This document shows positions 1 to 64,000 of a stretch of DNA of 64,000 bases, one piece after another. The position numbers were made by a program, and so were the translations under genes. Numbering within the stretch: position 1 is the first letter of the stretch; each line of letters starts with the position of its first letter. The notes below the pieces were generated by a model. It was given only the letters and a program-made list of their open reading frames with translations. It had not been told where the DNA came from and ran no database searches. The stretch comes from Chthoniobacteraceae bacterium (GTDB lineage Bacteria > Verrucomicrobiota > Verrucomicrobiia > Chthoniobacterales > Chthoniobacteraceae): the NCBI GenBank assembly GCA_947471505.1, contig CANIWM010000019.1, forward strand, positions 1 through 64,000, read 5' to 3'.

Positions 1-145
1 CCTAAAAACGGCAGTTGACCCCGTTTTTGAGGCCGAAAAATAGGGTATTTTACTCTGGAAATTGCCAACTGCGGAGCAGTTGAAAATCACTCACCCGTCC
101 AAGGCTCATTTTTCTCTGAAAATCCGTTCAACTGCCGTTTTTAGG
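1..145. repeat. Palindromic MITE-like element with 18-bp terminal inverted repeats
   Basis: Bases 1-18 are the exact reverse complement of bases 128-145 (CCTAAAAACGGCAGTTGA against TCAACTGCCGTTTTTAGG). Between them, 66-82 is a second hairpin (CAACTGC-GGA-GCAGTTG) that repeats the same GCAGTTG core, so the core occurs four times in alternating orientation. No open frame inside looks like a transposase. The size, terminal inverted repeats and lack of coding fit a non-autonomous miniature element or a palindromic intergenic repeat. The left end lies on the window edge, so the element may continue outward and no target duplication can be checked. Confidence 0.6.
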
Positions 146-223
146 TTCATTTGTTCCGTCGCTGGCGACTAAATACCGCCAACGAGAAGTTTTCCGCGCA
201 GACTTCCACCTGCGGAACTCGAG

Positions 224-1090
224 TTACCGCCCCTTGCGCACTACCTTCGGCTCGGGCAGGAGTTCGATACCGTCTTCGGTCATCGCAATGCGGCGGCTTT
301 TGTAGAGTGCGCCGAGCGCTTGCTTGAATGCTTTCTTGCTCGTCCCAAATTTCGTGAAGACTTCGCCGGGGCTGCTGCGGTCGTTCAGAGGGAGCTTGCC
401 GCCATTGGCTTTGAGGGCTTCGAGGATTTTCTCGGTGAGTGGGGCGACTCGCTCTTGGTAATGCGCGAGCTCGATGCTGAGGTCGATCTTCCCGTCGGGG
501 CGGACGACGCGGACGTAAGCATCCATCTTCGCGCCGACTTGGAGCATCACACCGAGATCGGTTCGATAGAGCAGCCCCCAATGCGCTCCTTCGACGATGG
601 CTTTGTAGCCGAGCGGCGTCTCGCCGACGACGAGGATGCCGACGCGCTGCTTTGGCTCATACTTGGGCGGCGTGAGGTTGAGCAGTCCATCAAACTGCGT
701 CGTGGCCACGATCCGGTCGCTCCTTTTATCCACGTACACGAAGACGACGATGCTGTCGCCAATGGCGGGCCTGTGGCTGAGTTCGCGGTTTGGGAGCAGC
801 AAATCTTTGCTCAGCCCCCAGTCGAGAAATGCGCCAATGCGAGCGTGTCCGCCGACAACTTTCAGCGAAGCAAACTCACCTACCCGAGCAAGCGGCGTCT
901 CGGTGGTGGCGACCATCCGATCCTCGGAATCGCGATAAACGAAGACGTCGAGCACATCACCGATTTTGTTGCCGGGCTGAATATAGCGCCGCGGCAAAAG
1001 AAGTTCGCCGTGGGTTCCGCCGTCGAGGTAGAGCCCGTGCTCGGTTTCGCGCAGGATGGGGAGTTGATTTCGCTTGCCGATGACTGCCAT
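224..1090 (-). CDS. cvfB: CvfB/YitL-type S1-domain RNA-binding protein
   Basis: The 288-residue product has the layout of the CvfB family: successive S1-like OB-fold segments over about residues 1-215, then a winged-helix-like end (about 225-280) containing EVFTKFGTSKKAFKQALG. Length matches the usual 280-300 residues. In Firmicutes CvfB binds RNA and affects virulence-factor expression; here an RNA-binding regulatory role is inferred from family only. The gene starts three bases after the stop of the CNNM/CorC gene on the same strand, so the two are probably co-transcribed, with cvfB second. The ATG at 1088-1090 begins MAVIGKRNQLP. Confidence 0.85.
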   Translation of the reverse strand: MAVIGKRNQLPILRETEHGLYLDGGTHGELLLPRRYIQPGNKIGDVLDVFVYRDSEDRMVATTETPLARVGEFASLKVVGGHARIGAFLDWGLSKDLLLPNRELSHRPAIGDSIVVFVYVDKRSDRIVATTQFDGLLNLTPPKYEPKQRVGILVVGETPLGYKAIVEGAHWGLLYRTDLGVMLQVGAKMDAYVRVVRPDGKIDLSIELAHYQERVAPLTEKILEALKANGGKLPLNDRSSPGEVFTKFGTSKKAFKQALGALYKSRRIAMTEDGIELLPEPKVVRKGR

Positions 1091-1093
1091 AGT

Positions 1094-2461
1094 TTACTCC
1101 TTCACTCGCTTGAAATTCACTTCCACGACACGCCGCCCGTCGGCCTTGGTGACGGTCGCCTCGAAGTCTTCGATGCGCGTCCTCTCGCCGACCGCCGGGA
1201 GGTGCCCGAGGAGTTGGGTAATATACCCGCCGACAGTGCTGACTTCGCTACTTTCCAGATCGAGCGAAATCATGTCGTTCAACTCGTAGAGCCCGAGGCT
1301 GCCTTCGACGACAAATTCATCCTGAGTGACTTTACGCATCTCTGGCTTGGCTGAGTCGAACTCGTCTTGAATTTCGCCTACGAGTTCTTCGAGCACGTTA
1401 TCCAGCGTCACAATACCCACCGCGCCGCCGTATTCATCTACCACGAGGGCAATGTGGCCGTGGCTTTTCAGGAAGAAATTGAGCAGCTTTTCCAGCGGCA
1501 TCATCTCCGGGACGGTGGGGAGTTCGCGGCGGATTGAGTCAATATTCGGCGAGCCACCTTCGAGCAGGAGCTTGACTAGGTCTTTGATGTGGACCAACCC
1601 GAGAGTATCATCGAGATGCCCACGGCAGAGCGGGAATCTCGTGTGCCGTGACACCTCGGCACGCTTCATATTCTCGTCGAATGTGTCCTCGGTGTTCAGG
1701 AAAATAACATCGCCGCGTGGCGTATGGATGTCGCGAACGACGCGCTCGCGAAGGTCCAGCGCATTTAAGAGCAACTCCCTTCCGAGTTGGCTGACTTCCC
1801 TAGCGTTCGCGCTTTCCGCGAGAATCACGCGGAGCTCTTCCTCGGAATGCGCCAACTCGCTTTCGCCCACTGGCTCAATACGAAACGTCTTCCTCAACAC
1901 AAGGTCCGCCGTCTTATTCAGCAGCCAAATGAATGGCTTAAACAACGTCACAAACCACTGGAGTGGCCCCACAAGCCGCAGCGCGACACCCAACGGATTA
2001 CGAATGCCGATGTATTTCGGCCCCAACTCGCCAATAATGATATGGAGAAACGTAATAAACGTCAGCCCAAGCGCCCACGCAATCGGCGCGGCCAGACTGT
2101 GCGACAGCCCCATTTTCGCAAACAGCGGGTCGAGAAGCCGCTCCATGTAAGGCTCGCCCATCGCGCCTAGCACAAGGCTCGTCACCGTCACCCCAAACTG
2201 AGTCGCCGACAAGTACGACTCCATGTGCCCAAGGATGTGCTTGGCCAGCTTAGCGCGGCTATCTCCCTCCTCCACCAGGGGGTCGAGTTGGCTGGAGCGC
2301 ACCTTTACCAGCGAAAACTCTGCTGCGACGAAAAGCCCATTGAGCAAAACCAGCAGGAAAATACCGGCGAGATTAAAGAAGATCGTCCCGCCATCATCCC
2401 ACTTGGCCACGAATTCGTGGGCCGAATCTGCGAGAAAAGGAAGGCTTGTCAGGATAGTCAC
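1094..2461 (-). CDS. CNNM-domain/CBS/CorC_HlyC family membrane protein (hemolysin-like)
   Basis: The 455-residue protein has the standard three-part layout: an N-terminal CNNM (DUF21) membrane domain with the conserved helix NGLFVAAEFSLVKVR near residue 45 and the stretch SYLSATQFGVTVTSLVLG; a tandem CBS pair (about 220-345; HTRFPLCRGHLDDTLGLVHI and HIALVVDEYGGAVGIVTLDN); and a C-terminal CorC_HlyC domain (about 365-450). The family includes Mg2+/Co2+ efflux and resistance proteins; the hemolysin name is historical. Inferred role: inner-membrane divalent-cation homeostasis. It is followed three bases later by the cvfB-like gene and separated from upstream rpsN by a strong hairpin at 2474-2504, so it probably has its own promoter. 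Confidence 0.9.
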   Translation of the reverse strand: MTILTSLPFLADSAHEFVAKWDDGGTIFFNLAGIFLLVLLNGLFVAAEFSLVKVRSSQLDPLVEEGDSRAKLAKHILGHMESYLSATQFGVTVTSLVLGAMGEPYMERLLDPLFAKMGLSHSLAAPIAWALGLTFITFLHIIIGELGPKYIGIRNPLGVALRLVGPLQWFVTLFKPFIWLLNKTADLVLRKTFRIEPVGESELAHSEEELRVILAESANAREVSQLGRELLLNALDLRERVVRDIHTPRGDVIFLNTEDTFDENMKRAEVSRHTRFPLCRGHLDDTLGLVHIKDLVKLLLEGGSPNIDSIRRELPTVPEMMPLEKLLNFFLKSHGHIALVVDEYGGAVGIVTLDNVLEELVGEIQDEFDSAKPEMRKVTQDEFVVEGSLGLYELNDMISLDLESSEVSTVGGYITQLLGHLPAVGERTRIEDFEATVTKADGRRVVEVNFKRVKE

Positions 2462-2473
2462 TTGGAAAACGAA

Positions 2474-2504
2474 CGAGTCGCAGACCGGATAGGTCTGCGA
2501 CTCG
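2474..2504 (-). terminator. Rho-independent-type terminator after rpsN
   Basis: A perfect 13-bp stem (2474-2486 with 2492-2504) closes a 5-base loop. Read on the minus strand it is followed by TTCGTTTTCC. It lies between the rpsN stop at 2529 and the CNNM gene start at 2461, so it would end rpsN transcription. The U tract is interrupted, which lowers certainty a little. Confidence 0.7.
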
Positions 2505-2528
2505 GAAAAGGCTGCGGAGCTAAGGCGA

Positions 2529-2798
2529 TTACCAGCTCGACTTCGTCACACCGGGGATGAGCCCGTGCGATGCAAGCTCGCGAACAGTAATACGCGAAAG
2601 TTGAAAGCGGCCAATGTAAGCACGCTTACGGCCAGTCGCATTGCAGCGACGGCTGAGACGGACAGGGCACGCATTACGCGGCAACAGGGATAGACCGACG
2701 TAGTCGCCAGTTTTTTTCATTTCAGCGCGGATTGCTGCGTATTTTGCCACAGTTTTTCCTTTGCGTTTTTCGCGTTCGAGCCAGCAGGTTTTTGCCAT
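2529..2798 (-). CDS. rpsN: 30S ribosomal protein S14 (zinc-free form)
   Basis: The 89-residue product starts MAKTCWLEREKRKGKTV and ends in the S14 signature FQLSRITVRELASHGLIPGVTKSSW, with RCNATGRKRAY just before. It is the long bacterial form and lacks the two CxxC pairs of zinc-binding S14. The ATG at 2796-2798 is preferred: an upstream in-frame start at 2837 adds 13 residues that match no S14. The gene is on its own, not in an spc-type ribosomal protein cluster. S14 binds 16S rRNA in the 30S head. A terminator hairpin follows it. Stand-alone zinc-free S14 copies are backups for zinc limitation in some bacteria; whether this is the only copy here cannot be seen. Confidence 0.95.
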   Translation of the reverse strand: MAKTCWLEREKRKGKTVAKYAAIRAEMKKTGDYVGLSLLPRNACPVRLSRRCNATGRKRAYIGRFQLSRITVRELASHGLIPGVTKSSW

Positions 2799-3044
2799 AG
2801 ATAGATTAGTAAAAGAGGCGCGGAAAATAACGGCCAAGTCTCAGAAGGCAATCACTTTCTTCACTTTTCACACGTCACTGATGCAGTTGACCCGCGCCCT
2901 TCTGCCCCCACAGGGTCGCGACTCGATAATCCCCTGACGAACACTCACTCGCCCCGCGATGAGGGAATGCGCGGGCCACATAGTGCGGTGACTGGCGGAC
3001 GATGGCAAGGAATGGAAACGGGCAGTCGCGCACCGATGTGAGTT
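2799..3044. other. Intergenic region upstream of rpsN
   Basis: About 246 bases between the start of rpsN and the stop of the Gly-rich giant gene, both on the minus strand. It should hold the rpsN promoter and the end of the giant gene transcript. I see no convincing ORF, tRNA or strong terminator hairpin in it. Confidence 0.5.
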
Positions 3045-6000
3045 TTACACGATAATGAGCTTCAGCGGTGTGGGTGCGAGCGTGGTGATGAGACCACCGC
3101 TCTTCACGATGATGAGTCCATCGATCGCTGTGTCGCCGTCGCCGAGGAGGAAGCCGACTGCGCCGACATTATCGACAAAGTCGAAGATTCCCGAGTTCAC
3201 GTTATCTGCGCCGAAGACGCTGGCGTGGACGTTGTTGATCTGCGTGACGGCGTTGGCTGCGGTGAGGTCGCCCGCCACGGTACTGCTGTTCACAGCGAGG
3301 ATCGCGGCGATGCGGGTGGCGGTGACGTTTATGATGCTTCCCGCAGCGCCCGTGGTGGCTCCAGTGCCACCGGTGCCGGCGAAGAGCCCGCCCATCTGCG
3401 TGGTGCCGATGCCGAATTGCGAGTTGCCGAGCCCATTCAGCCCTTTGCCGAAGTTGCCGATGTCGCCGATGATGGTGACATCATGGACACTGCCGCCGAT
3501 ACCGCCTGTGGCGCTGGCACCGCCATCGCCACCCGCGCCCCCGCGGAGGAACTGGGCGAAGCGAGCGACCGTAGCCGAAATCTTCTGCACATCGCCGCCC
3601 GCGCCACCGACGGAAGTGGATGCAACAAAGCCGCCACCGTCACCGGCGACGACGCTCAGGATACCCATCTTGCCGGTGATGTTCTCCACCAAGCCACCCG
3701 CGCCGCCGGTAGTGAATCCTAAGCCGCCGCCTCCACCAGTAACAGTGAGCGTGGATGTGGGGCCGGCAAGCGATACTCCGGAAACCTTGCCGCCTGCACC
3801 ACCAGCCGCTCCGGTGCTGTCACCGCCGACGCCTCCGAGAACGGTGAATTCCGCATAGGTCTTTTTGTCCGTAAGTTTCAGCTCTGAGACAATGCCCGCA
3901 GCGCCGCCGGCTCCGCTCCCGGCGCTACCGCCCGCGCCGCTACCAAAGGAGAGCGTCGCACCCGTGCCCGCATTCCCCGCGAGCGTAAAGGCGGCGACTG
4001 ATAGCGAGCCGCCCGTGCCTCCGGGCCCGCTGCCCGTGTTGACGCCACCGTCGCCTCCATCAGCGCTGAAGAGTGCTTGGAGTGAACCATTAAAAGTGAA
4101 CGTGAGACCACTCGCGAGACCACCCGCACCGGCGGCAATCGCACTCGCAGAATCACCGCCGTTTCCTGCTGTGGCGTCGAACGTTCCCAAGTGGACTGCA
4201 CCGCTGACAAAATTCACGCCGGCGAGGTCGCCGCCTTTTCCTGCCGCTCCGGTGGTCCCGCTCCCGCCCACTCCGCCTGTGAGGGATGTGATTCCAACGA
4301 GCGCAAGAGGTCCGACCGCGATGCTCGGCTTGAGCAGCGAGCCGCCGATGCCTCCTGTCGCTCCGCTGCCCCCATTGCCGCCGCCGATGATGATGTCGTG
4401 ATTGGTGATGGCGCCGAGCTTCGCGCTGAGTCCTTGTGCCGTGCCTCCATTGCCCGCGATACCTGCAGTCGCGCCGCCCCCACCACCCGCCCTGTAGGTA
4501 AAGCTGCCGTTCAGAGCGCCAAGCACCGTGATCGCAGTGGTATCGAGCAGGCCACCCGCGCCGCCGCTGCCACCGGCAGTGCCAGCAGTTCCGCCCGCGC
4601 CGGATAGAACGCTCACATCATCCACGACCGGCACAGACAGCGTGAGGCGCCCGAGCGCGCCGCCAGTGCCACCGTCTCCACTCGTCGCTGCGTTGCCGCC
4701 TTTTTTAGCCTCGATGTCCGCCGTGCCGGAAATATGGCGTTTCACCGCAATTTTGACATCGACGAGGTTCCCCCCACGTCCGCCATCGCCAGCGCCCGTG
4801 CTCACATTTCCGCCGAAGCCGCTGACGATGCTGACATCGCTTCCGACTTCCACAGCCGAGATATTAAGCATGAGCGAATCACCGCCGCGTCCTGCATTCG
4901 CGCCGCGAGAACCGAGAGCAGAGCCTGCCGCGAAGTTCACGCCGCCGAGTGTATCCAAAACCGAGACGCTGCTCAGTTTGAGATCTCCGCCCGCGCCGCT
5001 CGCACCGGTGCCACTGTTCACCACACCGCCGCTTCCGCCGAGCAAGGCAACGGTGTTGAAAATGTTCGCCGCGCTGATTTTCACGCCGCTCACCATGCCC
5101 CCCGCGCCGCTCGTCCCTGCGGTTGAATTACCGCCGTTGCCACCGACAGCGTTCACCGACAATGCGACATCGCCCTTCACCGTGGAGGTGAAGTCGGACA
5201 GCACGCCCGCTGCTCCACCCGTGCCTCCGTTGCCGCCCGCGCCGGATACCGCGCCGATGCTGTTGCTGACTGCGCCTGCGCTGAATTTCACGAGCCCAAA
5301 TGCCCCGCCCACACCGCCCGCGCCGCTGCCTGTATCGCCGCCGTCGCCCGAACTCGCGTCGAGAGACCCGACCGTTCCACCCGCCGCGATGATCGCATCG
5401 CGAAGGGAACCGCCCGCACCGCCCGCACCACTGCCGCTCCCCGAGCCCGCTGCGCCGCCGGCAACCGTCACCGTACCCGCAATCCCGCGCGAGACTGTGG
5501 CGGAAAAAAGTGTATTACCGCCGCCAGAGCCACCACTGCCGTTCGTCGGCCCGCCCGCGCCGCCGACTCCGCCAAACACCGAAACACCGCCCCCGACTTC
5601 GCCAGCCTTGAATTTCACCCGCGTAAGCAAGCCGCCAAAACCGCCCGTGTCGCTGCCATCCGCATTACCACCATCGCCTGCATCTGCGGTGAACCCGCCC
5701 GCCGTGCCCGCGACCGTGGCGCTCACATCGCTGAGGTCGCCGCCTTTTCCACCCACACCCGCCGTGCCCGACGTGGTGCTGCCGCCATCGCCCGAAGTCA
5801 CATCAATCGTGCCGGTGCCCGCTGCGCTGAGCGTGAAGAATCCCAGCGCGCCGCCTACACCGCCAGCCCCCGTCGCTGTCCCGCTGCCACCGTTACCCGC
5901 TGCCGCCGTCGTTGAAGCGCCGATGGTCCGCGCCACCTTCACGCCAAAAGTCGTGAGCGCACCGCCGATGCCGCCCGTCGCCCCGCTCCCGCCATTACCC

Positions 6001-8156
6001 GCAGAGCCAAAGACACCGCCGAGCACCTGCCCAGCGCCGAGCTTCACATTAGAAAATATCCCGCCTGCCCCGCCCGCATCGCTGCCTGCGCCGCTGCCAC
6101 CATTCCCCGCGCTCCCGCTGAAGCTGCTGATGACTCCCGTCGCTGCGACGGTGACAGCGCTGAAGTCGCCACCCTTGCCGCCCGCGCCGGAGGTGTTGTT
6201 CGCGCTGCCGCCGCTGCTTGCCGCTAAAGAGATCGCTCCCGCCGTGCCGAAGCTTGCCGTGAAGTGGTTCAACGCACCGCCCATTCCACCCGCGCCCGTG
6301 CCGTGGCCTGCGCCGCCGCTGCCGCTGATGGCCGTCGTCGCATCGACGCTGCCGATTTTCAACGTCGTATTACTGAGCGCTCCACCATTGCCGCCCGTGC
6401 CGGCTGTATTGCCTGCGCTGCCCGCATTGCCACCGGACAGTGCGAGATTGCCGGTGATGTTTGCAGCCGTGATTTTCACGAGGTCGAGAAAGCCCCCGCT
6501 TCCTCCGTTGCCGGTCAGTCGTCCCGTGACGCCATCGCCGGCATCCACACTCACGTTGCCAAAGATATTCGTAAGCGTGAGTGCGACGTTCGACACATCG
6601 CCTCCGCGTCCGCCGTTGCCAGTTCCTGTGCCACCGCCGCCCTTCGTGCCGCCATTGCCGCCAATCACGGCGAAATTGCCGAACTGCTTCCCAATCGTGG
6701 CCGTGACTTCGCTGAGGTTGCCACCGCCGCCGGTCGAGCCCGTATTGTTGTTCGTGATCGCACCGCCCTGCCCGGCGCGGATCGTGAAGTTGCCATCCAT
6801 CAGGGTCTTCACACTTGCCGAGATTTTGCTCACCGTGGAGCCACTGCCCGAGAGTCCGCCCTCGGATGCGCCGCCGGTATTGCTCGCCCCAAGCGTCACT
6901 CCGCCGTGGACCTCCACGGCAGAGAATGTGATGCCCTGCACCGCACTGCCAGCGCCGCCATTGCCCGCTGTCTCGCCCCGTCCACCCACGCCGGAAATAA
7001 CGGTGGTGTCTCCGACGAGCAGGTTCATCGAGGTGATTTTCACCTCTGCCAACGAGCCCGAAGCTCCACCGTTTCCGCCGACTGTATTCGACGCCGCACC
7101 ACCCGCGCCGCTGATGATATCGATATTTCCAAACATCTGCGCAAAAGAAATCGCGACACCCGAGAAAGCACCACCATCGCCGCCGTTGCCGCCCGCAGCC
7201 CCGTTCGAAGCCCCGCCCGCACCACTCTTCACGCTGACATTTCCCGTGATCACTTTTCCACCAATCGTAATTCCCGAAACCGCGCCACCCGTGCCACCTG
7301 TCGCAAGGTTGCTCGCGCTCGCCAGCCCACCCGCACCGCCGGTGATGGCGATTGCTTCGAAGGCATCAGAAATCGTGACGTTCGCAATCGCCCCGCCATT
7401 CGCACCGTTGCCCGTCGTTCCATCAAGCCCGGCACCCGCAGTAATCGTATTTGCCCCGCGCGCGAGTGTGAGGTTGGTGATGCTTCCTCCCGCGCCGAGC
7501 GGCGCAAAAGTATTCACGCTGATTGCGCCACCGCCGAAACTGATCGTGTTCCCATTTTGCGCGGTACCGCTTAGGACTTTGTTGACGCTGGAGTTTTGAA
7601 ACGGCGCATACACTCCCTTGCCGACAGTTACGTCTGTGATGTTGTTTCCCGCCGAGATCGTGCCCGTGACGACTCCCGCGAGATCGAGCTTCGCAATGGA
7701 TGCCGCCTCCAGCGTGAACTTGCCGCCCGTGAGCAATACCTCATTCGTCCCCGGCTTCAGGACTGTGGAAATACTGCCCGCGACATCCGTCTTGATGACG
7801 CCCTTGAACCCATCGCTCACCGCGAGCCCCGTCAATTCGTCCGGCGAAAACACGCCGTCGCCATCACGATCATTGAGGAACACCATCGCATTCCCCGCAT
7901 CAATCTGCACGAGCAGCAAGTCCGTCGCGTCCTGCGTTCCGTTCCGGTTGGAGTCGAAAAAGATTTTGTCCGTCGCGCCCGCGAGAAACGCAAAATCCAC
8001 GAGCACGTTCGCTGCGGCATTGATCTCGTTGGCCTGATCCATCGCGCTCAGCGTGGGGTTGCCAACGTCCACCGCTGTCAAGTCCACCGCGCTCACGAGG
8101 AAAGTGGCGGGTGCGATGCGGGTCTCAAGAGGTTCAGGATGCGTGTGTGTTTTCAT
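3045..8156 (-). CDS. Giant glycine-rich repeat protein, secreted, with EF-hand loops
   Basis: The 1,703-residue protein is proposed to start at the ATG at 8154-8156 (MKTHTHPEPLETRIAPATFL). The N-terminal LExRIAPA-type motif recurs on very large secreted proteins of Verrucomicrobia and Planctomycetes; an in-frame start 18 codons upstream would only add Arg-rich sequence. Residues about 60-115 hold two calcium-loop-like segments, DSNRNGTQDATD and the canonical EF-hand loop DRDGDGVFSPDE. From about residue 200 almost to the end, units of about 45-60 residues repeat, each with a Gly block such as GGAGGxGG, then a short hydrophobic strand like LSNVTLKI. That pattern suggests a long beta-solenoid or surface fibre. 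The last stretch is non-repetitive. No catalytic domain, LPXTG or PEP-CTERM tail is visible. Function unknown; cell-surface or extracellular location is inferred. Confidence 0.85.
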   Translation of the reverse strand: MKTHTHPEPLETRIAPATFLVSAVDLTAVDVGNPTLSAMDQANEINAAANVLVDFAFLAGATDKIFFDSNRNGTQDATDLLLVQIDAGNAMVFLNDRDGDGVFSPDELTGLAVSDGFKGVIKTDVAGSISTVLKPGTNEVLLTGGKFTLEAASIAKLDLAGVVTGTISAGNNITDVTVGKGVYAPFQNSSVNKVLSGTAQNGNTISFGGGAISVNTFAPLGAGGSITNLTLARGANTITAGAGLDGTTGNGANGGAIANVTISDAFEAIAITGGAGGLASASNLATGGTGGAVSGITIGGKVITGNVSVKSGAGGASNGAAGGNGGDGGAFSGVAISFAQMFGNIDIISGAGGAASNTVGGNGGASGSLAEVKITSMNLLVGDTTVISGVGGRGETAGNGGAGSAVQGITFSAVEVHGGVTLGASNTGGASEGGLSGSGSTVSKISASVKTLMDGNFTIRAGQGGAITNNNTGSTGGGGNLSEVTATIGKQFGNFAVIGGNGGTKGGGGTGTGNGGRGGDVSNVALTLTNIFGNVSVDAGDGVTGRLTGNGGSGGFLDLVKITAANITGNLALSGGNAGSAGNTAGTGGNGGALSNTTLKIGSVDATTAISGSGGAGHGTGAGGMGGALNHFTASFGTAGAISLAASSGGSANNTSGAGGKGGDFSAVTVAATGVISSFSGSAGNGGSGAGSDAGGAGGIFSNVKLGAGQVLGGVFGSAGNGGSGATGGIGGALTTFGVKVARTIGASTTAAAGNGGSGTATGAGGVGGALGFFTLSAAGTGTIDVTSGDGGSTTSGTAGVGGKGGDLSDVSATVAGTAGGFTADAGDGGNADGSDTGGFGGLLTRVKFKAGEVGGGVSVFGGVGGAGGPTNGSGGSGGGNTLFSATVSRGIAGTVTVAGGAAGSGSGSGAGGAGGSLRDAIIAAGGTVGSLDASSGDGGDTGSGAGGVGGAFGLVKFSAGAVSNSIGAVSGAGGNGGTGGAAGVLSDFTSTVKGDVALSVNAVGGNGGNSTAGTSGAGGMVSGVKISAANIFNTVALLGGSGGVVNSGTGASGAGGDLKLSSVSVLDTLGGVNFAAGSALGSRGANAGRGGDSLMLNISAVEVGSDVSIVSGFGGNVSTGAGDGGRGGNLVDVKIAVKRHISGTADIEAKKGGNAATSGDGGTGGALGRLTLSVPVVDDVSVLSGAGGTAGTAGGSGGAGGLLDTTAITVLGALNGSFTYRAGGGGGATAGIAGNGGTAQGLSAKLGAITNHDIIIGGGNGGSGATGGIGGSLLKPSIAVGPLALVGITSLTGGVGGSGTTGAAGKGGDLAGVNFVSGAVHLGTFDATAGNGGDSASAIAAGAGGLASGLTFTFNGSLQALFSADGGDGGVNTGSGPGGTGGSLSVAAFTLAGNAGTGATLSFGSGAGGSAGSGAGGAAGIVSELKLTDKKTYAEFTVLGGVGGDSTGAAGGAGGKVSGVSLAGPTSTLTVTGGGGGLGFTTGGAGGLVENITGKMGILSVVAGDGGGFVASTSVGGAGGDVQKISATVARFAQFLRGGAGGDGGASATGGIGGSVHDVTIIGDIGNFGKGLNGLGNSQFGIGTTQMGGLFAGTGGTGATTGAAGSIINVTATRIAAILAVNSSTVAGDLTAANAVTQINNVHASVFGADNVNSGIFDFVDNVGAVGFLLGDGDTAIDGLIIVKSGGLITTLAPTPLKLIIV
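3150..7620 (-). repeat. Tandem Gly/Ala-rich coding repeats of the giant protein
   Basis: About 4.4 kb of degenerate coding repeats of roughly 140-180 bp. Each encodes a Gly-rich loop (GGxGGxGG-type) and a Val/Ile/Leu-rich strand ending in small residues. The skewed composition leaves long open frames on the opposite strand (for example 4528-7599) that encode Pro/Ala-rich sequence; these are not genes. Repeat limits are approximate. Confidence 0.75.
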
Positions 8157-8300
8157 GGAGAGGCGAGTTGTTGTGTGAGGCCTGCGACGGGCTCGCCGCA
8201 CGGCTGGCATTGGTAAATCACACCCGAGCCAAAAAGGCGAAGGATTATCCCCACGCCAATGGGTGTGATTAAATGTGGAACAAGCGATTGAGTCGCAATG

Positions 8301-8388
8301 GTAGCGGGGCCGTCTCGGCCCCGAGCGCCAAAGGCGCTTGCGTAGAGCGCCACTGCGTGTCGCGCCGGGGCCGGGACGGCCCCGCTAC
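8301..8388. repeat. Long inverted repeat, REP/BIME-like
   Basis: The 23-base arms at 8301-8323 and 8366-8388 are inverted copies with one mismatch (outer ends GTAGCGGGGCC and GGCCCCGCTAC). The interior contains a smaller GCGCC-AAA-GGCGC hairpin. Such GTAGCGGGGCC-flanked palindromes resemble dispersed intergenic repeats of verrucomicrobial genomes, but only one copy is visible here. Confidence 0.55.
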
Positions 8389-8417
8389 TTTCGCGTCCTG
8401 CTTTTCTGTGGCCGCGA

Positions 8418-8437
8418 CTCGACATTGGAATGTCGAG
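8418..8437. repeat. Perfect 9-bp hairpin CTCGACATT-GG-AATGTCGAG
   Basis: The perfect stem-loop lies 29 bases beyond the long inverted repeat and is followed by CTACGTTTTT. It has the size and GNN-loop look of REP elements mobilised by RAYT transposases; none is encoded in the window. It could also act as a transcription barrier downstream of the leftward aminotransferase gene. Confidence 0.5.
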
Positions 8438-8482
8438 CTACGTTTTTGCGCCTGCAAAAGCCACGCGGTGCTCAAGCCGGGA

Positions 8483-9655
8483 CTACTTCCTATTCTCGTC
8501 GACGAACTCCGCCATGCGCTCCATCGCGATTTTGATCTTATCGAGGCCGGTCGCGTAACTGCATCGGATGTGGCCTTCGCCGCTGACTCCGAAGGCGGGG
8601 CCAGGGACGCAGGCGACTTGCTTTTTCTCCAGCAGGCCGAGGGAGAATTCGCGGCTGGTCATGCCGGTGGAGCGGATGTCGGGGAAGACGTAGAATGCGC
8701 CGAGGGGCTTGAAGCAGGGGAGGCCCATGTCGTTGAGGCTGCGGACGATGTAGTTGCGCCGGGCTTCGTATTCTTTGCGCATCATTTGCACGTCGTTTTC
8801 GCCGCTTTCGAGGGCTTCGATGGCGGCATCTTGCGCCATGGTGTTGGCGCAGAGGATGGCGTATTGGTGGACTTTCATCATGGCTTCGGTTAGGGCGGCG
8901 GGGGCGCAGGCGTAGCCGATGCGAAAGCCGGTCATGGCGAAGGCTTTTGAGAATCCGTGGAGGAAGACGCAGCGGTCTTTCATGCCGGGGAGGGCGGCGA
9001 TGCTGAAGTGGGATGCGCCGTCGTAGGTGAGTTCGCTGTAGATTTCGTCGGTGAGGACGATGAGGTCGTGGGCCACGCAGAGCTTGGCGATTTTCTCCAG
9101 CTCCTCGCGGGTCTGGGTCGCGCCCGTGGGGTTGCATGGGAAGTTCATCATCAGCACTTTCGATTTGGGGGTGATGTGCTTGGCGAGTTCCTCGGCGGTC
9201 ATGCGGAAGTTATCCACGGCGTGAGTGGGCACGGCGACGGGGATGCCGTGGGCCATGACGACGCTGGGGCTGTAGCTGACGTAGCAGGGCTCGTGGTAGA
9301 GCACTTCGTCGCCGGGATTGACGAGCGCGCGGAGTGCGAGGTCGAGCGCTTCGCTGACGCCGACGGTGACGATGATTTCTGTCTTCGCGTCGTATTTTAC
9401 GGCGAAATGTTTCGCGACGTATTCGGCGATGCACTCGCGCAGGCGGGGCAGTCCGAGGTTACTGGTGTAGCCGGTGTGCCCGCGCTCTAGCGAGTAAATG
9501 GCGGCCTCGCGGATGCGCCAAGGCGTGTGGAAGTCGGGCTCGCCGATGCCGAGCGAGATGACGTCCTTCATGCTCTGGACGATCTCGAAGAAGTCCCGGA
9601 TGCCGCTGCGCGGAATGTCCCGGATGTGGTTTGCGATGTGTTTGGAAATGGTCAT
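8483..9655 (-). CDS. PLP-dependent class I/II aminotransferase
   Basis: The 390-residue protein belongs to fold-type I aminotransferases. Visible landmarks are GIGEPDFHTP near the N terminus, the substrate/PLP loops TVGVSEALDLALRAL and NFPCNPTGATQTREEL, the DEIYSELTYDG segment with the pyridine-N Asp, and the PLP-lysine motif HGFSKAFAMTGFRIGY. It probably transfers an amino group between an amino acid and 2-oxoglutarate or pyruvate; the substrate cannot be told. The gene lies 161 bases downstream of an Lrp/AsnC regulator on the same strand, a common pairing that suggests amino-acid-responsive control. Confidence 0.9.
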   Translation of the reverse strand: MTISKHIANHIRDIPRSGIRDFFEIVQSMKDVISLGIGEPDFHTPWRIREAAIYSLERGHTGYTSNLGLPRLRECIAEYVAKHFAVKYDAKTEIIVTVGVSEALDLALRALVNPGDEVLYHEPCYVSYSPSVVMAHGIPVAVPTHAVDNFRMTAEELAKHITPKSKVLMMNFPCNPTGATQTREELEKIAKLCVAHDLIVLTDEIYSELTYDGASHFSIAALPGMKDRCVFLHGFSKAFAMTGFRIGYACAPAALTEAMMKVHQYAILCANTMAQDAAIEALESGENDVQMMRKEYEARRNYIVRSLNDMGLPCFKPLGAFYVFPDIRSTGMTSREFSLGLLEKKQVACVPGPAFGVSGEGHIRCSYATGLDKIKIAMERMAEFVDENRK

Positions 9656-9816
9656 TTGAAAAATAGAGATTGGTTGCGTTTGTGTGTGCGACGGTTCGGT
9701 GTCGGGAGGCTTGCCGCGCGCGGGTTCCGCTCCGTCTTTTTATTGAAAAGACACCCCGGCGCGGCGACGCGCAATCGCCGCCGCTCGTGCGTTCAAACTC
9801 TCTGCCATCGTCCACA

Positions 9817-10296
9817 TCACGGTGCGACTGCGAGCCTCTGCGGCCCAACCTCCCGTCTGAGTTCCACTCCGTTTTCTTTGTAAGCCTTGAGGCGAAAATG
9901 GGTGACGGTGCTGATGACGCCTTTGAGCGTGCTCAGCTTCTCCGAAACGAAGCCCGCGACTTCGTGCAGCGTCGCGCCTTCCACGACGACGTGGAGGTCG
10001 TAGCCACCGCTCATGAGGTAGCAGCTCAGCACCTCGGGGAAGCGCGCCACGCGCTCGGCGGTCTTATCAAATCCGCCCTCGCGCTCCGGCGTGAGTTTCA
10101 CCTCGATGAGCGCCGTCACGCGCTCCTTCGCGACCTTCTGAGGGTCCACGACGGCTTGGTAGCCGAGCACGACGCCGTCTGCCTCCAGCTTCGCAATACG
10201 CGCGATAACTTCGGCCTCGGTCAGGTTCGCAGACTTGGCGAGGTCGCTGACGGAAGCACGGGCATTGTTGCGCAGAAGTGGCAGAATTTTATCCAT
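9817..10296 (-). CDS. Lrp/AsnC family transcriptional regulator
   Basis: The product is 159 residues from the ATG at 10294-10296 (MDKILPLLRNNARASVSDLA); 20 extra upstream in-frame residues do not fit the family. An N-terminal winged helix-turn-helix (about residues 3-55, ASVSDLAKSANLTEAEVIARI) is followed by a RAM/AsnC ligand-binding domain (about 65-145) with VLSCYLMSGGYDLHVVVEG. Members sense amino acids and form octamers. It probably regulates the downstream aminotransferase and perhaps the divergent ABC permease gene, with which it shares a promoter region of about 100 bases. Confidence 0.9.
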   Translation of the reverse strand: MDKILPLLRNNARASVSDLAKSANLTEAEVIARIAKLEADGVVLGYQAVVDPQKVAKERVTALIEVKLTPEREGGFDKTAERVARFPEVLSCYLMSGGYDLHVVVEGATLHEVAGFVSEKLSTLKGVISTVTHFRLKAYKENGVELRREVGPQRLAVAP

Positions 10297-10399
10297 GAAA
10301 GGCGTGGAGAAGTCGGCGGGAAACCGCTGCGCGGCAAGCCAAAAGAGCGGCGACACACAGATTGATTCTCCCTACCAAGCCGTGTAGTGCCATCCTCCA

Positions 10400-11929
10400 T
10401 TGAAGGCCCTCTTCGCCATTCTCGTCCGTGCTCTCCGTGAGCACACCCGCTCTCGCGCGCTCGCTGTCGCACGCGGCGGCTTTGCGGCGATGATCGTCTG
10501 GCTCCTTGCGACGCAAAACTGGGATAATGTTGTCGCGCCCGGCCTCAATTTCCTTTTCGGAGTGCTGGTGATGAACGTCATTTTCATCCTCGTTGCCGCG
10601 ACGAGTTACTTCTCGTCCGCCATCACAGAGGAAAAGGAGGAAGGCACCATCGCGCTGCTTCAAATGGCGAACGTGAGCCCCACGGGACTGCTCCTCGCGA
10701 AGTCCGGCACGCGCATCCTCGAAGGTCTGCTGCTCCTCGCCGTGCAGTTCCCCTTTGCCCTGCTCGCCGTGACGCTCGGCGGAGTGGCTTGGGAGCAAGT
10801 CGCTGCGGCCTATCTCGCACTGGTCGCGTTCGTTTTCATGGCGGGGAATCTCGCGTTGCTCGCCTCGGTGGTCGCCTCGCGCGCAACGACGGCGGCGTTT
10901 GGCACGGCGGGCTTGCTCCTGCTCGTCTTCTTTGGGGACGACTTGCTCGCGCTGCCCGCGAGACTCATGGGGATACAGGTCCGCATCGCGAATTGGCAGG
11001 CGCTCAATCCATTCACACGCCTCCGCGATGTCACCTCGCTTCTGTTCGCCGGGCCTATCGTGGAGGCGCACTTTTGGAATAGCATCCTCGTCGGCACCGC
11101 TGCGTTCGTCGCGGCGCGTATGTTGTTCGAGCGCTTTAGCCAGCCGACGGCTGAGGGTGCTCCTGGCTGGATGAGCCGCTTTTTCTCCACCTCGGAAGAT
11201 CGGCAGCTCGCAGCTCGCCCCATCAGCCACATGGCGATCGAGTGGAAAGACTACGACTTCCTATACGGCGGCGACCGATTCCTGCGCTGGAAAGTCCGCG
11301 CATACATCATCATCGCCGGAGTCTTATCCCTCCCGGCGCTCGTGCGCTGGGACCGCCATACACTCCTGCTGATCGGTGGAAATATGGTGCTCACCGGAGT
11401 GCTCGGGCTGTTGTTCGAGACATGTTTCATCGCCTCCCGTATGTTCAGCTATGAGCGCCAAACGAAGACGCTCGCCACCCTCTTGCTCATCCCCGATATG
11501 AAGACGGAATCGCTCATCCACTGGAAGGAGCAAGTCGCCGTTCTCATGCTGCGCCCGGTCCGCTTGATGCTCGGCAGTGGCTTGCTCGTCGCCTTTCTCG
11601 GCGTGTTGTACGCCGGGTTCACTACAGCGATGGTCGTCACAGCATTCGCGACGCCCGTAATGCTGCTGCTGTTCTGGCCCTTTGCTATTTTCTACATTCG
11701 CCTGCTGCGAAACTTAATCATCCACCTTTCGCTCCGCGTCTCGTGGGGCAGCATGGCGCTCGGGTTCAGCCTTTGGTTGCTCTTCATCCTCCTTACGGTC
11801 TCTCTGTTCTCTCTCGTGTCGCCAGTTTTGAGCTTCTGGCTGTCGCTCATTCCCACCAGCTACCTCAGTGATTACATCGCACGAAAAAACGTCGCACTCA
11901 TCCAAGAAGTCGCCTGCAAGGAGGGCTGA
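10400..11929 (+). CDS. ABC-2-type transporter permease, multi-pass membrane protein
   Basis: The 509-residue, highly hydrophobic protein has about 10-12 predicted membrane spans. The pattern YFSSAITEEKEEGTIALLQMANVSP near residue 75 is the conserved post-helix region of ABC-2 permeases of the Nat/YhaP type. A later segment (SRMFSYERQTKTLATLLLIP) repeats this arrangement, so the protein looks like two fused or duplicated permease halves. No ATPase gene is next to it, so the partner must be encoded elsewhere. The frame opens with TTG at 10400; no upstream ATG is available in frame. The substrate is unknown. Confidence 0.8.
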   Translation: MKALFAILVRALREHTRSRALAVARGGFAAMIVWLLATQNWDNVVAPGLNFLFGVLVMNVIFILVAATSYFSSAITEEKEEGTIALLQMANVSPTGLLLAKSGTRILEGLLLLAVQFPFALLAVTLGGVAWEQVAAAYLALVAFVFMAGNLALLASVVASRATTAAFGTAGLLLLVFFGDDLLALPARLMGIQVRIANWQALNPFTRLRDVTSLLFAGPIVEAHFWNSILVGTAAFVAARMLFERFSQPTAEGAPGWMSRFFSTSEDRQLAARPISHMAIEWKDYDFLYGGDRFLRWKVRAYIIIAGVLSLPALVRWDRHTLLLIGGNMVLTGVLGLLFETCFIASRMFSYERQTKTLATLLLIPDMKTESLIHWKEQVAVLMLRPVRLMLGSGLLVAFLGVLYAGFTTAMVVTAFATPVMLLLFWPFAIFYIRLLRNLIIHLSLRVSWGSMALGFSLWLLFILLTVSLFSLVSPVLSFWLSLIPTSYLSDYIARKNVALIQEVACKEG

Positions 11930-11987
11930 GACGAGTGCATCGTGGACATCTCGCTGCGAAACGCGCTACACAGCGGCGAGATTCACT

Positions 11988-12620
11988 TTGAATAACGAAC
12001 CGCACAACACGTCCAACGGAGAGCCCGGCATTCCTGCCGAGAGCGCGAACGATCTCGCCTTGGTCGCCAGCGCACAGAGCGGGGATACTGTGGCGTTTGA
12101 CACGCTCATTACCAAATACCGACAACGCTGCTTTGCCATGATTTACCACATGACCAGAAACGAAGAAGACGCTTGGGACCTCGCCCAAGATGGCTTCGTG
12201 AAGGCGTGGAAGAGCCTCGCGAACTTCCGTGGGCAGTCGGGCTTTTATACGTGGCTTTATCGCATCATGACGAATGTAACGCTCGACTGGCTGCGCAAGA
12301 AACACATCCGGGGCGGGCAGGAGTTCGACGACACTATCGGCCTCCGCAAAATCGAGCCCGCCGCCACGACCGCGCCCAAGCCGACGATGGAGCCCGCCGC
12401 ACGCATGGCCGACGCGGAGATACGCCAGCGCATTGATGCGGCCATCGAGAAACTCTCGCCGGAGCACCGCGCCGTCATCGTCCTCCGCGAGATCGAGGGG
12501 CTCGAATACCAAGAAATCGCCGACGCTCTCGGCTGCTCCATCGGCACCGTCATGTCCCGCCTATTTTACGCCCGCAAGAAACTGCAAACGCTACTCCAAG
12601 ACATCTATGAACAACTCTGA
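11988..12620 (+). CDS. RNA polymerase sigma factor, ECF (sigma-70) family
   Basis: Region 2 is seen in AFDTLITKYRQRCFAMIYHM and AWDLAQDGFVKAWKSLANF, and region 4 in LSPEHRAVIVLREIEGLEYQEIADALGCSIGTVMSRL. The product is about 210 residues from a proposed TTG at 11988. The frame is open upstream to an ATG at 11868, which would overlap the permease gene by 62 bases and add a Ser/Lys-rich leader, so the later start is preferred, but this is not settled. Its 3' end overlaps the putative anti-sigma gene by 14 bases, indicating translational coupling. It resembles RpoE-like ECF factors that answer envelope signals. Confidence 0.85.
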   Translation: MNNEPHNTSNGEPGIPAESANDLALVASAQSGDTVAFDTLITKYRQRCFAMIYHMTRNEEDAWDLAQDGFVKAWKSLANFRGQSGFYTWLYRIMTNVTLDWLRKKHIRGGQEFDDTIGLRKIEPAATTAPKPTMEPAARMADAEIRQRIDAAIEKLSPEHRAVIVLREIEGLEYQEIADALGCSIGTVMSRLFYARKKLQTLLQDIYEQL

Positions 12621-13098
12621 ACCGACACTCACAAAGCTGGAGGAGACTCTCACCGCCTACCTCGACGGGAAGCTCTCGCCCGCAGAAGCCGCTGTGTTTG
12701 AAGCCGCGCACCCCGAAGTCGCCGCCGAACGTCGCCAGCACGAACAACTGCGGGCAGCATTAGCAAAAGAGGCGCCCGCACTTTCGCACGGCGATTTTTT
12801 CAACCACCAAATCCTCCGCGAGATCAGCCCCGCGCCCGCGCCTTTGGCGGTAAAGCGCACGGCATTCCCGCTTTGGCGGCTCGCCGTTGGCGCTGCGGCC
12901 TGCCTGCTCGCAGCGGCGGGGATTTTCTTCACGTTTGTCGGCCCGCAAAAATCCCGCAACAGCGACTACTTCGCCCAAGTCCTCAGCGTGAAAGCGGGCG
13001 ACCCGGACATCACGGCGCAGCTCGTCGAAGCCGGTGGTGTGGCTGTCGTGTGGATTGACGGTCTCGACGCGCTCCCTACCAACTACGTGCTGGAATGA
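12607..13098 (+). CDS. Putative anti-sigma factor, single-pass membrane protein
   Basis: The 163-residue protein starts inside the last codons of the sigma gene (ATG 12607-12609, stop of sigma at 12620). The N-terminal half (ETLTAYLDGKLSPAEAAVFE) resembles zinc-finger-like or RseA/ChrR-like anti-sigma N-domains, but the usual HxxxCxxC zinc motif is absent. A transmembrane segment follows (about residues 80-103, LWRLAVGAAACLLAAAGIFF), then a short extracytoplasmic tail. Position, overlap and topology suggest it holds the sigma factor at the membrane. Direct family recognition is weak. Confidence 0.65.
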   Translation: MNNSEPTLTKLEETLTAYLDGKLSPAEAAVFEAAHPEVAAERRQHEQLRAALAKEAPALSHGDFFNHQILREISPAPAPLAVKRTAFPLWRLAVGAAACLLAAAGIFFTFVGPQKSRNSDYFAQVLSVKAGDPDITAQLVEAGGVAVVWIDGLDALPTNYVLE

Positions 13099-13526
13099 AG
13101 CACCTCGCCGCCATTTTCCTGTTCCTCGCCGCCACGGCCATCGCAGACGACAAAGTCTGGAGCGCCGTCGTGCTCGCCAGTAACCCGGCAAAGGGCACAG
13201 CGCCGAAAGCCCCGCCCGCCGAACTCGCGCCATTTGCCGCGAGGCTGAACAAAGTTTTCGGCTACCAGCAGTTCGAGATTCTCGGCTCCGCGACGAAGGC
13301 GATGGACGATCAAAAAGAACGCTGGCTCGTGCCCAGCCAGAACTTCTGGGTCGGTGCGCTCGCCCGCAGAGAAGGCGCGGGGTATCTGCTCAACCTTGAG
13401 TTTTACCACGACAAACGCCGCATCGTAGAGACCGAGGCCAAGCTCGGCCTCGACAGCCCGCTCTTCGTCCGTGGCCCGATGCACGAGCGCGGCCAGCTCA
13501 TCGTAGTTTTTGAGGTGAGGAAGTAG
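13095..13526 (+). CDS. Small secreted protein of unknown function
   Basis: The 143-residue product has a signal peptide (MKHLAAIFLFLAATAIA, cleavage near residue 17) and a soluble remainder with KVFGYQQFEILGSATKAMDD and YDK-like strands. Its ATG overlaps the stop of the anti-sigma gene by four bases (ATGA), so it belongs to the same transcript. I do not recognise a family. A periplasmic partner of the sigma/anti-sigma pair is possible from context only. Its 3' end overlaps the convergent photolyase gene by 29 bases. Confidence 0.75.
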   Translation: MKHLAAIFLFLAATAIADDKVWSAVVLASNPAKGTAPKAPPAELAPFAARLNKVFGYQQFEILGSATKAMDDQKERWLVPSQNFWVGALARREGAGYLLNLEFYHDKRRIVETEAKLGLDSPLFVRGPMHERGQLIVVFEVRK

Positions 13527-14949
13527 CGCGCTCGCCTTTGAGCGAAGCAAACGCAGCGAGCGCGGCAATCCTTGCGGCTCCGTGGTCCACGATGGGGCGC
13601 GGGTAATCGCGCCCGAGGACGACGCCCGCCGCGGCCAGCGTCTCCGCCGGAGCCTCCCACGGGCGATGCAGCCAGCGAAGCGGCACGCGCTTCAACTCCG
13701 GGCACCAGCGATGCACATAGAGCCCTTCGGCATCGAACTTCTCGCCTTGGCTGGAAGGATTGAAGACGCGGAAATACGGTGCAGCGTCCGCACCGCAGCC
13801 CGCCGTCCACTGCCAGCCGAGCGTGTTCTGCGCGAGGTCCGCATCCACGAGCGTGTCCCAAAACCACCACGCCCCTTCCGTCCACGAAATGAGCAGATCT
13901 TTGACAAGGAACGACGCCACAATCATCCGCACGCGATTGTGCATCCAGCCCGTCGCCCACAGCTCCCGCATCCCGGCATCCACGATAGGATAGCCCGTCT
14001 GTCCGCGCTGCCACGCCGTCAGAGCCTCCACATTTTCCCGCCACGGGAATCGCTCAAACTCAGGGCGCAGCGGCTCCTGCGGCGTGTGTGGAAAATGATA
14101 GAGCAAGTGATGGGAAAACTCGCGCCAGCCGATCTCCGTAAGGAATCTCGACTCGCGCCAGCCAGGCAACTCGGCACCACGCGCCGCGTGCCAAATCTGC
14201 CTCGGACTGATCTCCCCAAAATGCAGATGCGGCGACAGACGCGAAGTGCCCGGCACGCTCGGGATGTCGCGTGTCGTGCCGTAGTGCGTGGCAGTTTCGC
14301 GTAGAAAATGGGCGAGGCATTTGTGGGCGCTCCCCTCCCCCGGCGTCCACGCGGCACGCATCCCAGCGGCCCAGTCGATACGTGGCAGGAGCTCCAGCGC
14401 ATCGAGCGGCAGAGACTCCGGCCAGCGAGCGGGCGCTGGGATGTGCTTCGGCGCGGGCAGAGGCTCTGCGGGGTCTTGCTTCGTGAGGCAGTGACGCCAA
14501 AACGGAGTGAACACTTGGAACGGTTTCTTGGATTGGTTCTGAATGGTCCACGGCTCGTGCAGCAGCGCACCGCAAAAGCTCTCCGCCTTTAGCCCGGAAC
14601 GAATCAGAGCGTCTTTGATCTTCGCATCTCGCGAGATGACGGCTGGCTCGTAACGGCGAGTCCAACAGACGGCATCCGCTCCAGTTTCCTCCGCCAACGC
14701 GAGCAGCGTCTCCAGCGCCGGGCCTCGCCGGATGATGAGCCGCGAGCCAACGCCACGGAGCGATTCGCCTAGCGATTGAAGCGACTGATACAGCCACCAG
14801 CGCGTAGCGCTGCCGGGTCGCCAAGGCTCCTCCGACTCGGGTTCCCATATAAAGACAGGCACGACCGCCCCCTCCGCGATGCCGCTTTGGAGCGCGGGAT
14901 GATCGCCGAGCCGTAGATCGAGCCGAAGCCAGAGGATGGTACATTTCAT
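13498..14949 (-). CDS. phr: Deoxyribodipyrimidine photo-lyase / cryptochrome family
   Basis: The 483-residue protein is taken from the ATG at 14947-14949 (MKCTILWLRLDLRLGDHPAL), the standard photolyase opening; 37 upstream in-frame residues do not fit. The N-terminal antenna alpha/beta domain spans about residues 1-130. The C-terminal FAD-binding helical domain contains TSRLSPHLHFGEISPRQIW, the loop GYPIVDAGMRELWATGWMHN and the segment WDTLVDADLAQNTLGWQW. These are the class I CPD photolyase/cryptochrome signatures; blue light repair of pyrimidine dimers is the likely activity. The gene is divergent from sppA and its tail overlaps the secreted-protein gene by 29 bases. Confidence 0.93.
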   Translation of the reverse strand: MKCTILWLRLDLRLGDHPALQSGIAEGAVVPVFIWEPESEEPWRPGSATRWWLYQSLQSLGESLRGVGSRLIIRRGPALETLLALAEETGADAVCWTRRYEPAVISRDAKIKDALIRSGLKAESFCGALLHEPWTIQNQSKKPFQVFTPFWRHCLTKQDPAEPLPAPKHIPAPARWPESLPLDALELLPRIDWAAGMRAAWTPGEGSAHKCLAHFLRETATHYGTTRDIPSVPGTSRLSPHLHFGEISPRQIWHAARGAELPGWRESRFLTEIGWREFSHHLLYHFPHTPQEPLRPEFERFPWRENVEALTAWQRGQTGYPIVDAGMRELWATGWMHNRVRMIVASFLVKDLLISWTEGAWWFWDTLVDADLAQNTLGWQWTAGCGADAAPYFRVFNPSSQGEKFDAEGLYVHRWCPELKRVPLRWLHRPWEAPAETLAAAGVVLGRDYPRPIVDHGAARIAALAAFASLKGERATSSPQKLR

Positions 14950-15069
14950 ACAATCAAAACGCCGCCGCCCGCGATGGAGATGCAAGGCGAATCCTCCAAT
15001 CGAAAAACAGATACACGAATGGGGAGAAACGCGGTTGATGTCTGCGCGGCTTTCTCTCACGGTGCCCGC

Positions 15070-16068
15070 ATGGCCAATGAAAAACGTTTCGGCTGCCTCG
15101 GCATTTTGCTCACGGTGGTCCTCTGTCTCAGTCTGCTCTTTAATGTGCTCTTCGTCGTCGGTGGTGTCTTCGGGATGACGGGGAATTCGCTCCTTTTACA
15201 CGAGCATCCGCTCACTCCGCCCTTGAGCGTCGGCTTGAAGACAAAGATTGCCGTCATCCGCCTCTCAGGGCTCATCTCGAACTTCGGCGGAGGCAGCATC
15301 GGGGAATCAATGGTCGAAGATATCAAAATCCAGCTCGACTACGCGGTGCAGGACCAGGATGTGAAGGCCATCGTGCTAGCGATCGACTCACCCGGCGGCG
15401 AAGTCACCGCGAGCGACATCATCTACAATGCAGTAAAAGCGGCGCGGACGAAAAAGCCCATCGTCGTCAGCATGGGCTCTACGGCAGCAAGCGGCGGCTA
15501 CTACGTCGCGTGCGGCGCGAGCTACATCGTAGCACACGATACAACGTTTACCGGGAGCATCGGCGTGATCATGCAGACGCTCAATTACTCGGAGCTTTTC
15601 GGCAAGGTGGGGCTGGAGATGGTGACGTTCAAAAGCGGAAAATTCAAAGACATGCTGAGCGGCTCACGCGTGCTCGGGGACGAGGAGAAAACCTACGTCC
15701 AGAGCCTCGTGATGCAGACCTACAGCAAGTTCGTCGGAATCGTCGCCGAGGAGCGCAAACTCGTCGAAGCAGAGTTGCGCTCAGGTGTCGCCGATGGCCG
15801 AGTGCTATCCGGAAAAGATGCGTTTACCGCGAAGCTCATCGACCAAGTGGGCGACTTCGAGGCGGCCGTGAAAAAGGCGCAGGAACTCGGTCAAGCCCCC
15901 GGCGCAGCAGTCGTGCGCTACCAGCTCCCAGCAAACTTCGGGCGATACCTGAGCCTCCTCGGGAAGTCCGAGCCGCCAAAGAAAATCGAGATTCAAATCG
16001 CGCCGACTAACGGACTGAACTTGCAGCCCGGCCAACTCTATTTGCTCCCCGGAATCTTCGCACAGTAG
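15070..16068 (+). CDS. sppA: Signal peptide peptidase SppA (36K type)
   Basis: The 332-residue protein is taken from the ATG at 15070 (MANEKRFGCLGILLTVVLC). An N-terminal membrane anchor (about 10-38) precedes a ClpP/crotonase-fold protease domain. The Ser/Lys dyad can be placed: S141 in STAASGGYY and K193 in KSGKFKDM. Their spacing of 52 residues equals that of Bacillus SppA (S147/K199). The oligomeric enzyme degrades released signal peptides in the membrane. An M1 aminopeptidase begins three bases after its stop, so the two are probably one operon for peptide turnover. In-frame codons back to 14974 are unlikely to be translated. Confidence 0.93.
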   Translation: MANEKRFGCLGILLTVVLCLSLLFNVLFVVGGVFGMTGNSLLLHEHPLTPPLSVGLKTKIAVIRLSGLISNFGGGSIGESMVEDIKIQLDYAVQDQDVKAIVLAIDSPGGEVTASDIIYNAVKAARTKKPIVVSMGSTAASGGYYVACGASYIVAHDTTFTGSIGVIMQTLNYSELFGKVGLEMVTFKSGKFKDMLSGSRVLGDEEKTYVQSLVMQTYSKFVGIVAEERKLVEAELRSGVADGRVLSGKDAFTAKLIDQVGDFEAAVKKAQELGQAPGAAVVRYQLPANFGRYLSLLGKSEPPKKIEIQIAPTNGLNLQPGQLYLLPGIFAQ

Positions 16069-16071
16069 GTC

Positions 16072-18654
16072 ATGCCGCGCTTCATTTTTGCTCTCCTCTC
16101 GGTCGCAGCATTTGCGGAGGAGCCGTTCTCTTTTGAAAAGACGCCGGGGCGTTTGCCAAAGGATGTGATCCCCAGCCATTACGCGATCCGCATCGAGCCG
16201 GATGTGGCGGCGGCGAAGTTCTCCGGGGCGGTGGATATTGACGTGGTGGCGACGAAAGCCACGCGCTCGTTCGTCCTGAATACGGCAGGCCTGGTGATTG
16301 CAAAAGCGGCGGCGGACGATGCGGCGCTGGTGGTGAAAGTGGACGACGCTGGACAACTGCTCACGCTCACTGCGGCGAGCGAGCTGGCAGCGGGGAAGCA
16401 TCGGCTGCATATCGAGTTTTCCGGCGCGCTGGGGGAAGCCCCGCAGGGGATTTACCTCACGCGCTACCAACAGCCGGGCGGCGAATGGCACAAGGCGGTG
16501 GCCACGCAGATGGAGCCTTCGGATGCGCGGCGGATGTTCCCGTGCTGGGACGAGCCGGTGTTCCGCGCCACCTTCCAACTCACGGCGGTGGTGCCTGCAA
16601 AACACACCGCCCTTTTTAATATGCCCACGGTGAGCGAACGCCCGCTGGATGCCGGTCGGCGCGAGGTGGTCTTCGGTACGACGCCGCCGATGCCGAGCTA
16701 TCTCGTGGCGTTTGTGTCGTCGGAACTCGACACGCTGGAAGGCGAGAGCGAAGGCGTGAAGCTGCGCCTTTTCGCCACGCCGGGGAAGCGCGAGCAGCTC
16801 CCGTTTGCGCTGGCGACGACGCGGCAAGTGCTGCCGTTTTTCAACGAATACTTCGGCGTGCGCTACTCGCTGCCGAAGCTCGACCAAGTCGCGTTCCCCA
16901 GCGTGGGCGCGGGCGGGATGGAGAACTGGGGCTGCATCGTGTATGCGGATTTCGCGCTGCTCTTTAACGAAAAGGAAAACGCCTTTCACTCGCGCCGCGC
17001 CGTCTTCGACGTGGTGGCGCACGAGATTGCGCACCAGTGGTTCGGCGACCTCGTGACGATGGCTTGGTGGGATAATCTGTGGCTCAACGAGGGCTTCGCG
17101 TCATGGATGGCGACGAAGGTCAGCGACCGCTTTAACCCGTCGTGGAAAGTGTGGACGACGGCGGCGGGCGGCAAGGAAACCGCGATGCGGCTGGATGCAC
17201 GGGCGACGACGCACCCCATCCAGCAGCACGTGGCGAATGAGTCGGAGGCGGGCGACGCGTTCGACGAGATCACCTACCAAAAGGGGCAGGCGTTCTTGCG
17301 AATGCTGGAGACATGGCTCGGCGAGGACACGTTCCGCACGGGGATGCGGCTGTATTTTAAGCGCCACGCCCTCGGCAATACGACGACGGCAAACCTCTGG
17401 GCCGCGCTGCACGAAGTCTCCGGCAAAGACGTGCGCGGCATGGCTGCGGGCTGGACGGAGCAGCCGGGCTTCCCCGTCATCCGAGTGCGCGCCAATGCGG
17501 ACGGCGATGTGACGCTCACGCAAGAGCGCTTCACGATCCACCAGCAGTCCCCTGCCCCGCTGACGTGGAGCGTGCCCGTGCAGCTCAAGGCTTTCCCAGC
17601 GGGCGAGGCGACCGTGCTGCTCGTGGAAAAGGAACCGCTCACTCTCGCAAAGCAGACGCTGCCCGTGGTCGTGAATGCCAACGCCGCCGGATACTTCCGC
17701 GTGCAATACGAAGGAGCCGCGTGGGAGCAGATCAAGCTGAACCTCACACGTCTGCCAGAGATTGATCAAATCACCATCGCCCAAGACACATGGGCGCTCG
17801 TGCTCGCAGGCCGCGCACCGCTCGCGCAGTGGCTAGAAGTCGCCGAGCTTTTGCGCAATGAAGCGACGCCGCTGATCGCATCCGAACTAGTAAGACCGCT
17901 CGCATTTCTCGACTCCCTCCAGCGCGGCAGCGAGCAGCGCGCAGACTTCCGCGGTCGCGCCGTGAAACTGCTGGAGCCCATCTCCCGGCGCATCGGCTGG
18001 AACGCGAAGCCCGGCGAAGAGCCCGCCGCCGAGTCGCTCCGCGTCCAGCTCATCGAGACGCTCGGCGCATGGGGCGTCAGCGCCTACCGCGCAGAAGCAC
18101 AGGACCGGCTCACAAAATACCTCGCCAACCCCAGCACCCTCGCCGGTCCCCTGCGCGGCGCGGTGCTGGCCGTCGGCGGGAGATACGCCTCGCCCGAAGT
18201 CTGGGCGCAAATCCATGAGCGAGCGAAAGCGACCATCGAGACCGATCACAAGTCCGAGCTTTACCACGCACTCATCGCTACACGGAGCGAGCCGCTCATA
18301 AAAAAGGCACTCGGCATCGTGCTCAGCGGCGAACTGCCCTCGCGTCAATCCACCCGCCTCCTGCGCGACATCGGCGGCGGCGAATTCCCCGAGCTGGCGT
18401 GGGCGTTCGCCCAGAAGAACCTGCCCGCTCTGTTGGAGAAACTCACCGCGCTCGACGCCAACCGCTACATCCCCTCGCTCTTCAACGCTTTCAGCGAAGA
18501 ATCCCGCGCCGTGGAGCTAGAAGAGTTTGTGAAAGCGAACCTACCGCCCACAGCGCACCACGCCGCCACCATCGTTGCCGACGAAATCCGCTTCCGCGCC
18601 GAGAGCAAGCGGCGACTGCTGCCGCAACTTGCGGCTTGGATGGCAGGAAAGTGA
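16072..18654 (+). CDS. M1 family zinc aminopeptidase, exported
   Basis: The 860-residue protein carries the M1 landmarks: exopeptidase motif GGMEN at residues 281-285, and zinc site HEIAH at 317-321 with the third ligand E340 in LWLNEGFASW. After the catalytic domain come a beta domain and a helical ERAP1-like C-terminal domain (about 530-860), so it is the puromycin-sensitive/ERAP-like layout. A short signal peptide (MPRFIFALLSVAAFA) predicts export. It removes N-terminal residues from peptides. It follows sppA by three bases. The end of the gene forms one arm of a palindrome (18651-18684) shared with convergent engB. Confidence 0.93.
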   Translation: MPRFIFALLSVAAFAEEPFSFEKTPGRLPKDVIPSHYAIRIEPDVAAAKFSGAVDIDVVATKATRSFVLNTAGLVIAKAAADDAALVVKVDDAGQLLTLTAASELAAGKHRLHIEFSGALGEAPQGIYLTRYQQPGGEWHKAVATQMEPSDARRMFPCWDEPVFRATFQLTAVVPAKHTALFNMPTVSERPLDAGRREVVFGTTPPMPSYLVAFVSSELDTLEGESEGVKLRLFATPGKREQLPFALATTRQVLPFFNEYFGVRYSLPKLDQVAFPSVGAGGMENWGCIVYADFALLFNEKENAFHSRRAVFDVVAHEIAHQWFGDLVTMAWWDNLWLNEGFASWMATKVSDRFNPSWKVWTTAAGGKETAMRLDARATTHPIQQHVANESEAGDAFDEITYQKGQAFLRMLETWLGEDTFRTGMRLYFKRHALGNTTTANLWAALHEVSGKDVRGMAAGWTEQPGFPVIRVRANADGDVTLTQERFTIHQQSPAPLTWSVPVQLKAFPAGEATVLLVEKEPLTLAKQTLPVVVNANAAGYFRVQYEGAAWEQIKLNLTRLPEIDQITIAQDTWALVLAGRAPLAQWLEVAELLRNEATPLIASELVRPLAFLDSLQRGSEQRADFRGRAVKLLEPISRRIGWNAKPGEEPAAESLRVQLIETLGAWGVSAYRAEAQDRLTKYLANPSTLAGPLRGAVLAVGGRYASPEVWAQIHERAKATIETDHKSELYHALIATRSEPLIKKALGIVLSGELPSRQSTRLLRDIGGGEFPELAWAFAQKNLPALLEKLTALDANRYIPSLFNAFSEESRAVELEEFVKANLPPTAHHAATIVADEIRFRAESKRRLLPQLAAWMAGK

Positions 18655-18684
18655 CGCGACGGTGAGTCGCACCGGGCGCGTCAC
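18651..18684. terminator. Palindrome between convergent genes, possible two-way terminator
   Basis: The outer arms GTGACGCG (18651-18658) and CGCGTCAC (18677-18684) pair perfectly, and the interior GGTG-AGTCG-CACC forms a second short stem. It spans the 29-base gap between the stops of the M1 peptidase and engB genes. There is no T tract on either side, so termination is inferred from position only. Confidence 0.4.
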
Positions 18685-19292
18685 TACGCGAAACTGCCCT
18701 CGCCCGCCAGTGCCTCTTTAATGAAGGCGAGAATCTCCCGTCGCCCCATCCGCGCCTCCAGCGATGTGCTAAAAACCTTGGGCAACTCCGCACACCACGC
18801 CGAGATATGCCCGAGGAAAAGCTCTGTGTGCTTTTGCAGCAACGCCGGTTTCACCTTGTCCGCCTTACTAAACACCAACGCAAAAGGGACAGACTCCCCA
18901 ACCAACCACTCCACAAACTCTAAATCGATCGCTTGCGGAGGATGCCGCGAATCGATCAAGACAAACACCCCAGCCAGATTCTCCCGCCCCGCCAAATACC
19001 CCAAAATCATCTGTGCAAACCGGTCCCTCCCCTGCTGATTCGTCTCCGCATAGCCGTATCCCGGCAAGTCCACGAGCGTCCACTCGTTGTTCACCGAGAA
19101 GAAATTGATCAACTTCGTATGCCCTGGAGTCGCCGACACCTTCGCCAGCGCCTTCACGTTTGTGAGCATGTTCAGCAGCGAAGACTTCCCGACATTCGAC
19201 CGCCCGATGAACGCGAACTCGCGCAACTCCGACACCGGGCACGACGCCAAATCCGGCGCACTAATTTGAAATTTGGCAGAGCTGACATTCAT
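18684..19292 (-). CDS. engB: Ribosome-biogenesis GTPase EngB (YsxC/YihA)
   Basis: The 202-residue protein is taken from the ATG at 19290-19292 (MNVSSAKFQISAPDLASCP); 42 upstream in-frame residues are unlikely. The GTPase motifs are present: G1 GRSNVGKS, G2 region ATPGHTKLINFF, G3 DLPGYGYAE, and G4 as SKADK in place of the usual TKADK. Length matches the family (about 200). EngB acts in 50S subunit assembly. It converges with the M1 peptidase gene and diverges from the cytochrome gene at 19425. Confidence 0.93.
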   Translation of the reverse strand: MNVSSAKFQISAPDLASCPVSELREFAFIGRSNVGKSSLLNMLTNVKALAKVSATPGHTKLINFFSVNNEWTLVDLPGYGYAETNQQGRDRFAQMILGYLAGRENLAGVFVLIDSRHPPQAIDLEFVEWLVGESVPFALVFSKADKVKPALLQKHTELFLGHISAWCAELPKVFSTSLEARMGRREILAFIKEALAGEGSFA

Positions 19293-19424
19293 GGATTCGG
19301 GGGCAGAGTAATTACGCACGGCGTAATTGGAAACTGCCGTTATGGAATATTTCCCCAGTAGCGCCAACGAGCCCACCTTGAGTGATGGTTGCGCCACCAT
19401 GATTGCCGCGCTAAACACCCGAAT

Positions 19425-19955
19425 ATGAAAGCTCCGCTGATTGCATTCCTGCTCGTCGCGACCATTCTGCCCGCTGCTGAGTCACAGACGCCCTCCGCGT
19501 CGGATTCCGCACAGAAATACCGGGACCTAATTCGGGCGACTAGGACACCGAAATCTCTCAGCGCAGGGTTCGCAATGCTCTGCGGCCTTTCAGCGGCGAA
19601 GGATGCCGAGGTCAAACGCGCAGGCCCACACGCGATTCAATACGTAAATTACTACCGCAGTGAATCCGCAGTTCAGCCAGCCACAGGAGCATGGCCCGTC
19701 GGCAGCGTGTTGGTGAAGGAAAAGCTCGGTTTCGACTTCAAGGGAGCTGCGGCACAACCGACCGCGATCGCCGGGATGATCAAGCGCGCAGCTGGCACCG
19801 CTCCAAAGACGGGCGACTGGGAGTTTTTCTGGTCGGAAAATGGCAAACTGTCCCAGAAGAGCATGGCTCACTGTGCGGGTTGCCACTCGGGCGCTGCGAG
19901 AGATTTCGTATTCACGGATTTCACGGCGCTGGCGGCGGCGAAAGACAAAAAGTAG
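19425..19955 (+). CDS. Exported cytochrome P460-like c-type haem protein
   Basis: The 176-residue protein starts with a signal peptide (MKAPLIAFLLVATILPAAES). The C-terminal part has TGDWEFFWSENGKLSQKSM followed by the haem-attachment motif CAGCH (residues 150-154) and ARDFVFTDF, the usual end of cytochrome P460 domains. The middle holds INYYR-like and GSVLVKEKLG segments of the same family. The haem c should be periplasmic. P460 family members oxidise hydroxylamine or act in NO chemistry, but many are uncharacterised, so no substrate is assigned. A start at 19389 would add 12 residues before the signal peptide and is rejected. Confidence 0.8.
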   Translation: MKAPLIAFLLVATILPAAESQTPSASDSAQKYRDLIRATRTPKSLSAGFAMLCGLSAAKDAEVKRAGPHAIQYVNYYRSESAVQPATGAWPVGSVLVKEKLGFDFKGAAAQPTAIAGMIKRAAGTAPKTGDWEFFWSENGKLSQKSMAHCAGCHSGAARDFVFTDFTALAAAKDKK

Positions 19956-19998
19956 AATTTCCTCTCGCGTCTCTTCCGATCCCCCAACCAATCTCTCG

Positions 19999-20172
19999 GC
20001 AAGGGAAGCCACGAAGGCACTGGAGCGCGATTTCGACGAAGTGAGCAAGCATCTGCGCATCCTGCGCAAGGCGCGATGAGGCCTAGCGCTGGAACTCAAT
20101 TTCATCCCCGAGGCAAACCGGCAGATGGATGGTGCGCTGGACTACGGGTTTTGTGCGATCAAAGTCGTGTAG
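19999..20172 (+). pseudogene. Relic of an ArsR-family (HTH) regulator
   Basis: One reading frame gives SAREATKALERDFDEVSKHL then RILRKAR, a stop (TGA 20077-20079), then LELNFIPEANRQMDGALDYGFCAIKVV and a second stop at 20170-20172. The first part matches the recognition helix of ArsR repressors (VSKHLRILRKAGLV); the second matches their last strands and helix, with an LDYGFC tail often seen on verrucomicrobial ArsR proteins. The wing sequence between them is shortened and no start with a full N terminus exists. I therefore call it a decayed, truncated gene. Confidence 0.5.
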
Positions 20173-20203
20173 GGAATTGCGAGGCGACTCAGCAGAACGC
20201 AAT

Positions 20204-20395
20204 TTAGCAATTGAAGGGCATTAATCCGGTGAGAATACCAAGGATCAGCGCCACGAAGAGAGCTAAAGCTATCGCGACAGCAATCACCACGAAACGCACG
20301 AGCAGTCGTCCGAGTGTCAACGCTGGGACAATTATCTCAGATTTTGGAGGCGCATATTCCCCGGGAGTCAGTGAGTGCTCTGAGTCTTTTGGCAT
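20204..20395 (-). CDS. Small single-span membrane protein, unknown
   Basis: The 63-residue product has a polar N terminus (MPKDSEHSLTPGEYAPPKSE) and one long hydrophobic helix (about residues 33-58). Its ATG shares one base with the stop of the upstream DUF442 gene (TGATG), which supports real, coupled translation. No family is recognised. It probably sits in the inner membrane. Confidence 0.6.
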   Translation of the reverse strand: MPKDSEHSLTPGEYAPPKSEIIVPALTLGRLLVRFVVIAVAIALALFVALILGILTGLMPFNC

Positions 20396-20949
20396 CAGTT
20401 CGGGGTGTTGGCGGCGGCGCGAGTCTCGATCCGCTGCGCAATGTTATCACGAATATCCTCCGCCGAAAAACCTGCCGATTCCACCATGCGTAGAATCGCA
20501 TCAGCGCTCGGCCCGTCAGCACGCGACGCTTCTGTGAGCGCGAACAATCGCACTGCCCGGCGCCCTGTCCTGCAATACAGCAGCGCAGGACGCTCCGTCG
20601 TTGCCAGCGCGGAGGCCAGGGCGGTCACTGCGCCATCGGGGATCGTCTCGTGAGGCACCGGAATATAATGAAACGCAAGCCCGCCAGCAGCCGATGCCAA
20701 TTTGATTTCAGACGAAGAAGTCTGATCCTCGGCCTCACCATCGGGACGAATATCGATGATCGTTTTCATCCCGGCCTCCCTCACCGACCCGATATCGTCA
20801 GTGCGCAATTGCGATGTAATGAAAATCTGGTCCGTGACACGAGTGAGCGTGGGCTTCGAAGGCGGCTTCGGGCGATTAAAATACAACCCCAACACGCTCA
20901 CGCCAAGAGTGACGAAAAACGTGACTGCAAACAACGAGCGCTTTCTCAT
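20395..20949 (-). CDS. DUF442 / TIGR01244-type phosphatase-like protein, membrane-anchored
   Basis: The 184-residue protein begins with a membrane anchor or signal (MRKRSLFAVTFFVTLGVSVLG) and continues with a domain of the dual-specificity-phosphatase fold: IFITSQLRTDDIGSVREAGM, TIIDIRPDGE and the P-loop YCRTGRRAVRLFALTEAS, which matches the CRSGxR loop of DUF442 proteins. Some relatives are fused to metallo-beta-lactamase-like sulfur dioxygenases. Activity on sulfur compounds or phosphoesters is unproved. It lies 22 bases after the DUF1080 gene and overlaps the small membrane protein gene. Confidence 0.75.
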   Translation of the reverse strand: MRKRSLFAVTFFVTLGVSVLGLYFNRPKPPSKPTLTRVTDQIFITSQLRTDDIGSVREAGMKTIIDIRPDGEAEDQTSSSEIKLASAAGGLAFHYIPVPHETIPDGAVTALASALATTERPALLYCRTGRRAVRLFALTEASRADGPSADAILRMVESAGFSAEDIRDNIAQRIETRAAANTPN

Positions 20950-20971
20950 TTCGGGTGCAAGCTATCGCCGC

Positions 20972-21724
20972 TCACTTCGCGGCGTCGAGGCGTTTGACCT
21001 GAATGTTGCGGTAGCGGACGAATTGCTTGGTGAAGTCGCCGCCGCCGTGGACTTGCAGGGCGATGCTGCCTTTGCCATGGTGACGGACTTCTTTTTCCTG
21101 CCACTCCATGATTTTGACGCCGTTGATCCACGTCGTGATGTGGGGCGGGTTGTTTTCGATTCGGGCGCGGAGTTCGTTCCACTGGCCATGCCGCCAGAAT
21201 TGCGCCCATGCATCGGGCAGGACGGGGAGCGGTGTGGGCGGGACTCCGGTGGGCTTGTCGGTGATTTCGGTGACCTTGTCGGTGAAGCTGTAGTTGCGGA
21301 CGTGCGGGTTTCCGCCGAGGCCTTCGCCGTAGATGCCCATGACGTTGCCGCCGGCGTGGTAGTCGATCATGGCCTGCCACGCTTTGCCGTCCTCGGTGCT
21401 GCGGAGGAAGAGTCCGCTGTCGGGGCCGAAGTCGTTTTTCATTTCGAGCTTCACTTCGAAATCGCCGAATTGCTCGTCGGTGACGATGAGTCCGCCGTTA
21501 CCGGGAATATCTTGCGAGCCGGTGATCGCGCCGTCCTCGACGACCCAGCGTCCGCCGCTCTCGTGCTTGCTTGCACCGCTGTGTCCGGACTTTGCGCTGA
21601 CGTGCCAGCCGGCGAGCGTCTTGCCGTCGTAGATGGAGACGAAGCCGGCGGCGGGCTTGTCCTGCGAGTCGGCGTGTGAAAACGAAATTGCGAGCAGTGT
21701 GATGAGAGTGAACGTGCGTTTCAT
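20972..21724 (-). CDS. DUF1080 (3-keto-disaccharide hydrolase-type) secreted protein
   Basis: The 250-residue protein has a signal peptide (MKRTFTLITLLAISFSHA) and one DUF1080 domain: FVSIYDGKTLAGWHVSAKSG, RWVVEDGAITGSQD, FEVKLEMKNDFGPDSGLFLR and WNELRARIENNPPHITTWIN. The fold is a concanavalin-like jelly roll. The family is greatly expanded in Verrucomicrobia and Planctomycetes, and some members hydrolyse 3-keto-glycosides. Periplasmic or outer-surface carbohydrate binding or cleavage is inferred. It lies 57 bases after the di-haem protein gene in the same leftward run. Confidence 0.88.
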   Translation of the reverse strand: MKRTFTLITLLAISFSHADSQDKPAAGFVSIYDGKTLAGWHVSAKSGHSGASKHESGGRWVVEDGAITGSQDIPGNGGLIVTDEQFGDFEVKLEMKNDFGPDSGLFLRSTEDGKAWQAMIDYHAGGNVMGIYGEGLGGNPHVRNYSFTDKVTEITDKPTGVPPTPLPVLPDAWAQFWRHGQWNELRARIENNPPHITTWINGVKIMEWQEKEVRHHGKGSIALQVHGGGDFTKQFVRYRNIQVKRLDAAK

Positions 21725-21781
21725 GGTGCGCGACAGGGTCGGGAAAGGTGGGGCCGTGGCAAGGAGATTCGCGCCGGGAAA

Positions 21782-23863
21782 CTACGGCTTGGTGCCGGTT
21801 GTCTGCGCGATTGCGGCGGGTGCGCGTTTTAGAAACGAATCGCTCGTGAGCAATGACACGAGCAGCACTTTGAAACTGCCGCCGCTGTTTACATACGCGG
21901 AATCGGCAGCTTGCAGCGTGGCGGCGTCGGCGAGGGATTCGTTGCGGCCCATGAAGTAGCGGAAGACGTGGCGGATGAAGACTTGGCGCGCCCGGTCGCT
22001 GCCGGCGATGCGGGCGATGAGTTCGTGCGGGGATTTCACGGGGCCGTCGAGTTTGGCGTCGCCTGAGCCGGCGATTGCGCCGGTGCTCACGGCGGGGACG
22101 CCTTTGAAAACGTCGCCGAGCGGCTTGCCCTTTTTGTCCACGTTTGCGGCGGTGGCTTCGCGGTCGAGAACTTGTTCCTCGGCGACGAGACGGCCGTAAT
22201 GCTCGAACTGCTCGAAGGGCAGGCCGAGGTCGTCCATGCGGTTGTGGCATTTCCAGCACGCCTCGGCGTGGGTGACGCTGCTGACGCGGTCGCGCAGGGT
22301 GCGGTGAAGTTCATTGGGCACCATCGCGGCGACGCCAATCGGGAGGTCGGGCACGGTGCCGCCGAGCAATCGCTCTCGGATAAATCGCCCGCGGCGGACG
22401 ATGTCGTTGTTGAAATTTTCGCTCCACGCGATGAGCCAGCTTGGCTGCATGAGGATGCCGATGCGCGTGTTCTCTTTCTGCGTGATGGGTTGTTCCGCGG
22501 TCCATTCTTCGAGGCCGTACAGCGTCTCGATGGCAGCCTGACCTTTGTTGTTTTGCTTGTTTGGCGTGACGGACTGCGCGAGTTCCTCCTGCCGCGTTTG
22601 TTTGTTGGTCTGCGACTTCACATTCACAAACGCGAGCGGAGTCGTGAGGAGTTGGCGGAACACGTCCTTGTCCTGCTCCAGAATGTGGAGCACCAGCCGG
22701 TCCGTATCGGCGACGTGCTGCTTCGGCTCGTGCATGACATCCTTGGGCCGGTCTTTGAAAACCTCGGTCGCGTTGCCGTATTCAAAATACTCGCGGAAGA
22801 ATCCGAGGATGCGCGGCTTCTTCGTTTTTGGGTCGTCGAGAATGCGGCGGACGTGTTCGGCTATTTTCTCTCGCGCGGTGAGCTCGCCTTTCTCGACAGC
22901 ATCGAAAAGTTTGCCGTCGCGTTTAAACATGAGCGCAGAGCTGACCGCAGCAGCGGCTTCGCGTGGTGAGAGCATTCCCTCAGCGCCGCCCATCTCCGAG
23001 CGAAAGACGGCATCCGTGCGCAAAAGGACGGCGGTCAGTACGGTCCGCAGCGCACCGGAACGGTCGCCGCCCGCAGCGCACTTTTCGTAGAGCGCGTAGA
23101 GACGCTCGACCTCGTCAGTCTCCGCCTTCCGCGCGACTGCGAGCTGGAACTGTTTCTGAATCGCCTTCTCGATCTGCGCACGCGTCGGCGTGAGGGCCGG
23201 GTCCATGAGGTCGGTGAACTCGCGCACGGTGTCGTTCTTCCCTTTCACCTTGCCGTCCACAATCTCGTGGGCGGTCTGCTTTTCCACGATGGCATCGGCA
23301 TTGCGCAGGAGGACTTCCGTTGTCGGTTCGTCCACACGGGCGAGTGCGGCGAAGTCTTTGATGCCCCGCTCGGGGTTCGCGGTGAACGGCTGCACGAGGC
23401 CCTTCACGCCACCGCGCCCGACATCCTCGACCCAGCCCATGTATGCCTCCGGGCTGAGCCGCCACAGCCGCGGCTCCGGCGCTTTTGCCGACGCTGCACT
23501 CGCTGCGGCAAAGAGCAATTCGTGCGGCACGAGATTGCCCTGGCTCGGCTTGCGCGCAGCGTGTCCGCCCATCTGCTTTGCGATCCATCCGGTGATTGCC
23601 AGCTTTTGCGAAGCACTCGGCTGCTTCTCTTTTTTCGGCGGCATCTCGCCATCGCGAATCTGGTCGAGCACGACGGCCCAGCGCGTCCCTTCCTTCGCCA
23701 TGTCGCCGGTGAGATCGTCCAGACGAATATCGCCCTTCTGCTTTTCCTCGCCGTGGCACTTCGTGCAAAACTCACCGAGGAACTTTTGCAGCGCCGCCGT
23801 CTCCGCAGGCGCGGCAGCGTGAACAGAAACGTGGAGCAACAGAATGACGGCGAGTAATTTCAT
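21782..23863 (-). CDS. Planctomycete-type cytochrome c domain protein (DUF1592/DUF1588-like)
   Basis: The 693-residue exported protein has a signal peptide (MKLLAVILLLHVSVHA), an N-terminal PSCyt-type haem motif CTKCH at residues 33-37, and a second CWKCH site in the C-terminal third (THAEACWKCHNRMDDLGLPF), within the DUF1588-like region. The RRGRFIRERLLGG and VFIRHVFRYFMGR segments are typical of this family. Such proteins occur with DUF1552 or DUF1080 partners and are thought to move electrons in polymer breakdown; no direct partner of the DUF1552 class is present here. Its start overlaps the stop of the upstream DUF1080 gene by four bases. Confidence 0.88.
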   Translation of the reverse strand: MKLLAVILLLHVSVHAAAPAETAALQKFLGEFCTKCHGEEKQKGDIRLDDLTGDMAKEGTRWAVVLDQIRDGEMPPKKEKQPSASQKLAITGWIAKQMGGHAARKPSQGNLVPHELLFAAASAASAKAPEPRLWRLSPEAYMGWVEDVGRGGVKGLVQPFTANPERGIKDFAALARVDEPTTEVLLRNADAIVEKQTAHEIVDGKVKGKNDTVREFTDLMDPALTPTRAQIEKAIQKQFQLAVARKAETDEVERLYALYEKCAAGGDRSGALRTVLTAVLLRTDAVFRSEMGGAEGMLSPREAAAAVSSALMFKRDGKLFDAVEKGELTAREKIAEHVRRILDDPKTKKPRILGFFREYFEYGNATEVFKDRPKDVMHEPKQHVADTDRLVLHILEQDKDVFRQLLTTPLAFVNVKSQTNKQTRQEELAQSVTPNKQNNKGQAAIETLYGLEEWTAEQPITQKENTRIGILMQPSWLIAWSENFNNDIVRRGRFIRERLLGGTVPDLPIGVAAMVPNELHRTLRDRVSSVTHAEACWKCHNRMDDLGLPFEQFEHYGRLVAEEQVLDREATAANVDKKGKPLGDVFKGVPAVSTGAIAGSGDAKLDGPVKSPHELIARIAGSDRARQVFIRHVFRYFMGRNESLADAATLQAADSAYVNSGGSFKVLLVSLLTSDSFLKRAPAAIAQTTGTKP

Positions 23864-24969
23864 TTCTTTACGGGTTCAAACAGCAACACATGCGCAAACT
23901 TGCCTTCCTCTAGGTGCAAAACGCCGCGACCATCGGCGGGGAGCGGTTGCGCGGGGATGATCTCTTTGTCCTTCGCGGACACGCTTACTTTCCCGGCGCG
24001 GACGGTGACGACGATCCGCCCCGTCGCCTGCACCTCCGGCAGTCCGAGGCCGGTGAACAGCGCGCCGACGGATACGGCATCTTTCGCGTCCACGCTGGCG
24101 ATGAACTCGCCAGCGGGGAGCGCCGTTTCTTTTCGCTCCGTGATGTAGTCCGTCGTCATCGGCTCCGGCAAAAGCGGGACGAGATGCTTCGGCGCGAGCT
24201 CGGGATCGGGCGCGAGTTCCTGGATGCGCATGTTGCGGAACTCCACCGGCGCGCCTTCGCTCTCGATGCTCATGTAGCCTTTGCGCGGGGAGACGCGATG
24301 CAGCGTGCTGGCGAGCGTGCCGTTCACTTCGTTCTGAATCATGCCGTCCATGCACGTGAGCCGGATGCGGTTCCACTCGCCGGTTTTGCTGGCGTTGAAT
24401 GCGACGGGCATGGAGCGAATCCCGCAGGAATCCGAGCGGCCAAATCGCGGGTCGGGAATCGCCGTGGAGATCGAGCCCGGCAGCGTGAAGATGTCGCCGT
24501 GGCTCGTGTACCATGAGCCGTTGCCGAGATTGCAGACCTGAATCTCGTAGCCCTCGCGCGGGAACGGTCCGCCAAAAGCGGGAAACGCACTGTGCCGCAC
24601 CAGCACGCCGGAATTCCCGCTCGTGCCTTTGCCCCCGCCCGCGCTCGGGGCTTCGGTGAGATGCCGCCACTCGTATTCGAGCACGAAGTTTTCATACGCC
24701 TTCATCGAGCGGATGACGCCGGTCGGTCCGCGCGCGATATGCAGGACAAAGTCGCCGGGGCGATCGGGATTCGGGGTGGTGGAAAGATGCGGCGCTTTGA
24801 CGGACATGCTCATGCCCGTCCACTTCTCGTCGAGCGCGCCCGTGAAAAGGCTCTCCCACTTTTCACCGTAAGGCTTGGGCGGCGGAAACTGCCCGTCCAC
24901 CGGCTCGTCGGCAAAGGCTGCGAGCGTGGAGAGGAACAAAGAGGCGATGAGGCGCTGGTGAAGTTTCAT
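23860..24969 (-). CDS. DUF1080 domain protein with C-terminal extension, secreted
   Basis: The 369-residue protein is taken from the ATG at 24967-24969 (MKLHQRLIASLFLSTLAAFA, a signal peptide). The DUF1080 domain covers about residues 35-235 (WESLFTGALDEKWTGM, ENFVLEYEWRHL, GNSGVLVRHSAFP, GEWNRIRLTCMDGMIQNEVN). A further domain of about 120 residues ends the protein. The frame is open upstream to 25539, but that part lies antisense to the TetR gene and has no signal sequence. It is the first gene of the leftward run and overlaps the next gene by four bases. Its promoter region is shared with the divergent tetR-type gene. Confidence 0.88.
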   Translation of the reverse strand: MKLHQRLIASLFLSTLAAFADEPVDGQFPPPKPYGEKWESLFTGALDEKWTGMSMSVKAPHLSTTPNPDRPGDFVLHIARGPTGVIRSMKAYENFVLEYEWRHLTEAPSAGGGKGTSGNSGVLVRHSAFPAFGGPFPREGYEIQVCNLGNGSWYTSHGDIFTLPGSISTAIPDPRFGRSDSCGIRSMPVAFNASKTGEWNRIRLTCMDGMIQNEVNGTLASTLHRVSPRKGYMSIESEGAPVEFRNMRIQELAPDPELAPKHLVPLLPEPMTTDYITERKETALPAGEFIASVDAKDAVSVGALFTGLGLPEVQATGRIVVTVRAGKVSVSAKDKEIIPAQPLPADGRGVLHLEEGKFAHVLLFEPVKK

Positions 24970-25057
24970 GCGCACGGTGTAGCGGCCCGATGCACGCTGT
25001 TCAACACGAACACTGCCGTCTTTTCCACGCGCCCCAACAGGAAATGCAAAATAATGT
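24970..25057. other. Divergent region between DUF1080 operon and tetR-type gene
   Basis: About 90 bases ahead of operator site 1 that must contain the leftward promoter of the DUF1080 run. I cannot place hexamers with confidence. Operator site 1 lies within reach of it, so repression of both directions is possible. Confidence 0.4.
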
Positions 25058-25086
25058 TTGACGGAATAGACCGACCGGTCTATTCC
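25058..25086 (+). promoter_or_regulatory. Promoter with TetR-type operator in the spacer (site 1)
   Basis: AATAGACCG-AC-CGGTCTATT (25065-25084) is a perfect 9-bp palindrome around two central bases. It fills the 17-base spacer of a promoter-like pair, TTGACG (25058-25063) and TATTCC (25081-25086). The TetR-family gene starts ten bases further on at 25096, so the mRNA would be nearly leaderless. The same core recurs at 25715. Autorepression is inferred. Confidence 0.75.
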
Positions 25087-25095
25087 TCGCACCAG

Positions 25096-25695
25096 ATGAG
25101 CGACCGAACAGCACACACGACAACCAAAGAACGCATTCTCGATGCGGCCGAGGACCTCATGCTGGAGAAGAGTTTTCACTCTGTCGGGCTGAATGAAATC
25201 CTGACCACGGTGAATGTTCCGAAAGGGAGCTTCTACCATCACTTTGCATCGAAGGAGCAGTTTGGCGTGGAGTTGCTCCGACACTACATGAACCAGGCCT
25301 ACGAACACAAAGCGGCGTGGCTTCAGGACCGGACACAGTTCCCGGATGCCTTGGAGCGCATCCTCGGCTACATGGAAGGCGGGATGGCGAAATTCGTGGA
25401 CAATGGCTGCCGGCCGATTTGTCTGGTCGTCAAACTCGTCGGTGAAGTCGCGACATTTTCCGACGGGATGCGGCAGGAACTTGCAGACGGTTTCGAGAAA
25501 TGGGATCGCTTGGCGACCACGACAATTCGAGAAGGGCAAACACAGGGAAGCATCAAGCCCAACCTCGATGTTGAAGAAGCTGTCGTAGTGCTCGGTTCCG
25601 TTTGGCTCGGGGCAATGCTGCGAGCCCAGGTGATGAAAAATATACGTCCAATGCGACAGGCGCTGACGTTCTTACGCGAACACCTAGCTTCGTGA
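25096..25695 (+). CDS. TetR/AcrR family transcriptional repressor
   Basis: The 199-residue protein starts MSDRTAHTTTKERILDAAED. The TetR-type DNA-binding domain is at about residues 10-56, including ILTTVNVPKGSFYHHFASKE. The C-terminal helical ligand domain resembles NemR/YxaF-like repressors and contains cysteine in DNGCRPICLVV, which could serve as a sensor for electrophiles, as in NemR. ATG 25096 is preferred to codons further upstream because they run across the operator. It probably represses itself and the following reductase-efflux operon through the two identical operator cores at 25065 and 25715. Confidence 0.9.
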   Translation: MSDRTAHTTTKERILDAAEDLMLEKSFHSVGLNEILTTVNVPKGSFYHHFASKEQFGVELLRHYMNQAYEHKAAWLQDRTQFPDALERILGYMEGGMAKFVDNGCRPICLVVKLVGEVATFSDGMRQELADGFEKWDRLATTTIREGQTQGSIKPNLDVEEAVVVLGSVWLGAMLRAQVMKNIRPMRQALTFLREHLAS

Positions 25696-25702
25696 TTCTT
25701 TT

Positions 25703-25731
25703 TTGAGCAAACCCAGACCGACCGGTCTAAT
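25703..25731 (+). promoter_or_regulatory. Promoter with TetR-type operator in the spacer (site 2)
   Basis: AGACCGACCGGTCT (25715-25728) repeats the core of site 1 exactly. It again lies between promoter-like hexamers, TTGAGC (25703-25708) and TCTAAT (25726-25731), 17 bases apart, ahead of the small ORF at 25750. This gives the reductase-efflux genes their own repressible promoter, separate from that of the repressor gene. Confidence 0.7.
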
Positions 25732-25749
25732 CTATTCACTTTTTATTCT

Positions 25750-26016
25750 ATGAGCATTTTCAATTTCCAGTCCTCTCCCGTCGAATCACACCTGCACCCA
25801 AAGGCGCTGCTTGCGCGAGTTCTGCGCGGACACCTGCTTCACCGTTACCGGGGTGTCCTTCCCACGCCCGAGTTGCACCGCGTTTTTGAGGAAACAGAAC
25901 GACTGGCGGAAGAGTCGGGATTTCCCCATCTCGTCCTGCCCGTGCTGGCGGAGGAACGTCTCCGGCTTGCCGCCGAAGACGTGATGTCCGTCGAGGGCGT
26001 CTTGAACGCGGCGTAA
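25750..26016 (+). CDS. Small protein of unknown function between TetR and OYE genes
   Basis: The 88-residue soluble product (starts MSIFNFQSSPVESHLHPKAL) is rich in Leu, Glu and Arg and looks largely helical (HRVFEETERLAEESGFPHLV). It starts about 20 bases after operator site 2 and ends 39 bases before the reductase gene. No domain is recognised. Its position suggests it is the first gene induced with the detoxification operon. Confidence 0.65.
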   Translation: MSIFNFQSSPVESHLHPKALLARVLRGHLLHRYRGVLPTPELHRVFEETERLAEESGFPHLVLPVLAEERLRLAAEDVMSVEGVLNAA

Positions 26017-26055
26017 AGGGAGCGGTCGTTTTCTCAAACTTTCAAACCAAATTAT

Positions 26056-27129
26056 ATGAATCAAAGAAGCAGTCTTTTTAACCCTCTCAAGCTCGGCGCA
26101 CTCACGCTGCCAAACCGAATCATCATGGCACCATTGACGCGCTGCCGCGCCGATGACGGGCATGTTCCGTCGGACATCATGGCCGAGTATTACTCGCAGC
26201 GAGCCACCGCAGGACTGATCGTCGCGGAAGCCACAATGGTCATGGAGGGAAACTCCGCGTTTTGGCGCGAACCGGGCATCTACTCGGACGCACAGGTCGC
26301 CGGATGGCGCAAGGTTACGGACGCAGTCCACGCAAAAGGCGGACTCATCTTCCTGCAACTTTGGCACGGCGGACGGGCAACGCATCCGCTCCTGAACAAC
26401 GGGCAGCAACCCGTGGCTCCCAGCGCGATTGCCATCGAGGGCGACGAAGTTCACACGCCGGAAGGCAAAAAACCTTACGTGACCCCGCGCGAACTCCGCG
26501 ACGACGAACTGCCGGGAGTCGTGGAGGGCTTCAGCAAGGCGGCACAAAATGCAAAGGCTGCGGGCTTTGACGGCGTGGAAGTCCACGGCGCGAATGGATA
26601 CCTGCTCGACGAATTCCTGCGGGATGGCGCAAACAAACGCACAGGCGCATACGGCGGCCCAATCGAGAACCGCGCTCGTCTTCTACTCGAAGTGACGGAT
26701 GCAGCGATTTCGGTCTGGGGCGCGGACCGCGTCGGTGTCCGCATCTCGCCGCTCAATAGCTTCAACTCGATGAGCGACAGCGACCCGGTGGGCGTGACCA
26801 CCTACGTGGCTACCCAACTCGCGAAGCGCGGCGTCGCGTATTTGCACCTCATGCGCGCAGACTTTTTCGGCGTGCAGCAGGGCGACGTCGTCAGCCCGGC
26901 TCGCGCCGCATTTCCTGGCGTGCTCATGGGGAACATGGGCTACGCTCCTGCCGACGCCGCGGAGGCCGTTGTCTCCGGCATGCTCGACGCGGTCGCATTT
27001 GGCCACCATTACGTGAGCAATCCCGATCTCGTGGAACGTGTCCGCGTCGGCGCATCGTTCGCGGAACCGGACGCCGCAACCTTCTACTCGCAGGGCCCTG
27101 CGGGATATACGGACTATCCGACACTCTAA
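26056..27129 (+). CDS. nemA: Old Yellow Enzyme family alkene reductase (NemA-like)
   Basis: The 357-residue FMN-dependent TIM-barrel protein begins SLFNPLKLGALTLPNRIIMA, the normal OYE opening. It has the HGGRATHP segment, the active-site motif VEVHGANGYLLDEFLRDGAN, the NKRTGAYGG loop and a C-terminal FMN phosphate region (FPGVLMGNMGY). Such enzymes reduce electrophilic alkenes, N-ethylmaleimide or nitro-compounds with NAD(P)H in the cytoplasm. Next to a TetR repressor with a cysteine-containing ligand domain and an RND pump, a role in detoxifying reactive electrophiles is likely. Confidence 0.92.
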   Translation: MNQRSSLFNPLKLGALTLPNRIIMAPLTRCRADDGHVPSDIMAEYYSQRATAGLIVAEATMVMEGNSAFWREPGIYSDAQVAGWRKVTDAVHAKGGLIFLQLWHGGRATHPLLNNGQQPVAPSAIAIEGDEVHTPEGKKPYVTPRELRDDELPGVVEGFSKAAQNAKAAGFDGVEVHGANGYLLDEFLRDGANKRTGAYGGPIENRARLLLEVTDAAISVWGADRVGVRISPLNSFNSMSDSDPVGVTTYVATQLAKRGVAYLHLMRADFFGVQQGDVVSPARAAFPGVLMGNMGYAPADAAEAVVSGMLDAVAFGHHYVSNPDLVERVRVGASFAEPDAATFYSQGPAGYTDYPTL

Positions 27130-27147
27130 AGTCGCTCGTTGTATTTT

Positions 27148-28284
27148 ATGAAATCGATATCCATCGCACTCAGCGCGCTCGCGCTGATGTTTCTCCCGGG
27201 ATGCAAGCGCCCTGCGCCTCCGCAGATGCATATGCCGCCGCCAAACGTCACCGTCGCAAAGCCCGAGCAACGGAAGATTGTGGAGTGGGACCAATACACG
27301 GGCCGCCTCGAAGCGAAAGAGACCGTGGAGATTCGCCCGCGTGTGAGCGGCTGGCTGGATTCCATCCATTTCGTGGAGGGAAAGGATGTAAAAGAGGGCG
27401 ACCTTCTTTTCACCATCGATCCGCGTCCGTACCGCATGGCGGCAGACCGAGCGGATGCGGAATTCCTACGGGCGCAGAGTCGCGAGACTCAGACGCAAAG
27501 CGAGTTCGCCCGCGTCAAAAAGCTCGTGGAATCACGAGCCATTTCGGAAGAGGACTTCGATGCGCGGGGCAAGGCGTTCGCCGAGGCGAAGTCGTCGGCG
27601 CTCGCCTCGAAAGCAGCGCTGGACATGGCGAAGCTCGATCTCGCTTTCACGGAAGTTCGCGCTCCGATTAGCGGGCGCATCAGCCGTGCTCTTGTCACCA
27701 AGGGAAACCTCGTCTCTTCCGGAATGGCTGGCTCGGGCTCCACACTCCTGACGACGCTCGTCTCGACTTCGCCGATCTATCTATATGTCGATGTCGATGA
27801 AGCGTCGTCGCTGCGTTACCGCCGGCTGTTCGCAGAGGGCAAACGCGCCAGCGCAATCGAGTCGCGCATCCCGTGTGAAATGGCCCTCGGCGACGAACAA
27901 GGCTGGCCGCACAAAGGCGTCGTGGATTTCGTGGATAACCGCGTGGACCCGAATACCGGCACCATCCGAGCGCGCGCAGTTTTTGAAGTCGAGGGCCGCC
28001 CGCTGGCACCGGGCTTCTTTGCAAAGCTCCGCGTCCCCGGCAGTGAAGAATACACAGCCGTGCTCATCCCCGAGAGCTGCATCGGCAGCGATCAGGCAAA
28101 TCGCTTCGTCTTTATCGTGAACGCGAAAGGCATCGCCGAAGTGCGGCCCGTGAAACTCGGTGCCGTGTATGAGGGAATGCGCGTGGTTCGTGAGGGGCTG
28201 AAGGGCGATGAAGATGTGATCGTCAACGGCCAGGCTCGCGTGCGGCCCGGAATCCCCGTGAACGTCGGGAAGGGCGGGAAATAG
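27148..28284 (+). CDS. RND efflux periplasmic adaptor (AcrA/MexA-like lipoprotein)
   Basis: The 378-residue protein starts MKSISIALSALALMFLPGCK, with a lipobox LPGC giving lipidated C19. The biotinyl-lipoyl motif (VSGWLDSIHFVEGKDVKEGD), a coiled-coil hairpin (about 100-165), the second lipoyl half (LAFTEVRAPISGRISRALVT) and the beta-barrel region (DNRVDPNTGTIRARAVF) occur in standard order. A TTG at 27139 would add MYF and is unlikely. It bridges the inner-membrane pump encoded next and the outer-membrane channel. Confidence 0.93.
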   Translation: MKSISIALSALALMFLPGCKRPAPPQMHMPPPNVTVAKPEQRKIVEWDQYTGRLEAKETVEIRPRVSGWLDSIHFVEGKDVKEGDLLFTIDPRPYRMAADRADAEFLRAQSRETQTQSEFARVKKLVESRAISEEDFDARGKAFAEAKSSALASKAALDMAKLDLAFTEVRAPISGRISRALVTKGNLVSSGMAGSGSTLLTTLVSTSPIYLYVDVDEASSLRYRRLFAEGKRASAIESRIPCEMALGDEQGWPHKGVVDFVDNRVDPNTGTIRARAVFEVEGRPLAPGFFAKLRVPGSEEYTAVLIPESCIGSDQANRFVFIVNAKGIAEVRPVKLGAVYEGMRVVREGLKGDEDVIVNGQARVRPGIPVNVGKGGK

Positions 28285-28287
28285 ACC

Positions 28288-31200
28288 ATGAGATTTGCAC
28301 ACTTTTTCATCAGCCGGCCGATCTTCGCGTCGGTGCTCTCCATCGTGATTTTTCTCGTGGGACTGATCGCGATGAACCGGCTTCCGGTCAGCGAGTATCC
28401 TGAAGTCGCGCCTCCACAAATCGTGGTCCGCGCGATCTATCCGGGAGCCAATCCAAAGACGATCTCCGAGACCGTTGCAGTGCCGCTGGAACAAAGCGTC
28501 AATGGCGTGGAGAACTCCCTCTACATGGCGTCTCAGGCCACGGGCGATGGCGTGATGACACTCACGGTGACTTTCAAACTCGGCACCGACATCGATAAGG
28601 CGCAGGTGCAGGTGCAAAACCGCGTCTCGCAAGCATTGCCAAAGCTCCCCGAGGAAGTGCGGCGGCTCGGCGTAACGACGATCAAGTCGTCCCCGGACCT
28701 CACCATGGTCGTTCACCTTTTCTCGCCCGATGGACGATACGACGACGTCTATGTGCGCAACTACGCAACGCTCCAGGTGAAGGACTCGCTCGCTCGAATC
28801 GCCGGCGTCGGACAAGTGCAGGTCTTCGGCTCCGGCGACTACGCGATGCGAGTTTGGCTCGACCCGGATAAAGTCGCCTCGCGAAACATGAACGCCGGCG
28901 ATGTCATCGCGGCAATCCGCGAACAGAATGTGCAAGTCGCTGCGGGGGCAGTCGGACAACAGCCCGTCAGTTCGCCAGTCGCCTTCGAGCTTCAAATCAA
29001 CGCCAAAGGCCGTCTGGTTACCGAGGAAGAGTTCGAGAACATCGTCATCAAGACCGGTGCAAATGGCGAAAAAGTTCTCCTCAAGGAAGTCGCGCGTGTT
29101 GAGCTCGGCGCCGGCGAGTTTGCCCTCCGTTCGCTGCTCAACAACAAATCGGCAGTCGCACTGCCCGTCTTTCAGCAACCCGGAAGTAACGCACTGAATC
29201 TGTCGGCGGACGTCCGCAAAACGATGGAGGAAATGAAGGCGAATTTCCCACCCGGCCTCGACTATGCGGTTGTTTACGATCCGACCGTTTTCGTCCGCAA
29301 GAGCATCGACGCTGTCATCGTCACTCTCCTCGAAGCAATCGTGCTCGTCGTGATTGTGGTGCTCCTGTTTTTGCAGACGTGGCGCGCGAGCATCATCCCG
29401 CTGGCCGCTGTGCCGGTCTCGCTCGTTGGCACGTTTGCGGTGATGCAGATGCTCGGCTTTGGAATCAACGCCCTCTCGCTCTTCGGGCTAGTGCTCGCGA
29501 TCGGCATCGTAGTCGATGACGCCATCGTCGTCGTGGAAAACGTGGAGCGAAATATCGCGCTCGGGCTATCTCCTTTCGAGGCGACCAAGCGCGCGATGAA
29601 CGAAGTCACCGGCCCCATCATCGCGACTGCACTCGTTCTGTGCGCCGTTTTTTTGCCGACTGCATTTATCAGCGGACTCACGGGGCAATTCTACAAACAG
29701 TTCGCCGTCACCATCGCGATCAGCACGGTCATCTCGGCGTTCAATTCCCTCACTCTCTCCCCTGCCCTTTCCGCGCTGCTGCTGCGCGGGCACGATGCGC
29801 CGAAAGACAGGCTGACGAAGACGATGGATTTCCTCTTTGGCTGGTTCTTCCGTCCGTTCAACCGCTTCTTCGACTGGGCTTCTCGGACCTACACGTCGTG
29901 GGTGCGAAAGGTCATCCGCTTCTCGTTTCTCGCGCTTCTCCTCTATGCGGGACTCGTCGTGCTCACCGGATTCACGTTCACAAAAATCCCGACCGGCTTC
30001 GTTCCGATTCAGGACAAGCAATACGTCATCGCCGTCGCGCAGTTGCCCGATGCTGCATCGCTAGACCGCACCGACGCCGTCATCCGACGTATGGGCGACC
30101 TCGCGGCGAAAGTGCCGGGGGTCCGCGACAGCGTCGCGTTTCCAGGGCTCAGCATCAACGGATTCACAGCATCGCCCAACGCCGGCATCGTATTCTACGG
30201 GCTCGAGGATTTCGACAAACGGCACGGCCCGGAACTCACCGCAGACGCCATCGCCGGAAAACTGAACGGGATGTTCAGCAGCATTCAGGAAGGAATGATT
30301 TTCGTCGTCCCGCCTCCACCGGTGAACGGTCTCGGCGTGAGCGGCGGGTTTAAAGTGCAGATCGAAGACCGCGCGAATCTCGGCTCCGATGCACTGTTTG
30401 AAGTCGCGCAAGGACTGGTCGGACGCAGTTTCCAGACACCCGGCCTCGGCTACACGTATTCGTCGTATCAGATCAACGTCCCGCAGCTCACCGCCGAGCC
30501 GGACCGGGTAAAAGTGAAGATGATGAACGTCCCGTTGCATAGCGTTTTCGAGACCCTCCAAATCAATCTCGGCTCGTTATACGTCAACGATTTCAACCGC
30601 TTCGGCCGCACCTATCAGGTTGTCGCGCAGGCCGACGCGCCGTTCCGCGACAGCTCCGAAGACATCACGCGGCTCAAGGTGCGTAACGCCCAAGGACAAA
30701 TGGTTCCACTTGGCTCGATCGTGAAAGTCTCCGACTCGTACGGACCCGATCGCGTGATGCGATACAACGGGTATCCGAGCGCCGACCTCAATAGCGTCGC
30801 CGCTCCGGGATTCTCCAGCGGCCAGGCCGAGGAAGCGATGGAGCGCGTCCTCGCGGAATTGCCCAACGGCATGAAAGCCGAGTGGACCGAGCTTAGCTTC
30901 CAGCAACGAATCGCAGGCAACACGGCGATCTATGTCTTCCCGTTGTGCGTGCTGCTCGTCTTCCTCGTGCTCGCCGCGCAATACGAAAGCCTCACGCTTC
31001 CACTCGCGATCATTCTCATCGTCCCGATGACCCTGCTCTCCGCGATGGTCGGTCTTTTGATCAAGGGAATGGAGAACAACGTCTTTACCCAAATCGGCCT
31101 CATCGTTCTCGTCGGGCTCGCCTGCAAAAACGCGATCCTCATCGTCGAATTCGCCCGAGAAAAGCAGCGGGAGGGAATGGACGCTGTCGAAGCAGCACTC

Positions 31201-31449
31201 GAATCGTGCCGACTCCGGCTGCGGCCAATCTTGATGACCAGCATTGCATTCATCGCAGGCGTCTATCCTCTCGCATCCAGCACCGGTGCGGGCGCGGAGA
31301 TGCGGCAAGCCATGGGCGTCGCGGTGTTCGCTGGAATGATCGGCGTCACCATCTTCGGCCTCTTCCTCACTCCCGTCTTCTATGTCGTCGTTCGCAGAAA
31401 GAAGAACGTCAAAGCAACCGAAGCCCCTGCCGCACCGAACCATGTCTGA
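28288..31449 (+). CDS. RND efflux transporter, HAE1 family (AcrB/MexF-like)
   Basis: The 1,053-residue protein shows the full RND pattern: an N-terminal helix with FFISRPIFASVLSIVIFLVG, PEVAPPQIVVRAIYPGANP, two large periplasmic loops and 12 membrane spans. TM4 carries the proton-relay pair in GIVVDDAIVVVENVERN (two adjacent Asp), and the second half has GLACKNAILIVEFAREKQREG with the Lys partner. It should export hydrophobic drugs using the proton gradient. It begins three bases after the adaptor stop and overlaps the channel gene by eight bases. Confidence 0.95.
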   Translation: MRFAHFFISRPIFASVLSIVIFLVGLIAMNRLPVSEYPEVAPPQIVVRAIYPGANPKTISETVAVPLEQSVNGVENSLYMASQATGDGVMTLTVTFKLGTDIDKAQVQVQNRVSQALPKLPEEVRRLGVTTIKSSPDLTMVVHLFSPDGRYDDVYVRNYATLQVKDSLARIAGVGQVQVFGSGDYAMRVWLDPDKVASRNMNAGDVIAAIREQNVQVAAGAVGQQPVSSPVAFELQINAKGRLVTEEEFENIVIKTGANGEKVLLKEVARVELGAGEFALRSLLNNKSAVALPVFQQPGSNALNLSADVRKTMEEMKANFPPGLDYAVVYDPTVFVRKSIDAVIVTLLEAIVLVVIVVLLFLQTWRASIIPLAAVPVSLVGTFAVMQMLGFGINALSLFGLVLAIGIVVDDAIVVVENVERNIALGLSPFEATKRAMNEVTGPIIATALVLCAVFLPTAFISGLTGQFYKQFAVTIAISTVISAFNSLTLSPALSALLLRGHDAPKDRLTKTMDFLFGWFFRPFNRFFDWASRTYTSWVRKVIRFSFLALLLYAGLVVLTGFTFTKIPTGFVPIQDKQYVIAVAQLPDAASLDRTDAVIRRMGDLAAKVPGVRDSVAFPGLSINGFTASPNAGIVFYGLEDFDKRHGPELTADAIAGKLNGMFSSIQEGMIFVVPPPPVNGLGVSGGFKVQIEDRANLGSDALFEVAQGLVGRSFQTPGLGYTYSSYQINVPQLTAEPDRVKVKMMNVPLHSVFETLQINLGSLYVNDFNRFGRTYQVVAQADAPFRDSSEDITRLKVRNAQGQMVPLGSIVKVSDSYGPDRVMRYNGYPSADLNSVAAPGFSSGQAEEAMERVLAELPNGMKAEWTELSFQQRIAGNTAIYVFPLCVLLVFLVLAAQYESLTLPLAIILIVPMTLLSAMVGLLIKGMENNVFTQIGLIVLVGLACKNAILIVEFAREKQREGMDAVEAALESCRLRLRPILMTSIAFIAGVYPLASSTGAGAEMRQAMGVAVFAGMIGVTIFGLFLTPVFYVVVRRKKNVKATEAPAAPNHV

Positions 31450-32914
31450 CCCGATGTCTCCTATGAAAACCTCTCTCATTCTCACCGCGCTGCTTGCCAC
31501 GACCCTGCACGCCGGCACACCTTCTGCACCCGGCAACAGTCCACCTCGATTCCCCACCATAGGCCCCGATTACGAAACTCCTGCCGCCGATGCCGCCCCA
31601 CGATACCGCAATGCACAGGGTTCGACGCGCCAGTTCTCAGGCGGCGATTGGTGGAATATTTTCGGCGACGCGCAGCTCACTCAAATGCTCGACCGTCTCG
31701 CGGCGAACAACCTCGACATCCAGGCAGCGATGGCCCGCATCGAGCAATCCCGCGCTGTCAGCGGAATTGCGCGCTCTGAGTTCTTCCCCAGCATCACGCT
31801 GAGCCCCGGCATTCAACGCACACGTAACTCCGCCACGCAACGGGTCGCGGGTTTTCCGGGACCACTGCCGTCCGCCACGATCACCACCGCAACGGTCCCT
31901 CTCGATTTCGGCTACGAACTCGACGTATGGGGGCGCATCCGCCGGAATGTAGAAGCTGCTGACGCGGACCTTGATTCCGCATGGTCTGCACGCGAGGCGC
32001 TTGCCTTGACACTACGCGCCGAACTGGCTGCGACATGGTTCACACTGCGCACACTCGACGCACAAAGAGGAATCCTCCGCGAAACCGTCGGACTCCGAAA
32101 AGAAAGCCTCGACCTCGCCCAGCAGCGGATGAAAGCGGGCATCGGCAATGATTTCGACGTCGCCCGCGCCGAAGCCGAGGTCGCCAATGCCGAAGCCGAA
32201 CTCGGCGCACTCGCCCAACGGCGCCCCGCGCTCGAAAACGGACTCGCCGTGCTCTTGGGCACGAACCCAAGCAGATTCGCAGTCGCCGCAGATCTTTCAT
32301 GGAAAGGCGCACCGAAAGTTCCGGCCGTACCAGCCGGAATCCCCGCACAACTTCTCACTGGTCGGCCCGACGTAGCCGCCGCCGAGCGCAGCCTTGCTGC
32401 CGCTTCCGCCCGCATCGGAGTCGCAAAAGCAGCCTTCCTTCCTGTCGTAAAATTGGGCGGTCAAATCGGCCTCCTCACAGGAGACTCCGGCGAACTCTTC
32501 GACAAAGACAGCCGCACGTGGGCATTCGGCGCGTCGTTCTCACTCCCTATGTTTGACGGCGGCAAAAACCGCGCATCACTCACCGCCGCCAAATCCGTGG
32601 CAAAAGAAGCCCGCGCAAAATTCGAGCAAGCCGTCCTCTCCGCCACAGCCGATGTCGAGACCGCGCTCGGTGCACTCCGCGCGCTTCAGACCCGTGGCGA
32701 AGCACAGCACCGCGCACAGGCCTCCACCGCACGCGGCGCCAGTCTCGCAAGAGAGCGCTACAAATCCGGCACGAGCCCCTACCTCGATGTGCTTGAAGCC
32801 GAGCGCAGTGCCCTCAACGCCCAACTCGCCATCGCCGCGCTCAACGGCGAACGCCTCGCCACCACCGTGCAGCTCATCAAAGCTCTAGGCGGCGGCTGGT
32901 CGCGGGAAAAATAG
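31442..32914 (+). CDS. Outer-membrane efflux channel (TolC/NodT family)
   Basis: About 490 residues from the ATG at 31442; an ATG at 31463 starting with the signal peptide MKTSLILTALLATTLHAG is equally possible. The text GPDYETPAADAAPRYR and WWNIFGDAQLTQMLDRLAAN is typical of NodT-type channels (OprM relatives), as are LDFGYELDVWGRIRRNVEAA and the second-half repeat FSLPMFDGGKNRASL. The usual lipobox cysteine is not evident at the signal end. It would form the trimeric exit duct for the adaptor-pump pair. It is the last gene of the TetR-controlled run. Confidence 0.93.
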   Translation: MSDPMSPMKTSLILTALLATTLHAGTPSAPGNSPPRFPTIGPDYETPAADAAPRYRNAQGSTRQFSGGDWWNIFGDAQLTQMLDRLAANNLDIQAAMARIEQSRAVSGIARSEFFPSITLSPGIQRTRNSATQRVAGFPGPLPSATITTATVPLDFGYELDVWGRIRRNVEAADADLDSAWSAREALALTLRAELAATWFTLRTLDAQRGILRETVGLRKESLDLAQQRMKAGIGNDFDVARAEAEVANAEAELGALAQRRPALENGLAVLLGTNPSRFAVAADLSWKGAPKVPAVPAGIPAQLLTGRPDVAAAERSLAAASARIGVAKAAFLPVVKLGGQIGLLTGDSGELFDKDSRTWAFGASFSLPMFDGGKNRASLTAAKSVAKEARAKFEQAVLSATADVETALGALRALQTRGEAQHRAQASTARGASLARERYKSGTSPYLDVLEAERSALNAQLAIAALNGERLATTVQLIKALGGGWSREK

Positions 32915-32957
32915 ACCTCGTAAATCGGTGTGCGGTCACGACAACGGCTACTGCCGC

Positions 32958-35900
32958 CTATGGTGCGACAATCAATCCGATGGATTCTACGTCAGCGCCA
33001 GAGAGGCCGAAGACTCCGACTCCCAGCTTCCCATCACCGCCGAGAGTCACAGCGCCTTCCTTTAGTTCACCGGCGATCCATTCGCTTTTATACGTCTCGG
33101 GTTTTTCCGAACCTATCTTGGCGAAGATCACTTGGAAACCGCCGAGCCGTTCCGCGCCGGGGCTCACGATCAGCCCGCTCACGGCGTAGCCTTCTTTCGC
33201 TTTGATGGTCTTAAATTTCGTGTCTGCTCCGCCACGGGCCTTGCCGGAGACGATGCCGGCGAGCGTTAGGAAGATGGGTAGGAGCGCCTTCACCATCGGC
33301 GCGTTTTTCCACGTTCCGTTGACGTATTCGAACCCCACGAGAAGCGATCCGGTTTTGGGAAGATCGGTCCAGCCGTCGCCCGCTTTCGATGTATCCCGCG
33401 TGGTCGAGCCCATTGGCCCGAGCCGCTGGAGCGTGCGGGCATCAATTGCCGCCTTGAGCCGCTGTGCGAGAGCAGCGTCGAGCAGCGCTGGTGGACCGGG
33501 CGGTACAAACTTGAAATGCCCGCCCGCGAGTAGTTTGACGGTCGCTGGGCTGCGCGCTTCGTTATACACCTGAATCTTATCGAGCAGCCCGGAGAACTGC
33601 TTGTTCTCCACCGCGACATCGGTCGGCTCGGCAGGGCTGGTGCGGCTGGTGCCGAACATCGTGCCAAACGCCAGTCGCTCGTGATCACCGATGATATGGG
33701 CATACCCACTCCCGACTTCAGTTCCATCGAGGTAAAACCGGAGCGCCTTGCTTTTATCCGCCCCAGCCGCCGCGAGCGTGAGCGCGAAATGGTGCCATTT
33801 TCCCGCGACGATTCCGTCGGCCTTGAACCATGTGCCGGCCCACTTTGGCTTGGCTGGGTGGTCCCAACCGCCCGCGTAAATCGTCCCGCCCAGCAGATAG
33901 ACCGCATAGCCCCGGTCCACGCCGCCTGCATCGTAAAGGTAACACCGGGCAGCCTTGTCGTCCGTGCTATCGGCTCGAAACCACATGGAGATCGTCCGCG
34001 TTGGGTGCGAGCCTTGGTTGCTGTGCGGACATTCGTGGAGCGTGAATCCGGCCGACTTCCCGCCGAGCTTCATCGCCCCCGTACCGCCTAGTCCTTCGCC
34101 GAGCACGAACTCAGGGGTGCCGACGACGTTGCCGACGTGTAGGTTGTCTGGAGTGATGGCGCCGATTTTCTTGCCGGTCCACGGATAGTTCAGTTCCCAA
34201 GCGGCCACGAGTTGAGGGCAGTCCGGGAAATAGTTAGAAAGCCACTCGCGCAACACTCGCAGCGAACCGTCTGGCGCGGAAACCGTGAACGACTTGAGCC
34301 ACATCGCGAGCCCTTGATGCCCGATCGCGATTCGGTTTGCGGCGATATTCGCAACCTTGGGCTCGGCGAGGTTTTTCAGTTTCCCAATCCACATCAGCGG
34401 CGCGCCGTCACCAATCCTCGCGAATATCCGCACATCCTCGCCATGCGTCGCGACGGCTACGCTCAGCTCGCAATCCTTGCCTTTTTCAAACGGGGGAATC
34501 GCCACCTCTCCAGTTCCGTCCTGCGTCTGCCCGGCGAGGTCGAGCTTTGCAAATCCCTTCGCTGAACCGTTGACGCGCAGCATCGCGTGAGTGCGCCCGA
34601 TGGGGAGATGGATGAGCAATTCTCCCTCTGCGTTTCTGCTCGGCACAAACTCCATCTGCAACTCGTAGTCGCGGCTTGGGACCACCGCGCTCTCGCACCA
34701 CGCTTCAGGTTCCGTTTTCGTTTCAAGCCCTGTTCCTTTGCGCTCCCAAGTGCCGGACTTCACGTCATTTTTCAAAAAGCAGATAGTCAGTAAATCCAAG
34801 TTCTGCTCCGGCGCACTCATCATCCGCGAGCGTCGGAACATCGTCTCGAAACTCATGCGGTAACTGCTGTTCCGCTCATCCTGCTGTAGCCCTGCTGGCG
34901 GGTCGGTCAGCGGAATATGGCCACGGGCCGAAGCCATCACTCGCCCTTTCGTTTTAAGCTCGATCTCGTATGGGACGTTCAGCGTTCCGAGATCGTAAGC
35001 GGAGACCTCGATGCTTGTCGCCTTTCCAAAATCCACAGTCGCATCATTCATCTGGCCCTGAAGCTCCGGCAATTCCGTCGGCATGCCGTCCACGACCTCG
35101 AACTGCCCGCGCTCTTCATCGAAATGAACAAGGGTCGTCTTCACGACTTTGCCTTCGGTCGCCATACTCCGAATCTCCGAAAGTTGAATGCGCTTCCCAG
35201 CGATTTTTACCAGGCAATCGTTCACATTCGCATGGTAGCGCAACACGCCCACTTGGGCGGTAAACCACAGCCGCAGAGGACCGGACGGCTCTAGCGGCGC
35301 GGCTTTGATACGATACTTCCCGTCCTTTCTCTCGGCGGTGAACGAGCGACGCTTGCCGGCTTCGCCAAAATGCACGACCACTTCCGAACCCTCGGCAACC
35401 GACGTCGTGGGGAAGATTTCCACCTCGAATTCCTGCACCTCGGCACGCTTGGAAAATGGCATCTCCGGAACCCGCATCGAGAGCACCGGTTGCGCGATGA
35501 GCTTTTTCACGCGCGCGGCAGGAATCGCAAAATTCACGTTCGCACCGCCGATTCCTGATACGACGACACCGACCACTCCGCCATCCGCCGTCATCACCGG
35601 GCCACCGGAATTTCCTGGGTTCGTAGCAGCGTCGAGTTGGATTCGCTCCAGCACGCCGCCGTCTTTTCGTAACGCACTCACACGGCCGGCGTTGATGCTA
35701 ATCGCGGGCGATTGGTCGCCGCCAGTGGCGAGCATTTTCCCAAACGGATAGCCGAGCACGGCGATGCGCGAAAGTTCGGCGAGAGCAGCTCCATCCGCTA
35801 GGCGCAGTGGCTCGATCTTCAGCGGCTCATCCGTCTTGAGCAGCGCGAGGTCATCGTCTTCGGAAAGGAGAATCACCCGCGCTGGGACACGGCGCTGCGT

Positions 35901-36194
35901 TGCCTCGCCGGAGTTCAGCACGAGCGTCACTGGCTTCCCCACAGGAGCATGTTCTACGACGTGGCGATTCGTGACAAAGATGCCCGAAGCATGAACGAGA
36001 AACCCAGTTCCGCTCCCGTTTTTCCCAAGGTCCACCATCGCCGTAGCCTCCTTTCCACGCTTCACCGCAGCGGGCGAGAAATCGCCCCCATCCGCAGAAG
36101 CCGCAATGCAGAGAGATGGCAACGCGATGGCGAGACATGCGGCCGCACTCCAAGAGCAGCGACTAGGAAAGAATGAGGTTCGATGCGTTTGCAT
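32958..36194 (-). CDS. Exported trypsin-like (S1C) serine protease fused to a LamG-type domain
   Basis: The 1,078-residue protein is taken from the ATG at 36192-36194. A signal peptide (ends near IAASADG) is followed by a Deg/HtrA-like protease domain with a complete triad: H78 (VTNRHVV), D115 (DDDLALLK) and S196 (NPGNSGGPV). No PDZ domain is obvious. After a long middle region without a recognised fold, a LamG/concanavalin-type domain lies at about 740-925 (TISMWFRADSTDDKAARCYL, KWHHFALTLAAAG, ALRFYLDGTEVGSG). Protease plus carbohydrate-binding-like domain suggests processing of surface or polymer-bound proteins. Substrate unknown. Confidence 0.82.
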   Translation of the reverse strand: MQTHRTSFFPSRCSWSAAACLAIALPSLCIAASADGGDFSPAAVKRGKEATAMVDLGKNGSGTGFLVHASGIFVTNRHVVEHAPVGKPVTLVLNSGEATQRRVPARVILLSEDDDLALLKTDEPLKIEPLRLADGAALAELSRIAVLGYPFGKMLATGGDQSPAISINAGRVSALRKDGGVLERIQLDAATNPGNSGGPVMTADGGVVGVVVSGIGGANVNFAIPAARVKKLIAQPVLSMRVPEMPFSKRAEVQEFEVEIFPTTSVAEGSEVVVHFGEAGKRRSFTAERKDGKYRIKAAPLEPSGPLRLWFTAQVGVLRYHANVNDCLVKIAGKRIQLSEIRSMATEGKVVKTTLVHFDEERGQFEVVDGMPTELPELQGQMNDATVDFGKATSIEVSAYDLGTLNVPYEIELKTKGRVMASARGHIPLTDPPAGLQQDERNSSYRMSFETMFRRSRMMSAPEQNLDLLTICFLKNDVKSGTWERKGTGLETKTEPEAWCESAVVPSRDYELQMEFVPSRNAEGELLIHLPIGRTHAMLRVNGSAKGFAKLDLAGQTQDGTGEVAIPPFEKGKDCELSVAVATHGEDVRIFARIGDGAPLMWIGKLKNLAEPKVANIAANRIAIGHQGLAMWLKSFTVSAPDGSLRVLREWLSNYFPDCPQLVAAWELNYPWTGKKIGAITPDNLHVGNVVGTPEFVLGEGLGGTGAMKLGGKSAGFTLHECPHSNQGSHPTRTISMWFRADSTDDKAARCYLYDAGGVDRGYAVYLLGGTIYAGGWDHPAKPKWAGTWFKADGIVAGKWHHFALTLAAAGADKSKALRFYLDGTEVGSGYAHIIGDHERLAFGTMFGTSRTSPAEPTDVAVENKQFSGLLDKIQVYNEARSPATVKLLAGGHFKFVPPGPPALLDAALAQRLKAAIDARTLQRLGPMGSTTRDTSKAGDGWTDLPKTGSLLVGFEYVNGTWKNAPMVKALLPIFLTLAGIVSGKARGGADTKFKTIKAKEGYAVSGLIVSPGAERLGGFQVIFAKIGSEKPETYKSEWIAGELKEGAVTLGGDGKLGVGVFGLSGADVESIGLIVAP

Positions 36195-36382
36195 CGCCGG
36201 ACGATAGCGACACCGAAAGGTGGTGCGAGGGCAAAGTTCCATACGCAGCCTGTTGAAAAATAGCGCTGGCTAGGTCGTCAGACTGGAGGCACGGGGGCAT
36301 TCTTGGGGATGCACATTCGCGTAGTCAGACGGACTATTTGCACATGACCGATACCCAGTTTTGCCACGACACAACTTACGCC
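36195..36382. other. Intergenic region between two leftward genes
   Basis: About 190 bases with no supported gene. It should contain the promoter for the protease-LamG gene. I see no clear terminator or repeat in it. Confidence 0.4.
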
Positions 36383-38248
36383 CTACTTCGCGAAGTGCAG
36401 GGCTCCAATGACGCCCATTTCGCCCGTGCGCGATTTCGCGGCCCACGGCGGGGCGTTTTTCACGGGCATGTCTGGACCGGCGGGAAGGCTGCCGTCTTTG
36501 GAAAGCGGGGCGTAGCCGGTGATGAGCACGCCGCCTTGGATCGGAAAAGCGCCTTCAAGTTTCACGTCGCTCGTCGGGGCACCTTTGGTCTTCGCATCCC
36601 ACGTGCCGGTGACGAGGCTGCTGTATTTGAGGGCCTTCAGCTCGCGATCATAGACTCGGACGAAGTCGCTCCACTTGCTCTCGCCCTCGTCAATCTTCGG
36701 CATTTTTTGAAAAGCATTTGCTGTCGTGATGACGCGTCGCCCGGTGGCGATGATGTAGATGCTCCCTGCGCCATCGACGTGCAGCGCTGGCTGGCAGCGC
36801 GTGGTGTTTACGTCGGGCCATCCGCCGTTGGGCGAGGGCCAGCCATCGAGAAGCGGATCGGGATGCGGCTTGCCGTCGAGCTTTGCGTTTTCGTTCCACT
36901 CGGCCACGTAGGTTGCGTGGAGCATGGTGCCTTCATCGAGGGCCATGCGCCCGAGCCAGCCGATGTGGATGTTGCCGTTCTTTCCGGTGAATGAGTTTTG
37001 GAATGCAGTCTTCGGATTTTTCGGGTGCTCGATTTTGTTGCCGTTCCAAAAGTTGATGACGTTGTTGCCGTGGCAGCGGGCGAGCACGATGAGCGCGCCA
37101 TCGGTGCTGTAGTCGATGGCGAGGCCGTCCACGTATTGGTCGGGCGTGGAGTTTTGCGGCGTCTCTTTATAGAGGCGCTGCCACCACTTTTGCTTCCCGT
37201 CTTTCGTGAACGCGATGACGAAGGGCTCGAAGTCGGGCTGTCCGTCGGGGAGTTTGGATTGGTTGTTCCCGCCGAGGTAGATGTCATTTGTGCGGCGATC
37301 CACGGCGATGGCTTGGGGGTGACCCACGGGGTTGCGGCCCCATTTGTAGCCGGTGTAGCCGGGGCCGCCGGGACTGGAGCTGGGGTTCTCGACATTGAAT
37401 GGGCCGGAAAAATAGTAGTCCCACGGCCAGCGGCCTTGCTTCGTGCCGCCGTTTCCGTCGCTGGTCTGCGCGGTGTAGTCTGCATCCGTCCACGAGCGCA
37501 GTGAGCCTCTGCCCGTCATTTTGAAAACAATCGCCGAGCGTGTGCTCTTGCCGTTGGGATTTGCGGACGCCGGGGAGCCCTGCCAATCGCTCTCGCTCTC
37601 GGTCCAGTGATTGCGCCAGTGCTCGACGACTCCCGGTTTCCCATCCGCATCGAGTCGCTGAACATCCGCCCAGTCCGGGCTGTGCGCCTCGCCGCTGGCG
37701 AAGACGACGCGCCCATCGCCGCCCACATCCCACGGTTGTTTCTCGGCGATGTCTTTCTTCGCTTTGGCCTGGAAAAACCACGCGAGTTTCGAAGGGACGC
37801 CGCTCACGAAATTGCTGTCGAGCTTCGCGATGAAATACCCGCCCGCGTTTTCACCCGAGATGAAAAGTTCCCCCGTTGCCGCGCCGGGGACACCGCTCGT
37901 CTTCACCCAGCGGATGCTCTTGGCGACATCTTTTGGCAACGCGAGCACTGTGCCGATCTTGCTCAAATCGGGACGCATGAGGAGGAGGAATGCGGTCTTC
38001 CCTGAAGTCTCCACGGGCGGCGCACCTGCAAGCTCCACGCGCTTCGTGTCTGCGGGCAGCCAGTCGAGATTATCAGCTCCACCTGCGACGAGGACTGCGC
38101 CTTCGGTCAACGCGTGGACGCAGGTAAAGCGGACATTCCCCGCCCCGCCTGCATAGGCGAGGGTGTCGTTCTGCGCATGGCTTGTGAGTGCAAGTCCGAG
38201 CGCGAGTAATTTCGAAATTGTGGCGAAGTATGAAGAGGATGGGTGCAT
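36383..38248 (-). CDS. Large secreted protein of unknown function
   Basis: The 621-residue protein is taken from the ATG at 38246-38248 (MHPSSSYFATISKLLALGLA, a signal peptide ending near TSHAQ). Motifs such as VRWVK-like strands, AIAVDRRTNDIYLGGNNQSK, FVIAFTKDGKQKWWQRLYKE and PALHVDGAGSIYIIATGRRV repeat the beta-propeller theme seen in NHL/SBBP or quinoprotein-like sequences, so a propeller fold is likely. No enzyme motif stands out. The 51 codons upstream of the chosen start overlap the divergent sigma-factor region and lack a signal. Confidence 0.75.
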   Translation of the reverse strand: MHPSSSYFATISKLLALGLALTSHAQNDTLAYAGGAGNVRFTCVHALTEGAVLVAGGADNLDWLPADTKRVELAGAPPVETSGKTAFLLLMRPDLSKIGTVLALPKDVAKSIRWVKTSGVPGAATGELFISGENAGGYFIAKLDSNFVSGVPSKLAWFFQAKAKKDIAEKQPWDVGGDGRVVFASGEAHSPDWADVQRLDADGKPGVVEHWRNHWTESESDWQGSPASANPNGKSTRSAIVFKMTGRGSLRSWTDADYTAQTSDGNGGTKQGRWPWDYYFSGPFNVENPSSSPGGPGYTGYKWGRNPVGHPQAIAVDRRTNDIYLGGNNQSKLPDGQPDFEPFVIAFTKDGKQKWWQRLYKETPQNSTPDQYVDGLAIDYSTDGALIVLARCHGNNVINFWNGNKIEHPKNPKTAFQNSFTGKNGNIHIGWLGRMALDEGTMLHATYVAEWNENAKLDGKPHPDPLLDGWPSPNGGWPDVNTTRCQPALHVDGAGSIYIIATGRRVITTANAFQKMPKIDEGESKWSDFVRVYDRELKALKYSSLVTGTWDAKTKGAPTSDVKLEGAFPIQGGVLITGYAPLSKDGSLPAGPDMPVKNAPPWAAKSRTGEMGVIGALHFAK

Positions 38249-38386
38249 GAAAAATGAGGCGATGTTGTTTAAGCGCAGTATGCCACGGTGCCGCCGTGAG
38301 AACGCCCTATTTCCTGAACATCGCGCGGCGTAGGAAAAATGAATTTCCAGCGTTCTATCCGAGGCACTGCGGCATATTTGTTTGAG

Positions 38387-38935
38387 ATGAACGAAATCCA
38401 CGACTCAGAACTGATCGCCGCGATCCGCTCCGGGCAGCGCGAGCTTTTTGCAGAGCTGGTGCGCCGGTACCAAAGCGATGTGTGGAAGGTCGTCGCTTCG
38501 ATGCTCAGTGGCTTTCACCGGACGGAGGATTTGGCGCAGCAGGTGTTCATCAAGGCGTTTATGGCGCTCGATACGTTTGATACGCATCGCGAGTTTGGAC
38601 CGTGGATTCGGACGCTCGCTCGCAATGAGGTGAAGATGGAGTTTCGCCGTATGGAGCGGGAAGGGCGGAGGCTCGACATCTACCAGCAACAGCTCCTCGT
38701 CGGGCTCGCGGATCACGAGGCGGACTCGCTACAGGCGGACCAAGAGGCGCGGCTGGCGCGTTGCGTCGGAGAGCTGAAGTCGCCAATCGCCGATGCGCTC
38801 CGTTGGCGCTACGAAAAGGGCGAAGACTTTGCGGTAATCGGCACGCGCCTCTCCCGTTCGGCGGATGCCGTGCGGGTGATGCTCAATCGCGCGCGGGTGC
38901 TGTTGCGCGAGTGTATCGAAAGGCAGGCGACATGA
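38387..38935 (+). CDS. ECF sigma factor, Rhodopirellula/Verrucomicrobium type
   Basis: The 182-residue protein starts MNEIHDSELIAAIRSGQREL. Region 2 is LFAELVRRYQSDVWKVVASM with TEDLAQQVFIKAFMALDTF; region 4 is the less usual ADALRWRYEKGEDFAVIGTR with LSRSADAVRVMLNRARVLL. This is the subclass common in Planctomycetes and Verrucomicrobia whose genes precede FecR-type regulators. Its stop overlaps the FecR-PA14 gene by four bases (ATGA). An in-frame ATG at 38339 would add 16 residues and is not preferred. It may control the giant surface protein genes downstream. Confidence 0.9.
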   Translation: MNEIHDSELIAAIRSGQRELFAELVRRYQSDVWKVVASMLSGFHRTEDLAQQVFIKAFMALDTFDTHREFGPWIRTLARNEVKMEFRRMEREGRRLDIYQQQLLVGLADHEADSLQADQEARLARCVGELKSPIADALRWRYEKGEDFAVIGTRLSRSADAVRVMLNRARVLLRECIERQAT

Positions 38936-40296
38936 CGCGCATCGAGGAACTCACGCTTTTGCTCGCCGATGGTGAAATCGCTTCCGAGGAAGTCACCGAG
39001 TTGATGGCTTTGACGGAATCTGCCGAAGCACGGGAAACCTGCCTTGCGCTCTTGAACATCGAAGCACTCCTGCGCGGGCAGCGCGATGTGGATATAACTC
39101 TGCCCACGATGGCACGGCTCACGGCGGAGCTAGAGCGCCGCATCGTCAGCCGTGTGATGTCGCAAATCCCGGCAACGAGCCCGGTGCGGGCGGCGGCAGT
39201 TTCGCGCGCGACGCCTACGCGTCGGCGGCGAAACTGGCTGCTCGCTTCCGCAGCGCTGGTCGTTTTGGGAACCATCGGCACCCTCATGTGGCCCTCATCG
39301 TTGCGCTCGGTGCCGGTGGGAGAAATCACCGCGATGACTGGCAATGCTTGGATTCAGTCGGGCGGGAAAAAGCGTCCGGCAAAAAAAGGCGAGATCGTGA
39401 ACAGCGGAGAACGGCTCACGGTGGGCTTTGAATCTTCCGCCGATGTGAAGTGGCTGCACGAGGACGCGCAGTTCACGCTCGCCGAGTTGAGCGATATGGC
39501 TTGGCCGACGCCGGAGCTTTGCGAACTGAAGTCGGGCGCGCTCGATGCACAGGTCGTGACGCGTGCCGGAAAGAAACCGCTCTTTTTCAAAACACCCGAC
39601 GCTACGGCCAAGATCACGGGCACTCACTTTTCACTCCATCGCGGTTCCAACGCTACGCAACTCCGAGTCAGTGAGGGCAGCGTCCGACTGGCGGACTCCG
39701 ATGAGCGTGGCTCGACGGATGTCATCGCGGGGCAGTTTGCAGCGGCCTCGGATGCAGTAGTCCCGCAAGCGCGGACGTGGCCGGGGGATGGAATGGGCAT
39801 CGGGCTGCTCGGGGAATACTACAATCACAACTACAACTCGATGGACACCACATCTCCGGCGTATGAGCGACTGGATGCACGCATCCGCTTCCAGTGGGGA
39901 ATGGGCGCGCCGACTCCGGTGACACAGGCGCACCCAGAACACTTCGGTGTGCGGTGGACGGGCTTTATCGAACCCCGATTTTCCGAGGGCTATACGTTCC
40001 TCATCGTCGTGGACGATGGGGCGAAGCTGTGGATCGACGATCGGCAGATTCTCGATGCGTGGAGCAGCAATGGCGCGAAGAAATACTACACGCAGCCTGT
40101 GGAGCTGCATGCCGGGAAGCGCCACAAAATCCGCCTCGAGTACTGCGAGCGCACCCAGCAGGCAAACGTGTCCCTTTTCTGGCAAAGCCTCAGCCAGCCG
40201 ATGGAGGTGGTGCCACCGACACAGCTCCATCCCCCGCAGCGCGACAACCTCCCGGCACTCGGGGAACTCCGCCTTATTCCCGAACGCAAACGCTAA
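38932..40296 (+). CDS. FecR-domain anti-sigma/sensor fused to a PA14 domain
   Basis: The 454-residue protein has a cytoplasmic N-terminal part (about 1-98; LLADGEIASEEVTELMAL resembles anti-sigma N-domains), one transmembrane helix (about 101-120, LLASAALVVLGTIGTLMW), a FecR domain (about 127-260; AWIQSGGKKRPAKKGEIVNS, ATAKITGTHFSLHRGSNATQ) and a PA14 domain (about 300-425; GLLGEYYNHNYNS, VRWTGFIEPRFSEGYTFLIV, DDGAKLWIDDRQILDAW). FecR proteins relay envelope signals to ECF sigma factors; PA14 is a glycan-binding fold. A carbohydrate-sensing anti-sigma factor is the natural inference. The giant repeat gene begins 51 bases downstream. Confidence 0.88.
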   Translation: MTRIEELTLLLADGEIASEEVTELMALTESAEARETCLALLNIEALLRGQRDVDITLPTMARLTAELERRIVSRVMSQIPATSPVRAAAVSRATPTRRRRNWLLASAALVVLGTIGTLMWPSSLRSVPVGEITAMTGNAWIQSGGKKRPAKKGEIVNSGERLTVGFESSADVKWLHEDAQFTLAELSDMAWPTPELCELKSGALDAQVVTRAGKKPLFFKTPDATAKITGTHFSLHRGSNATQLRVSEGSVRLADSDERGSTDVIAGQFAAASDAVVPQARTWPGDGMGIGLLGEYYNHNYNSMDTTSPAYERLDARIRFQWGMGAPTPVTQAHPEHFGVRWTGFIEPRFSEGYTFLIVVDDGAKLWIDDRQILDAWSSNGAKKYYTQPVELHAGKRHKIRLEYCERTQQANVSLFWQSLSQPMEVVPPTQLHPPQRDNLPALGELRLIPERKR

Positions 40297-40347
40297 GCTG
40301 CTCTGACCTCTTCGATTCCCTCCAAAAGCGATTAACCAACCATTCCA

Positions 40348-43300
40348 ATGAACATGAACAAAGTCCTCACCACATCCGTCGCCGCGCTTCTTTGCGTGGT
40401 TCGAGTCAATGCAGCCGTCATTTACTGGGACATCAATGCGGGAAACATCGGCGCGACCGACACGACATCCGCAACCGGTGCGTGGGATGGTACGAATGCT
40501 TTTTGGAATAGTCTCGCCGACGGAACCGCCGGAACATTCACGGCGACTACGACCTCGCTGGACGATCTCATTTTTTCCGCAGGAGCAAACGCCACGGGCG
40601 CGTCCACCATCACCCTGACGGGCACCCAAACGGGAAACTCGCTGAGTATCGAAGAAGGCACTGTCTCCGTGAGTGGAGGAAATCTCAGCCTTTGGGGTGG
40701 CGGGCTCACGATTAATGCCGGTGCGGGAGCGACAAGCATTTCGGCGGCGGTGACGATCGAGGCGGCACAAACATGGTCAAACAATTCGTCGAACCTTCTG
40801 ACGGTGAGCGGCACGGTCAATTACACCGGCGGGTTGACGATGAGCAGTGGCGACATCCGGCTGACCAATCAAACCAACACGGGCACAGGCGGCCTGACCA
40901 TTACCGGCGGGAAGTTGCAGGTGGGAACGAGCAACGCGACCAATCTGATCGCGGGAGCCGCATCGAGTATTCTGACGCTGTCGGGCGGCACCATCACCAC
41001 AACCGCCGGCGGCAGTGGCGGTAGCCGGACATTTGGGAACGATCTCCTCGCGAATGGAACCGTGCTCATCGGCGACGGGACCTTCACCGGGAATAACTAC
41101 ACCTTCTCCGGTGCAAACCAGACGTTCAACGGAGCAGTCCTCAGTTCCCGAGACAACAATGGCGTGTCTTTCACCACCGCGCCGGCAACGCTGAGTGGCA
41201 ATCTCACGGTCAATTCTCCAGGAGCGGGCGTGGCCGCGAGCTTCACATTCAGCGGCGGATTCACCGTCAATGGAACCAACCGCACCGTGACGCTCAACAA
41301 TGACGTAGGAGCGGTAACGATTTCCGGCCCATTGGCGGGCACCGCACCTGGGCAATCGATCACACTCGCGGGAACAGGCACCAACAATAACATCGGCGCT
41401 ATCACCAGCGGCACAAACGCCCCGAACGTCATCGTCAATGGCGACCCTGCCGGAGTGTTCAAGTTCACCACGGCCAATGCTTACAACGGCGGGGTGACGC
41501 TCACGAACAGCATCACCGAGATCCAGAGCGATACCGGTTTCGGAACCGGCACCTTGACTCTCAATGGCGGCACCATCCGCCCCGGAACCACCGGAGACCG
41601 TTCATTAAGCAATGCCGTCGCTATTACCGGAGGGAACTCCACTTTTGCGTCGAGCACCGCCAGCGGACGCTCGCTGACTTTGACGGGCAACGTCACGTTG
41701 AGTGGCACCCCGACGCTGACTTTCAGCAATACGAACGTCACCGCCTTCACCACGGGGTCCTTCACGCTGAATAGCAACGCGACCTTTTCCGGCTCCGGCA
41801 ACTACTCCATCCGCAACGGCGTCGCATGGGGCGCAAGTCGCGAGATCACGGTATCCAGCAGCGGCACAGGAGCGATTCGCGGAGCGTTATCGGGAAGTGG
41901 TTCGCTGACTTTTCTTGGCACGGGGTCCTTGAGCGTGGGCGATGGCACGGCCCCCGCGGTAACGGGTAGCGCTGGCAGCGGATTGATTGTGGACGGACCC
42001 ACGATCACTTTTGGCACGAGCACGAGCACCTTTTCGGGAGGCGTCACGCTGACATCGGGGACCATTCTGATCGGTGGAAGCTCCGCTGGCGGCCCGCCTC
42101 CGACCAGCGGCCCGTTCGGAACAGGCACCATTTCCCTGAATGGCGGGACGTTTCGCGCCAGCACCACCCAAACCATCGGGAATAGCGTGAACGTTGGTGG
42201 TACAGTCACCATTAGTGCCTCTGGCAATCCCACGAACAATTCCGTGACGCTGTCCGGTGCCGTCGCGATGAATGTTGGTGCGAACGTCACCTACACCAAC
42301 GCGGTCGCAAGCTCTTCCCATGCGATCTCCGGCTTGGTCAAGCTGAATTCGTCCCCGACGATCAACCTAAACTCCAGCGCAGGAACTGGCAATTTCGTGA
42401 CCTGGAGCGGCGGGCTCGATCTGAACAATGCGGATCGCACCCTTACCGTGAGCGGCACTGCCGTGCGTGCGCTCGCCATCAGCGGCTCACTGAAGGATAC
42501 CGGAGGAACGGGGCATAACCTGACCATCAATGGAGCGAATAACGTGACGGCGAGTGGCCTAATCACTGCGGGCACGGGAAATCCCGGCATCATCTACAGC
42601 GGCACCGGCATCTTCGACGCTGGCACCAACGCCTCAACGTGGACTGGCGGCTTCACCCTGGACTCGGGAAGGGCGAACCTCGACGTTCCCAGCGTCGTGG
42701 GCGCAGGTGCTGTCACCAGCGGTCCCTTTGGCACCGGCACCGTTACCTTGAACGGCGGACACCTTGCGGAAGGCAGCACCAGCCGGACTCTTCACAATAA
42801 CCTCGTCCTAAGCGGCACCGTGACGATGGCCAGCACCGTCAACCCCGGTAACACTCTCACTTTCGATCCCACCGGCGTCACCGTCCCAGCAGCGGGCACC
42901 ATCACGGTGAACGGCCCGGTCACCATCATGACGAATCACGCAGGCACGACCGGCCTGACCCTGACAGGCCCGATCACTGGCGGCACGGGCACGCCGAGCC
43001 TCACGATCAAAGGCTCCAGCTTTGGCGGGGCCAACATCACAAACGGCATCGGCACGGTAAACCTCGTCAATGGCGGCGCTGCGAGCACCTTCGGCAACGT
43101 CTTCGTGGGGGAAAGTGTCGCGTCCGGTTCGCTCGGCGGCATCCTCACCGCGAGCAGCCAGAACGCGATGGGCGCGGGAACGTACACCATCAACTACGGC
43201 GGCTCGTTTTCCACCGTGACCACGGCCTTCAATCCAACCAACGCGATCAACGTAAATAGCGGCGGAACGCTGTCGCTGCGCGGAGCGGCTACACCGAGTG

Positions 43301-43926
43301 GATTGGTCACGCTCAACTCCGGATCCATCATTGCCGCCAACACGGGCACGGTGACGTTCACGAGTGGGACGAACGTCTCCGTCCCGACGACTGGCGTTTT
43401 ATTCAACAACTCCAGCGCGGGCGTCACACTCACCAACGCCTACCCGGCATTCACCGGCACGATGGCTTTTGGGGGGAATGGTTCCGGCAGCATTACGACT
43501 TCCGCCGCCACGACCACCACCGGTGCGCAAACCCTCGCCTTTAACCAGACCGGTGCCGGGCAGATGATATTCAACGGCCTTGCGCTCGGTGGGACGCTAA
43601 CCATCACGGGCAGCGGGAACAACAGCGTCGCCGGTGCCATCCCCCAAGGTACGGCGGCCTCACTGGGCACAGTCAGCGGCGCGCAGGGTTTAGTCTTGAG
43701 TATGGCTCCCACTGGCGCGATCTCCATGTCTCAGCAGACTTCCGGTGTGTCGAGTATCACCCTTCAGCGCGGCACTCTCGCCATTGATGGCGGCAACACC
43801 ATCGGCATCAAGGCCGGCGGAACTGTCAACTTGAACGGTGGAACGATCCGAAACCAGAACGGCGCCAATAATAACTCGACTTGGCAGGACGCGATTTCCG
43901 TCGGGGCCAATGGGGGGACGATCTAG
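40348..43926 (+). CDS. Giant beta-strand-repeat/PEP-CTERM protein, segment 1 of 3 (ends at in-frame TAG)
   Basis: This 1,192-codon frame opens with a signal peptide (MNMNKVLTTSVAALLCVVRV) and then DINAGNIGATDTTSATGAWD, the usual start of autotransporter-associated beta-strand-repeat proteins. Many repeats follow with blocks like GTGTLTLNGGTIRPGTTGD and FSGGVTLTSGTILIGGSS, which predict a right-handed beta-helix. It stops at TAG 43924-43926, but the same frame continues at once with SFSTNNAQIVSFTGAITGSG and more repeats, so this is an interruption and not a natural end. The full gene would run to 47687 (about 2,445 residues). Probably transported and displayed on the cell surface. Confidence 0.85.
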   Translation: MNMNKVLTTSVAALLCVVRVNAAVIYWDINAGNIGATDTTSATGAWDGTNAFWNSLADGTAGTFTATTTSLDDLIFSAGANATGASTITLTGTQTGNSLSIEEGTVSVSGGNLSLWGGGLTINAGAGATSISAAVTIEAAQTWSNNSSNLLTVSGTVNYTGGLTMSSGDIRLTNQTNTGTGGLTITGGKLQVGTSNATNLIAGAASSILTLSGGTITTTAGGSGGSRTFGNDLLANGTVLIGDGTFTGNNYTFSGANQTFNGAVLSSRDNNGVSFTTAPATLSGNLTVNSPGAGVAASFTFSGGFTVNGTNRTVTLNNDVGAVTISGPLAGTAPGQSITLAGTGTNNNIGAITSGTNAPNVIVNGDPAGVFKFTTANAYNGGVTLTNSITEIQSDTGFGTGTLTLNGGTIRPGTTGDRSLSNAVAITGGNSTFASSTASGRSLTLTGNVTLSGTPTLTFSNTNVTAFTTGSFTLNSNATFSGSGNYSIRNGVAWGASREITVSSSGTGAIRGALSGSGSLTFLGTGSLSVGDGTAPAVTGSAGSGLIVDGPTITFGTSTSTFSGGVTLTSGTILIGGSSAGGPPPTSGPFGTGTISLNGGTFRASTTQTIGNSVNVGGTVTISASGNPTNNSVTLSGAVAMNVGANVTYTNAVASSSHAISGLVKLNSSPTINLNSSAGTGNFVTWSGGLDLNNADRTLTVSGTAVRALAISGSLKDTGGTGHNLTINGANNVTASGLITAGTGNPGIIYSGTGIFDAGTNASTWTGGFTLDSGRANLDVPSVVGAGAVTSGPFGTGTVTLNGGHLAEGSTSRTLHNNLVLSGTVTMASTVNPGNTLTFDPTGVTVPAAGTITVNGPVTIMTNHAGTTGLTLTGPITGGTGTPSLTIKGSSFGGANITNGIGTVNLVNGGAASTFGNVFVGESVASGSLGGILTASSQNAMGAGTYTINYGGSFSTVTTAFNPTNAINVNSGGTLSLRGAATPSGLVTLNSGSIIAANTGTVTFTSGTNVSVPTTGVLFNNSSAGVTLTNAYPAFTGTMAFGGNGSGSITTSAATTTTGAQTLAFNQTGAGQMIFNGLALGGTLTITGSGNNSVAGAIPQGTAASLGTVSGAQGLVLSMAPTGAISMSQQTSGVSSITLQRGTLAIDGGNTIGIKAGGTVNLNGGTIRNQNGANNNSTWQDAISVGANGGTI
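43924..43926 (+). other. In-frame TAG interrupting the giant gene
   Basis: The codons before (ANGGTI) and after (SFSTNNAQIVSFTG) are in the same frame and continue the same repeat pattern. A single-base substitution explains it. The original residue cannot be told from the local repeats. Confidence 0.75.
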
Positions 43927-43953
43927 TCCTTTTCAACCAACAACGCTCAAATC

Positions 43954-45645
43954 GTGTCCTTCACCGGAGCCATCACGGGATCGGGGCCGCTGACCCTGCG
44001 CTATGGCGGCAGCAGCGCCAATACCAGTAGCGTCCTGCTGGCGCCTGCCTCGACCTCCAGCTACAACGGCACCATTACTGTGGCAACGGCCAACGGTCGT
44101 GGCCGCGCCCAATTCAACGCGAACAGCCTAGACGGTATCGCCGCAGGCGGGGTGACGGTTCCGGCTGGCACTGCGTTTACCATGGATACTCTGGCGGCTC
44201 TGACCGCCAACATTGGCAAGTTCACCACCAATGCGAACTCGATCCTCGCGTATGATAATTTCGTCGGCAACAGCGTCAACCTCAACACCCTCGGCAGCGA
44301 TGTCCGTATCGGCAACTCGGGCACGGTTACCGTTGCCGCTGCGGTCACCCTTACTCCCTTCGGCAGTACTTACAATTTCAGCCCTGGCGGCAATTTTGTG
44401 GTCAACACCACCAATTGGCTCTCCGGTGCCAACAATCTCGATGTGCGCGCCGGTGCGATTGCGCCGGGAGCCTACGGCGTCGCCAACCCGGGAGCCAACT
44501 CCCTCGCCCTCGGGGGGACGGGTCAGACCTACACTGGAACCACGACAGTTTCCGGCATCATCAACAACAGCCTGATGGGAACGGGCACCACCGGCACCAA
44601 TCTCCATATCACGGGCGATGTGTCCGCCGCCGGGGCCACCAGCGTCACGCGCGGTGGTGCCATTCGCCTCTTGGGTGCCGCCGGCAAGCTTTCGGGCACC
44701 AGCGGCATCACGGTGCAGGGTGGCGGCATCTTCGTGAATGGGGATACAACGGCGGCGAACAACAATAGCGTCTCCAACCGTATCAGCACCGCTGCCACGC
44801 TCACCCTCGGCGGCACCGACGGTGGCGGCACGTTCACCATGGCCTACGCCGCCTCGGGCGTGCATGCGCAAACATTTGGCGCACTCACCATCGGACCAGG
44901 CGCAAACACGATCAATAACGTCAACACGGCTGCCGGGACGGCCACCCTGACTTTTACCAACCCCGCCATCGTCAACAACGGCGGTCTGCTGAACATTGCC
45001 TCGACTTTCACGAATAGCGTGTTCGCCCTCGGTGGTGCCCCGACCCTTACTACAGGAAACACCTTCGGCGGCGGGCTTACAGTCAACCTTCAGAGCGTCG
45101 CGGGTAACCCGGGTGATTTTATGACGGTGAACGGTTCGAACCAGATCGTCGCGGTAGGCTCGGCTGGGGCGCTCGGCGTCTATACCACTCAGACGAACAC
45201 GACATTCGATGATACCTCGTTCACCAATGCGACAAATCTAAATTTGGATGGCAACACTCCCGCATTCAACAAGACCTTAAGCGGTAGCAAGACGATCAAT
45301 TCGCTTCGCACCTTTGCGTCTGCCAATTTCAATAACATCACGCTGACGATCCCCACCTCGGCGATCCTGACGGTAGCCTCGGGCGGAATCATCGGTACCG
45401 GCCACGTCGGTAGCAATGCCGGCATTCAAGGGTCGGTCACAATTGCCGGGGCGGGCACCCTTTCCAGCGGCACCAGCGACATGTATCTCTATGGCCCCAT
45501 TCAGACCACTGGGAATCCGCTGACGATTAGCGCGTCCATCAACGTCAACAGCGGGAACGGCGCGCTCTTTGTGCGGTCCGGCGTTGCGAGGCTCAGCGGC
45601 ACTGCCAACAGCTTCGGGATCTCTCTGTCCTCGGCTCCACGTTAA
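43954..45645 (+). CDS. Giant beta-strand-repeat protein, segment 2 of 3 (interrupted gene)
   Basis: This frame is the direct in-frame continuation of segment 1 beyond the TAG; coding similarity resumes at 43927, and GTG 43954 is only the first possible start. It has the same beta-strand repeats (LALGGTGQTYTGTTTVSGII, ATLTLGGTDGGGTFTMAY) and no signal peptide, so it would not be exported by itself. It ends at TAA 45643-45645 after SGTANSFGISLSSAPR, where reading has left the correct frame: restoring one G in the run at 45616-45618 gives SFGDLSVLGSTLIINAVGAL and joins segment 3. Confidence 0.75.
   Translation: MSFTGAITGSGPLTLRYGGSSANTSSVLLAPASTSSYNGTITVATANGRGRAQFNANSLDGIAAGGVTVPAGTAFTMDTLAALTANIGKFTTNANSILAYDNFVGNSVNLNTLGSDVRIGNSGTVTVAAAVTLTPFGSTYNFSPGGNFVVNTTNWLSGANNLDVRAGAIAPGAYGVANPGANSLALGGTGQTYTGTTTVSGIINNSLMGTGTTGTNLHITGDVSAAGATSVTRGGAIRLLGAAGKLSGTSGITVQGGGIFVNGDTTAANNNSVSNRISTAATLTLGGTDGGGTFTMAYAASGVHAQTFGALTIGPGANTINNVNTAAGTATLTFTNPAIVNNGGLLNIASTFTNSVFALGGAPTLTTGNTFGGGLTVNLQSVAGNPGDFMTVNGSNQIVAVGSAGALGVYTTQTNTTFDDTSFTNATNLNLDGNTPAFNKTLSGSKTINSLRTFASANFNNITLTIPTSAILTVASGGIIGTGHVGSNAGIQGSVTIAGAGTLSSGTSDMYLYGPIQTTGNPLTISASINVNSGNGALFVRSGVARLSGTANSFGISLSSAPR
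45616..45626 (+). other. Probable one-base deletion site (GGGG to GGG)
   Basis: Adding a G to the GGG at 45616-45618 converts the reading from SFGISLSSAPR-stop to SFGDLSVLGSTLIINAVGAL and connects segments 2 and 3 without loss of the repeat pattern. The exact position within the next few bases is not certain. Confidence 0.65.
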
Positions 45646-45656
45646 TCATTAACGCA

Positions 45657-47687
45657 GTGGGCGCACTGCCCACAACTGGAACCCGAGCCATCAATCTGCA
45701 GGGCGGAAATTTGCAAATGAACGTGGGGGGTGCCTTTGGTTCGGGCACGACGCTCAATGTAAGTCCGGCTGGAGGCACTCTCAGCCCTTTCAGCAGTTCG
45801 GCGTTGAGCTTTGCGGGCAATGTCACACTCAATGGCGCCCTCGGCTTTGGTTCCCCAGGTGGCGGGACTGGGTCAAACACCACACTCAGTGGCAATTTGA
45901 CCGGCCCTGGGATGTTGGGAATCGGCAAACAAACGGACGGCAAGAATACCATCGTCCTCTCGGGTGATAACAGCTCATGGACCGGCGGCGTCCGTTACGA
46001 CACCGCCTTTGGCAATAGTGCCTCCGGCAACACCCACCTGCGCTTCTCCCCTTCGGTGGCGGGCCGCAATTCTGCCGGCACCGGCCCGATTGTGCTGGCG
46101 AGCGGCAATAACCCCGGAGGCATTTATTTCGATACCACGGCAGCCGGTTCGACGACTTTTTCCAATGACATCGTCAACAACCTGACCGTCACCCCCATTG
46201 TCGCTTGGGGCCTCAGCACCGGCTTGGGCACGGCGGGAACGGCGAATACTACGACGCTCTCCGGTAGTCTCGTGGGAAATCAGGGCCTCTTTTTGCAAGG
46301 CTACGCCACGAGCGACAGCGCGATCAGCGAGACGGTCCTCTCCGGCACCGTTTCGGTGAGCGGTGCAGCCACAGGCTTCAGCTACGGCACGGCCAGCGGG
46401 TCGCAAAACTTCAACAACGGACAAGGCGGCATCACCCTCGGTGTGACCAACTTCCGCGCGCTCACACTCCAAGGCACGGGAAACCTCCCGCTCGTCGAGC
46501 TACCCGTCGGCTCCGCATCCAATGGCGCGGAAGGCTTCGTGCGATTCGGCGGCGTCAACAGCTTCATCCCCGGCGCAGTCGGCCCCGGCTACCTCTCCGC
46601 GCTCCGCAAAAGCGGCACCGGCAACGATGCCCGCTTCGGCTACCTCCTTACGGGCACTGGCGGCGCGGGAACCAGCTACACGCTACCCGACGGCAAGAGC
46701 TTCCTCATCGGCTCCCTTGGCACAGGCACACGCGTCGGCGGCACACTCGGCGTCGCGGGCGGCGGAACGGCCACCTTGCTCGGCGGAGAAAGCCTCAGCG
46801 GATTCGCCAGCGGCGACATCAATATCCACGCGAACGGCTCCACCGATGCGCAGGAACTCACCCTCCTCGCACGCGACACCGCCGACCGCCTCATCATCGG
46901 CAGCGCGGGGAATGCCGTCACCTTCGCACCCACCACCGGCGACAGCGGTGCCACGAGCGCCATCACCCTGCTCGCCGATCGCACCGGCACGACGACTTTG
47001 CTAAAGCGCGGCCTCGGCACCATCGAGATTGTGAACGCCGAGTTCACCGGCATCGGCGGCACCACCAACGACGACCGCGCGAACGTCTCGTGGCAGGTCA
47101 GCGAAGGCACCCTCGCCTACAACCAGACCGACGGCGCAGTCAGCGACTTCGCGGGCATCACCGTCGGCCTCAGCGGCACACTCAGCGGCAGCGGCGTGAT
47201 CAAAGGCGACGTCACCAGCGCGGGCACCATCGCCCCCGGCAACAGCATCGGCACCCTCGGCGTCAGCGACCTCATCATGTCCGGCGGCAGCACATTCGCC
47301 GTAGAAGTCGGCAGCCTCACCGCAGACAAACTCAACGTCACCGGCACCGCCGCCCTCAGTGGCACGGGCAACATCACCCTCAGCATCACCCTCACCGCCG
47401 ACCCGACCGACTTCACCAGCTTCGTCCTCATCAACAACGACAGCAGCGACGCATTCGGCTTCGGGGCCAACCGCTTCAGCGTCGGCGGCACCCCGCTTAG
47501 CGACGGGGATTCCTTTATCGTCACCTCCGGCGCATTTACGCAGGAGTTCCAAATCGACTACACGTTCAACGGCGGAGGCGACGCGCAAAACAACGACGTC
47601 GCGCTGCTCGCAGTCCCAGAGCCCGGCAGCGCAGCGCTATTGCTCGGAGGACTGGCGTTGCTCGCCGCTCGCCGCCGCCGGAGCTAG
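45657..47687 (+). CDS. Giant beta-strand-repeat protein, segment 3 of 3 with PEP-CTERM anchor
   Basis: The 676-codon frame holds the final repeats, a conserved terminal region (TLAYNQTDGAVSDFAGITVG, VTSAGTIAPGNSIGTLGVSD, FTSFVLINNDSSDAF) and a PEP-CTERM sorting signal: VPEPGSAALL, a hydrophobic helix and the Arg-rich end AARRRRS. PEP-CTERM signals are cut by exosortase; no exosortase gene is in the window. The frame opens before the ATG or other start shown here and joins segment 2 by a one-base shift. No signal peptide is present, so it is the 3' part of one gene. Confidence 0.8.
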   Translation: MGALPTTGTRAINLQGGNLQMNVGGAFGSGTTLNVSPAGGTLSPFSSSALSFAGNVTLNGALGFGSPGGGTGSNTTLSGNLTGPGMLGIGKQTDGKNTIVLSGDNSSWTGGVRYDTAFGNSASGNTHLRFSPSVAGRNSAGTGPIVLASGNNPGGIYFDTTAAGSTTFSNDIVNNLTVTPIVAWGLSTGLGTAGTANTTTLSGSLVGNQGLFLQGYATSDSAISETVLSGTVSVSGAATGFSYGTASGSQNFNNGQGGITLGVTNFRALTLQGTGNLPLVELPVGSASNGAEGFVRFGGVNSFIPGAVGPGYLSALRKSGTGNDARFGYLLTGTGGAGTSYTLPDGKSFLIGSLGTGTRVGGTLGVAGGGTATLLGGESLSGFASGDINIHANGSTDAQELTLLARDTADRLIIGSAGNAVTFAPTTGDSGATSAITLLADRTGTTTLLKRGLGTIEIVNAEFTGIGGTTNDDRANVSWQVSEGTLAYNQTDGAVSDFAGITVGLSGTLSGSGVIKGDVTSAGTIAPGNSIGTLGVSDLIMSGGSTFAVEVGSLTADKLNVTGTAALSGTGNITLSITLTADPTDFTSFVLINNDSSDAFGFGANRFSVGGTPLSDGDSFIVTSGAFTQEFQIDYTFNGGGDAQNNDVALLAVPEPGSAALLLGGLALLAARRRRS

Positions 47688-47727
47688 CGGCAGACCGCAG
47701 CTCGGAAAACTAGCGCGCCGACCGCGA

Positions 47728-50700
47728 CTACGAAGGCTCGACCCGCCTGCGGCGCACACCGAGCATGGTGGCGATGCCGCCGAGCAGGAGCATCGCGCTG
47801 CCGGGCTCTGGCACCACGGTGAAAGCGACATCGTTGCCGCCAGTAAGGCTCATTCCCTCGGCGTTTGCGGTGTAGGTGATGGTGAAATCCTTATCGCCGA
47901 CGCTGAACATGCCGCCTTCCGCGAGGCCGGTGAATGTGCCGGTGATCGCATCGGTGCCGTCGTTGAGGACCACGAAGTAGTCGCCATTCAAAAAGCCGAC
48001 TCCGGTGCTGATGCTGAGAGTCGCTCCACCGAGGTTCACGGCACCAGTCACGCTGAGTTGATCGTAGCCGGTGACGGGCGTCGGGCCGTTGAGTTCGAGG
48101 CTGAGCGTGGTTCCGCTCGCCATGCTGAGGCTCAGCGTGCTCAGTTTTCCTGGCGAGTTGCCCGGTGCGATGGTGGCTCCGTTCTGAACGGTGACGGTTC
48201 CATTGATATTACCGCCGCCGCCGACAGTGCTTCCCGAGCCGTCCACGGTGACTGCGCTGCCGCTGAGGCTGCCGCTCACGATGAGTGTGCCTGAATTCAC
48301 GGTGGTGGGTCCGGTGTAAGTAGAGGTTCCAGCGAGCGTGAGGGTTCCGTTTCCGACCTTCGTGAGTTTGCCGGGGCCGGAGATCGCGCCTGCAAAGCTC
48401 GTGCTGCTCGCGTCGCCCACGGTGAGCGCGGCGGCGCCGAGCGTCACGCGACTCGTCGGGTCGGACGATGAAAGCGAGGCGATGGTCTGGTAATTTTCGC
48501 CGCCAAGATCGAGCGTGCCGCCGCCGGAGAGTGTCACGGGCGTGGTTGCGGGCAGGAGGTTTCCGATGCCTGCACCGGTGCCGAACCACTTGTAGTTCAG
48601 ATACGTTTCAATCTGCTGGCGCTGCTCGTTGGAGACGACGGTGTCGAAGATGAGGACCTCGGCCTGTGACTGATTGCCGGAATGGTAAATGCGGTCCTTG
48701 TTGAAGCTGTCCAAGGCGAAGGCGTTACCGTTGCCGATAATTTCCACGAGGTTGTAGCCGTTGTTCGAGGCAGTCGGCATGGGTGTGGTCGTCGGCGTCG
48801 CGACGAGCGAACTGTTCACATAGACGGTGCCGAGGAAATTGACTTGGCCGTAGTCGATCAAAAGCGGGTCCGCAGGGTTGTTGTCGTTAGGGCGGTGCAG
48901 TGAGTAATTGACGCTATCCGTTGCTAGGAAGCTGCTGCCTTTGAAGACCGAGAACATCGAGCGGACGTTGGTATCGCGGGTGAATGCGAGCGCCTGGCTG
49001 TCGGTTGCGTTGGTATTTCCGAGGAAGCTGATCGCACCCAAGCCCGTGCCGGTGCCGGCGTTGGCGATGAAAGTGGGCGTTCCGTTTCCTCCGGGGACGG
49101 TTGCGTTCGCGCCATTGCCGCTGAGGTCGCTCCATGTGGAGACCCCAGCGCCATTGGCGAGCCCGAGATTCGAGGCGTCGAACCGCCGCGCTGCGCCTGT
49201 GACTGCCGAGACACTGAGTGTGCCGCCAGTGATGTTGGTTGCGCCCGCGTATGTGTTGGTGCCCGTGAGCGTGATCGTGCCGGTGCCGGCCTGCGTCAGC
49301 CCGCCGGTGCCTGTGATGGCGTTCCGCAGGATGAGCGCGTTGGTGCGATTGATACTCAGCGTGCCGTTGTTCGCAATCGCGGCGGTGGACGTTCCGAGCG
49401 CTCCGGCGGTGCCGCCGAGTTCCAGTGTGCCGTTGCTGATCGTCGTGACGCCAGCGTAGGTGTTTGCGCCAGTCAGCGTCAGTCGGCCCGCCCCGGTTTT
49501 TGTCAGAGTTCCGGGGCCGGAAATGGCGCCGTCGAAGGTCGTGTTGGTCGCATTCCCGACCGTGAGCGATGTGTCGTTAAAGACTTTGCTGCCAAGCGTA
49601 TCCGTCGAGGACAGCGAGCCGATGGTCTGCGCGCCGATGAGGTCGAGCGTGCCTCCATTTGAGATGGTGACGGGCGTATTCGAGGGCAGCGCCGCCGCAG
49701 CGCCGTTGCCGAACCATTTATTGCTCAGGTAGGATTCGTTGTGCAGGCGCTGCGACTCGGTGAGGACGGTGTCGTAGATGAGCACTTCGGCCTGCGACTG
49801 GTTGCCAGCGTGGATGGTCCCGCGATCCTTGTTGAAGCTGTCGAGGGCGAAGGCGTTGCCGTTGGTGATGACTTCCACGAGGTTGTAGCCGTTGGCTACG
49901 TTCGTTGGCATCGGCGTGGTGAGCGGGGCTCCCACGAGCGATCCGTTCACGTACACGGACCCGAGATAATTGATCTGACCATAGTCGGCGAGAAGAGCGT
50001 CGGCAGCATTGTCATCAGTCGGGCGATGGAGCGCGTAGGTGCCACCAGTGCTGTCCGTCGCGAGGAAGCTGTTCCCTTTGAAAATCGAGAACATCGAACG
50101 GACGTTGGCGTCGCGGGTAAATGTGAACGCCCCGCTGGCGGCAGCGCCGCCATTCTTCGGGAGATTGATCGCGCCCAGTCCCGTGCCGGTGCCGGCGTTG
50201 GCGATGTAAGTGGGCGTCGCATTTCCTCCGGGGACGGTCGCATTTGCGCCGTTGCCGCTGAGGTCGTTCCATGTGGACACACCAGCACCATCGGCGAGGC
50301 CGAGGTTCGAGGCGTCAAACCGCCGCGCAGCTCCCGCGACTGGTGCGGTAGCGACGCCGACGATGCGTAAAGTGCCGCCGCTGATGTCCGTGGCACCGCC
50401 GTAAGTGAGTGCGCCTGTGAGTGTGGTCGTGCCCGTTCCCGCGTGGGTGAGTCCGCCCGTGCCGTTGATGGCGGAGGGCACTGAGAGCGTCGTGCTCGGG
50501 CTAAACCGCAGCGCCGCGTTGGTGGTGATTGGGCCCGAACCGAGCTTGCCTGCGCCGCTGAGTTCCAGCGTGCCGTTGTTGATCGTCGTCCGTCCGCTGT
50601 GGGTGTTCGCCCCGGTGAGTGTGAGTTTGCCGGTGCCGACTTTCGTCAGGGTTCCGGTGTCGGAGATGACTCCGGCAAAGGTCGTGTCGTTTGCATCGCC

Positions 50701-52026
50701 CACGGTGAGTGCCGCGCCGCCGAGCGTCACGCGGGTCGTCGAGTCCGACGAGGAAAGCGAAGCGATGGTCTGGAAGTTCTCACCGCTAAGGTCGAGCGTT
50801 CCATTGCCGGAAATGGTGACGGGCGTGGTGGCGGGCAGGAGGTTGCCGACACCGGAACCGTTGCCGAACCATTTGTAATTCAGATACGTCTCGACCTGCA
50901 CGCGGTCGGTATTGCTCAGCGCGGCGTTGAAGATAATGACCTCGCCGATTTGCTGGCCACCGATGCGTCCGCCGATATTACGGTCATTCGCTAGGGCGTT
51001 GGACTGCACGTTGCCCGTGGTGATGACGTCTATCATCTGGTAGCCGCCGGAAAGCGCGGTGGTCGTGCCGTTCACCTGCGTTCCATTCAGGTAGGTCTGG
51101 CCGTTCTGGATGTTGGCGTTCGTGTAGGGTGTGCTCCAAATCTTTCCGGTCGGCGAGGCGACAGTGGCTTCTTCACGGTGAAAATCATAAGCGCCCGTGC
51201 TGCCGAGCAGGAAGTTGCCGCCTTTCATCACCCAGAAGACGCTGCGGATGTCGGTGATGTTGGCGTTAAACTGCATCCACTGGCCGGAGCTGGTCGTCGC
51301 GCCGAAATCCACCATCGTCTTCGACGGTCCGGTGAAAGCGTTGTCCGTCGTCAGATTCGGTCGCGCCGCCGCGTTCCCCTGTGTGGCGAAGTTCGTGCCG
51401 CCGCCTGCGTCACTCCACTGCGTGACTGCGGTGCCGCTGGTCGCGAGGCTTGAGGTCTTCGCCGAGTCGAGCCACAGCGAGGAACCACCGCCAACAGCCG
51501 GGCGGAGCGTGCCTGCGGTGATCGTGGTTGCACCGGAATACGTGCCGACCCCCGAGAGCGTCGTCGTCCCGGTGCCGACTTGCGTGAGCGTGCCCGTGCC
51601 GTCGATCGGACCTGCGACGCTGAGCGCATTGGTCCGATTCAGCCGCAGTGTGCCGTTGTTGGTGATGGGCCCCGTCCCGAGTTTTCCGGCAGCACCGCCA
51701 AGCTCCAGCGTGCCGCTGCTGATCGTCGTCCGACCGGAGTAGGTATTCGCGCCAGTGAGCGTGAGGGTGTTATTGCCGAGTTTGGTGAGCGGTCTGGCAG
51801 CGGTGAGAGCGGTCGATTGGGTAAAGCTGCCCGCCGTGGTATCGAGCGCTAACCCAGACGCCGCATTCAAGTTGAAACCAGCGAGAGTGTTCGTGTTGAA
51901 AAGGTCTGCCACGTTGGCATCACTGTAATCGCCAGAGACCGCGCCGACACCGAGACCGACGGTACCCGCAGCGGCCGCCGTGACGGTGGTGCCCGGGGAG
52001 CGGGCAGCCGTATTGGGGAAGGTCAA
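47728..52026 (-). CDS. Second giant beta-strand-repeat/LamG-like/PEP-CTERM protein, C-terminal segment
   Basis: This 1,432-codon frame is the main part of a leftward gene that starts at 53376. It alternates autotransporter-associated repeats ([40 protein letters not shown]) with three LamG/concanavalin-like modules (for example ARRFDASNLGLADGAGVSTW, GNQSQAEVLIYDTVLTESQR, YLNYKWFG). The C terminus is a PEP-CTERM signal (VPEPGSAMLLLGG, helix, VRRRRVEPS). Lectin-like modules on a beta-solenoid suggest surface polysaccharide binding. It has no signal peptide of its own: TAA 52057-52059 separates it from the N-terminal segment in the same frame. It meets the other giant gene tail-to-tail across 40 bases. 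Confidence 0.85.
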   Translation of the reverse strand: MTFPNTAARSPGTTVTAAAAGTVGLGVGAVSGDYSDANVADLFNTNTLAGFNLNAASGLALDTTAGSFTQSTALTAARPLTKLGNNTLTLTGANTYSGRTTISSGTLELGGAAGKLGTGPITNNGTLRLNRTNALSVAGPIDGTGTLTQVGTGTTTLSGVGTYSGATTITAGTLRPAVGGGSSLWLDSAKTSSLATSGTAVTQWSDAGGGTNFATQGNAAARPNLTTDNAFTGPSKTMVDFGATTSSGQWMQFNANITDIRSVFWVMKGGNFLLGSTGAYDFHREEATVASPTGKIWSTPYTNANIQNGQTYLNGTQVNGTTTALSGGYQMIDVITTGNVQSNALANDRNIGGRIGGQQIGEVIIFNAALSNTDRVQVETYLNYKWFGNGSGVGNLLPATTPVTISGNGTLDLSGENFQTIASLSSSDSTTRVTLGGAALTVGDANDTTFAGVISDTGTLTKVGTGKLTLTGANTHSGRTTINNGTLELSGAGKLGSGPITTNAALRFSPSTTLSVPSAINGTGGLTHAGTGTTTLTGALTYGGATDISGGTLRIVGVATAPVAGAARRFDASNLGLADGAGVSTWNDLSGNGANATVPGGNATPTYIANAGTGTGLGAINLPKNGGAAASGAFTFTRDANVRSMFSIFKGNSFLATDSTGGTYALHRPTDDNAADALLADYGQINYLGSVYVNGSLVGAPLTTPMPTNVANGYNLVEVITNGNAFALDSFNKDRGTIHAGNQSQAEVLIYDTVLTESQRLHNESYLSNKWFGNGAAAALPSNTPVTISNGGTLDLIGAQTIGSLSSTDTLGSKVFNDTSLTVGNATNTTFDGAISGPGTLTKTGAGRLTLTGANTYAGVTTISNGTLELGGTAGALGTSTAAIANNGTLSINRTNALILRNAITGTGGLTQAGTGTITLTGTNTYAGATNITGGTLSVSAVTGAARRFDASNLGLANGAGVSTWSDLSGNGANATVPGGNGTPTFIANAGTGTGLGAISFLGNTNATDSQALAFTRDTNVRSMFSVFKGSSFLATDSVNYSLHRPNDNNPADPLLIDYGQVNFLGTVYVNSSLVATPTTTPMPTASNNGYNLVEIIGNGNAFALDSFNKDRIYHSGNQSQAEVLIFDTVVSNEQRQQIETYLNYKWFGTGAGIGNLLPATTPVTLSGGGTLDLGGENYQTIASLSSSDPTSRVTLGAAALTVGDASSTSFAGAISGPGKLTKVGNGTLTLAGTSTYTGPTTVNSGTLIVSGSLSGSAVTVDGSGSTVGGGGNINGTVTVQNGATIAPGNSPGKLSTLSLSMASGTTLSLELNGPTPVTGYDQLSVTGAVNLGGATLSISTGVGFLNGDYFVVLNDGTDAITGTFTGLAEGGMFSVGDKDFTITYTANAEGMSLTGGNDVAFTVVPEPGSAMLLLGGIATMLGVRRRRVEPS
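48581..51490 (-). repeat. Three LamG-like modules at 1.13-1.16-kb spacing
   Basis: The module end YLNYKWFG/YLSNKWFG recurs at 48581, 49709 and 50864 on the plus coordinate, 1,128 and 1,155 bases apart (376 and 385 codons). The two left copies are close to each other at the protein level (ARRFDASNLGLA, NDLSGNGANATVPGGN, DSFNKDR); the right copy is more diverged. Each is preceded by ATAB repeats. Internal duplication is evident. Confidence 0.75.
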
Positions 52027-52375
52027 AATACCGCCATTGACCGATGTCGCCCCTACTTAGGTATTCGCGCCGGTGAGCGTGAGAGTGTTATTGCCGAGCT
52101 TGGTGAGCGCTCTCGCGGCTGTGAGCGCGGTCGATTGGGTAAAATTGCCAGCCGTGGTGTCGATGGCCACACCAGACGCCGCATTCAGGTTGAAACCCGC
52201 GAGGGTGTTCGTGTTGAACAGAGCCGCCACATCCGCATCGCTGTAATCACCGGAGACCGCGCCGACGCCGAGGCCGACAGTGCCCGTAGCGGCAGTGGTG
52301 ACAGTGGTGCCCGAGGATCGGGCCGCAGTATTGCCGAAGGTCAAAATGCCGTTATTGACCGAAGTCGCGCCCGTG
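51740..52375 (-). repeat. Two tandem 318-bp coding repeats
   Basis: Units 51740-52057 and 52058-52375 are highly similar direct copies of exactly 106 codons each, encoding PNTAARSxGTTVT to [16 protein letters not shown]. The in-frame TAA lies at their junction. The third equivalent junction is at 52375-52377. The period being a multiple of three lets recombination add or drop units without frameshift. Confidence 0.8.
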
Positions 52376-53376
52376 TAGGTGTTGGCACCTTTGAAGATCA
52401 CCGTGCCCGTGCCTGTCTTATTGACGATGCTTCCGCCGGTGATGCCGTTGGCGTCGGCACTGTTGAAGGTGTAATTGACCGCGTTGTTCAAGAAATTGAC
52501 TGTGCCGATGCTCGCACCACCGGCAGCCACCGTGATGTTGCTGTTCGTCACCGCGTTTTTGAAACCATCCGTATCAGCAAACGAGACGCTCGTCGTCAGC
52601 CCTGAGACGGTCGCGAAAATCTGACCGCCCGTGAAGTTCGCCGTCCCGCCGTCCCATGCGCCGTTCGTCGCGCCGCTCCAAATGCCCGTCACGTCCCGCA
52701 CTTGGAGGGCGTTGAGCTGGCTGGATTGCGAGCCCGCGTTGTTCGCGAGTAACGTGAACGCCTGACTCGTGCCGCCAGCGGTGAAGCCGCCAATCGTAAA
52801 CTGCCCCACGCCGCCATCGACGTTAGTGTTGTTGTAGTCGAGCCCTATGCTATTGCCACCGCTGCTGGAGATGACTTCGGACCGGTTCACGCCACCGAGA
52901 TTGCGGTTATCATTCACCCAAACCTGCGTGGCATACACGTGTCCGGTAGTCAGGTTGTTGAGGTTCACCGTGGCAGTCGTCCCACCGTTGGTATAGTTCC
53001 CGCCCTGGAGAACAGCCCGATATGGGGCCGAAAGCCCGCTCCAAGTCCCTCCGCCAGCGCTGCCAAAGGCGCTCCCATTATTCGGCCCATCAAACCCAGT
53101 CATCGTCACGTCGCTCCCCAAGTTCGTCGTGCTCGCACCTGCGGCAAAAGACACGCCGTTCACGGTCTGCGCGCTGTTCGATAAATCGTAAGCGTAATTG
53201 AAGACGCCGAGCGTAAAAACATCGGTATCCCCCGCGATGGTCGTCGCCGGGCCAAAGGTGATGTTTTGCGAATAGCCCGTCGCAGCAAAGCAGAGCGACG
53301 CCGCTGCGATTGCGAGGTGGGATTTACGGAGAAGGGCGGCAACGCTTCCAGAGAGTATATTGTGAGGTGTGTTCAT
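52057..53376 (-). CDS. Second giant beta-strand-repeat protein, N-terminal segment (ends at in-frame TAA)
   Basis: The 439-codon frame starts [20 protein letters not shown] with a signal peptide ([16 protein letters not shown]) at ATG 53374-53376. A non-repeat domain of about 200 residues follows ([20 protein letters not shown] to [20 protein letters not shown]), then ATAB repeats ending [14 protein letters not shown]-stop. The stop replaces the Tyr of the conserved GANTY; the following codons give VGATSVNGGILTF in the same frame. Both equivalent positions in the neighbouring repeat units (51739-51741 and 52375-52377) read TAC. Without the TAA the gene would encode about 1,882 residues. In-frame codons upstream to 53508 are rejected because the signal peptide starts at 53376. 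Confidence 0.8.
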
Positions 53377-53457
53377 GTCGGACTGGATAACCCGAGCAAA
53401 CGATTGCGCAACAACGGAAATAACGACATTTTTCGCCAATCTCGCGGCGGGGATAAA

Positions 53458-54327
53458 ATGCGGATTGCCAAGCGCGCGACGCCCCGGCAACTGGCAGCGA
53501 TGATGCAACCGACTACGATCTATAATACGACGGATGGAATCTTGGCGCGACGCGGAGAAGATGCGTTCCTTTTACCCGGCGTGACGATGGACGCCATCTT
53601 CCAGCAGGACGATCCGCACGCATGGCTGGAGCCGATGCTCAGCAAAGGCCGCCCCATGGAACTCCCCGCGAAACTCCTCCCGCCCATCGGCACCCAAGAA
53701 GTGTGGGCCGCCGGCGTGACCTACCTCCAATCGCGCGACGCACGCATCGAAGAAAGTAAAGACGGCGGCTCCGTCTATGATCGCGTCTATGCCGCAGACC
53801 GGCCCGAGATATTCTTCAAAGCCACGCCCCATCGCGTCGTCGGCCACAGCGCAGAGATCCGCATCCGCCAAGACTCCAAATGGAACGTCCCCGAGCCCGA
53901 AGTCACCCTCGCCATCAACACCCGAGGGCGCATCTTCGGCTACACCATCGGCAACGATGTAAGCTCGCGCGACATCGAGGGGGAAAACCCGCTCTATTTG
54001 CCGCAGGCAAAAGTGTATCTCGGCTGCTGCGCGCTGGGGCCGGGACTGGTGATACGAGAGGCGCTGCCGATGGATGCGACGATCAGCCTGCGCATTTTTC
54101 GCGGTGGAGTCTCGGTATTTGAGGGCGCAACTTCGCTGGCGCAAATGAAGCGCACCTTCCCCGAACTCGCCGGCTGGCTCTGGCGCGACAATGGGTTCCC
54201 GAGCGGCTGCTACTTGCTCACCGGCACCGGCCTTGTTCCCGGCGGAGGCTTCACCCTCCTGCCGGGCGACGATGTCCGCATCGCCGTGCAGCATCTCGGC
54301 GAGTTGCGAAACACTGTGGGGGCATAA
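53458..54327 (+). CDS. Fumarylacetoacetate hydrolase (FAH) family protein
   Basis: The 289-residue protein is taken from ATG 53458 ([20 protein letters not shown]), preceded by a GGCGGGG stretch that may serve as ribosome site. FAH-fold features are [60 protein letters not shown] and the end [20 protein letters not shown]. The acidic metal ligands lie in PEPEVTLA. Family members hydrolyse or decarboxylate acylpyruvates and sugar-acid derivatives (for example 2-keto-3-deoxy acids). The substrate is unknown. It is divergent from the second giant gene. Confidence 0.87.
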
Positions 54328-54347
54328 AGTGCCAGCTTGACCGCCTG

Positions 54348-56099
54348 CTACATCCGCTCCGGGACTTCGATCCCGAGCAGTCCGAGGCCGTGCTTGAGGG
54401 TGCGCGCGGTCACGTCCGAGAGCGCGAGGCGGGAGCTGCGGGCGGGCTCGGCAGCTTTCAGCACGGGGCAGGCTTCGTAGAACGAGTGGTAGGCGTTCGC
54501 CAGCTCGAAGAGGTAATTGCAGAGGATGTTCGGGCGGTGGTCCGTGAGGATGCCGGGCAGCGTCTCGCCGAATTGGGCGAGCTTCTTAATGAGCGCAAAC
54601 TCCGCTGATTCTGTGAAGCTGAGAGCTGAGGGTTGAGAGCTGAGAGTCGCTTCACCCGCCTTGCGAAAGATGGAGCGAATTCGCACGTAAGCGTTCTGCA
54701 AGTAAGGCGCGGTGTTGCCTTGGAAGCTGAGCAATTTATCCCAGCTAAAGACGTAGTCGCCCTGCCGATTGGGCAAGAGGTCTGCGTATTTCACCGCGCC
54801 GATTCCGATGATGCGCGCGATCTCGCGGCACTCGGGCTCGGGGAGTTCCGGGTTCTTTTCGCGCACGACTTTGTAGGCGCGCTCCTCGGCTTCATCGAGC
54901 AGGTCGGCAAGTTTGACCGTGTCGCCGCTGCGGGTTTTGAAGGGCTTGCCGTCTTCGCCGAGGATGCTGCCAAACCAGCAGTGCGACAGCGTCACCGCGC
55001 TCTCCGCGTGCAGCCGCCGCCAGATGGCGAAGAACTGCCGGAAGTGGAGCTGCTGCCGCCCGTCGGTGACGTAAATGATTTCATCCGGCGCAAATTCGCG
55101 CACGCGGTAGGCGATGGTCGCGAGGTCGGTGGTGGTGTAGTTCGATGCGCCGTCCGCCTTCTGCACGAGGGCGGGCGAGGGCTTCCAGCCATTCTCGTCT
55201 TTGATCAAAAACGGGTCCTCTTTCTCCGGCACGCCGCCATCGCTAAAGACACAAATCGCGCCGTCGCTCTTCTGCGCGATACCTTTGTGCAGCAACTCGC
55301 CGACTGTGTCCTTGAGCCAAGGGTTGTAAAACGACTCGCCGAGCGTGCAGTCGAACTTGATGTCGAGCCGCGCGTAGATCGTGTCGAACTGCACCTGCGA
55401 CAGGCGGATCATCTCCTTCCAAATCGCGAGGTTCTCCGCGTCGCCCGCTTGGAGTTTCACCAGCTCGGCGCGGGCGGCATCCATCGCGGCGGGGTCCGTT
55501 TTGCACGCTTCGTTTTGCAGTTTATACACGCGCTCCAGCTCGCCGATGGGGTCACGCTCCAGCGCCGCTTTATCAATGATCGTCTTCCACGCGAGGCACA
55601 GCATCCCGAACTGCGTGCCCCAATCGCCGATGTGATTATCCGCAACGACGACGTGGCCGAGAAAGCGCCCAATCCGCGCCAGCGCATCGCCGAGAAAAGT
55701 GCTGCGGATGTGCCCGACGTGCATCGGCTTTGCGACATTGGGCGACGAGAAATCAATCACCAGCCGCCGCAGCGGCACCGCCGGCACGCCGAACCTCGAA
55801 TCCTTTGCCAGCGCAGCGAAGTGCGCCGCCAGCGTCGCGGGCTTTAGCCGGAAATTGATGAACCCGGCACCCGCAATCTCCGGTGCTTCGCAAATATCCT
55901 CCACGTCCAGCCGCGCGATGATTTCCTGCGCGACAACGCGCGGATTCGCCTTGCGGACTTTCGCGAGCTGCATGGCGAGGTTGCCTTGGTAATCACCAAA
56001 GCGCGCATCTTGCGTGGCCTGCACGGTGACGGGGATTCCGCCCGTATCGCCAGCAGCGGCGCGGAGTTTCGATTCGAGAATGGCTTGGATGGTTTCCAT
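54348..56099 (-). CDS. argS: Arginyl-tRNA synthetase
   Basis: The 583-residue protein is taken from ATG 56097-56099 (METIQAILESKLRAAAGDTG). Its N-terminal additional domain (about 1-100) is followed by the class I catalytic core with the HIGH motif as MHVGHIRSTFLGDALARIGR, preceded by SSPNVAKP. The region GEDGKPFKTRSGDTVKLADL replaces KMSKS, as usual in ArgS. The C-terminal DALR anticodon-binding domain ends GLGLLGIEVPERM. It charges tRNA-Arg in the cytoplasm. It converges with the FAH gene across 20 bases. Confidence 0.96.
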   Translation of the reverse strand: METIQAILESKLRAAAGDTGGIPVTVQATQDARFGDYQGNLAMQLAKVRKANPRVVAQEIIARLDVEDICEAPEIAGAGFINFRLKPATLAAHFAALAKDSRFGVPAVPLRRLVIDFSSPNVAKPMHVGHIRSTFLGDALARIGRFLGHVVVADNHIGDWGTQFGMLCLAWKTIIDKAALERDPIGELERVYKLQNEACKTDPAAMDAARAELVKLQAGDAENLAIWKEMIRLSQVQFDTIYARLDIKFDCTLGESFYNPWLKDTVGELLHKGIAQKSDGAICVFSDGGVPEKEDPFLIKDENGWKPSPALVQKADGASNYTTTDLATIAYRVREFAPDEIIYVTDGRQQLHFRQFFAIWRRLHAESAVTLSHCWFGSILGEDGKPFKTRSGDTVKLADLLDEAEERAYKVVREKNPELPEPECREIARIIGIGAVKYADLLPNRQGDYVFSWDKLLSFQGNTAPYLQNAYVRIRSIFRKAGEATLSSQPSALSFTESAEFALIKKLAQFGETLPGILTDHRPNILCNYLFELANAYHSFYEACPVLKAAEPARSSRLALSDVTARTLKHGLGLLGIEVPERM

Positions 56100-56170
56100 G
56101 AATCGCCCAACGTGCCACGAGCCCGCGCCCGATGGCAACACTCGCACGCACTCTTCACGAAGAGGGGGAA

Positions 56171-56201
56171 AAGAAAACCCCGGCTCCTTGCGGAGCCGGG
56201 G
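56171..56201 (-). terminator. Rho-independent terminator after the Pro/Ala lipoprotein gene
   Basis: A perfect 10-bp stem (56178-56187 with 56192-56201) closes a TTGC loop and on the minus strand is followed by TTTTCTTTTCC. It lies 32 bases after the lipoprotein stop and just upstream of argS, so argS needs its own promoter or readthrough. Confidence 0.85.
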
Positions 56202-56232
56202 TCGTTAAATGATCGGTTTGTTGTGCCGAGTG

Positions 56233-56541
56233 CTATTGGCCAGCTGGGGCTGGGGCTGGGGCTGGCTCCGGTGCTGGTGCTGCGGGAGCAGGTGCGGCTG
56301 GTGGCGCTGGTGCTGGTGCTGGTGCAGCGTCGGCAGGAGCGTTGATGACCTCGTCCGTCTCTGGCTTCTTCGGTGCGTCGGCCTTTGGTGCATCGGCCTT
56401 TGGTGCGTCAGCCTTCGGTGCCTCAGCCTTTGGGGCCTCGGTTTTTGGCGGAGTGACTGGTGGTTCTGTTGGTTTCTTGGCGTCCTCACAGGCCGAAAAG
56501 CTGAGAGCGAGGACGGCTGCGACTGCGAAATGTAGTTTCAT
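56233..56541 (-). CDS. Small Pro/Ala/Lys-rich lipoprotein
   Basis: The 102-residue product starts MKLHFAVAAVLALSFSACED, with lipobox FSAC and lipidated C18. The mature part is low complexity: repeated KAEAPKADAPKADAPKAD, then an Ala-Pro run to the C terminus. This suits an extended periplasmic spacer, possibly wall- or TonB-like in behaviour, but no family is recognised. A terminator follows. In-frame codons upstream to 56616 would bury the signal peptide and are rejected. It is divergent from hprK. Confidence 0.75.
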   Translation of the reverse strand: MKLHFAVAAVLALSFSACEDAKKPTEPPVTPPKTEAPKAEAPKADAPKADAPKADAPKKPETDEVINAPADAAPAPAPAPPAAPAPAAPAPEPAPAPAPAGQ

Positions 56542-56680
56542 AATTAGTGGTGTTGTGTTGATTCGACCGCACGGCGATCTGACGGGTTTATGCCAGAAGT
56601 GTGTCGAAGAGGTCAATCACTTCTCTCGAACGGAGGAAGCGGCTTGCCAGCAAGCCCGACTCCCGATTTACACAAGAAGC

Positions 56681-57643
56681 ATGAATGCGCCTGTAAAACA
56701 TCCAACGATCACCGTGGGGGAGTTCTATACGCGACACTCGGAGGCGCTGCAAATCAAGCCACTCACAGAACTCGGTTCAGGGTTTGAGCGCACCATCCTT
56801 GAGCCGACGATCAATCGCCCAGGCTTGGCGCTGTGCGGTTTCTTTTCCTACTTCGCGGATAAGCGGATACAGATTTTTGGCTCCGCAGAGCTGGCGTATA
56901 TTAATAGCATGGCTCCCGATGAAGTGAGTCGCCGCGTGATGGCTCTCTGCGAGCATCCCATCCCGTGCATCGTCATAGCCCGTGGGTTGGATGTGCCGGA
57001 TGCACTCGTGGAAGCCGCGCGCTCTCACAACATCGCGGTGTTTTTGACCCCGATGGTGACGATGCGCTTTATTAATGCGGCCACGCTGGCGCTGGAGTTC
57101 GACTTCGCGCCCCGCAAGAGCGAGTATGGCAGCATGGTGGATATTCAGGGCATGGGCCTTCTCATCCGTGGCAGCAGCGGCATCGGGAAAAGCGAGGTCG
57201 TCCTCGGCCTCATCGAGCGTGGCTCCTCGCTCGTGGCGGACGACATCACGCACTACCGCGTGGTGGACGGGCGGGAGCTAATGGGCACTTGCTCGGAGCT
57301 GGGGCGCGGGCACATGGAGATTCGCGGGCTCGGGGTGATCAATGTAACCGCCGTCTTCGGAGTCAGCGCGCTGCGCATCGAAAAGCGGCTCGACCTCATC
57401 GTCACACTAAAGGATTGGCAGGAGATCGAGTCTATTGATAGGACAGGGCTGGAGCAGGAGTACTACGAGATTCTCGGATTCTACATACCACACGTGACGA
57501 TTCCCGTGCGGCCAGGACGGGATCTCGCCAGACTCATCGAAGTCGCCGCGATGAACCAAAAGCTAAAGAGCCTCGGGTACAACAGCGCGGTGGAGTTTAA
57601 CGAACGCCTCATGGCCGCGATGCAGAAAAAGCGCGACCGCTAA
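56681..57643 (+). CDS. hprK: HPr kinase/phosphorylase
   Basis: The 320-residue protein starts MNAPVKHPTITVGEFYTRHS. An N-terminal domain (about 1-135) precedes the kinase domain with Walker A GSSGIGKS at residues 164-171 and the HprK signature HMEIRGLGVINVTAVFGVSA. It phosphorylates and dephosphorylates the regulatory Ser of HPr (S56 of the next gene product). The gene is 31 bases upstream of ptsH. The open frame extends to 56342, but that part is antisense to the lipoprotein gene. Confidence 0.95.
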   Translation: MNAPVKHPTITVGEFYTRHSEALQIKPLTELGSGFERTILEPTINRPGLALCGFFSYFADKRIQIFGSAELAYINSMAPDEVSRRVMALCEHPIPCIVIARGLDVPDALVEAARSHNIAVFLTPMVTMRFINAATLALEFDFAPRKSEYGSMVDIQGMGLLIRGSSGIGKSEVVLGLIERGSSLVADDITHYRVVDGRELMGTCSELGRGHMEIRGLGVINVTAVFGVSALRIEKRLDLIVTLKDWQEIESIDRTGLEQEYYEILGFYIPHVTIPVRPGRDLARLIEVAAMNQKLKSLGYNSAVEFNERLMAAMQKKRDR

Positions 57644-57674
57644 CCGAAGACACGACACATTTCAAAATAACTAC

Positions 57675-57971
57675 ATGGGACTCTGGAACAAACCGGAAGA
57701 GACGAAAATCACGAAGCAGCTTGAGATCATCAACAAGCTCGGGATGCACGCACGCCCATGTTCCAAGTTCGTAAAACTCGCCCACCAATACAAAGCCGAC
57801 GTGTGGGTGGAGAAGGACGGCGAGATGGTGAGTGGAAAAAGCATCATGGGCCTCATGACGCTTGCGTCCGGCGAAGGCTCCGTTATTTCCGTCACATGCG
57901 ATGGCTCCGACGCAGTCGAAGCACTCGCCGCACTCGAGAAACTCGTAGCCGCCAAGTTCGATGAAGAGTGA
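57675..57971 (+). CDS. ptsH: Phosphocarrier protein HPr
   Basis: The 98-residue protein carries the EI-phosphorylated His25 in KLGMHARPCSKF and the HprK-phosphorylated Ser56 in VSGKSIMGLMTL, with the usual 31-residue spacing. About ten extra N-terminal residues (MGLWNKPEET) precede the standard HPr fold. It overlaps ptsI by 11 bases. With HprK and EI but no EII genes around, it may act mostly in regulation. Confidence 0.96.
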   Translation: MGLWNKPEETKITKQLEIINKLGMHARPCSKFVKLAHQYKADVWVEKDGEMVSGKSIMGLMTLASGEGSVISVTCDGSDAVEALAALEKLVAAKFDEE

Positions 57972-59706
57972 GCAGCGATTCCAAGGCGTCGCCGTCTCCC
58001 CGGGCATCGTCCGAGGACTCGCCTACATCTATCGCCCCGACGAAGAACTGCCGCCGCGCCGTAGCATCAAAGAAGCCGATGCGGACGGAGAAATCGCACG
58101 GCTCCACGACGCGCTCGGCAACACCCGGCGGCAAATCATCGAGCTACACGATAAGGTGAAAGCCTCCCTCGGCGCGAGCGATGCCGAGATTTTCGAAGCG
58201 CACCTCATGGTCGTCGAAGACGGCGTGCTTATTGAAGAAGTGCAAAAGACCATCCGGCGCGATCTCTGCAACGCCGAGCACGCATTCCAAATCGTCGCGC
58301 AGCGCTACGCCAAGAGTCTCGCCGCGCTGGAAGACCCGTATTTCCGCGAACGCGCGGCGGACATCCACGACATCGCCCGCCGCATCACGCGCAACCTCCT
58401 TGGCAAGACGACGACCACTCTCGCCGACATCCAGAGCCCGCACATCGTCCTCGCGCACAACCTCACGCCGAGCGACACCGCGCAAATTGACCGCAATATC
58501 GTCCTAGGATTTTGCACCGAAGTTGGCGGCAAAACTTCGCACACCGCCATCATGGCGCGGTCGCTCAACATCCCCGCCATCGTCGGCCTGCACCAAATCC
58601 TCGCAGTCGAAAACGGCGCGGACATTCTGATCGACGGATACAGCGGCCTGCTCATCGTCCATCCGACCGACGCCACACTTTTCCAATACGGCGAGCTTCA
58701 GCACAGCAAAGCCAAAGTTGAGCAACAGCTCAACGAACTCCGCGAGACAGACTCCACCACGCGCGACGGCACCCGCATCACTCTCTCCGCCAATATCGAG
58801 CAGCCCGGCGACATCGCCCAAGCCGCCGCCAGCGGAGCGCAAGGCGTCGGGCTCTTCCGCACAGAGTTCCTCTACCTCAGCGGGACCGCGCTCCCTACCG
58901 AAGAGGAACAGTTCGCCGCCTACTGCCAAGTCGCCGCAGCCGCTCGGCCCCATGCCGTCATCATCCGTACTCTCGACCTCGGCGGCGACAAGCTCCACGC
59001 CACGCTTCACCCCGTCGCGGAAGAAAACCCCTTCCTCGGCTGGCGAGCCATCCGCGTCTGCCTCGAGCGCACCGACATTTTCAAAACCCAGCTCCGCGCC
59101 ATCCTCCGCGCCAGCACATGCGGGAGCATCAAGCTCATGTTCCCCATGATCTCCGGCATCTCCGAACTCCGCACCGCCAAGCGCATCCTCGACGAATGCC
59201 GCGCCGAGCTGCGCAAAGAGAACGCCCCCTTCGACGAGAAAATGGAAGTCGGCATCATGATCGAAGTTCCCAGCGCCGCCATCATCGCCGACTTGCTCGC
59301 GAAGGAAGTGGACTTCTTCAGCCTCGGCACGAACGACCTCGTCCAATACACCATCGCCGCCGACCGTGGGAACGAGCACATCGCCCACCTCTACGAGCCC
59401 ACGCACCCGGCAGTTTTGCGGCTGATTAAAATGACGGTCTCCGCTGCGCACGCCGCCGACATCTGGGTCGGCGTCTGCGGAGAAATGGGCGGCGACATCA
59501 CACTCACGCCGCTCCTCATCGGCCTTGGCATTGATGAAATCAGTTGCGGCAGCGCCGTCCTCCCGCGAGTGAAGCGAGCCGTTCGCAGCCTCGATGCCGC
59601 AGCTTGCCGACGGCTCGCCGCCGATGCGCTCGACTGCGATAGTGGCAGCACCATCCTCGCCCGCTCCGAAGCCGTCGCCCGAGACCACTACGGCGAACTG
59701 TTTTAA
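57961..59706 (+). CDS. ptsI: PTS enzyme I (PEP-protein phosphotransferase)
   Basis: The 581-residue protein has the EI order: N-terminal HPr-binding/phospho-His domain with H194 in GGKTSHTAIMARSLN, then the PEP-binding TIM barrel (GVGLFRTEFLYLSGTALPTE; MIEVPSAAIIADLLAKEVDF; FSLGTNDLVQYTIAADRGNE) with catalytic C506 in GVCGEMGGD. It passes phosphate from PEP to HPr. It starts inside the end of ptsH and its stop overlaps the convergent serine hydrolase gene by four bases. Confidence 0.96.
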   Translation: MKSEQRFQGVAVSPGIVRGLAYIYRPDEELPPRRSIKEADADGEIARLHDALGNTRRQIIELHDKVKASLGASDAEIFEAHLMVVEDGVLIEEVQKTIRRDLCNAEHAFQIVAQRYAKSLAALEDPYFRERAADIHDIARRITRNLLGKTTTTLADIQSPHIVLAHNLTPSDTAQIDRNIVLGFCTEVGGKTSHTAIMARSLNIPAIVGLHQILAVENGADILIDGYSGLLIVHPTDATLFQYGELQHSKAKVEQQLNELRETDSTTRDGTRITLSANIEQPGDIAQAAASGAQGVGLFRTEFLYLSGTALPTEEEQFAAYCQVAAAARPHAVIIRTLDLGGDKLHATLHPVAEENPFLGWRAIRVCLERTDIFKTQLRAILRASTCGSIKLMFPMISGISELRTAKRILDECRAELRKENAPFDEKMEVGIMIEVPSAAIIADLLAKEVDFFSLGTNDLVQYTIAADRGNEHIAHLYEPTHPAVLRLIKMTVSAAHAADIWVGVCGEMGGDITLTPLLIGLGIDEISCGSAVLPRVKRAVRSLDAAACRRLAADALDCDSGSTILARSEAVARDHYGELF

Positions 59707-60812
59707 CAGCCAAACACGGCATCCACAATACGCAGGGCTTTCGGGCCGGGCAGGACGCCCGGCTCCATCTGATTCATCACATAAGCAAACGCGATCCCCG
59801 TTTCCAGGTCCGCAAAAGCGTGACTGCCGCCTGCGCCTGGATGCCCAAACGCACGAAGCGATGGACCGAAGTTCCTGCGTAACTTTTCCCCGCCTACGGT
59901 CACCGGGTCGCGCATGAAGCCGGCAGAAAACGCTGTCTCCATCAGCAGCACTCGGTCATCGCCCTGCGCCAGGGTCGTTGACATCCAGTCCAACGTCCGC
60001 GGCTCAAAGTACCCCGCTCCACCGCCCGCCAGCATCGCATAGAATTTGCCGAGCGCATGCGCCGTCCCGATCCCCCCGAAGCCTGGCAAAGAAGCTGCCC
60101 GCGCCTCTCGAGTATTCAGCGCCGCCACGCTGTGCAGCCCTTGAGGAGAGCCAAACGCCCGAACCGTAAATGAACTAGGCGCGGCGAACGCCGTGTAAAA
60201 CCGATCCTTCGGCGGAGCACTCTTCGCGGGGAAGACGCTCGCCACTTTCTCCTGCTGCGCATCCGGCAGTCCGATCCAAAAATCCAACCCCAACGGCAGG
60301 GCGAAAACATCCCGCCAATATGCACCAAGGGTCTCCCCTGTAATGCGGCGCACGAGTTCATCCAGCAAAAAACCAAACACCCTTGGCCCGTAGCCGTGAG
60401 CCGTCCCCGGCTCCCAATGCGGATCCTGCGCCGCCAGCGCTGCAGCCACGGCGTCATGATCAAACACGGGCACTACACGATCCAACACGGGCAGTCCTGC
60501 TTGATGCGACAACACCTGGCCGATCGTAATCTCCCCCGTAAACTCCGGCCACACCTCCGCCACTCGCGTCTCCAAATGCAGCCCATGCTCCTGCATCGCA
60601 TGGAGCACGCACACCGCCGCCGGCCCCTTCGTCGCACTCCACACCAACACCGGAGTCTCGACCGTCCAAGGCCGTGTCTCCTGCCGGTCGCACCAACCAC
60701 CCGCTAGCGAGATGATCTCCTCCCCGTCCTGCCACACACTCAAGCTCGCGCCGAGTTCGCCAAAGCGTGTGAAGTTTTCCGCGAACAGCGCGACGATCCG
60801 ATCCTTATCCAT
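59703..60812 (-). CDS. Beta-lactamase-fold serine hydrolase (class C/EstB-like)
   Basis: The 369-residue protein has the SxxK motif SATK (S59, K62), the second motif around HGYGPRVFGFLLDELVRRIT with a Tyr in the YxN-like position, and the C-terminal GHPGAGGSHAFADLETGIAF, corresponding to the KTG/HxG motif. These are landmarks of EstB-type esterases and class C-like penicillin-recognising enzymes. No signal peptide is evident, so a cytoplasmic esterase is more likely than a drug-resistance beta-lactamase. It lies three bases after the YkgJ-type gene. Confidence 0.87.
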   Translation of the reverse strand: MDKDRIVALFAENFTRFGELGASLSVWQDGEEIISLAGGWCDRQETRPWTVETPVLVWSATKGPAAVCVLHAMQEHGLHLETRVAEVWPEFTGEITIGQVLSHQAGLPVLDRVVPVFDHDAVAAALAAQDPHWEPGTAHGYGPRVFGFLLDELVRRITGETLGAYWRDVFALPLGLDFWIGLPDAQQEKVASVFPAKSAPPKDRFYTAFAAPSSFTVRAFGSPQGLHSVAALNTREARAASLPGFGGIGTAHALGKFYAMLAGGGAGYFEPRTLDWMSTTLAQGDDRVLLMETAFSAGFMRDPVTVGGEKLRRNFGPSLRAFGHPGAGGSHAFADLETGIAFAYVMNQMEPGVLPGPKALRIVDAVFGC

Positions 60813-60815
60813 ACG

Positions 60816-61145
60816 TTAAACTCCATCCACGAGCGTCGGCACAGCATCGCACTTCTCCCGCCACCCGGGGAAGTTCCAATCGTTTGGAAACGCGCGGCAC
60901 TGTCGTGGCTTCACGGCCTGCAATCCGCAGTCCTTCCCCTCCAACCATGCGCACGAATGATCGTCACGCTCTAGCAGCGAAAGCCCACGCCGATCCGGAC
61001 GCAGTCGCGTGTGCCGCTCGACAAAGACATCCTCCGTCAGCCCCACAAAGGAAGCGATCGCGGCGATCTCATCCGGCTCCACCTTCACCACGCCCGGCCA
61101 CTTGCAGCAGTTCGTGCATCGCTGGCAAACGTAGTGGATAGGCAT
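60816..61145 (-). CDS. YkgJ-family cysteine-cluster protein
   Basis: The 109-residue protein starts MPIHYVCQRCTNCCKWPG with four cysteines at 7, 10, 13 and 14, and has further cysteines in HSCAWLEGKDCGL and RQCRAFP. This is the CxxCxxCC cluster family (UPF0153/YkgJ), thought to bind zinc or iron-sulfur. Function unknown. The ATG is 20 bases from the HU terminator hairpin. It probably forms a two-gene unit with the serine hydrolase, whose start is three bases after its stop. Confidence 0.88.
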   Translation of the reverse strand: MPIHYVCQRCTNCCKWPGVVKVEPDEIAAIASFVGLTEDVFVERHTRLRPDRRGLSLLERDDHSCAWLEGKDCGLQAVKPRQCRAFPNDWNFPGWREKCDAVPTLVDGV

Positions 61146-61164
61146 GACTTCTGGCTAAAAAAGA

Positions 61165-61196
61165 AAAGCCCCGCCCTCCGAAGAAGGCGGGGCTTT
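61165..61196 (-). terminator. Rho-independent terminator after the HU gene
   Basis: An 11-bp perfect stem (61165-61175 with 61186-61196) around a 10-base loop is followed on the minus strand by a T-rich run (TTCTTTTTT). It lies 14 bases after the HU gene stop at 61210. Confidence 0.85.
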
Positions 61197-61209
61197 AAGA
61201 AAGAAAAGA

Positions 61210-61488
61210 CTACTTCAGTTTGGACTTCAGTTCCTTGCCTGCTCCGAACTTCACGGCCTTGGAGGCCTTGATTTTGATCTTCTCGCCGGTCTTCGGATTC
61301 ACACCGATACGGGCTTTGCGGGCGACGACCTTGAAGGTGCCGAATCCGATGAGCTGAACGCTTTGACCCTTTTTGAGGGCTGCCGCGATCGAGTCAATGG
61401 TTGCTGCCACTGCCTTTTCGGCTGAGGCTTTCGATGTGTCTTTGCCCAGTGCTTTTGCGACTGATGCTACGAGTTCTGCTTTATTCAT
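61210..61488 (-). CDS. hup: HU-family DNA-binding protein
   Basis: The 92-residue protein starts MNKAELVASVAKALGKDTSK and has the HU/IHF beta-arm signature GFGTFKVVARKARIGVNPKT with the conserved Pro at the arm tip, and ends in a Lys-rich helix. It bends and compacts DNA as a dimer. It is monocistronic: a terminator follows and a 197-base region with the divergent carbonic anhydrase gene lies upstream. Confidence 0.95.
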   Translation of the reverse strand: MNKAELVASVAKALGKDTSKASAEKAVAATIDSIAAALKKGQSVQLIGFGTFKVVARKARIGVNPKTGEKIKIKASKAVKFGAGKELKSKLK

Positions 61489-61685
61489 TTGTTTTCTTTG
61501 TTCTGTGACTTGGGTTGTTTTTGAGTTGGTTTTTTCTGCGTGCTGCCGAAGACAGCAACGGCGGCGTATTTGTCACTCACCGTGCGCAGAGTCAACGGAC
61601 ATTTCGATTTTTTTTAATGCCGCGACGCCTTTGTCCGTCAGCCTTCGCAGTTGATGTTCTTTTTTGCTGCCGTAAGATTTCCGCA

Positions 61686-62216
61686 ATGACCTTCGATTCA
61701 CGTATTGACAAGTTCCTCGGAAAAGTTCCGACGCTCGCCCCGTCCGCATTCATCGCACACAACGCCACACTGGTCGGCGATGTCACCCTCGGCGACGAGT
61801 GCAGCGTGTGGTATCAATGCGTCCTCCGGGCCGATATACACAGCATTCGCGTCGGCCCCCGTTCCAATATCCAAGACGGCGCAGTGGTTCACCTCGCCGA
61901 CGATTTCGGAGTGGAAATCGGCGAACTCGTCACCGTCGGACACAAAGCGATTCTTCACGCTTGCACCGTCGGAAATGAAGTTCTCGTCGGCATGAACGCG
62001 GTGATTCTCGACGGCGCAGAAATCGGCGACCGCTCCATCGTCGGCGCGGGAGCACTCGTCACGGGACACAAAAAGTTTCCACCCGGCTCCCTCATTCTTG
62101 GCAGCCCCGCCAAGGTCGTTCGCGCGCTCACCATCGAAGAACAAGCCGACATTAAAACTTGGGCCACTCGCTACGTGCAGCTCTCTCGCGAATACTTGCG
62201 ACGCGGAGTGAAGTGA
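61686..62216 (+). CDS. Gamma-class carbonic anhydrase-like protein (hexapeptide repeat)
   Basis: The 176-residue protein is taken from ATG 61686 (MTFDSRIDKFLGKVPTLAPS). It is a left-handed beta-helix of hexapeptide repeats with the three zinc histidines in AVVHLADD, VGHKAILHACTVG and the NIQDGAVVH context, as in Cam/YrdA proteins. The C-terminal helix (EEQADIKTWATRYVQLSREY) is typical. Carbonic anhydrase activity is possible but many YrdA-like members are inactive. In-frame codons upstream to 61515 are unlikely. Confidence 0.9.
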   Translation: MTFDSRIDKFLGKVPTLAPSAFIAHNATLVGDVTLGDECSVWYQCVLRADIHSIRVGPRSNIQDGAVVHLADDFGVEIGELVTVGHKAILHACTVGNEVLVGMNAVILDGAEIGDRSIVGAGALVTGHKKFPPGSLILGSPAKVVRALTIEEQADIKTWATRYVQLSREYLRRGVK

Positions 62217-62313
62217 GTTTCGCTCGCGTGCGGTTAGTGGCGAACGCTTCGATTTCAACAGCCAAAACGAAGCGACGTTGACCTTGCGGGATAGCCGCGC
62301 TTTATTGGGTTCT

Positions 62314-63252
62314 ATGCCTGTTTTGGGACTCGACCTCATCGAAGAAATCATCGCGCTAAAGCGCGAGCGCAACGCCGTGATCCTCGCGCACAACTACCAG
62401 ATCAAAGAGATTCAGGAGGTGGCTGATTTTGTCGGCGACTCCCTCGGCCTCAGCTACCGTGCGGCAGAGACACAGGCCGATGTCATTGTGTTTTGCGGCG
62501 TTCACTTTATGGCCGAAACGGCGAAGATCGTGAACCCAAGTAAGCGCGTGGTAATGCCGGATGAGCACGCGGGCTGCTCGCTGAGCGACTCGTGCCCAGC
62601 GGAGAAGCTGGAGGCTTTTTTGAAAGAACACGCGGAGAAGAATTATTACGTTGTCTCTTACATCAATTGCTCCGCCGGCGTGAAGGCGCTCAGCGATGTG
62701 ATCTGCACGAGTGGTAATGCCGCTCGCATGGTGGAGCGCGTGCCTGCGGGTAGGAATATCCTTTTTTGCCCGGACGAGAATCTCGGCCAGTGGGTGATGG
62801 ATCAGACGGGGCGGGAGATGACATTGTGGCGGGGAAATTGTTACGTCCACGTCGAGTTCACGCAAAAGGCGATTGAGCGCGCGAAATTTGAGTGGCCCGA
62901 TGCGCCGGTAGTCGCGCATCCGGAATGCACGAAGGCGGTGCGGTTGCTGGCAGATGAGGTTTGCTCCACGGAAAAGATGATCACGTATTGCAAGAATCAC
63001 CCAGCGAAGGCGTTCGTTATCGTCACGGAAAGCGGGATGCTACACCGCCTCCGGCGCGAGATACCGGGCAAGGAGTTCATCGCGGGGCCGACGGACAAAT
63101 GCGCGTGTGCGGACTGCCGGTATATGAAAATGAACACGCTAGAGAAGCTCCACGCCTGCCTCGATAAACTGGAGCCCGAAATTATCATTCCAGAAAGTAT
63201 CCGCGCCCGAGCTGAACTTCCTCTCCGTCGTATGCTCGATTGGAGCAAATGA
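62314..63252 (+). CDS. nadA: Quinolinate synthase (iron-sulfur)
   Basis: The 312-residue protein is taken from ATG 62314 (MPVLGLDLIEEIIALKRERN). It has the NadA features ILAHNYQIKEIQEVADFVGD, FCGVHFMAETAKIVNPSKRV, the MPDEHAGCSLSDSC region and cysteines in CSAGVKALSD, PECTKAVRLL and CACADC that bind a [4Fe-4S] cluster. It condenses iminoaspartate with dihydroxyacetone phosphate in NAD synthesis. A TTG at 62278 would add 12 residues. The stop overlaps the next gene by four bases. Confidence 0.95.
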   Translation: MPVLGLDLIEEIIALKRERNAVILAHNYQIKEIQEVADFVGDSLGLSYRAAETQADVIVFCGVHFMAETAKIVNPSKRVVMPDEHAGCSLSDSCPAEKLEAFLKEHAEKNYYVVSYINCSAGVKALSDVICTSGNAARMVERVPAGRNILFCPDENLGQWVMDQTGREMTLWRGNCYVHVEFTQKAIERAKFEWPDAPVVAHPECTKAVRLLADEVCSTEKMITYCKNHPAKAFVIVTESGMLHRLRREIPGKEFIAGPTDKCACADCRYMKMNTLEKLHACLDKLEPEIIIPESIRARAELPLRRMLDWSK

Positions 63253-64000
63253 AGATGGCCATCGCCCGAATCATCGCGCTCATTTTTGCCATCGCACTTG
63301 CCGGATGCGGCGATCCTCCGATGAGCCCGACTCAAGTCTCCGACAAGTTCTTCGCGCAGTGCGAGGAGCGAAAGTTCGCCGAGGCATACGAGGGAGCGAC
63401 GGTCGCATTTCGCATCGAGAAATCCTTGAAATACTTTGAAGCGAGAGTTCGCGATTTAGGATTCGATCGGGTGAAGAAATTCGAGTGGCAGGAGCCGCAG
63501 ATCAAAGGCGATGTCGCGCAGCGTTGGGGGAAGATCACTCTTCCGACCGGTGAGGAGATGACCGTCATCGTCACGATGCACCGCGACGGAAGGAGCTGGC
63601 GCGTCCACGAAGTCGTGGGGGTGGAGCCTACAGGACGTGACGATGTTTTCGCCGTTCGCTCCCGGACGAGTGATACTCAAGACTCCATAAGATTCACCGA
63701 GCCCGTGACGATGGAAGTCCCGACGGAGCGACTCATTCGCAAGATGATCGAGCGCTCGCTGCTGGACTTCAACGACGCTTTGCAGGCGAAGGATTTCACG
63801 GACTTCTTCGCGACGGTGTCGAGGCGCTGGAAGACGCGGAACATGGATCAAAAGCAAATCGACGAGGACATTGGGAACTCAAAGAACCGCATCACCATCC
63901 CGATGCTGAATACGGCCTTCAAGAACTTCATAGACGCAGGCGTGGACCTCTCCGGCATCACCAAGGGCGAGATGACGCTCAAAGAGCCCGCCCGCATTAA
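63249..64000 (+). CDS. Lipoprotein of unknown function, partial (runs off the right edge)
   Basis: The frame from ATG 63249 (ATGA overlap with the nadA stop) is open through at least 250 codons to the window end. It begins MKMAIARIIALIFAIALAGC with lipobox LAGC. The rest (QVSDKFFAQCEERKFAEAYE; WQEPQIKGDVAQRWGKITLP; ERLIRKMIERSLLDFNDALQ) holds two similar segments that look like a repeated DUF4019/NTF2-like fold: helix, then strands, with the second ending in DFFATVSRRWKT. No firm family is assigned. Translation is probably coupled to nadA. Confidence 0.8.
   Translation, partial: MKMAIARIIALIFAIALAGCGDPPMSPTQVSDKFFAQCEERKFAEAYEGATVAFRIEKSLKYFEARVRDLGFDRVKKFEWQEPQIKGDVAQRWGKITLPTGEEMTVIVTMHRDGRSWRVHEVVGVEPTGRDDVFAVRSRTSDTQDSIRFTEPVTMEVPTERLIRKMIERSLLDFNDALQAKDFTDFFATVSRRWKTRNMDQKQIDEDIGNSKNRITIPMLNTAFKNFIDAGVDLSGITKGEMTLKEPARI

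Follow-up and report, generated by a model that had tools for sequence, protein, structure and literature searches.

The Sigma-FecR-PA14 Locus

The window (the whole 64,000-nucleotide stretch of DNA analyzed here) derives from a freshwater Verrucomicrobia-type bacterium and encodes an ECF sigma factor followed by a predicted membrane protein that carries both a FecR domain and a PA14 domain (FecR-PA14). The features of the locus are as follows.

36383-38248, minus strand: secreted propeller-like protein, 621 aa, divergent from the sigma gene; candidate target or partner, from its co-occurrence with FecR-PA14
38249-38386, no strand: divergent intergenic stretch of 138 bases, delimited by the gene starts; predicted site of the promoters of the sigma operon and the propeller-like gene
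38387-38935, plus strand: ECF sigma factor, 182 aa, gvs1-like (Rhodopirellula/Verrucomicrobium family); Sigma70_r2, TIGR02989
38932-40296, plus strand: FecR-PA14 gene, 454 aa; start ATG 38932, stop 40294-40296
38932-39171, plus strand: predicted cytoplasmic anti-sigma domain, residues 1-80; weak RseA/RslA/MucA/RsiW profile matches, four helices in a low-confidence model
39235-39291, plus strand: transmembrane helix, residues 102-120, from hydropathy; helix 97-118 in the low-confidence model
39454-39687, plus strand: FecR domain (PF04773), residues 175-252, with Gly230-Thr231 at 39619-39624
39802-40215, plus strand: PA14 domain (PF07691, E = 2e-21), residues 291-428, with Asp361-Asp362 at 40012-40017
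40348-47687, plus strand: giant PATR-type PEP-CTERM gene, interrupted (ORFs 40348-43926, 43954-45645 and 45657-47687); candidate target by position

The sigma ORF extends from an ATG at 38387 to a TGA stop at 38933-38935, and a four-base overlap (ATGA) joins this stop to the FecR-PA14 start, exactly where an earlier interpretation made from the letters of the DNA (the sequence-only reading) had placed it. Region 2 matches Sigma70_r2 (E = 1.2e-13, above the Pfam cut-off), and region 4 is weak (Sigma70_r4_2, 0.0025, under its own cut-off). With regions 2 and 4 only, and 66.6 bits against the sigma70-ECF model TIGR02937 (cut-off 42.9), the protein belongs to the ECF sigma factors. The best NCBIfam model is Sig-70_gvs1 (TIGR02989), for which the score of 111.8 bits does not reach the curated cut-off of 124.55; on this comparison we call the sigma gvs1-like and not a TIGR02989 member. 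The ATGA-coupled sigma/FecR-PA14 pair is retained in two further genomes, in which FecR-PA14 is 91% and 66% identical to that of the window, and thus the pairing is not due to chance. An alignment of the upstream regions of these orthologous units gave scattered blocks only, none of them convincing as a shared promoter motif, and a common motif was therefore dropped from consideration. A second ECF sigma factor, in which regions 2 and 4 are both strong, is encoded at 11868-12620 (plus strand) of the window.

Domain Organization of FecR-PA14

FecR-PA14 was proposed in the sequence-only reading to unite an anti-sigma-like N terminus, a membrane helix, a FecR domain and a PA14 domain in one protein, and this organization is upheld, with PA14 (76.8 bits, 2e-21) and FecR (29.0 bits, 1.5e-6) both above the Pfam gathering cut-off of 24 and the N-terminal matches weak. 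Residues 102-120 form the sole strong hydrophobic stretch (mean Kyte-Doolittle 1.81 over 19 residues). When a 58-member profile of the N terminus was compared with the PDB, anti-sigma N-terminal domains were the only matches, all of them weak (RseA, 0.0048; RslA, 0.0073; MucA, 0.12; RsiW, 0.13); in the profile search, the middle part matches 4m0n, a putative anti-sigma factor with a FecR fold. Gly230, Thr231 and Phe233 of the FecR domain are invariant in all 58 sigma-linked FecR proteins of the family set described below, and the Gly-Thr pair is an expected hallmark of the FecR family, not independent proof of self-cleavage. The Pfam scan found no DUF4974 in the protein, and at E values up to 1 it gave PA14, FecR and GLEYA as the only matches, with the RsgI N-terminal domain absent. 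An AlphaFold2 model built from a three-row alignment had a pLDDT of 40, too low for use in fold searches. A comparison of two alignments by hhalign was discarded as circular, since one of them contained the three sequences of the other.

Among solved structures, the PA14 domain is closest to those of RsgI3 (6qe7) and of a related clostridial PA14 protein (6qdi). Identity to PA14-1 of RsgI3 is 41.5% over 142 residues, with the Asp-Asp pair retained, and Asp361-Asp362 are present and invariant across the three FecR-PA14 orthologues. Sugar binding is not universal among PA14 domains, anthrax protective antigen being an example. In PA14 lectins, an Asp pair (DcisD) holds Ca2+, through which the sugar is bound (PMC8092209), and the PA14 pair of RsgI3 binds pectin, with SigI3 driving pectinase promoters (PMC4711584). 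Direct polysaccharide sensing is therefore well motivated here, given that the nearest solved PA14 is that of RsgI3, and it has a precedent for an anti-sigma protein of another sigma family; by this analogy, the PA14 domain could be a built-in sensor with which the cell feels polysaccharide directly.

Sigma-FecR Units with Lectin-like Ends Across the Family

We compiled 60 FecR matches out of 40 family genomes, selected rather than random and mostly within the expected size and profile range, together with five sister or related proteins, for a set of 65. A gvs1-like sigma gene lies directly upstream of FecR in 55 of the 65, and several of the remainder are at contig ends. All 58 sigma-linked proteins have the FecR domain, and their further Pfam matches include LamG (28), CBM96 (5), DUF6081 (4) and PA14 (3), the last being the window protein and its two orthologues. 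The combination of sigma, membrane FecR and lectin-like C-terminus is the usual design in this family. The premise of the sequence-only reading that FecR proteins as a rule receive their signal via a TonB receptor is not apt for this lineage, in which FecR typically sits behind a sigma gene and lectin-like ends are normal; the search it proposed, for the same architecture beside sigma genes, yields a common arrangement of sigma and FecR with a lectin-like end, with PA14 as a rare version.

FecR and PA14 did not turn up in one protein elsewhere when 388 genomes sampled from the phylum and 103 from the class were searched; with a limited number of candidates scored per genome, further rare cases could have escaped. 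The short PA14 proteins of other genomes that were checked as possible FecR-PA14 proteins are secreted enzymes, a kinase, and others that lack a FecR part. In the window's genome, the gvs1 sigma model has 29 matches, FecR 10 and PA14 17, and in the sister units FecR is followed by LamG (two units), by sequence that Pfam does not recognize, or by repeats adjoining a PATR/PEP-CTERM gene. At one such locus (L042, 314-4612), an intact PATR/PEP-CTERM gene diverges from a sigma-FecR unit in which FecR ends in repeats; at another (L043, 11927-12481, minus strand), an in-frame TAA splits the gvs1 sigma gene that precedes FecR-LamG. Among 28 units for which the first downstream gene was scanned, 11 have a DUF1549/DUF1553 cytochrome-type protein in this position. 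A block of sigma, FecR-LamG and DUF1549/DUF1553, often with DUF1501, recurs in the family genomes (L155-L212). No description of FecR-PA14 or of sigma-FecR-LamG units was found in the literature, searched mostly outside subscription journals. The FecR-PA14 combination is rare, and it is one variant within a modular set of switches that is large and has received little study.

Neighboring Genes and Candidate Targets

The genes nearest the unit encode the propeller-like protein, a trypsin-LamG protein and the PEP-CTERM protein, and no TonB-receptor gene was seen among the adjoining genes of the window. The trypsin-LamG gene (32958-36242, minus strand) encodes a 1094-aa fusion of a trypsin-like protease and a LamG domain. 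At 3045-8210 (minus strand), the window also encodes a 1721-aa protein that has no Pfam match at E values up to 0.001.

The giant gene begins 51 bases after the FecR-PA14 stop, at 40348, in agreement with the sequence-only reading. It is interrupted by an in-frame TAG (43924-43926), after which the frame is open to 45645; a frame change near 45640 then leads into the ORF that ends at 47687 with a PEP-CTERM motif (22 bits). Because of these two lesions, the gene may not yield a full protein in this strain (or assembly). No PATR match exceeds the Pfam cut-off in the window gene, the repeat type of which was assigned from composition. In the 91% relative (L087), the giant-gene copy has an early frame change beside a small direct duplication. 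A second giant PATR/PEP-CTERM gene (53508-47728, minus strand), with an in-frame TAA near 52057, is convergent with the first.

As the next gene, the giant gene may receive read-through from the sigma operon. Its earlier designation as a likely target holds in part: position favors it, as does a PATR/PEP-CTERM gene in the same place in one orthologous locus, the 66% relative, where an intact PEP-CTERM gene (1164 aa) directly follows FecR-PA14; but the window copy is interrupted and the two PEP-CTERM proteins give no alignment, sharing only class and position. In addition, the window's genome has roughly 35 PATR genes among the matches listed (counted by contig and frame), so adjacency to such a gene is in itself weak evidence. 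The genome also encodes an exosortase (156 bits).

The propeller-like protein (so called provisionally, after a weak NCBIfam match) has no Pfam match, and its AlphaFold2 model from a three-row alignment (pLDDT 29) was likewise too poor for fold searches. It is found in three of the 40 family genomes, precisely those with FecR-PA14, and is adjacent to the unit in all three. Both the window and the 91% relative have the gene divergent from sigma; in the 66% relative, sigma, FecR-PA14, PEP-CTERM and propeller-like genes follow one another in one direction. Its presence in exactly these three genomes links it to the sensor across the rearrangement, and it is a better conserved candidate target or companion than the giant gene. 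Propeller homologues in six other genomes were considered as markers of further units, and sigma/FecR genes are not adjacent to them.

Proposed Mechanism and Alternatives

FecR and FoxR are processed by self-cleavage at a Gly-Thr site, then by Prc and RseP (PMC9249621), although in FoxR the self-cleavage is not essential (PMC9249621). The window's genome encodes an RseP orthologue (218 bits). Based on the PA14 relatives, the N-terminal profile, the Gly-Thr pair and this RseP orthologue, we read the unit as an ECF/FecR anti-sigma switch, a cell-surface signaling unit in which its own glycan receptor replaces the TonB receptor, and we consider this reading reasonably probable. The ECF sigma would be held at the inner membrane by the N terminus of FecR-PA14, with the FecR domain in the periplasm and the fused C-terminal PA14 serving as a receptor for a sugar polymer, where classical FecR would make contact with a TonB receptor. 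The FecR part, which has probably cleaved itself at Gly230-Thr231 in the manner of FecR/FoxR, would be opened to a site-1 protease when the ligand binds (or when there is a pull on it); intramembrane cleavage by RseP would follow, and the freed sigma would activate its own operon and the nearby surface genes, which encode the giant PEP-CTERM protein and the propeller-like one. Gene order, domains, conservation and the RseP and exosortase genes are what is observed in this scheme; sequestration of the sigma, the class of ligand, the proteolytic steps and the regulon are inferred. The glycan sensor envisaged in the sequence-only reading stands as far as its architecture is concerned, with a sugar-type PA14 on an anti-sigma-like FecR, RsgI3 as the nearest solved PA14, and no adjacent TonB-receptor gene; its ligand is the inferred part.

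The PA14 domain might instead sense the cell's own surface, either its own exopolysaccharide or the adjacent PEP-CTERM/PATR layer, which would make the unit a sensor of envelope state. The neighbors are surface-protein genes and not genes for carbohydrate-degrading enzymes, the genome has an exosortase, and exopolysaccharide has been linked to PEP-CTERM/exosortase systems (PMC1569441). Against this, the nearest PA14 relatives read external plant polysaccharide, and the scanned genes adjoining the unit include none for exopolysaccharide; we regard sensing of the own surface as unlikely, though deserving of some weight.

Two other readings concern the ends of the protein, and to both we give little credence. 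In E. coli FecR, the first 59 residues are essential for sigma activity (PMC7406223; PMC9249621), and FecR-PA14 could likewise be a pro-sigma rather than an anti-sigma protein, in that the sigma would depend on its N terminus for activity and an active fragment would be released on signal. However, the N-terminal profile looks like that of classical anti-sigma domains (RseA, RslA), and the tryptophans described as conserved in FecR (PMC9249621) are missing, with a Trp count of zero in residues 1-80; a pro-sigma role therefore seems improbable. The PA14 domain could also be a ligand-free structural spacer, in which case sensing would fall to the FecR domain or to a partner; the propeller-like protein, the gene for which strictly co-occurs with the sensor, could be such a partner and present the ligand. 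PA14 domains are known to have non-lectin roles, but this one is well conserved between orthologues, with Asp361-Asp362 kept, which makes a passive spacer a doubtful proposition.

Comparison with Known Systems and Implications

In its functional logic, the proposed anti-sigma switch most resembles RsgI3 of the SigI/RsgI system of Clostridium thermocellum, also a membrane anti-sigma with a C-terminal extracytoplasmic PA14 (about 42% identical), encoded directly behind its sigma gene, and with sister copies that bear other sugar-binding modules (CBM3, CBM42, GH10). The unit differs from RsgI3 in having an ECF sigma rather than SigI, a FecR domain rather than the autocleaving RsgI periplasmic domain, one PA14 rather than two, and a Gram-negative envelope. 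Given the ECF partner and the lack of a match to the RsgI N-terminal domain, the best reading is that the unit works like RsgI but is not a member of that family. FecI/FecR and FoxI/FoxR likewise pair an ECF sigma with a downstream membrane protein that has one helix, a FecR domain and a Gly-Thr site, whereas here PA14 replaces the receptor-contact end, DUF4974 gives no match, and both marks of classical FecR cell-surface signaling, an adjoining TonB receptor with a signaling domain and a receptor-contact C-terminus, are lacking at the locus. The gvs1 sigma plus FecR-LamG units of Verrucomicrobiota, sister copies of which occur in the same genome, have the same sigma type, FecR core and gene overlap; the present unit has PA14 instead of LamG/CBM96, and a PEP-CTERM gene next to it rather than the DUF1549/DUF1553 genes seen behind 11 of the 28 scanned units. 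Overall, the core is ordinary and the sensor end is new, with RsgI3 as a close functional precedent.

To our knowledge, many ECF sigma factors of Verrucomicrobia and Planctomycetes have no known signal. The PA14 end comes from a domain family for which a ligand class has been demonstrated (pectin, in the case of RsgI3), and this provides a concrete signal candidate for one such sigma. Since lectin-like ends are exchanged on a shared FecR core, the ligands of other units could probably be approached likewise. It is nearly an even call, leaning slightly against, whether Verrucomicrobiaceae run a class of TonB-independent ECF systems for direct glycan sensing, built on one conserved sigma/anti-sigma/FecR core with exchangeable lectin-like ends (LamG, CBM96, PA14 and others) and convergent with the clostridial RsgI array, in which the PA14 unit would drive surface-layer genes (PEP-CTERM and propeller) and not degradative enzymes. 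If so, direct polysaccharide sensing by anti-sigma proteins would have arisen at least twice, on RsgI in Clostridia and on FecR here.
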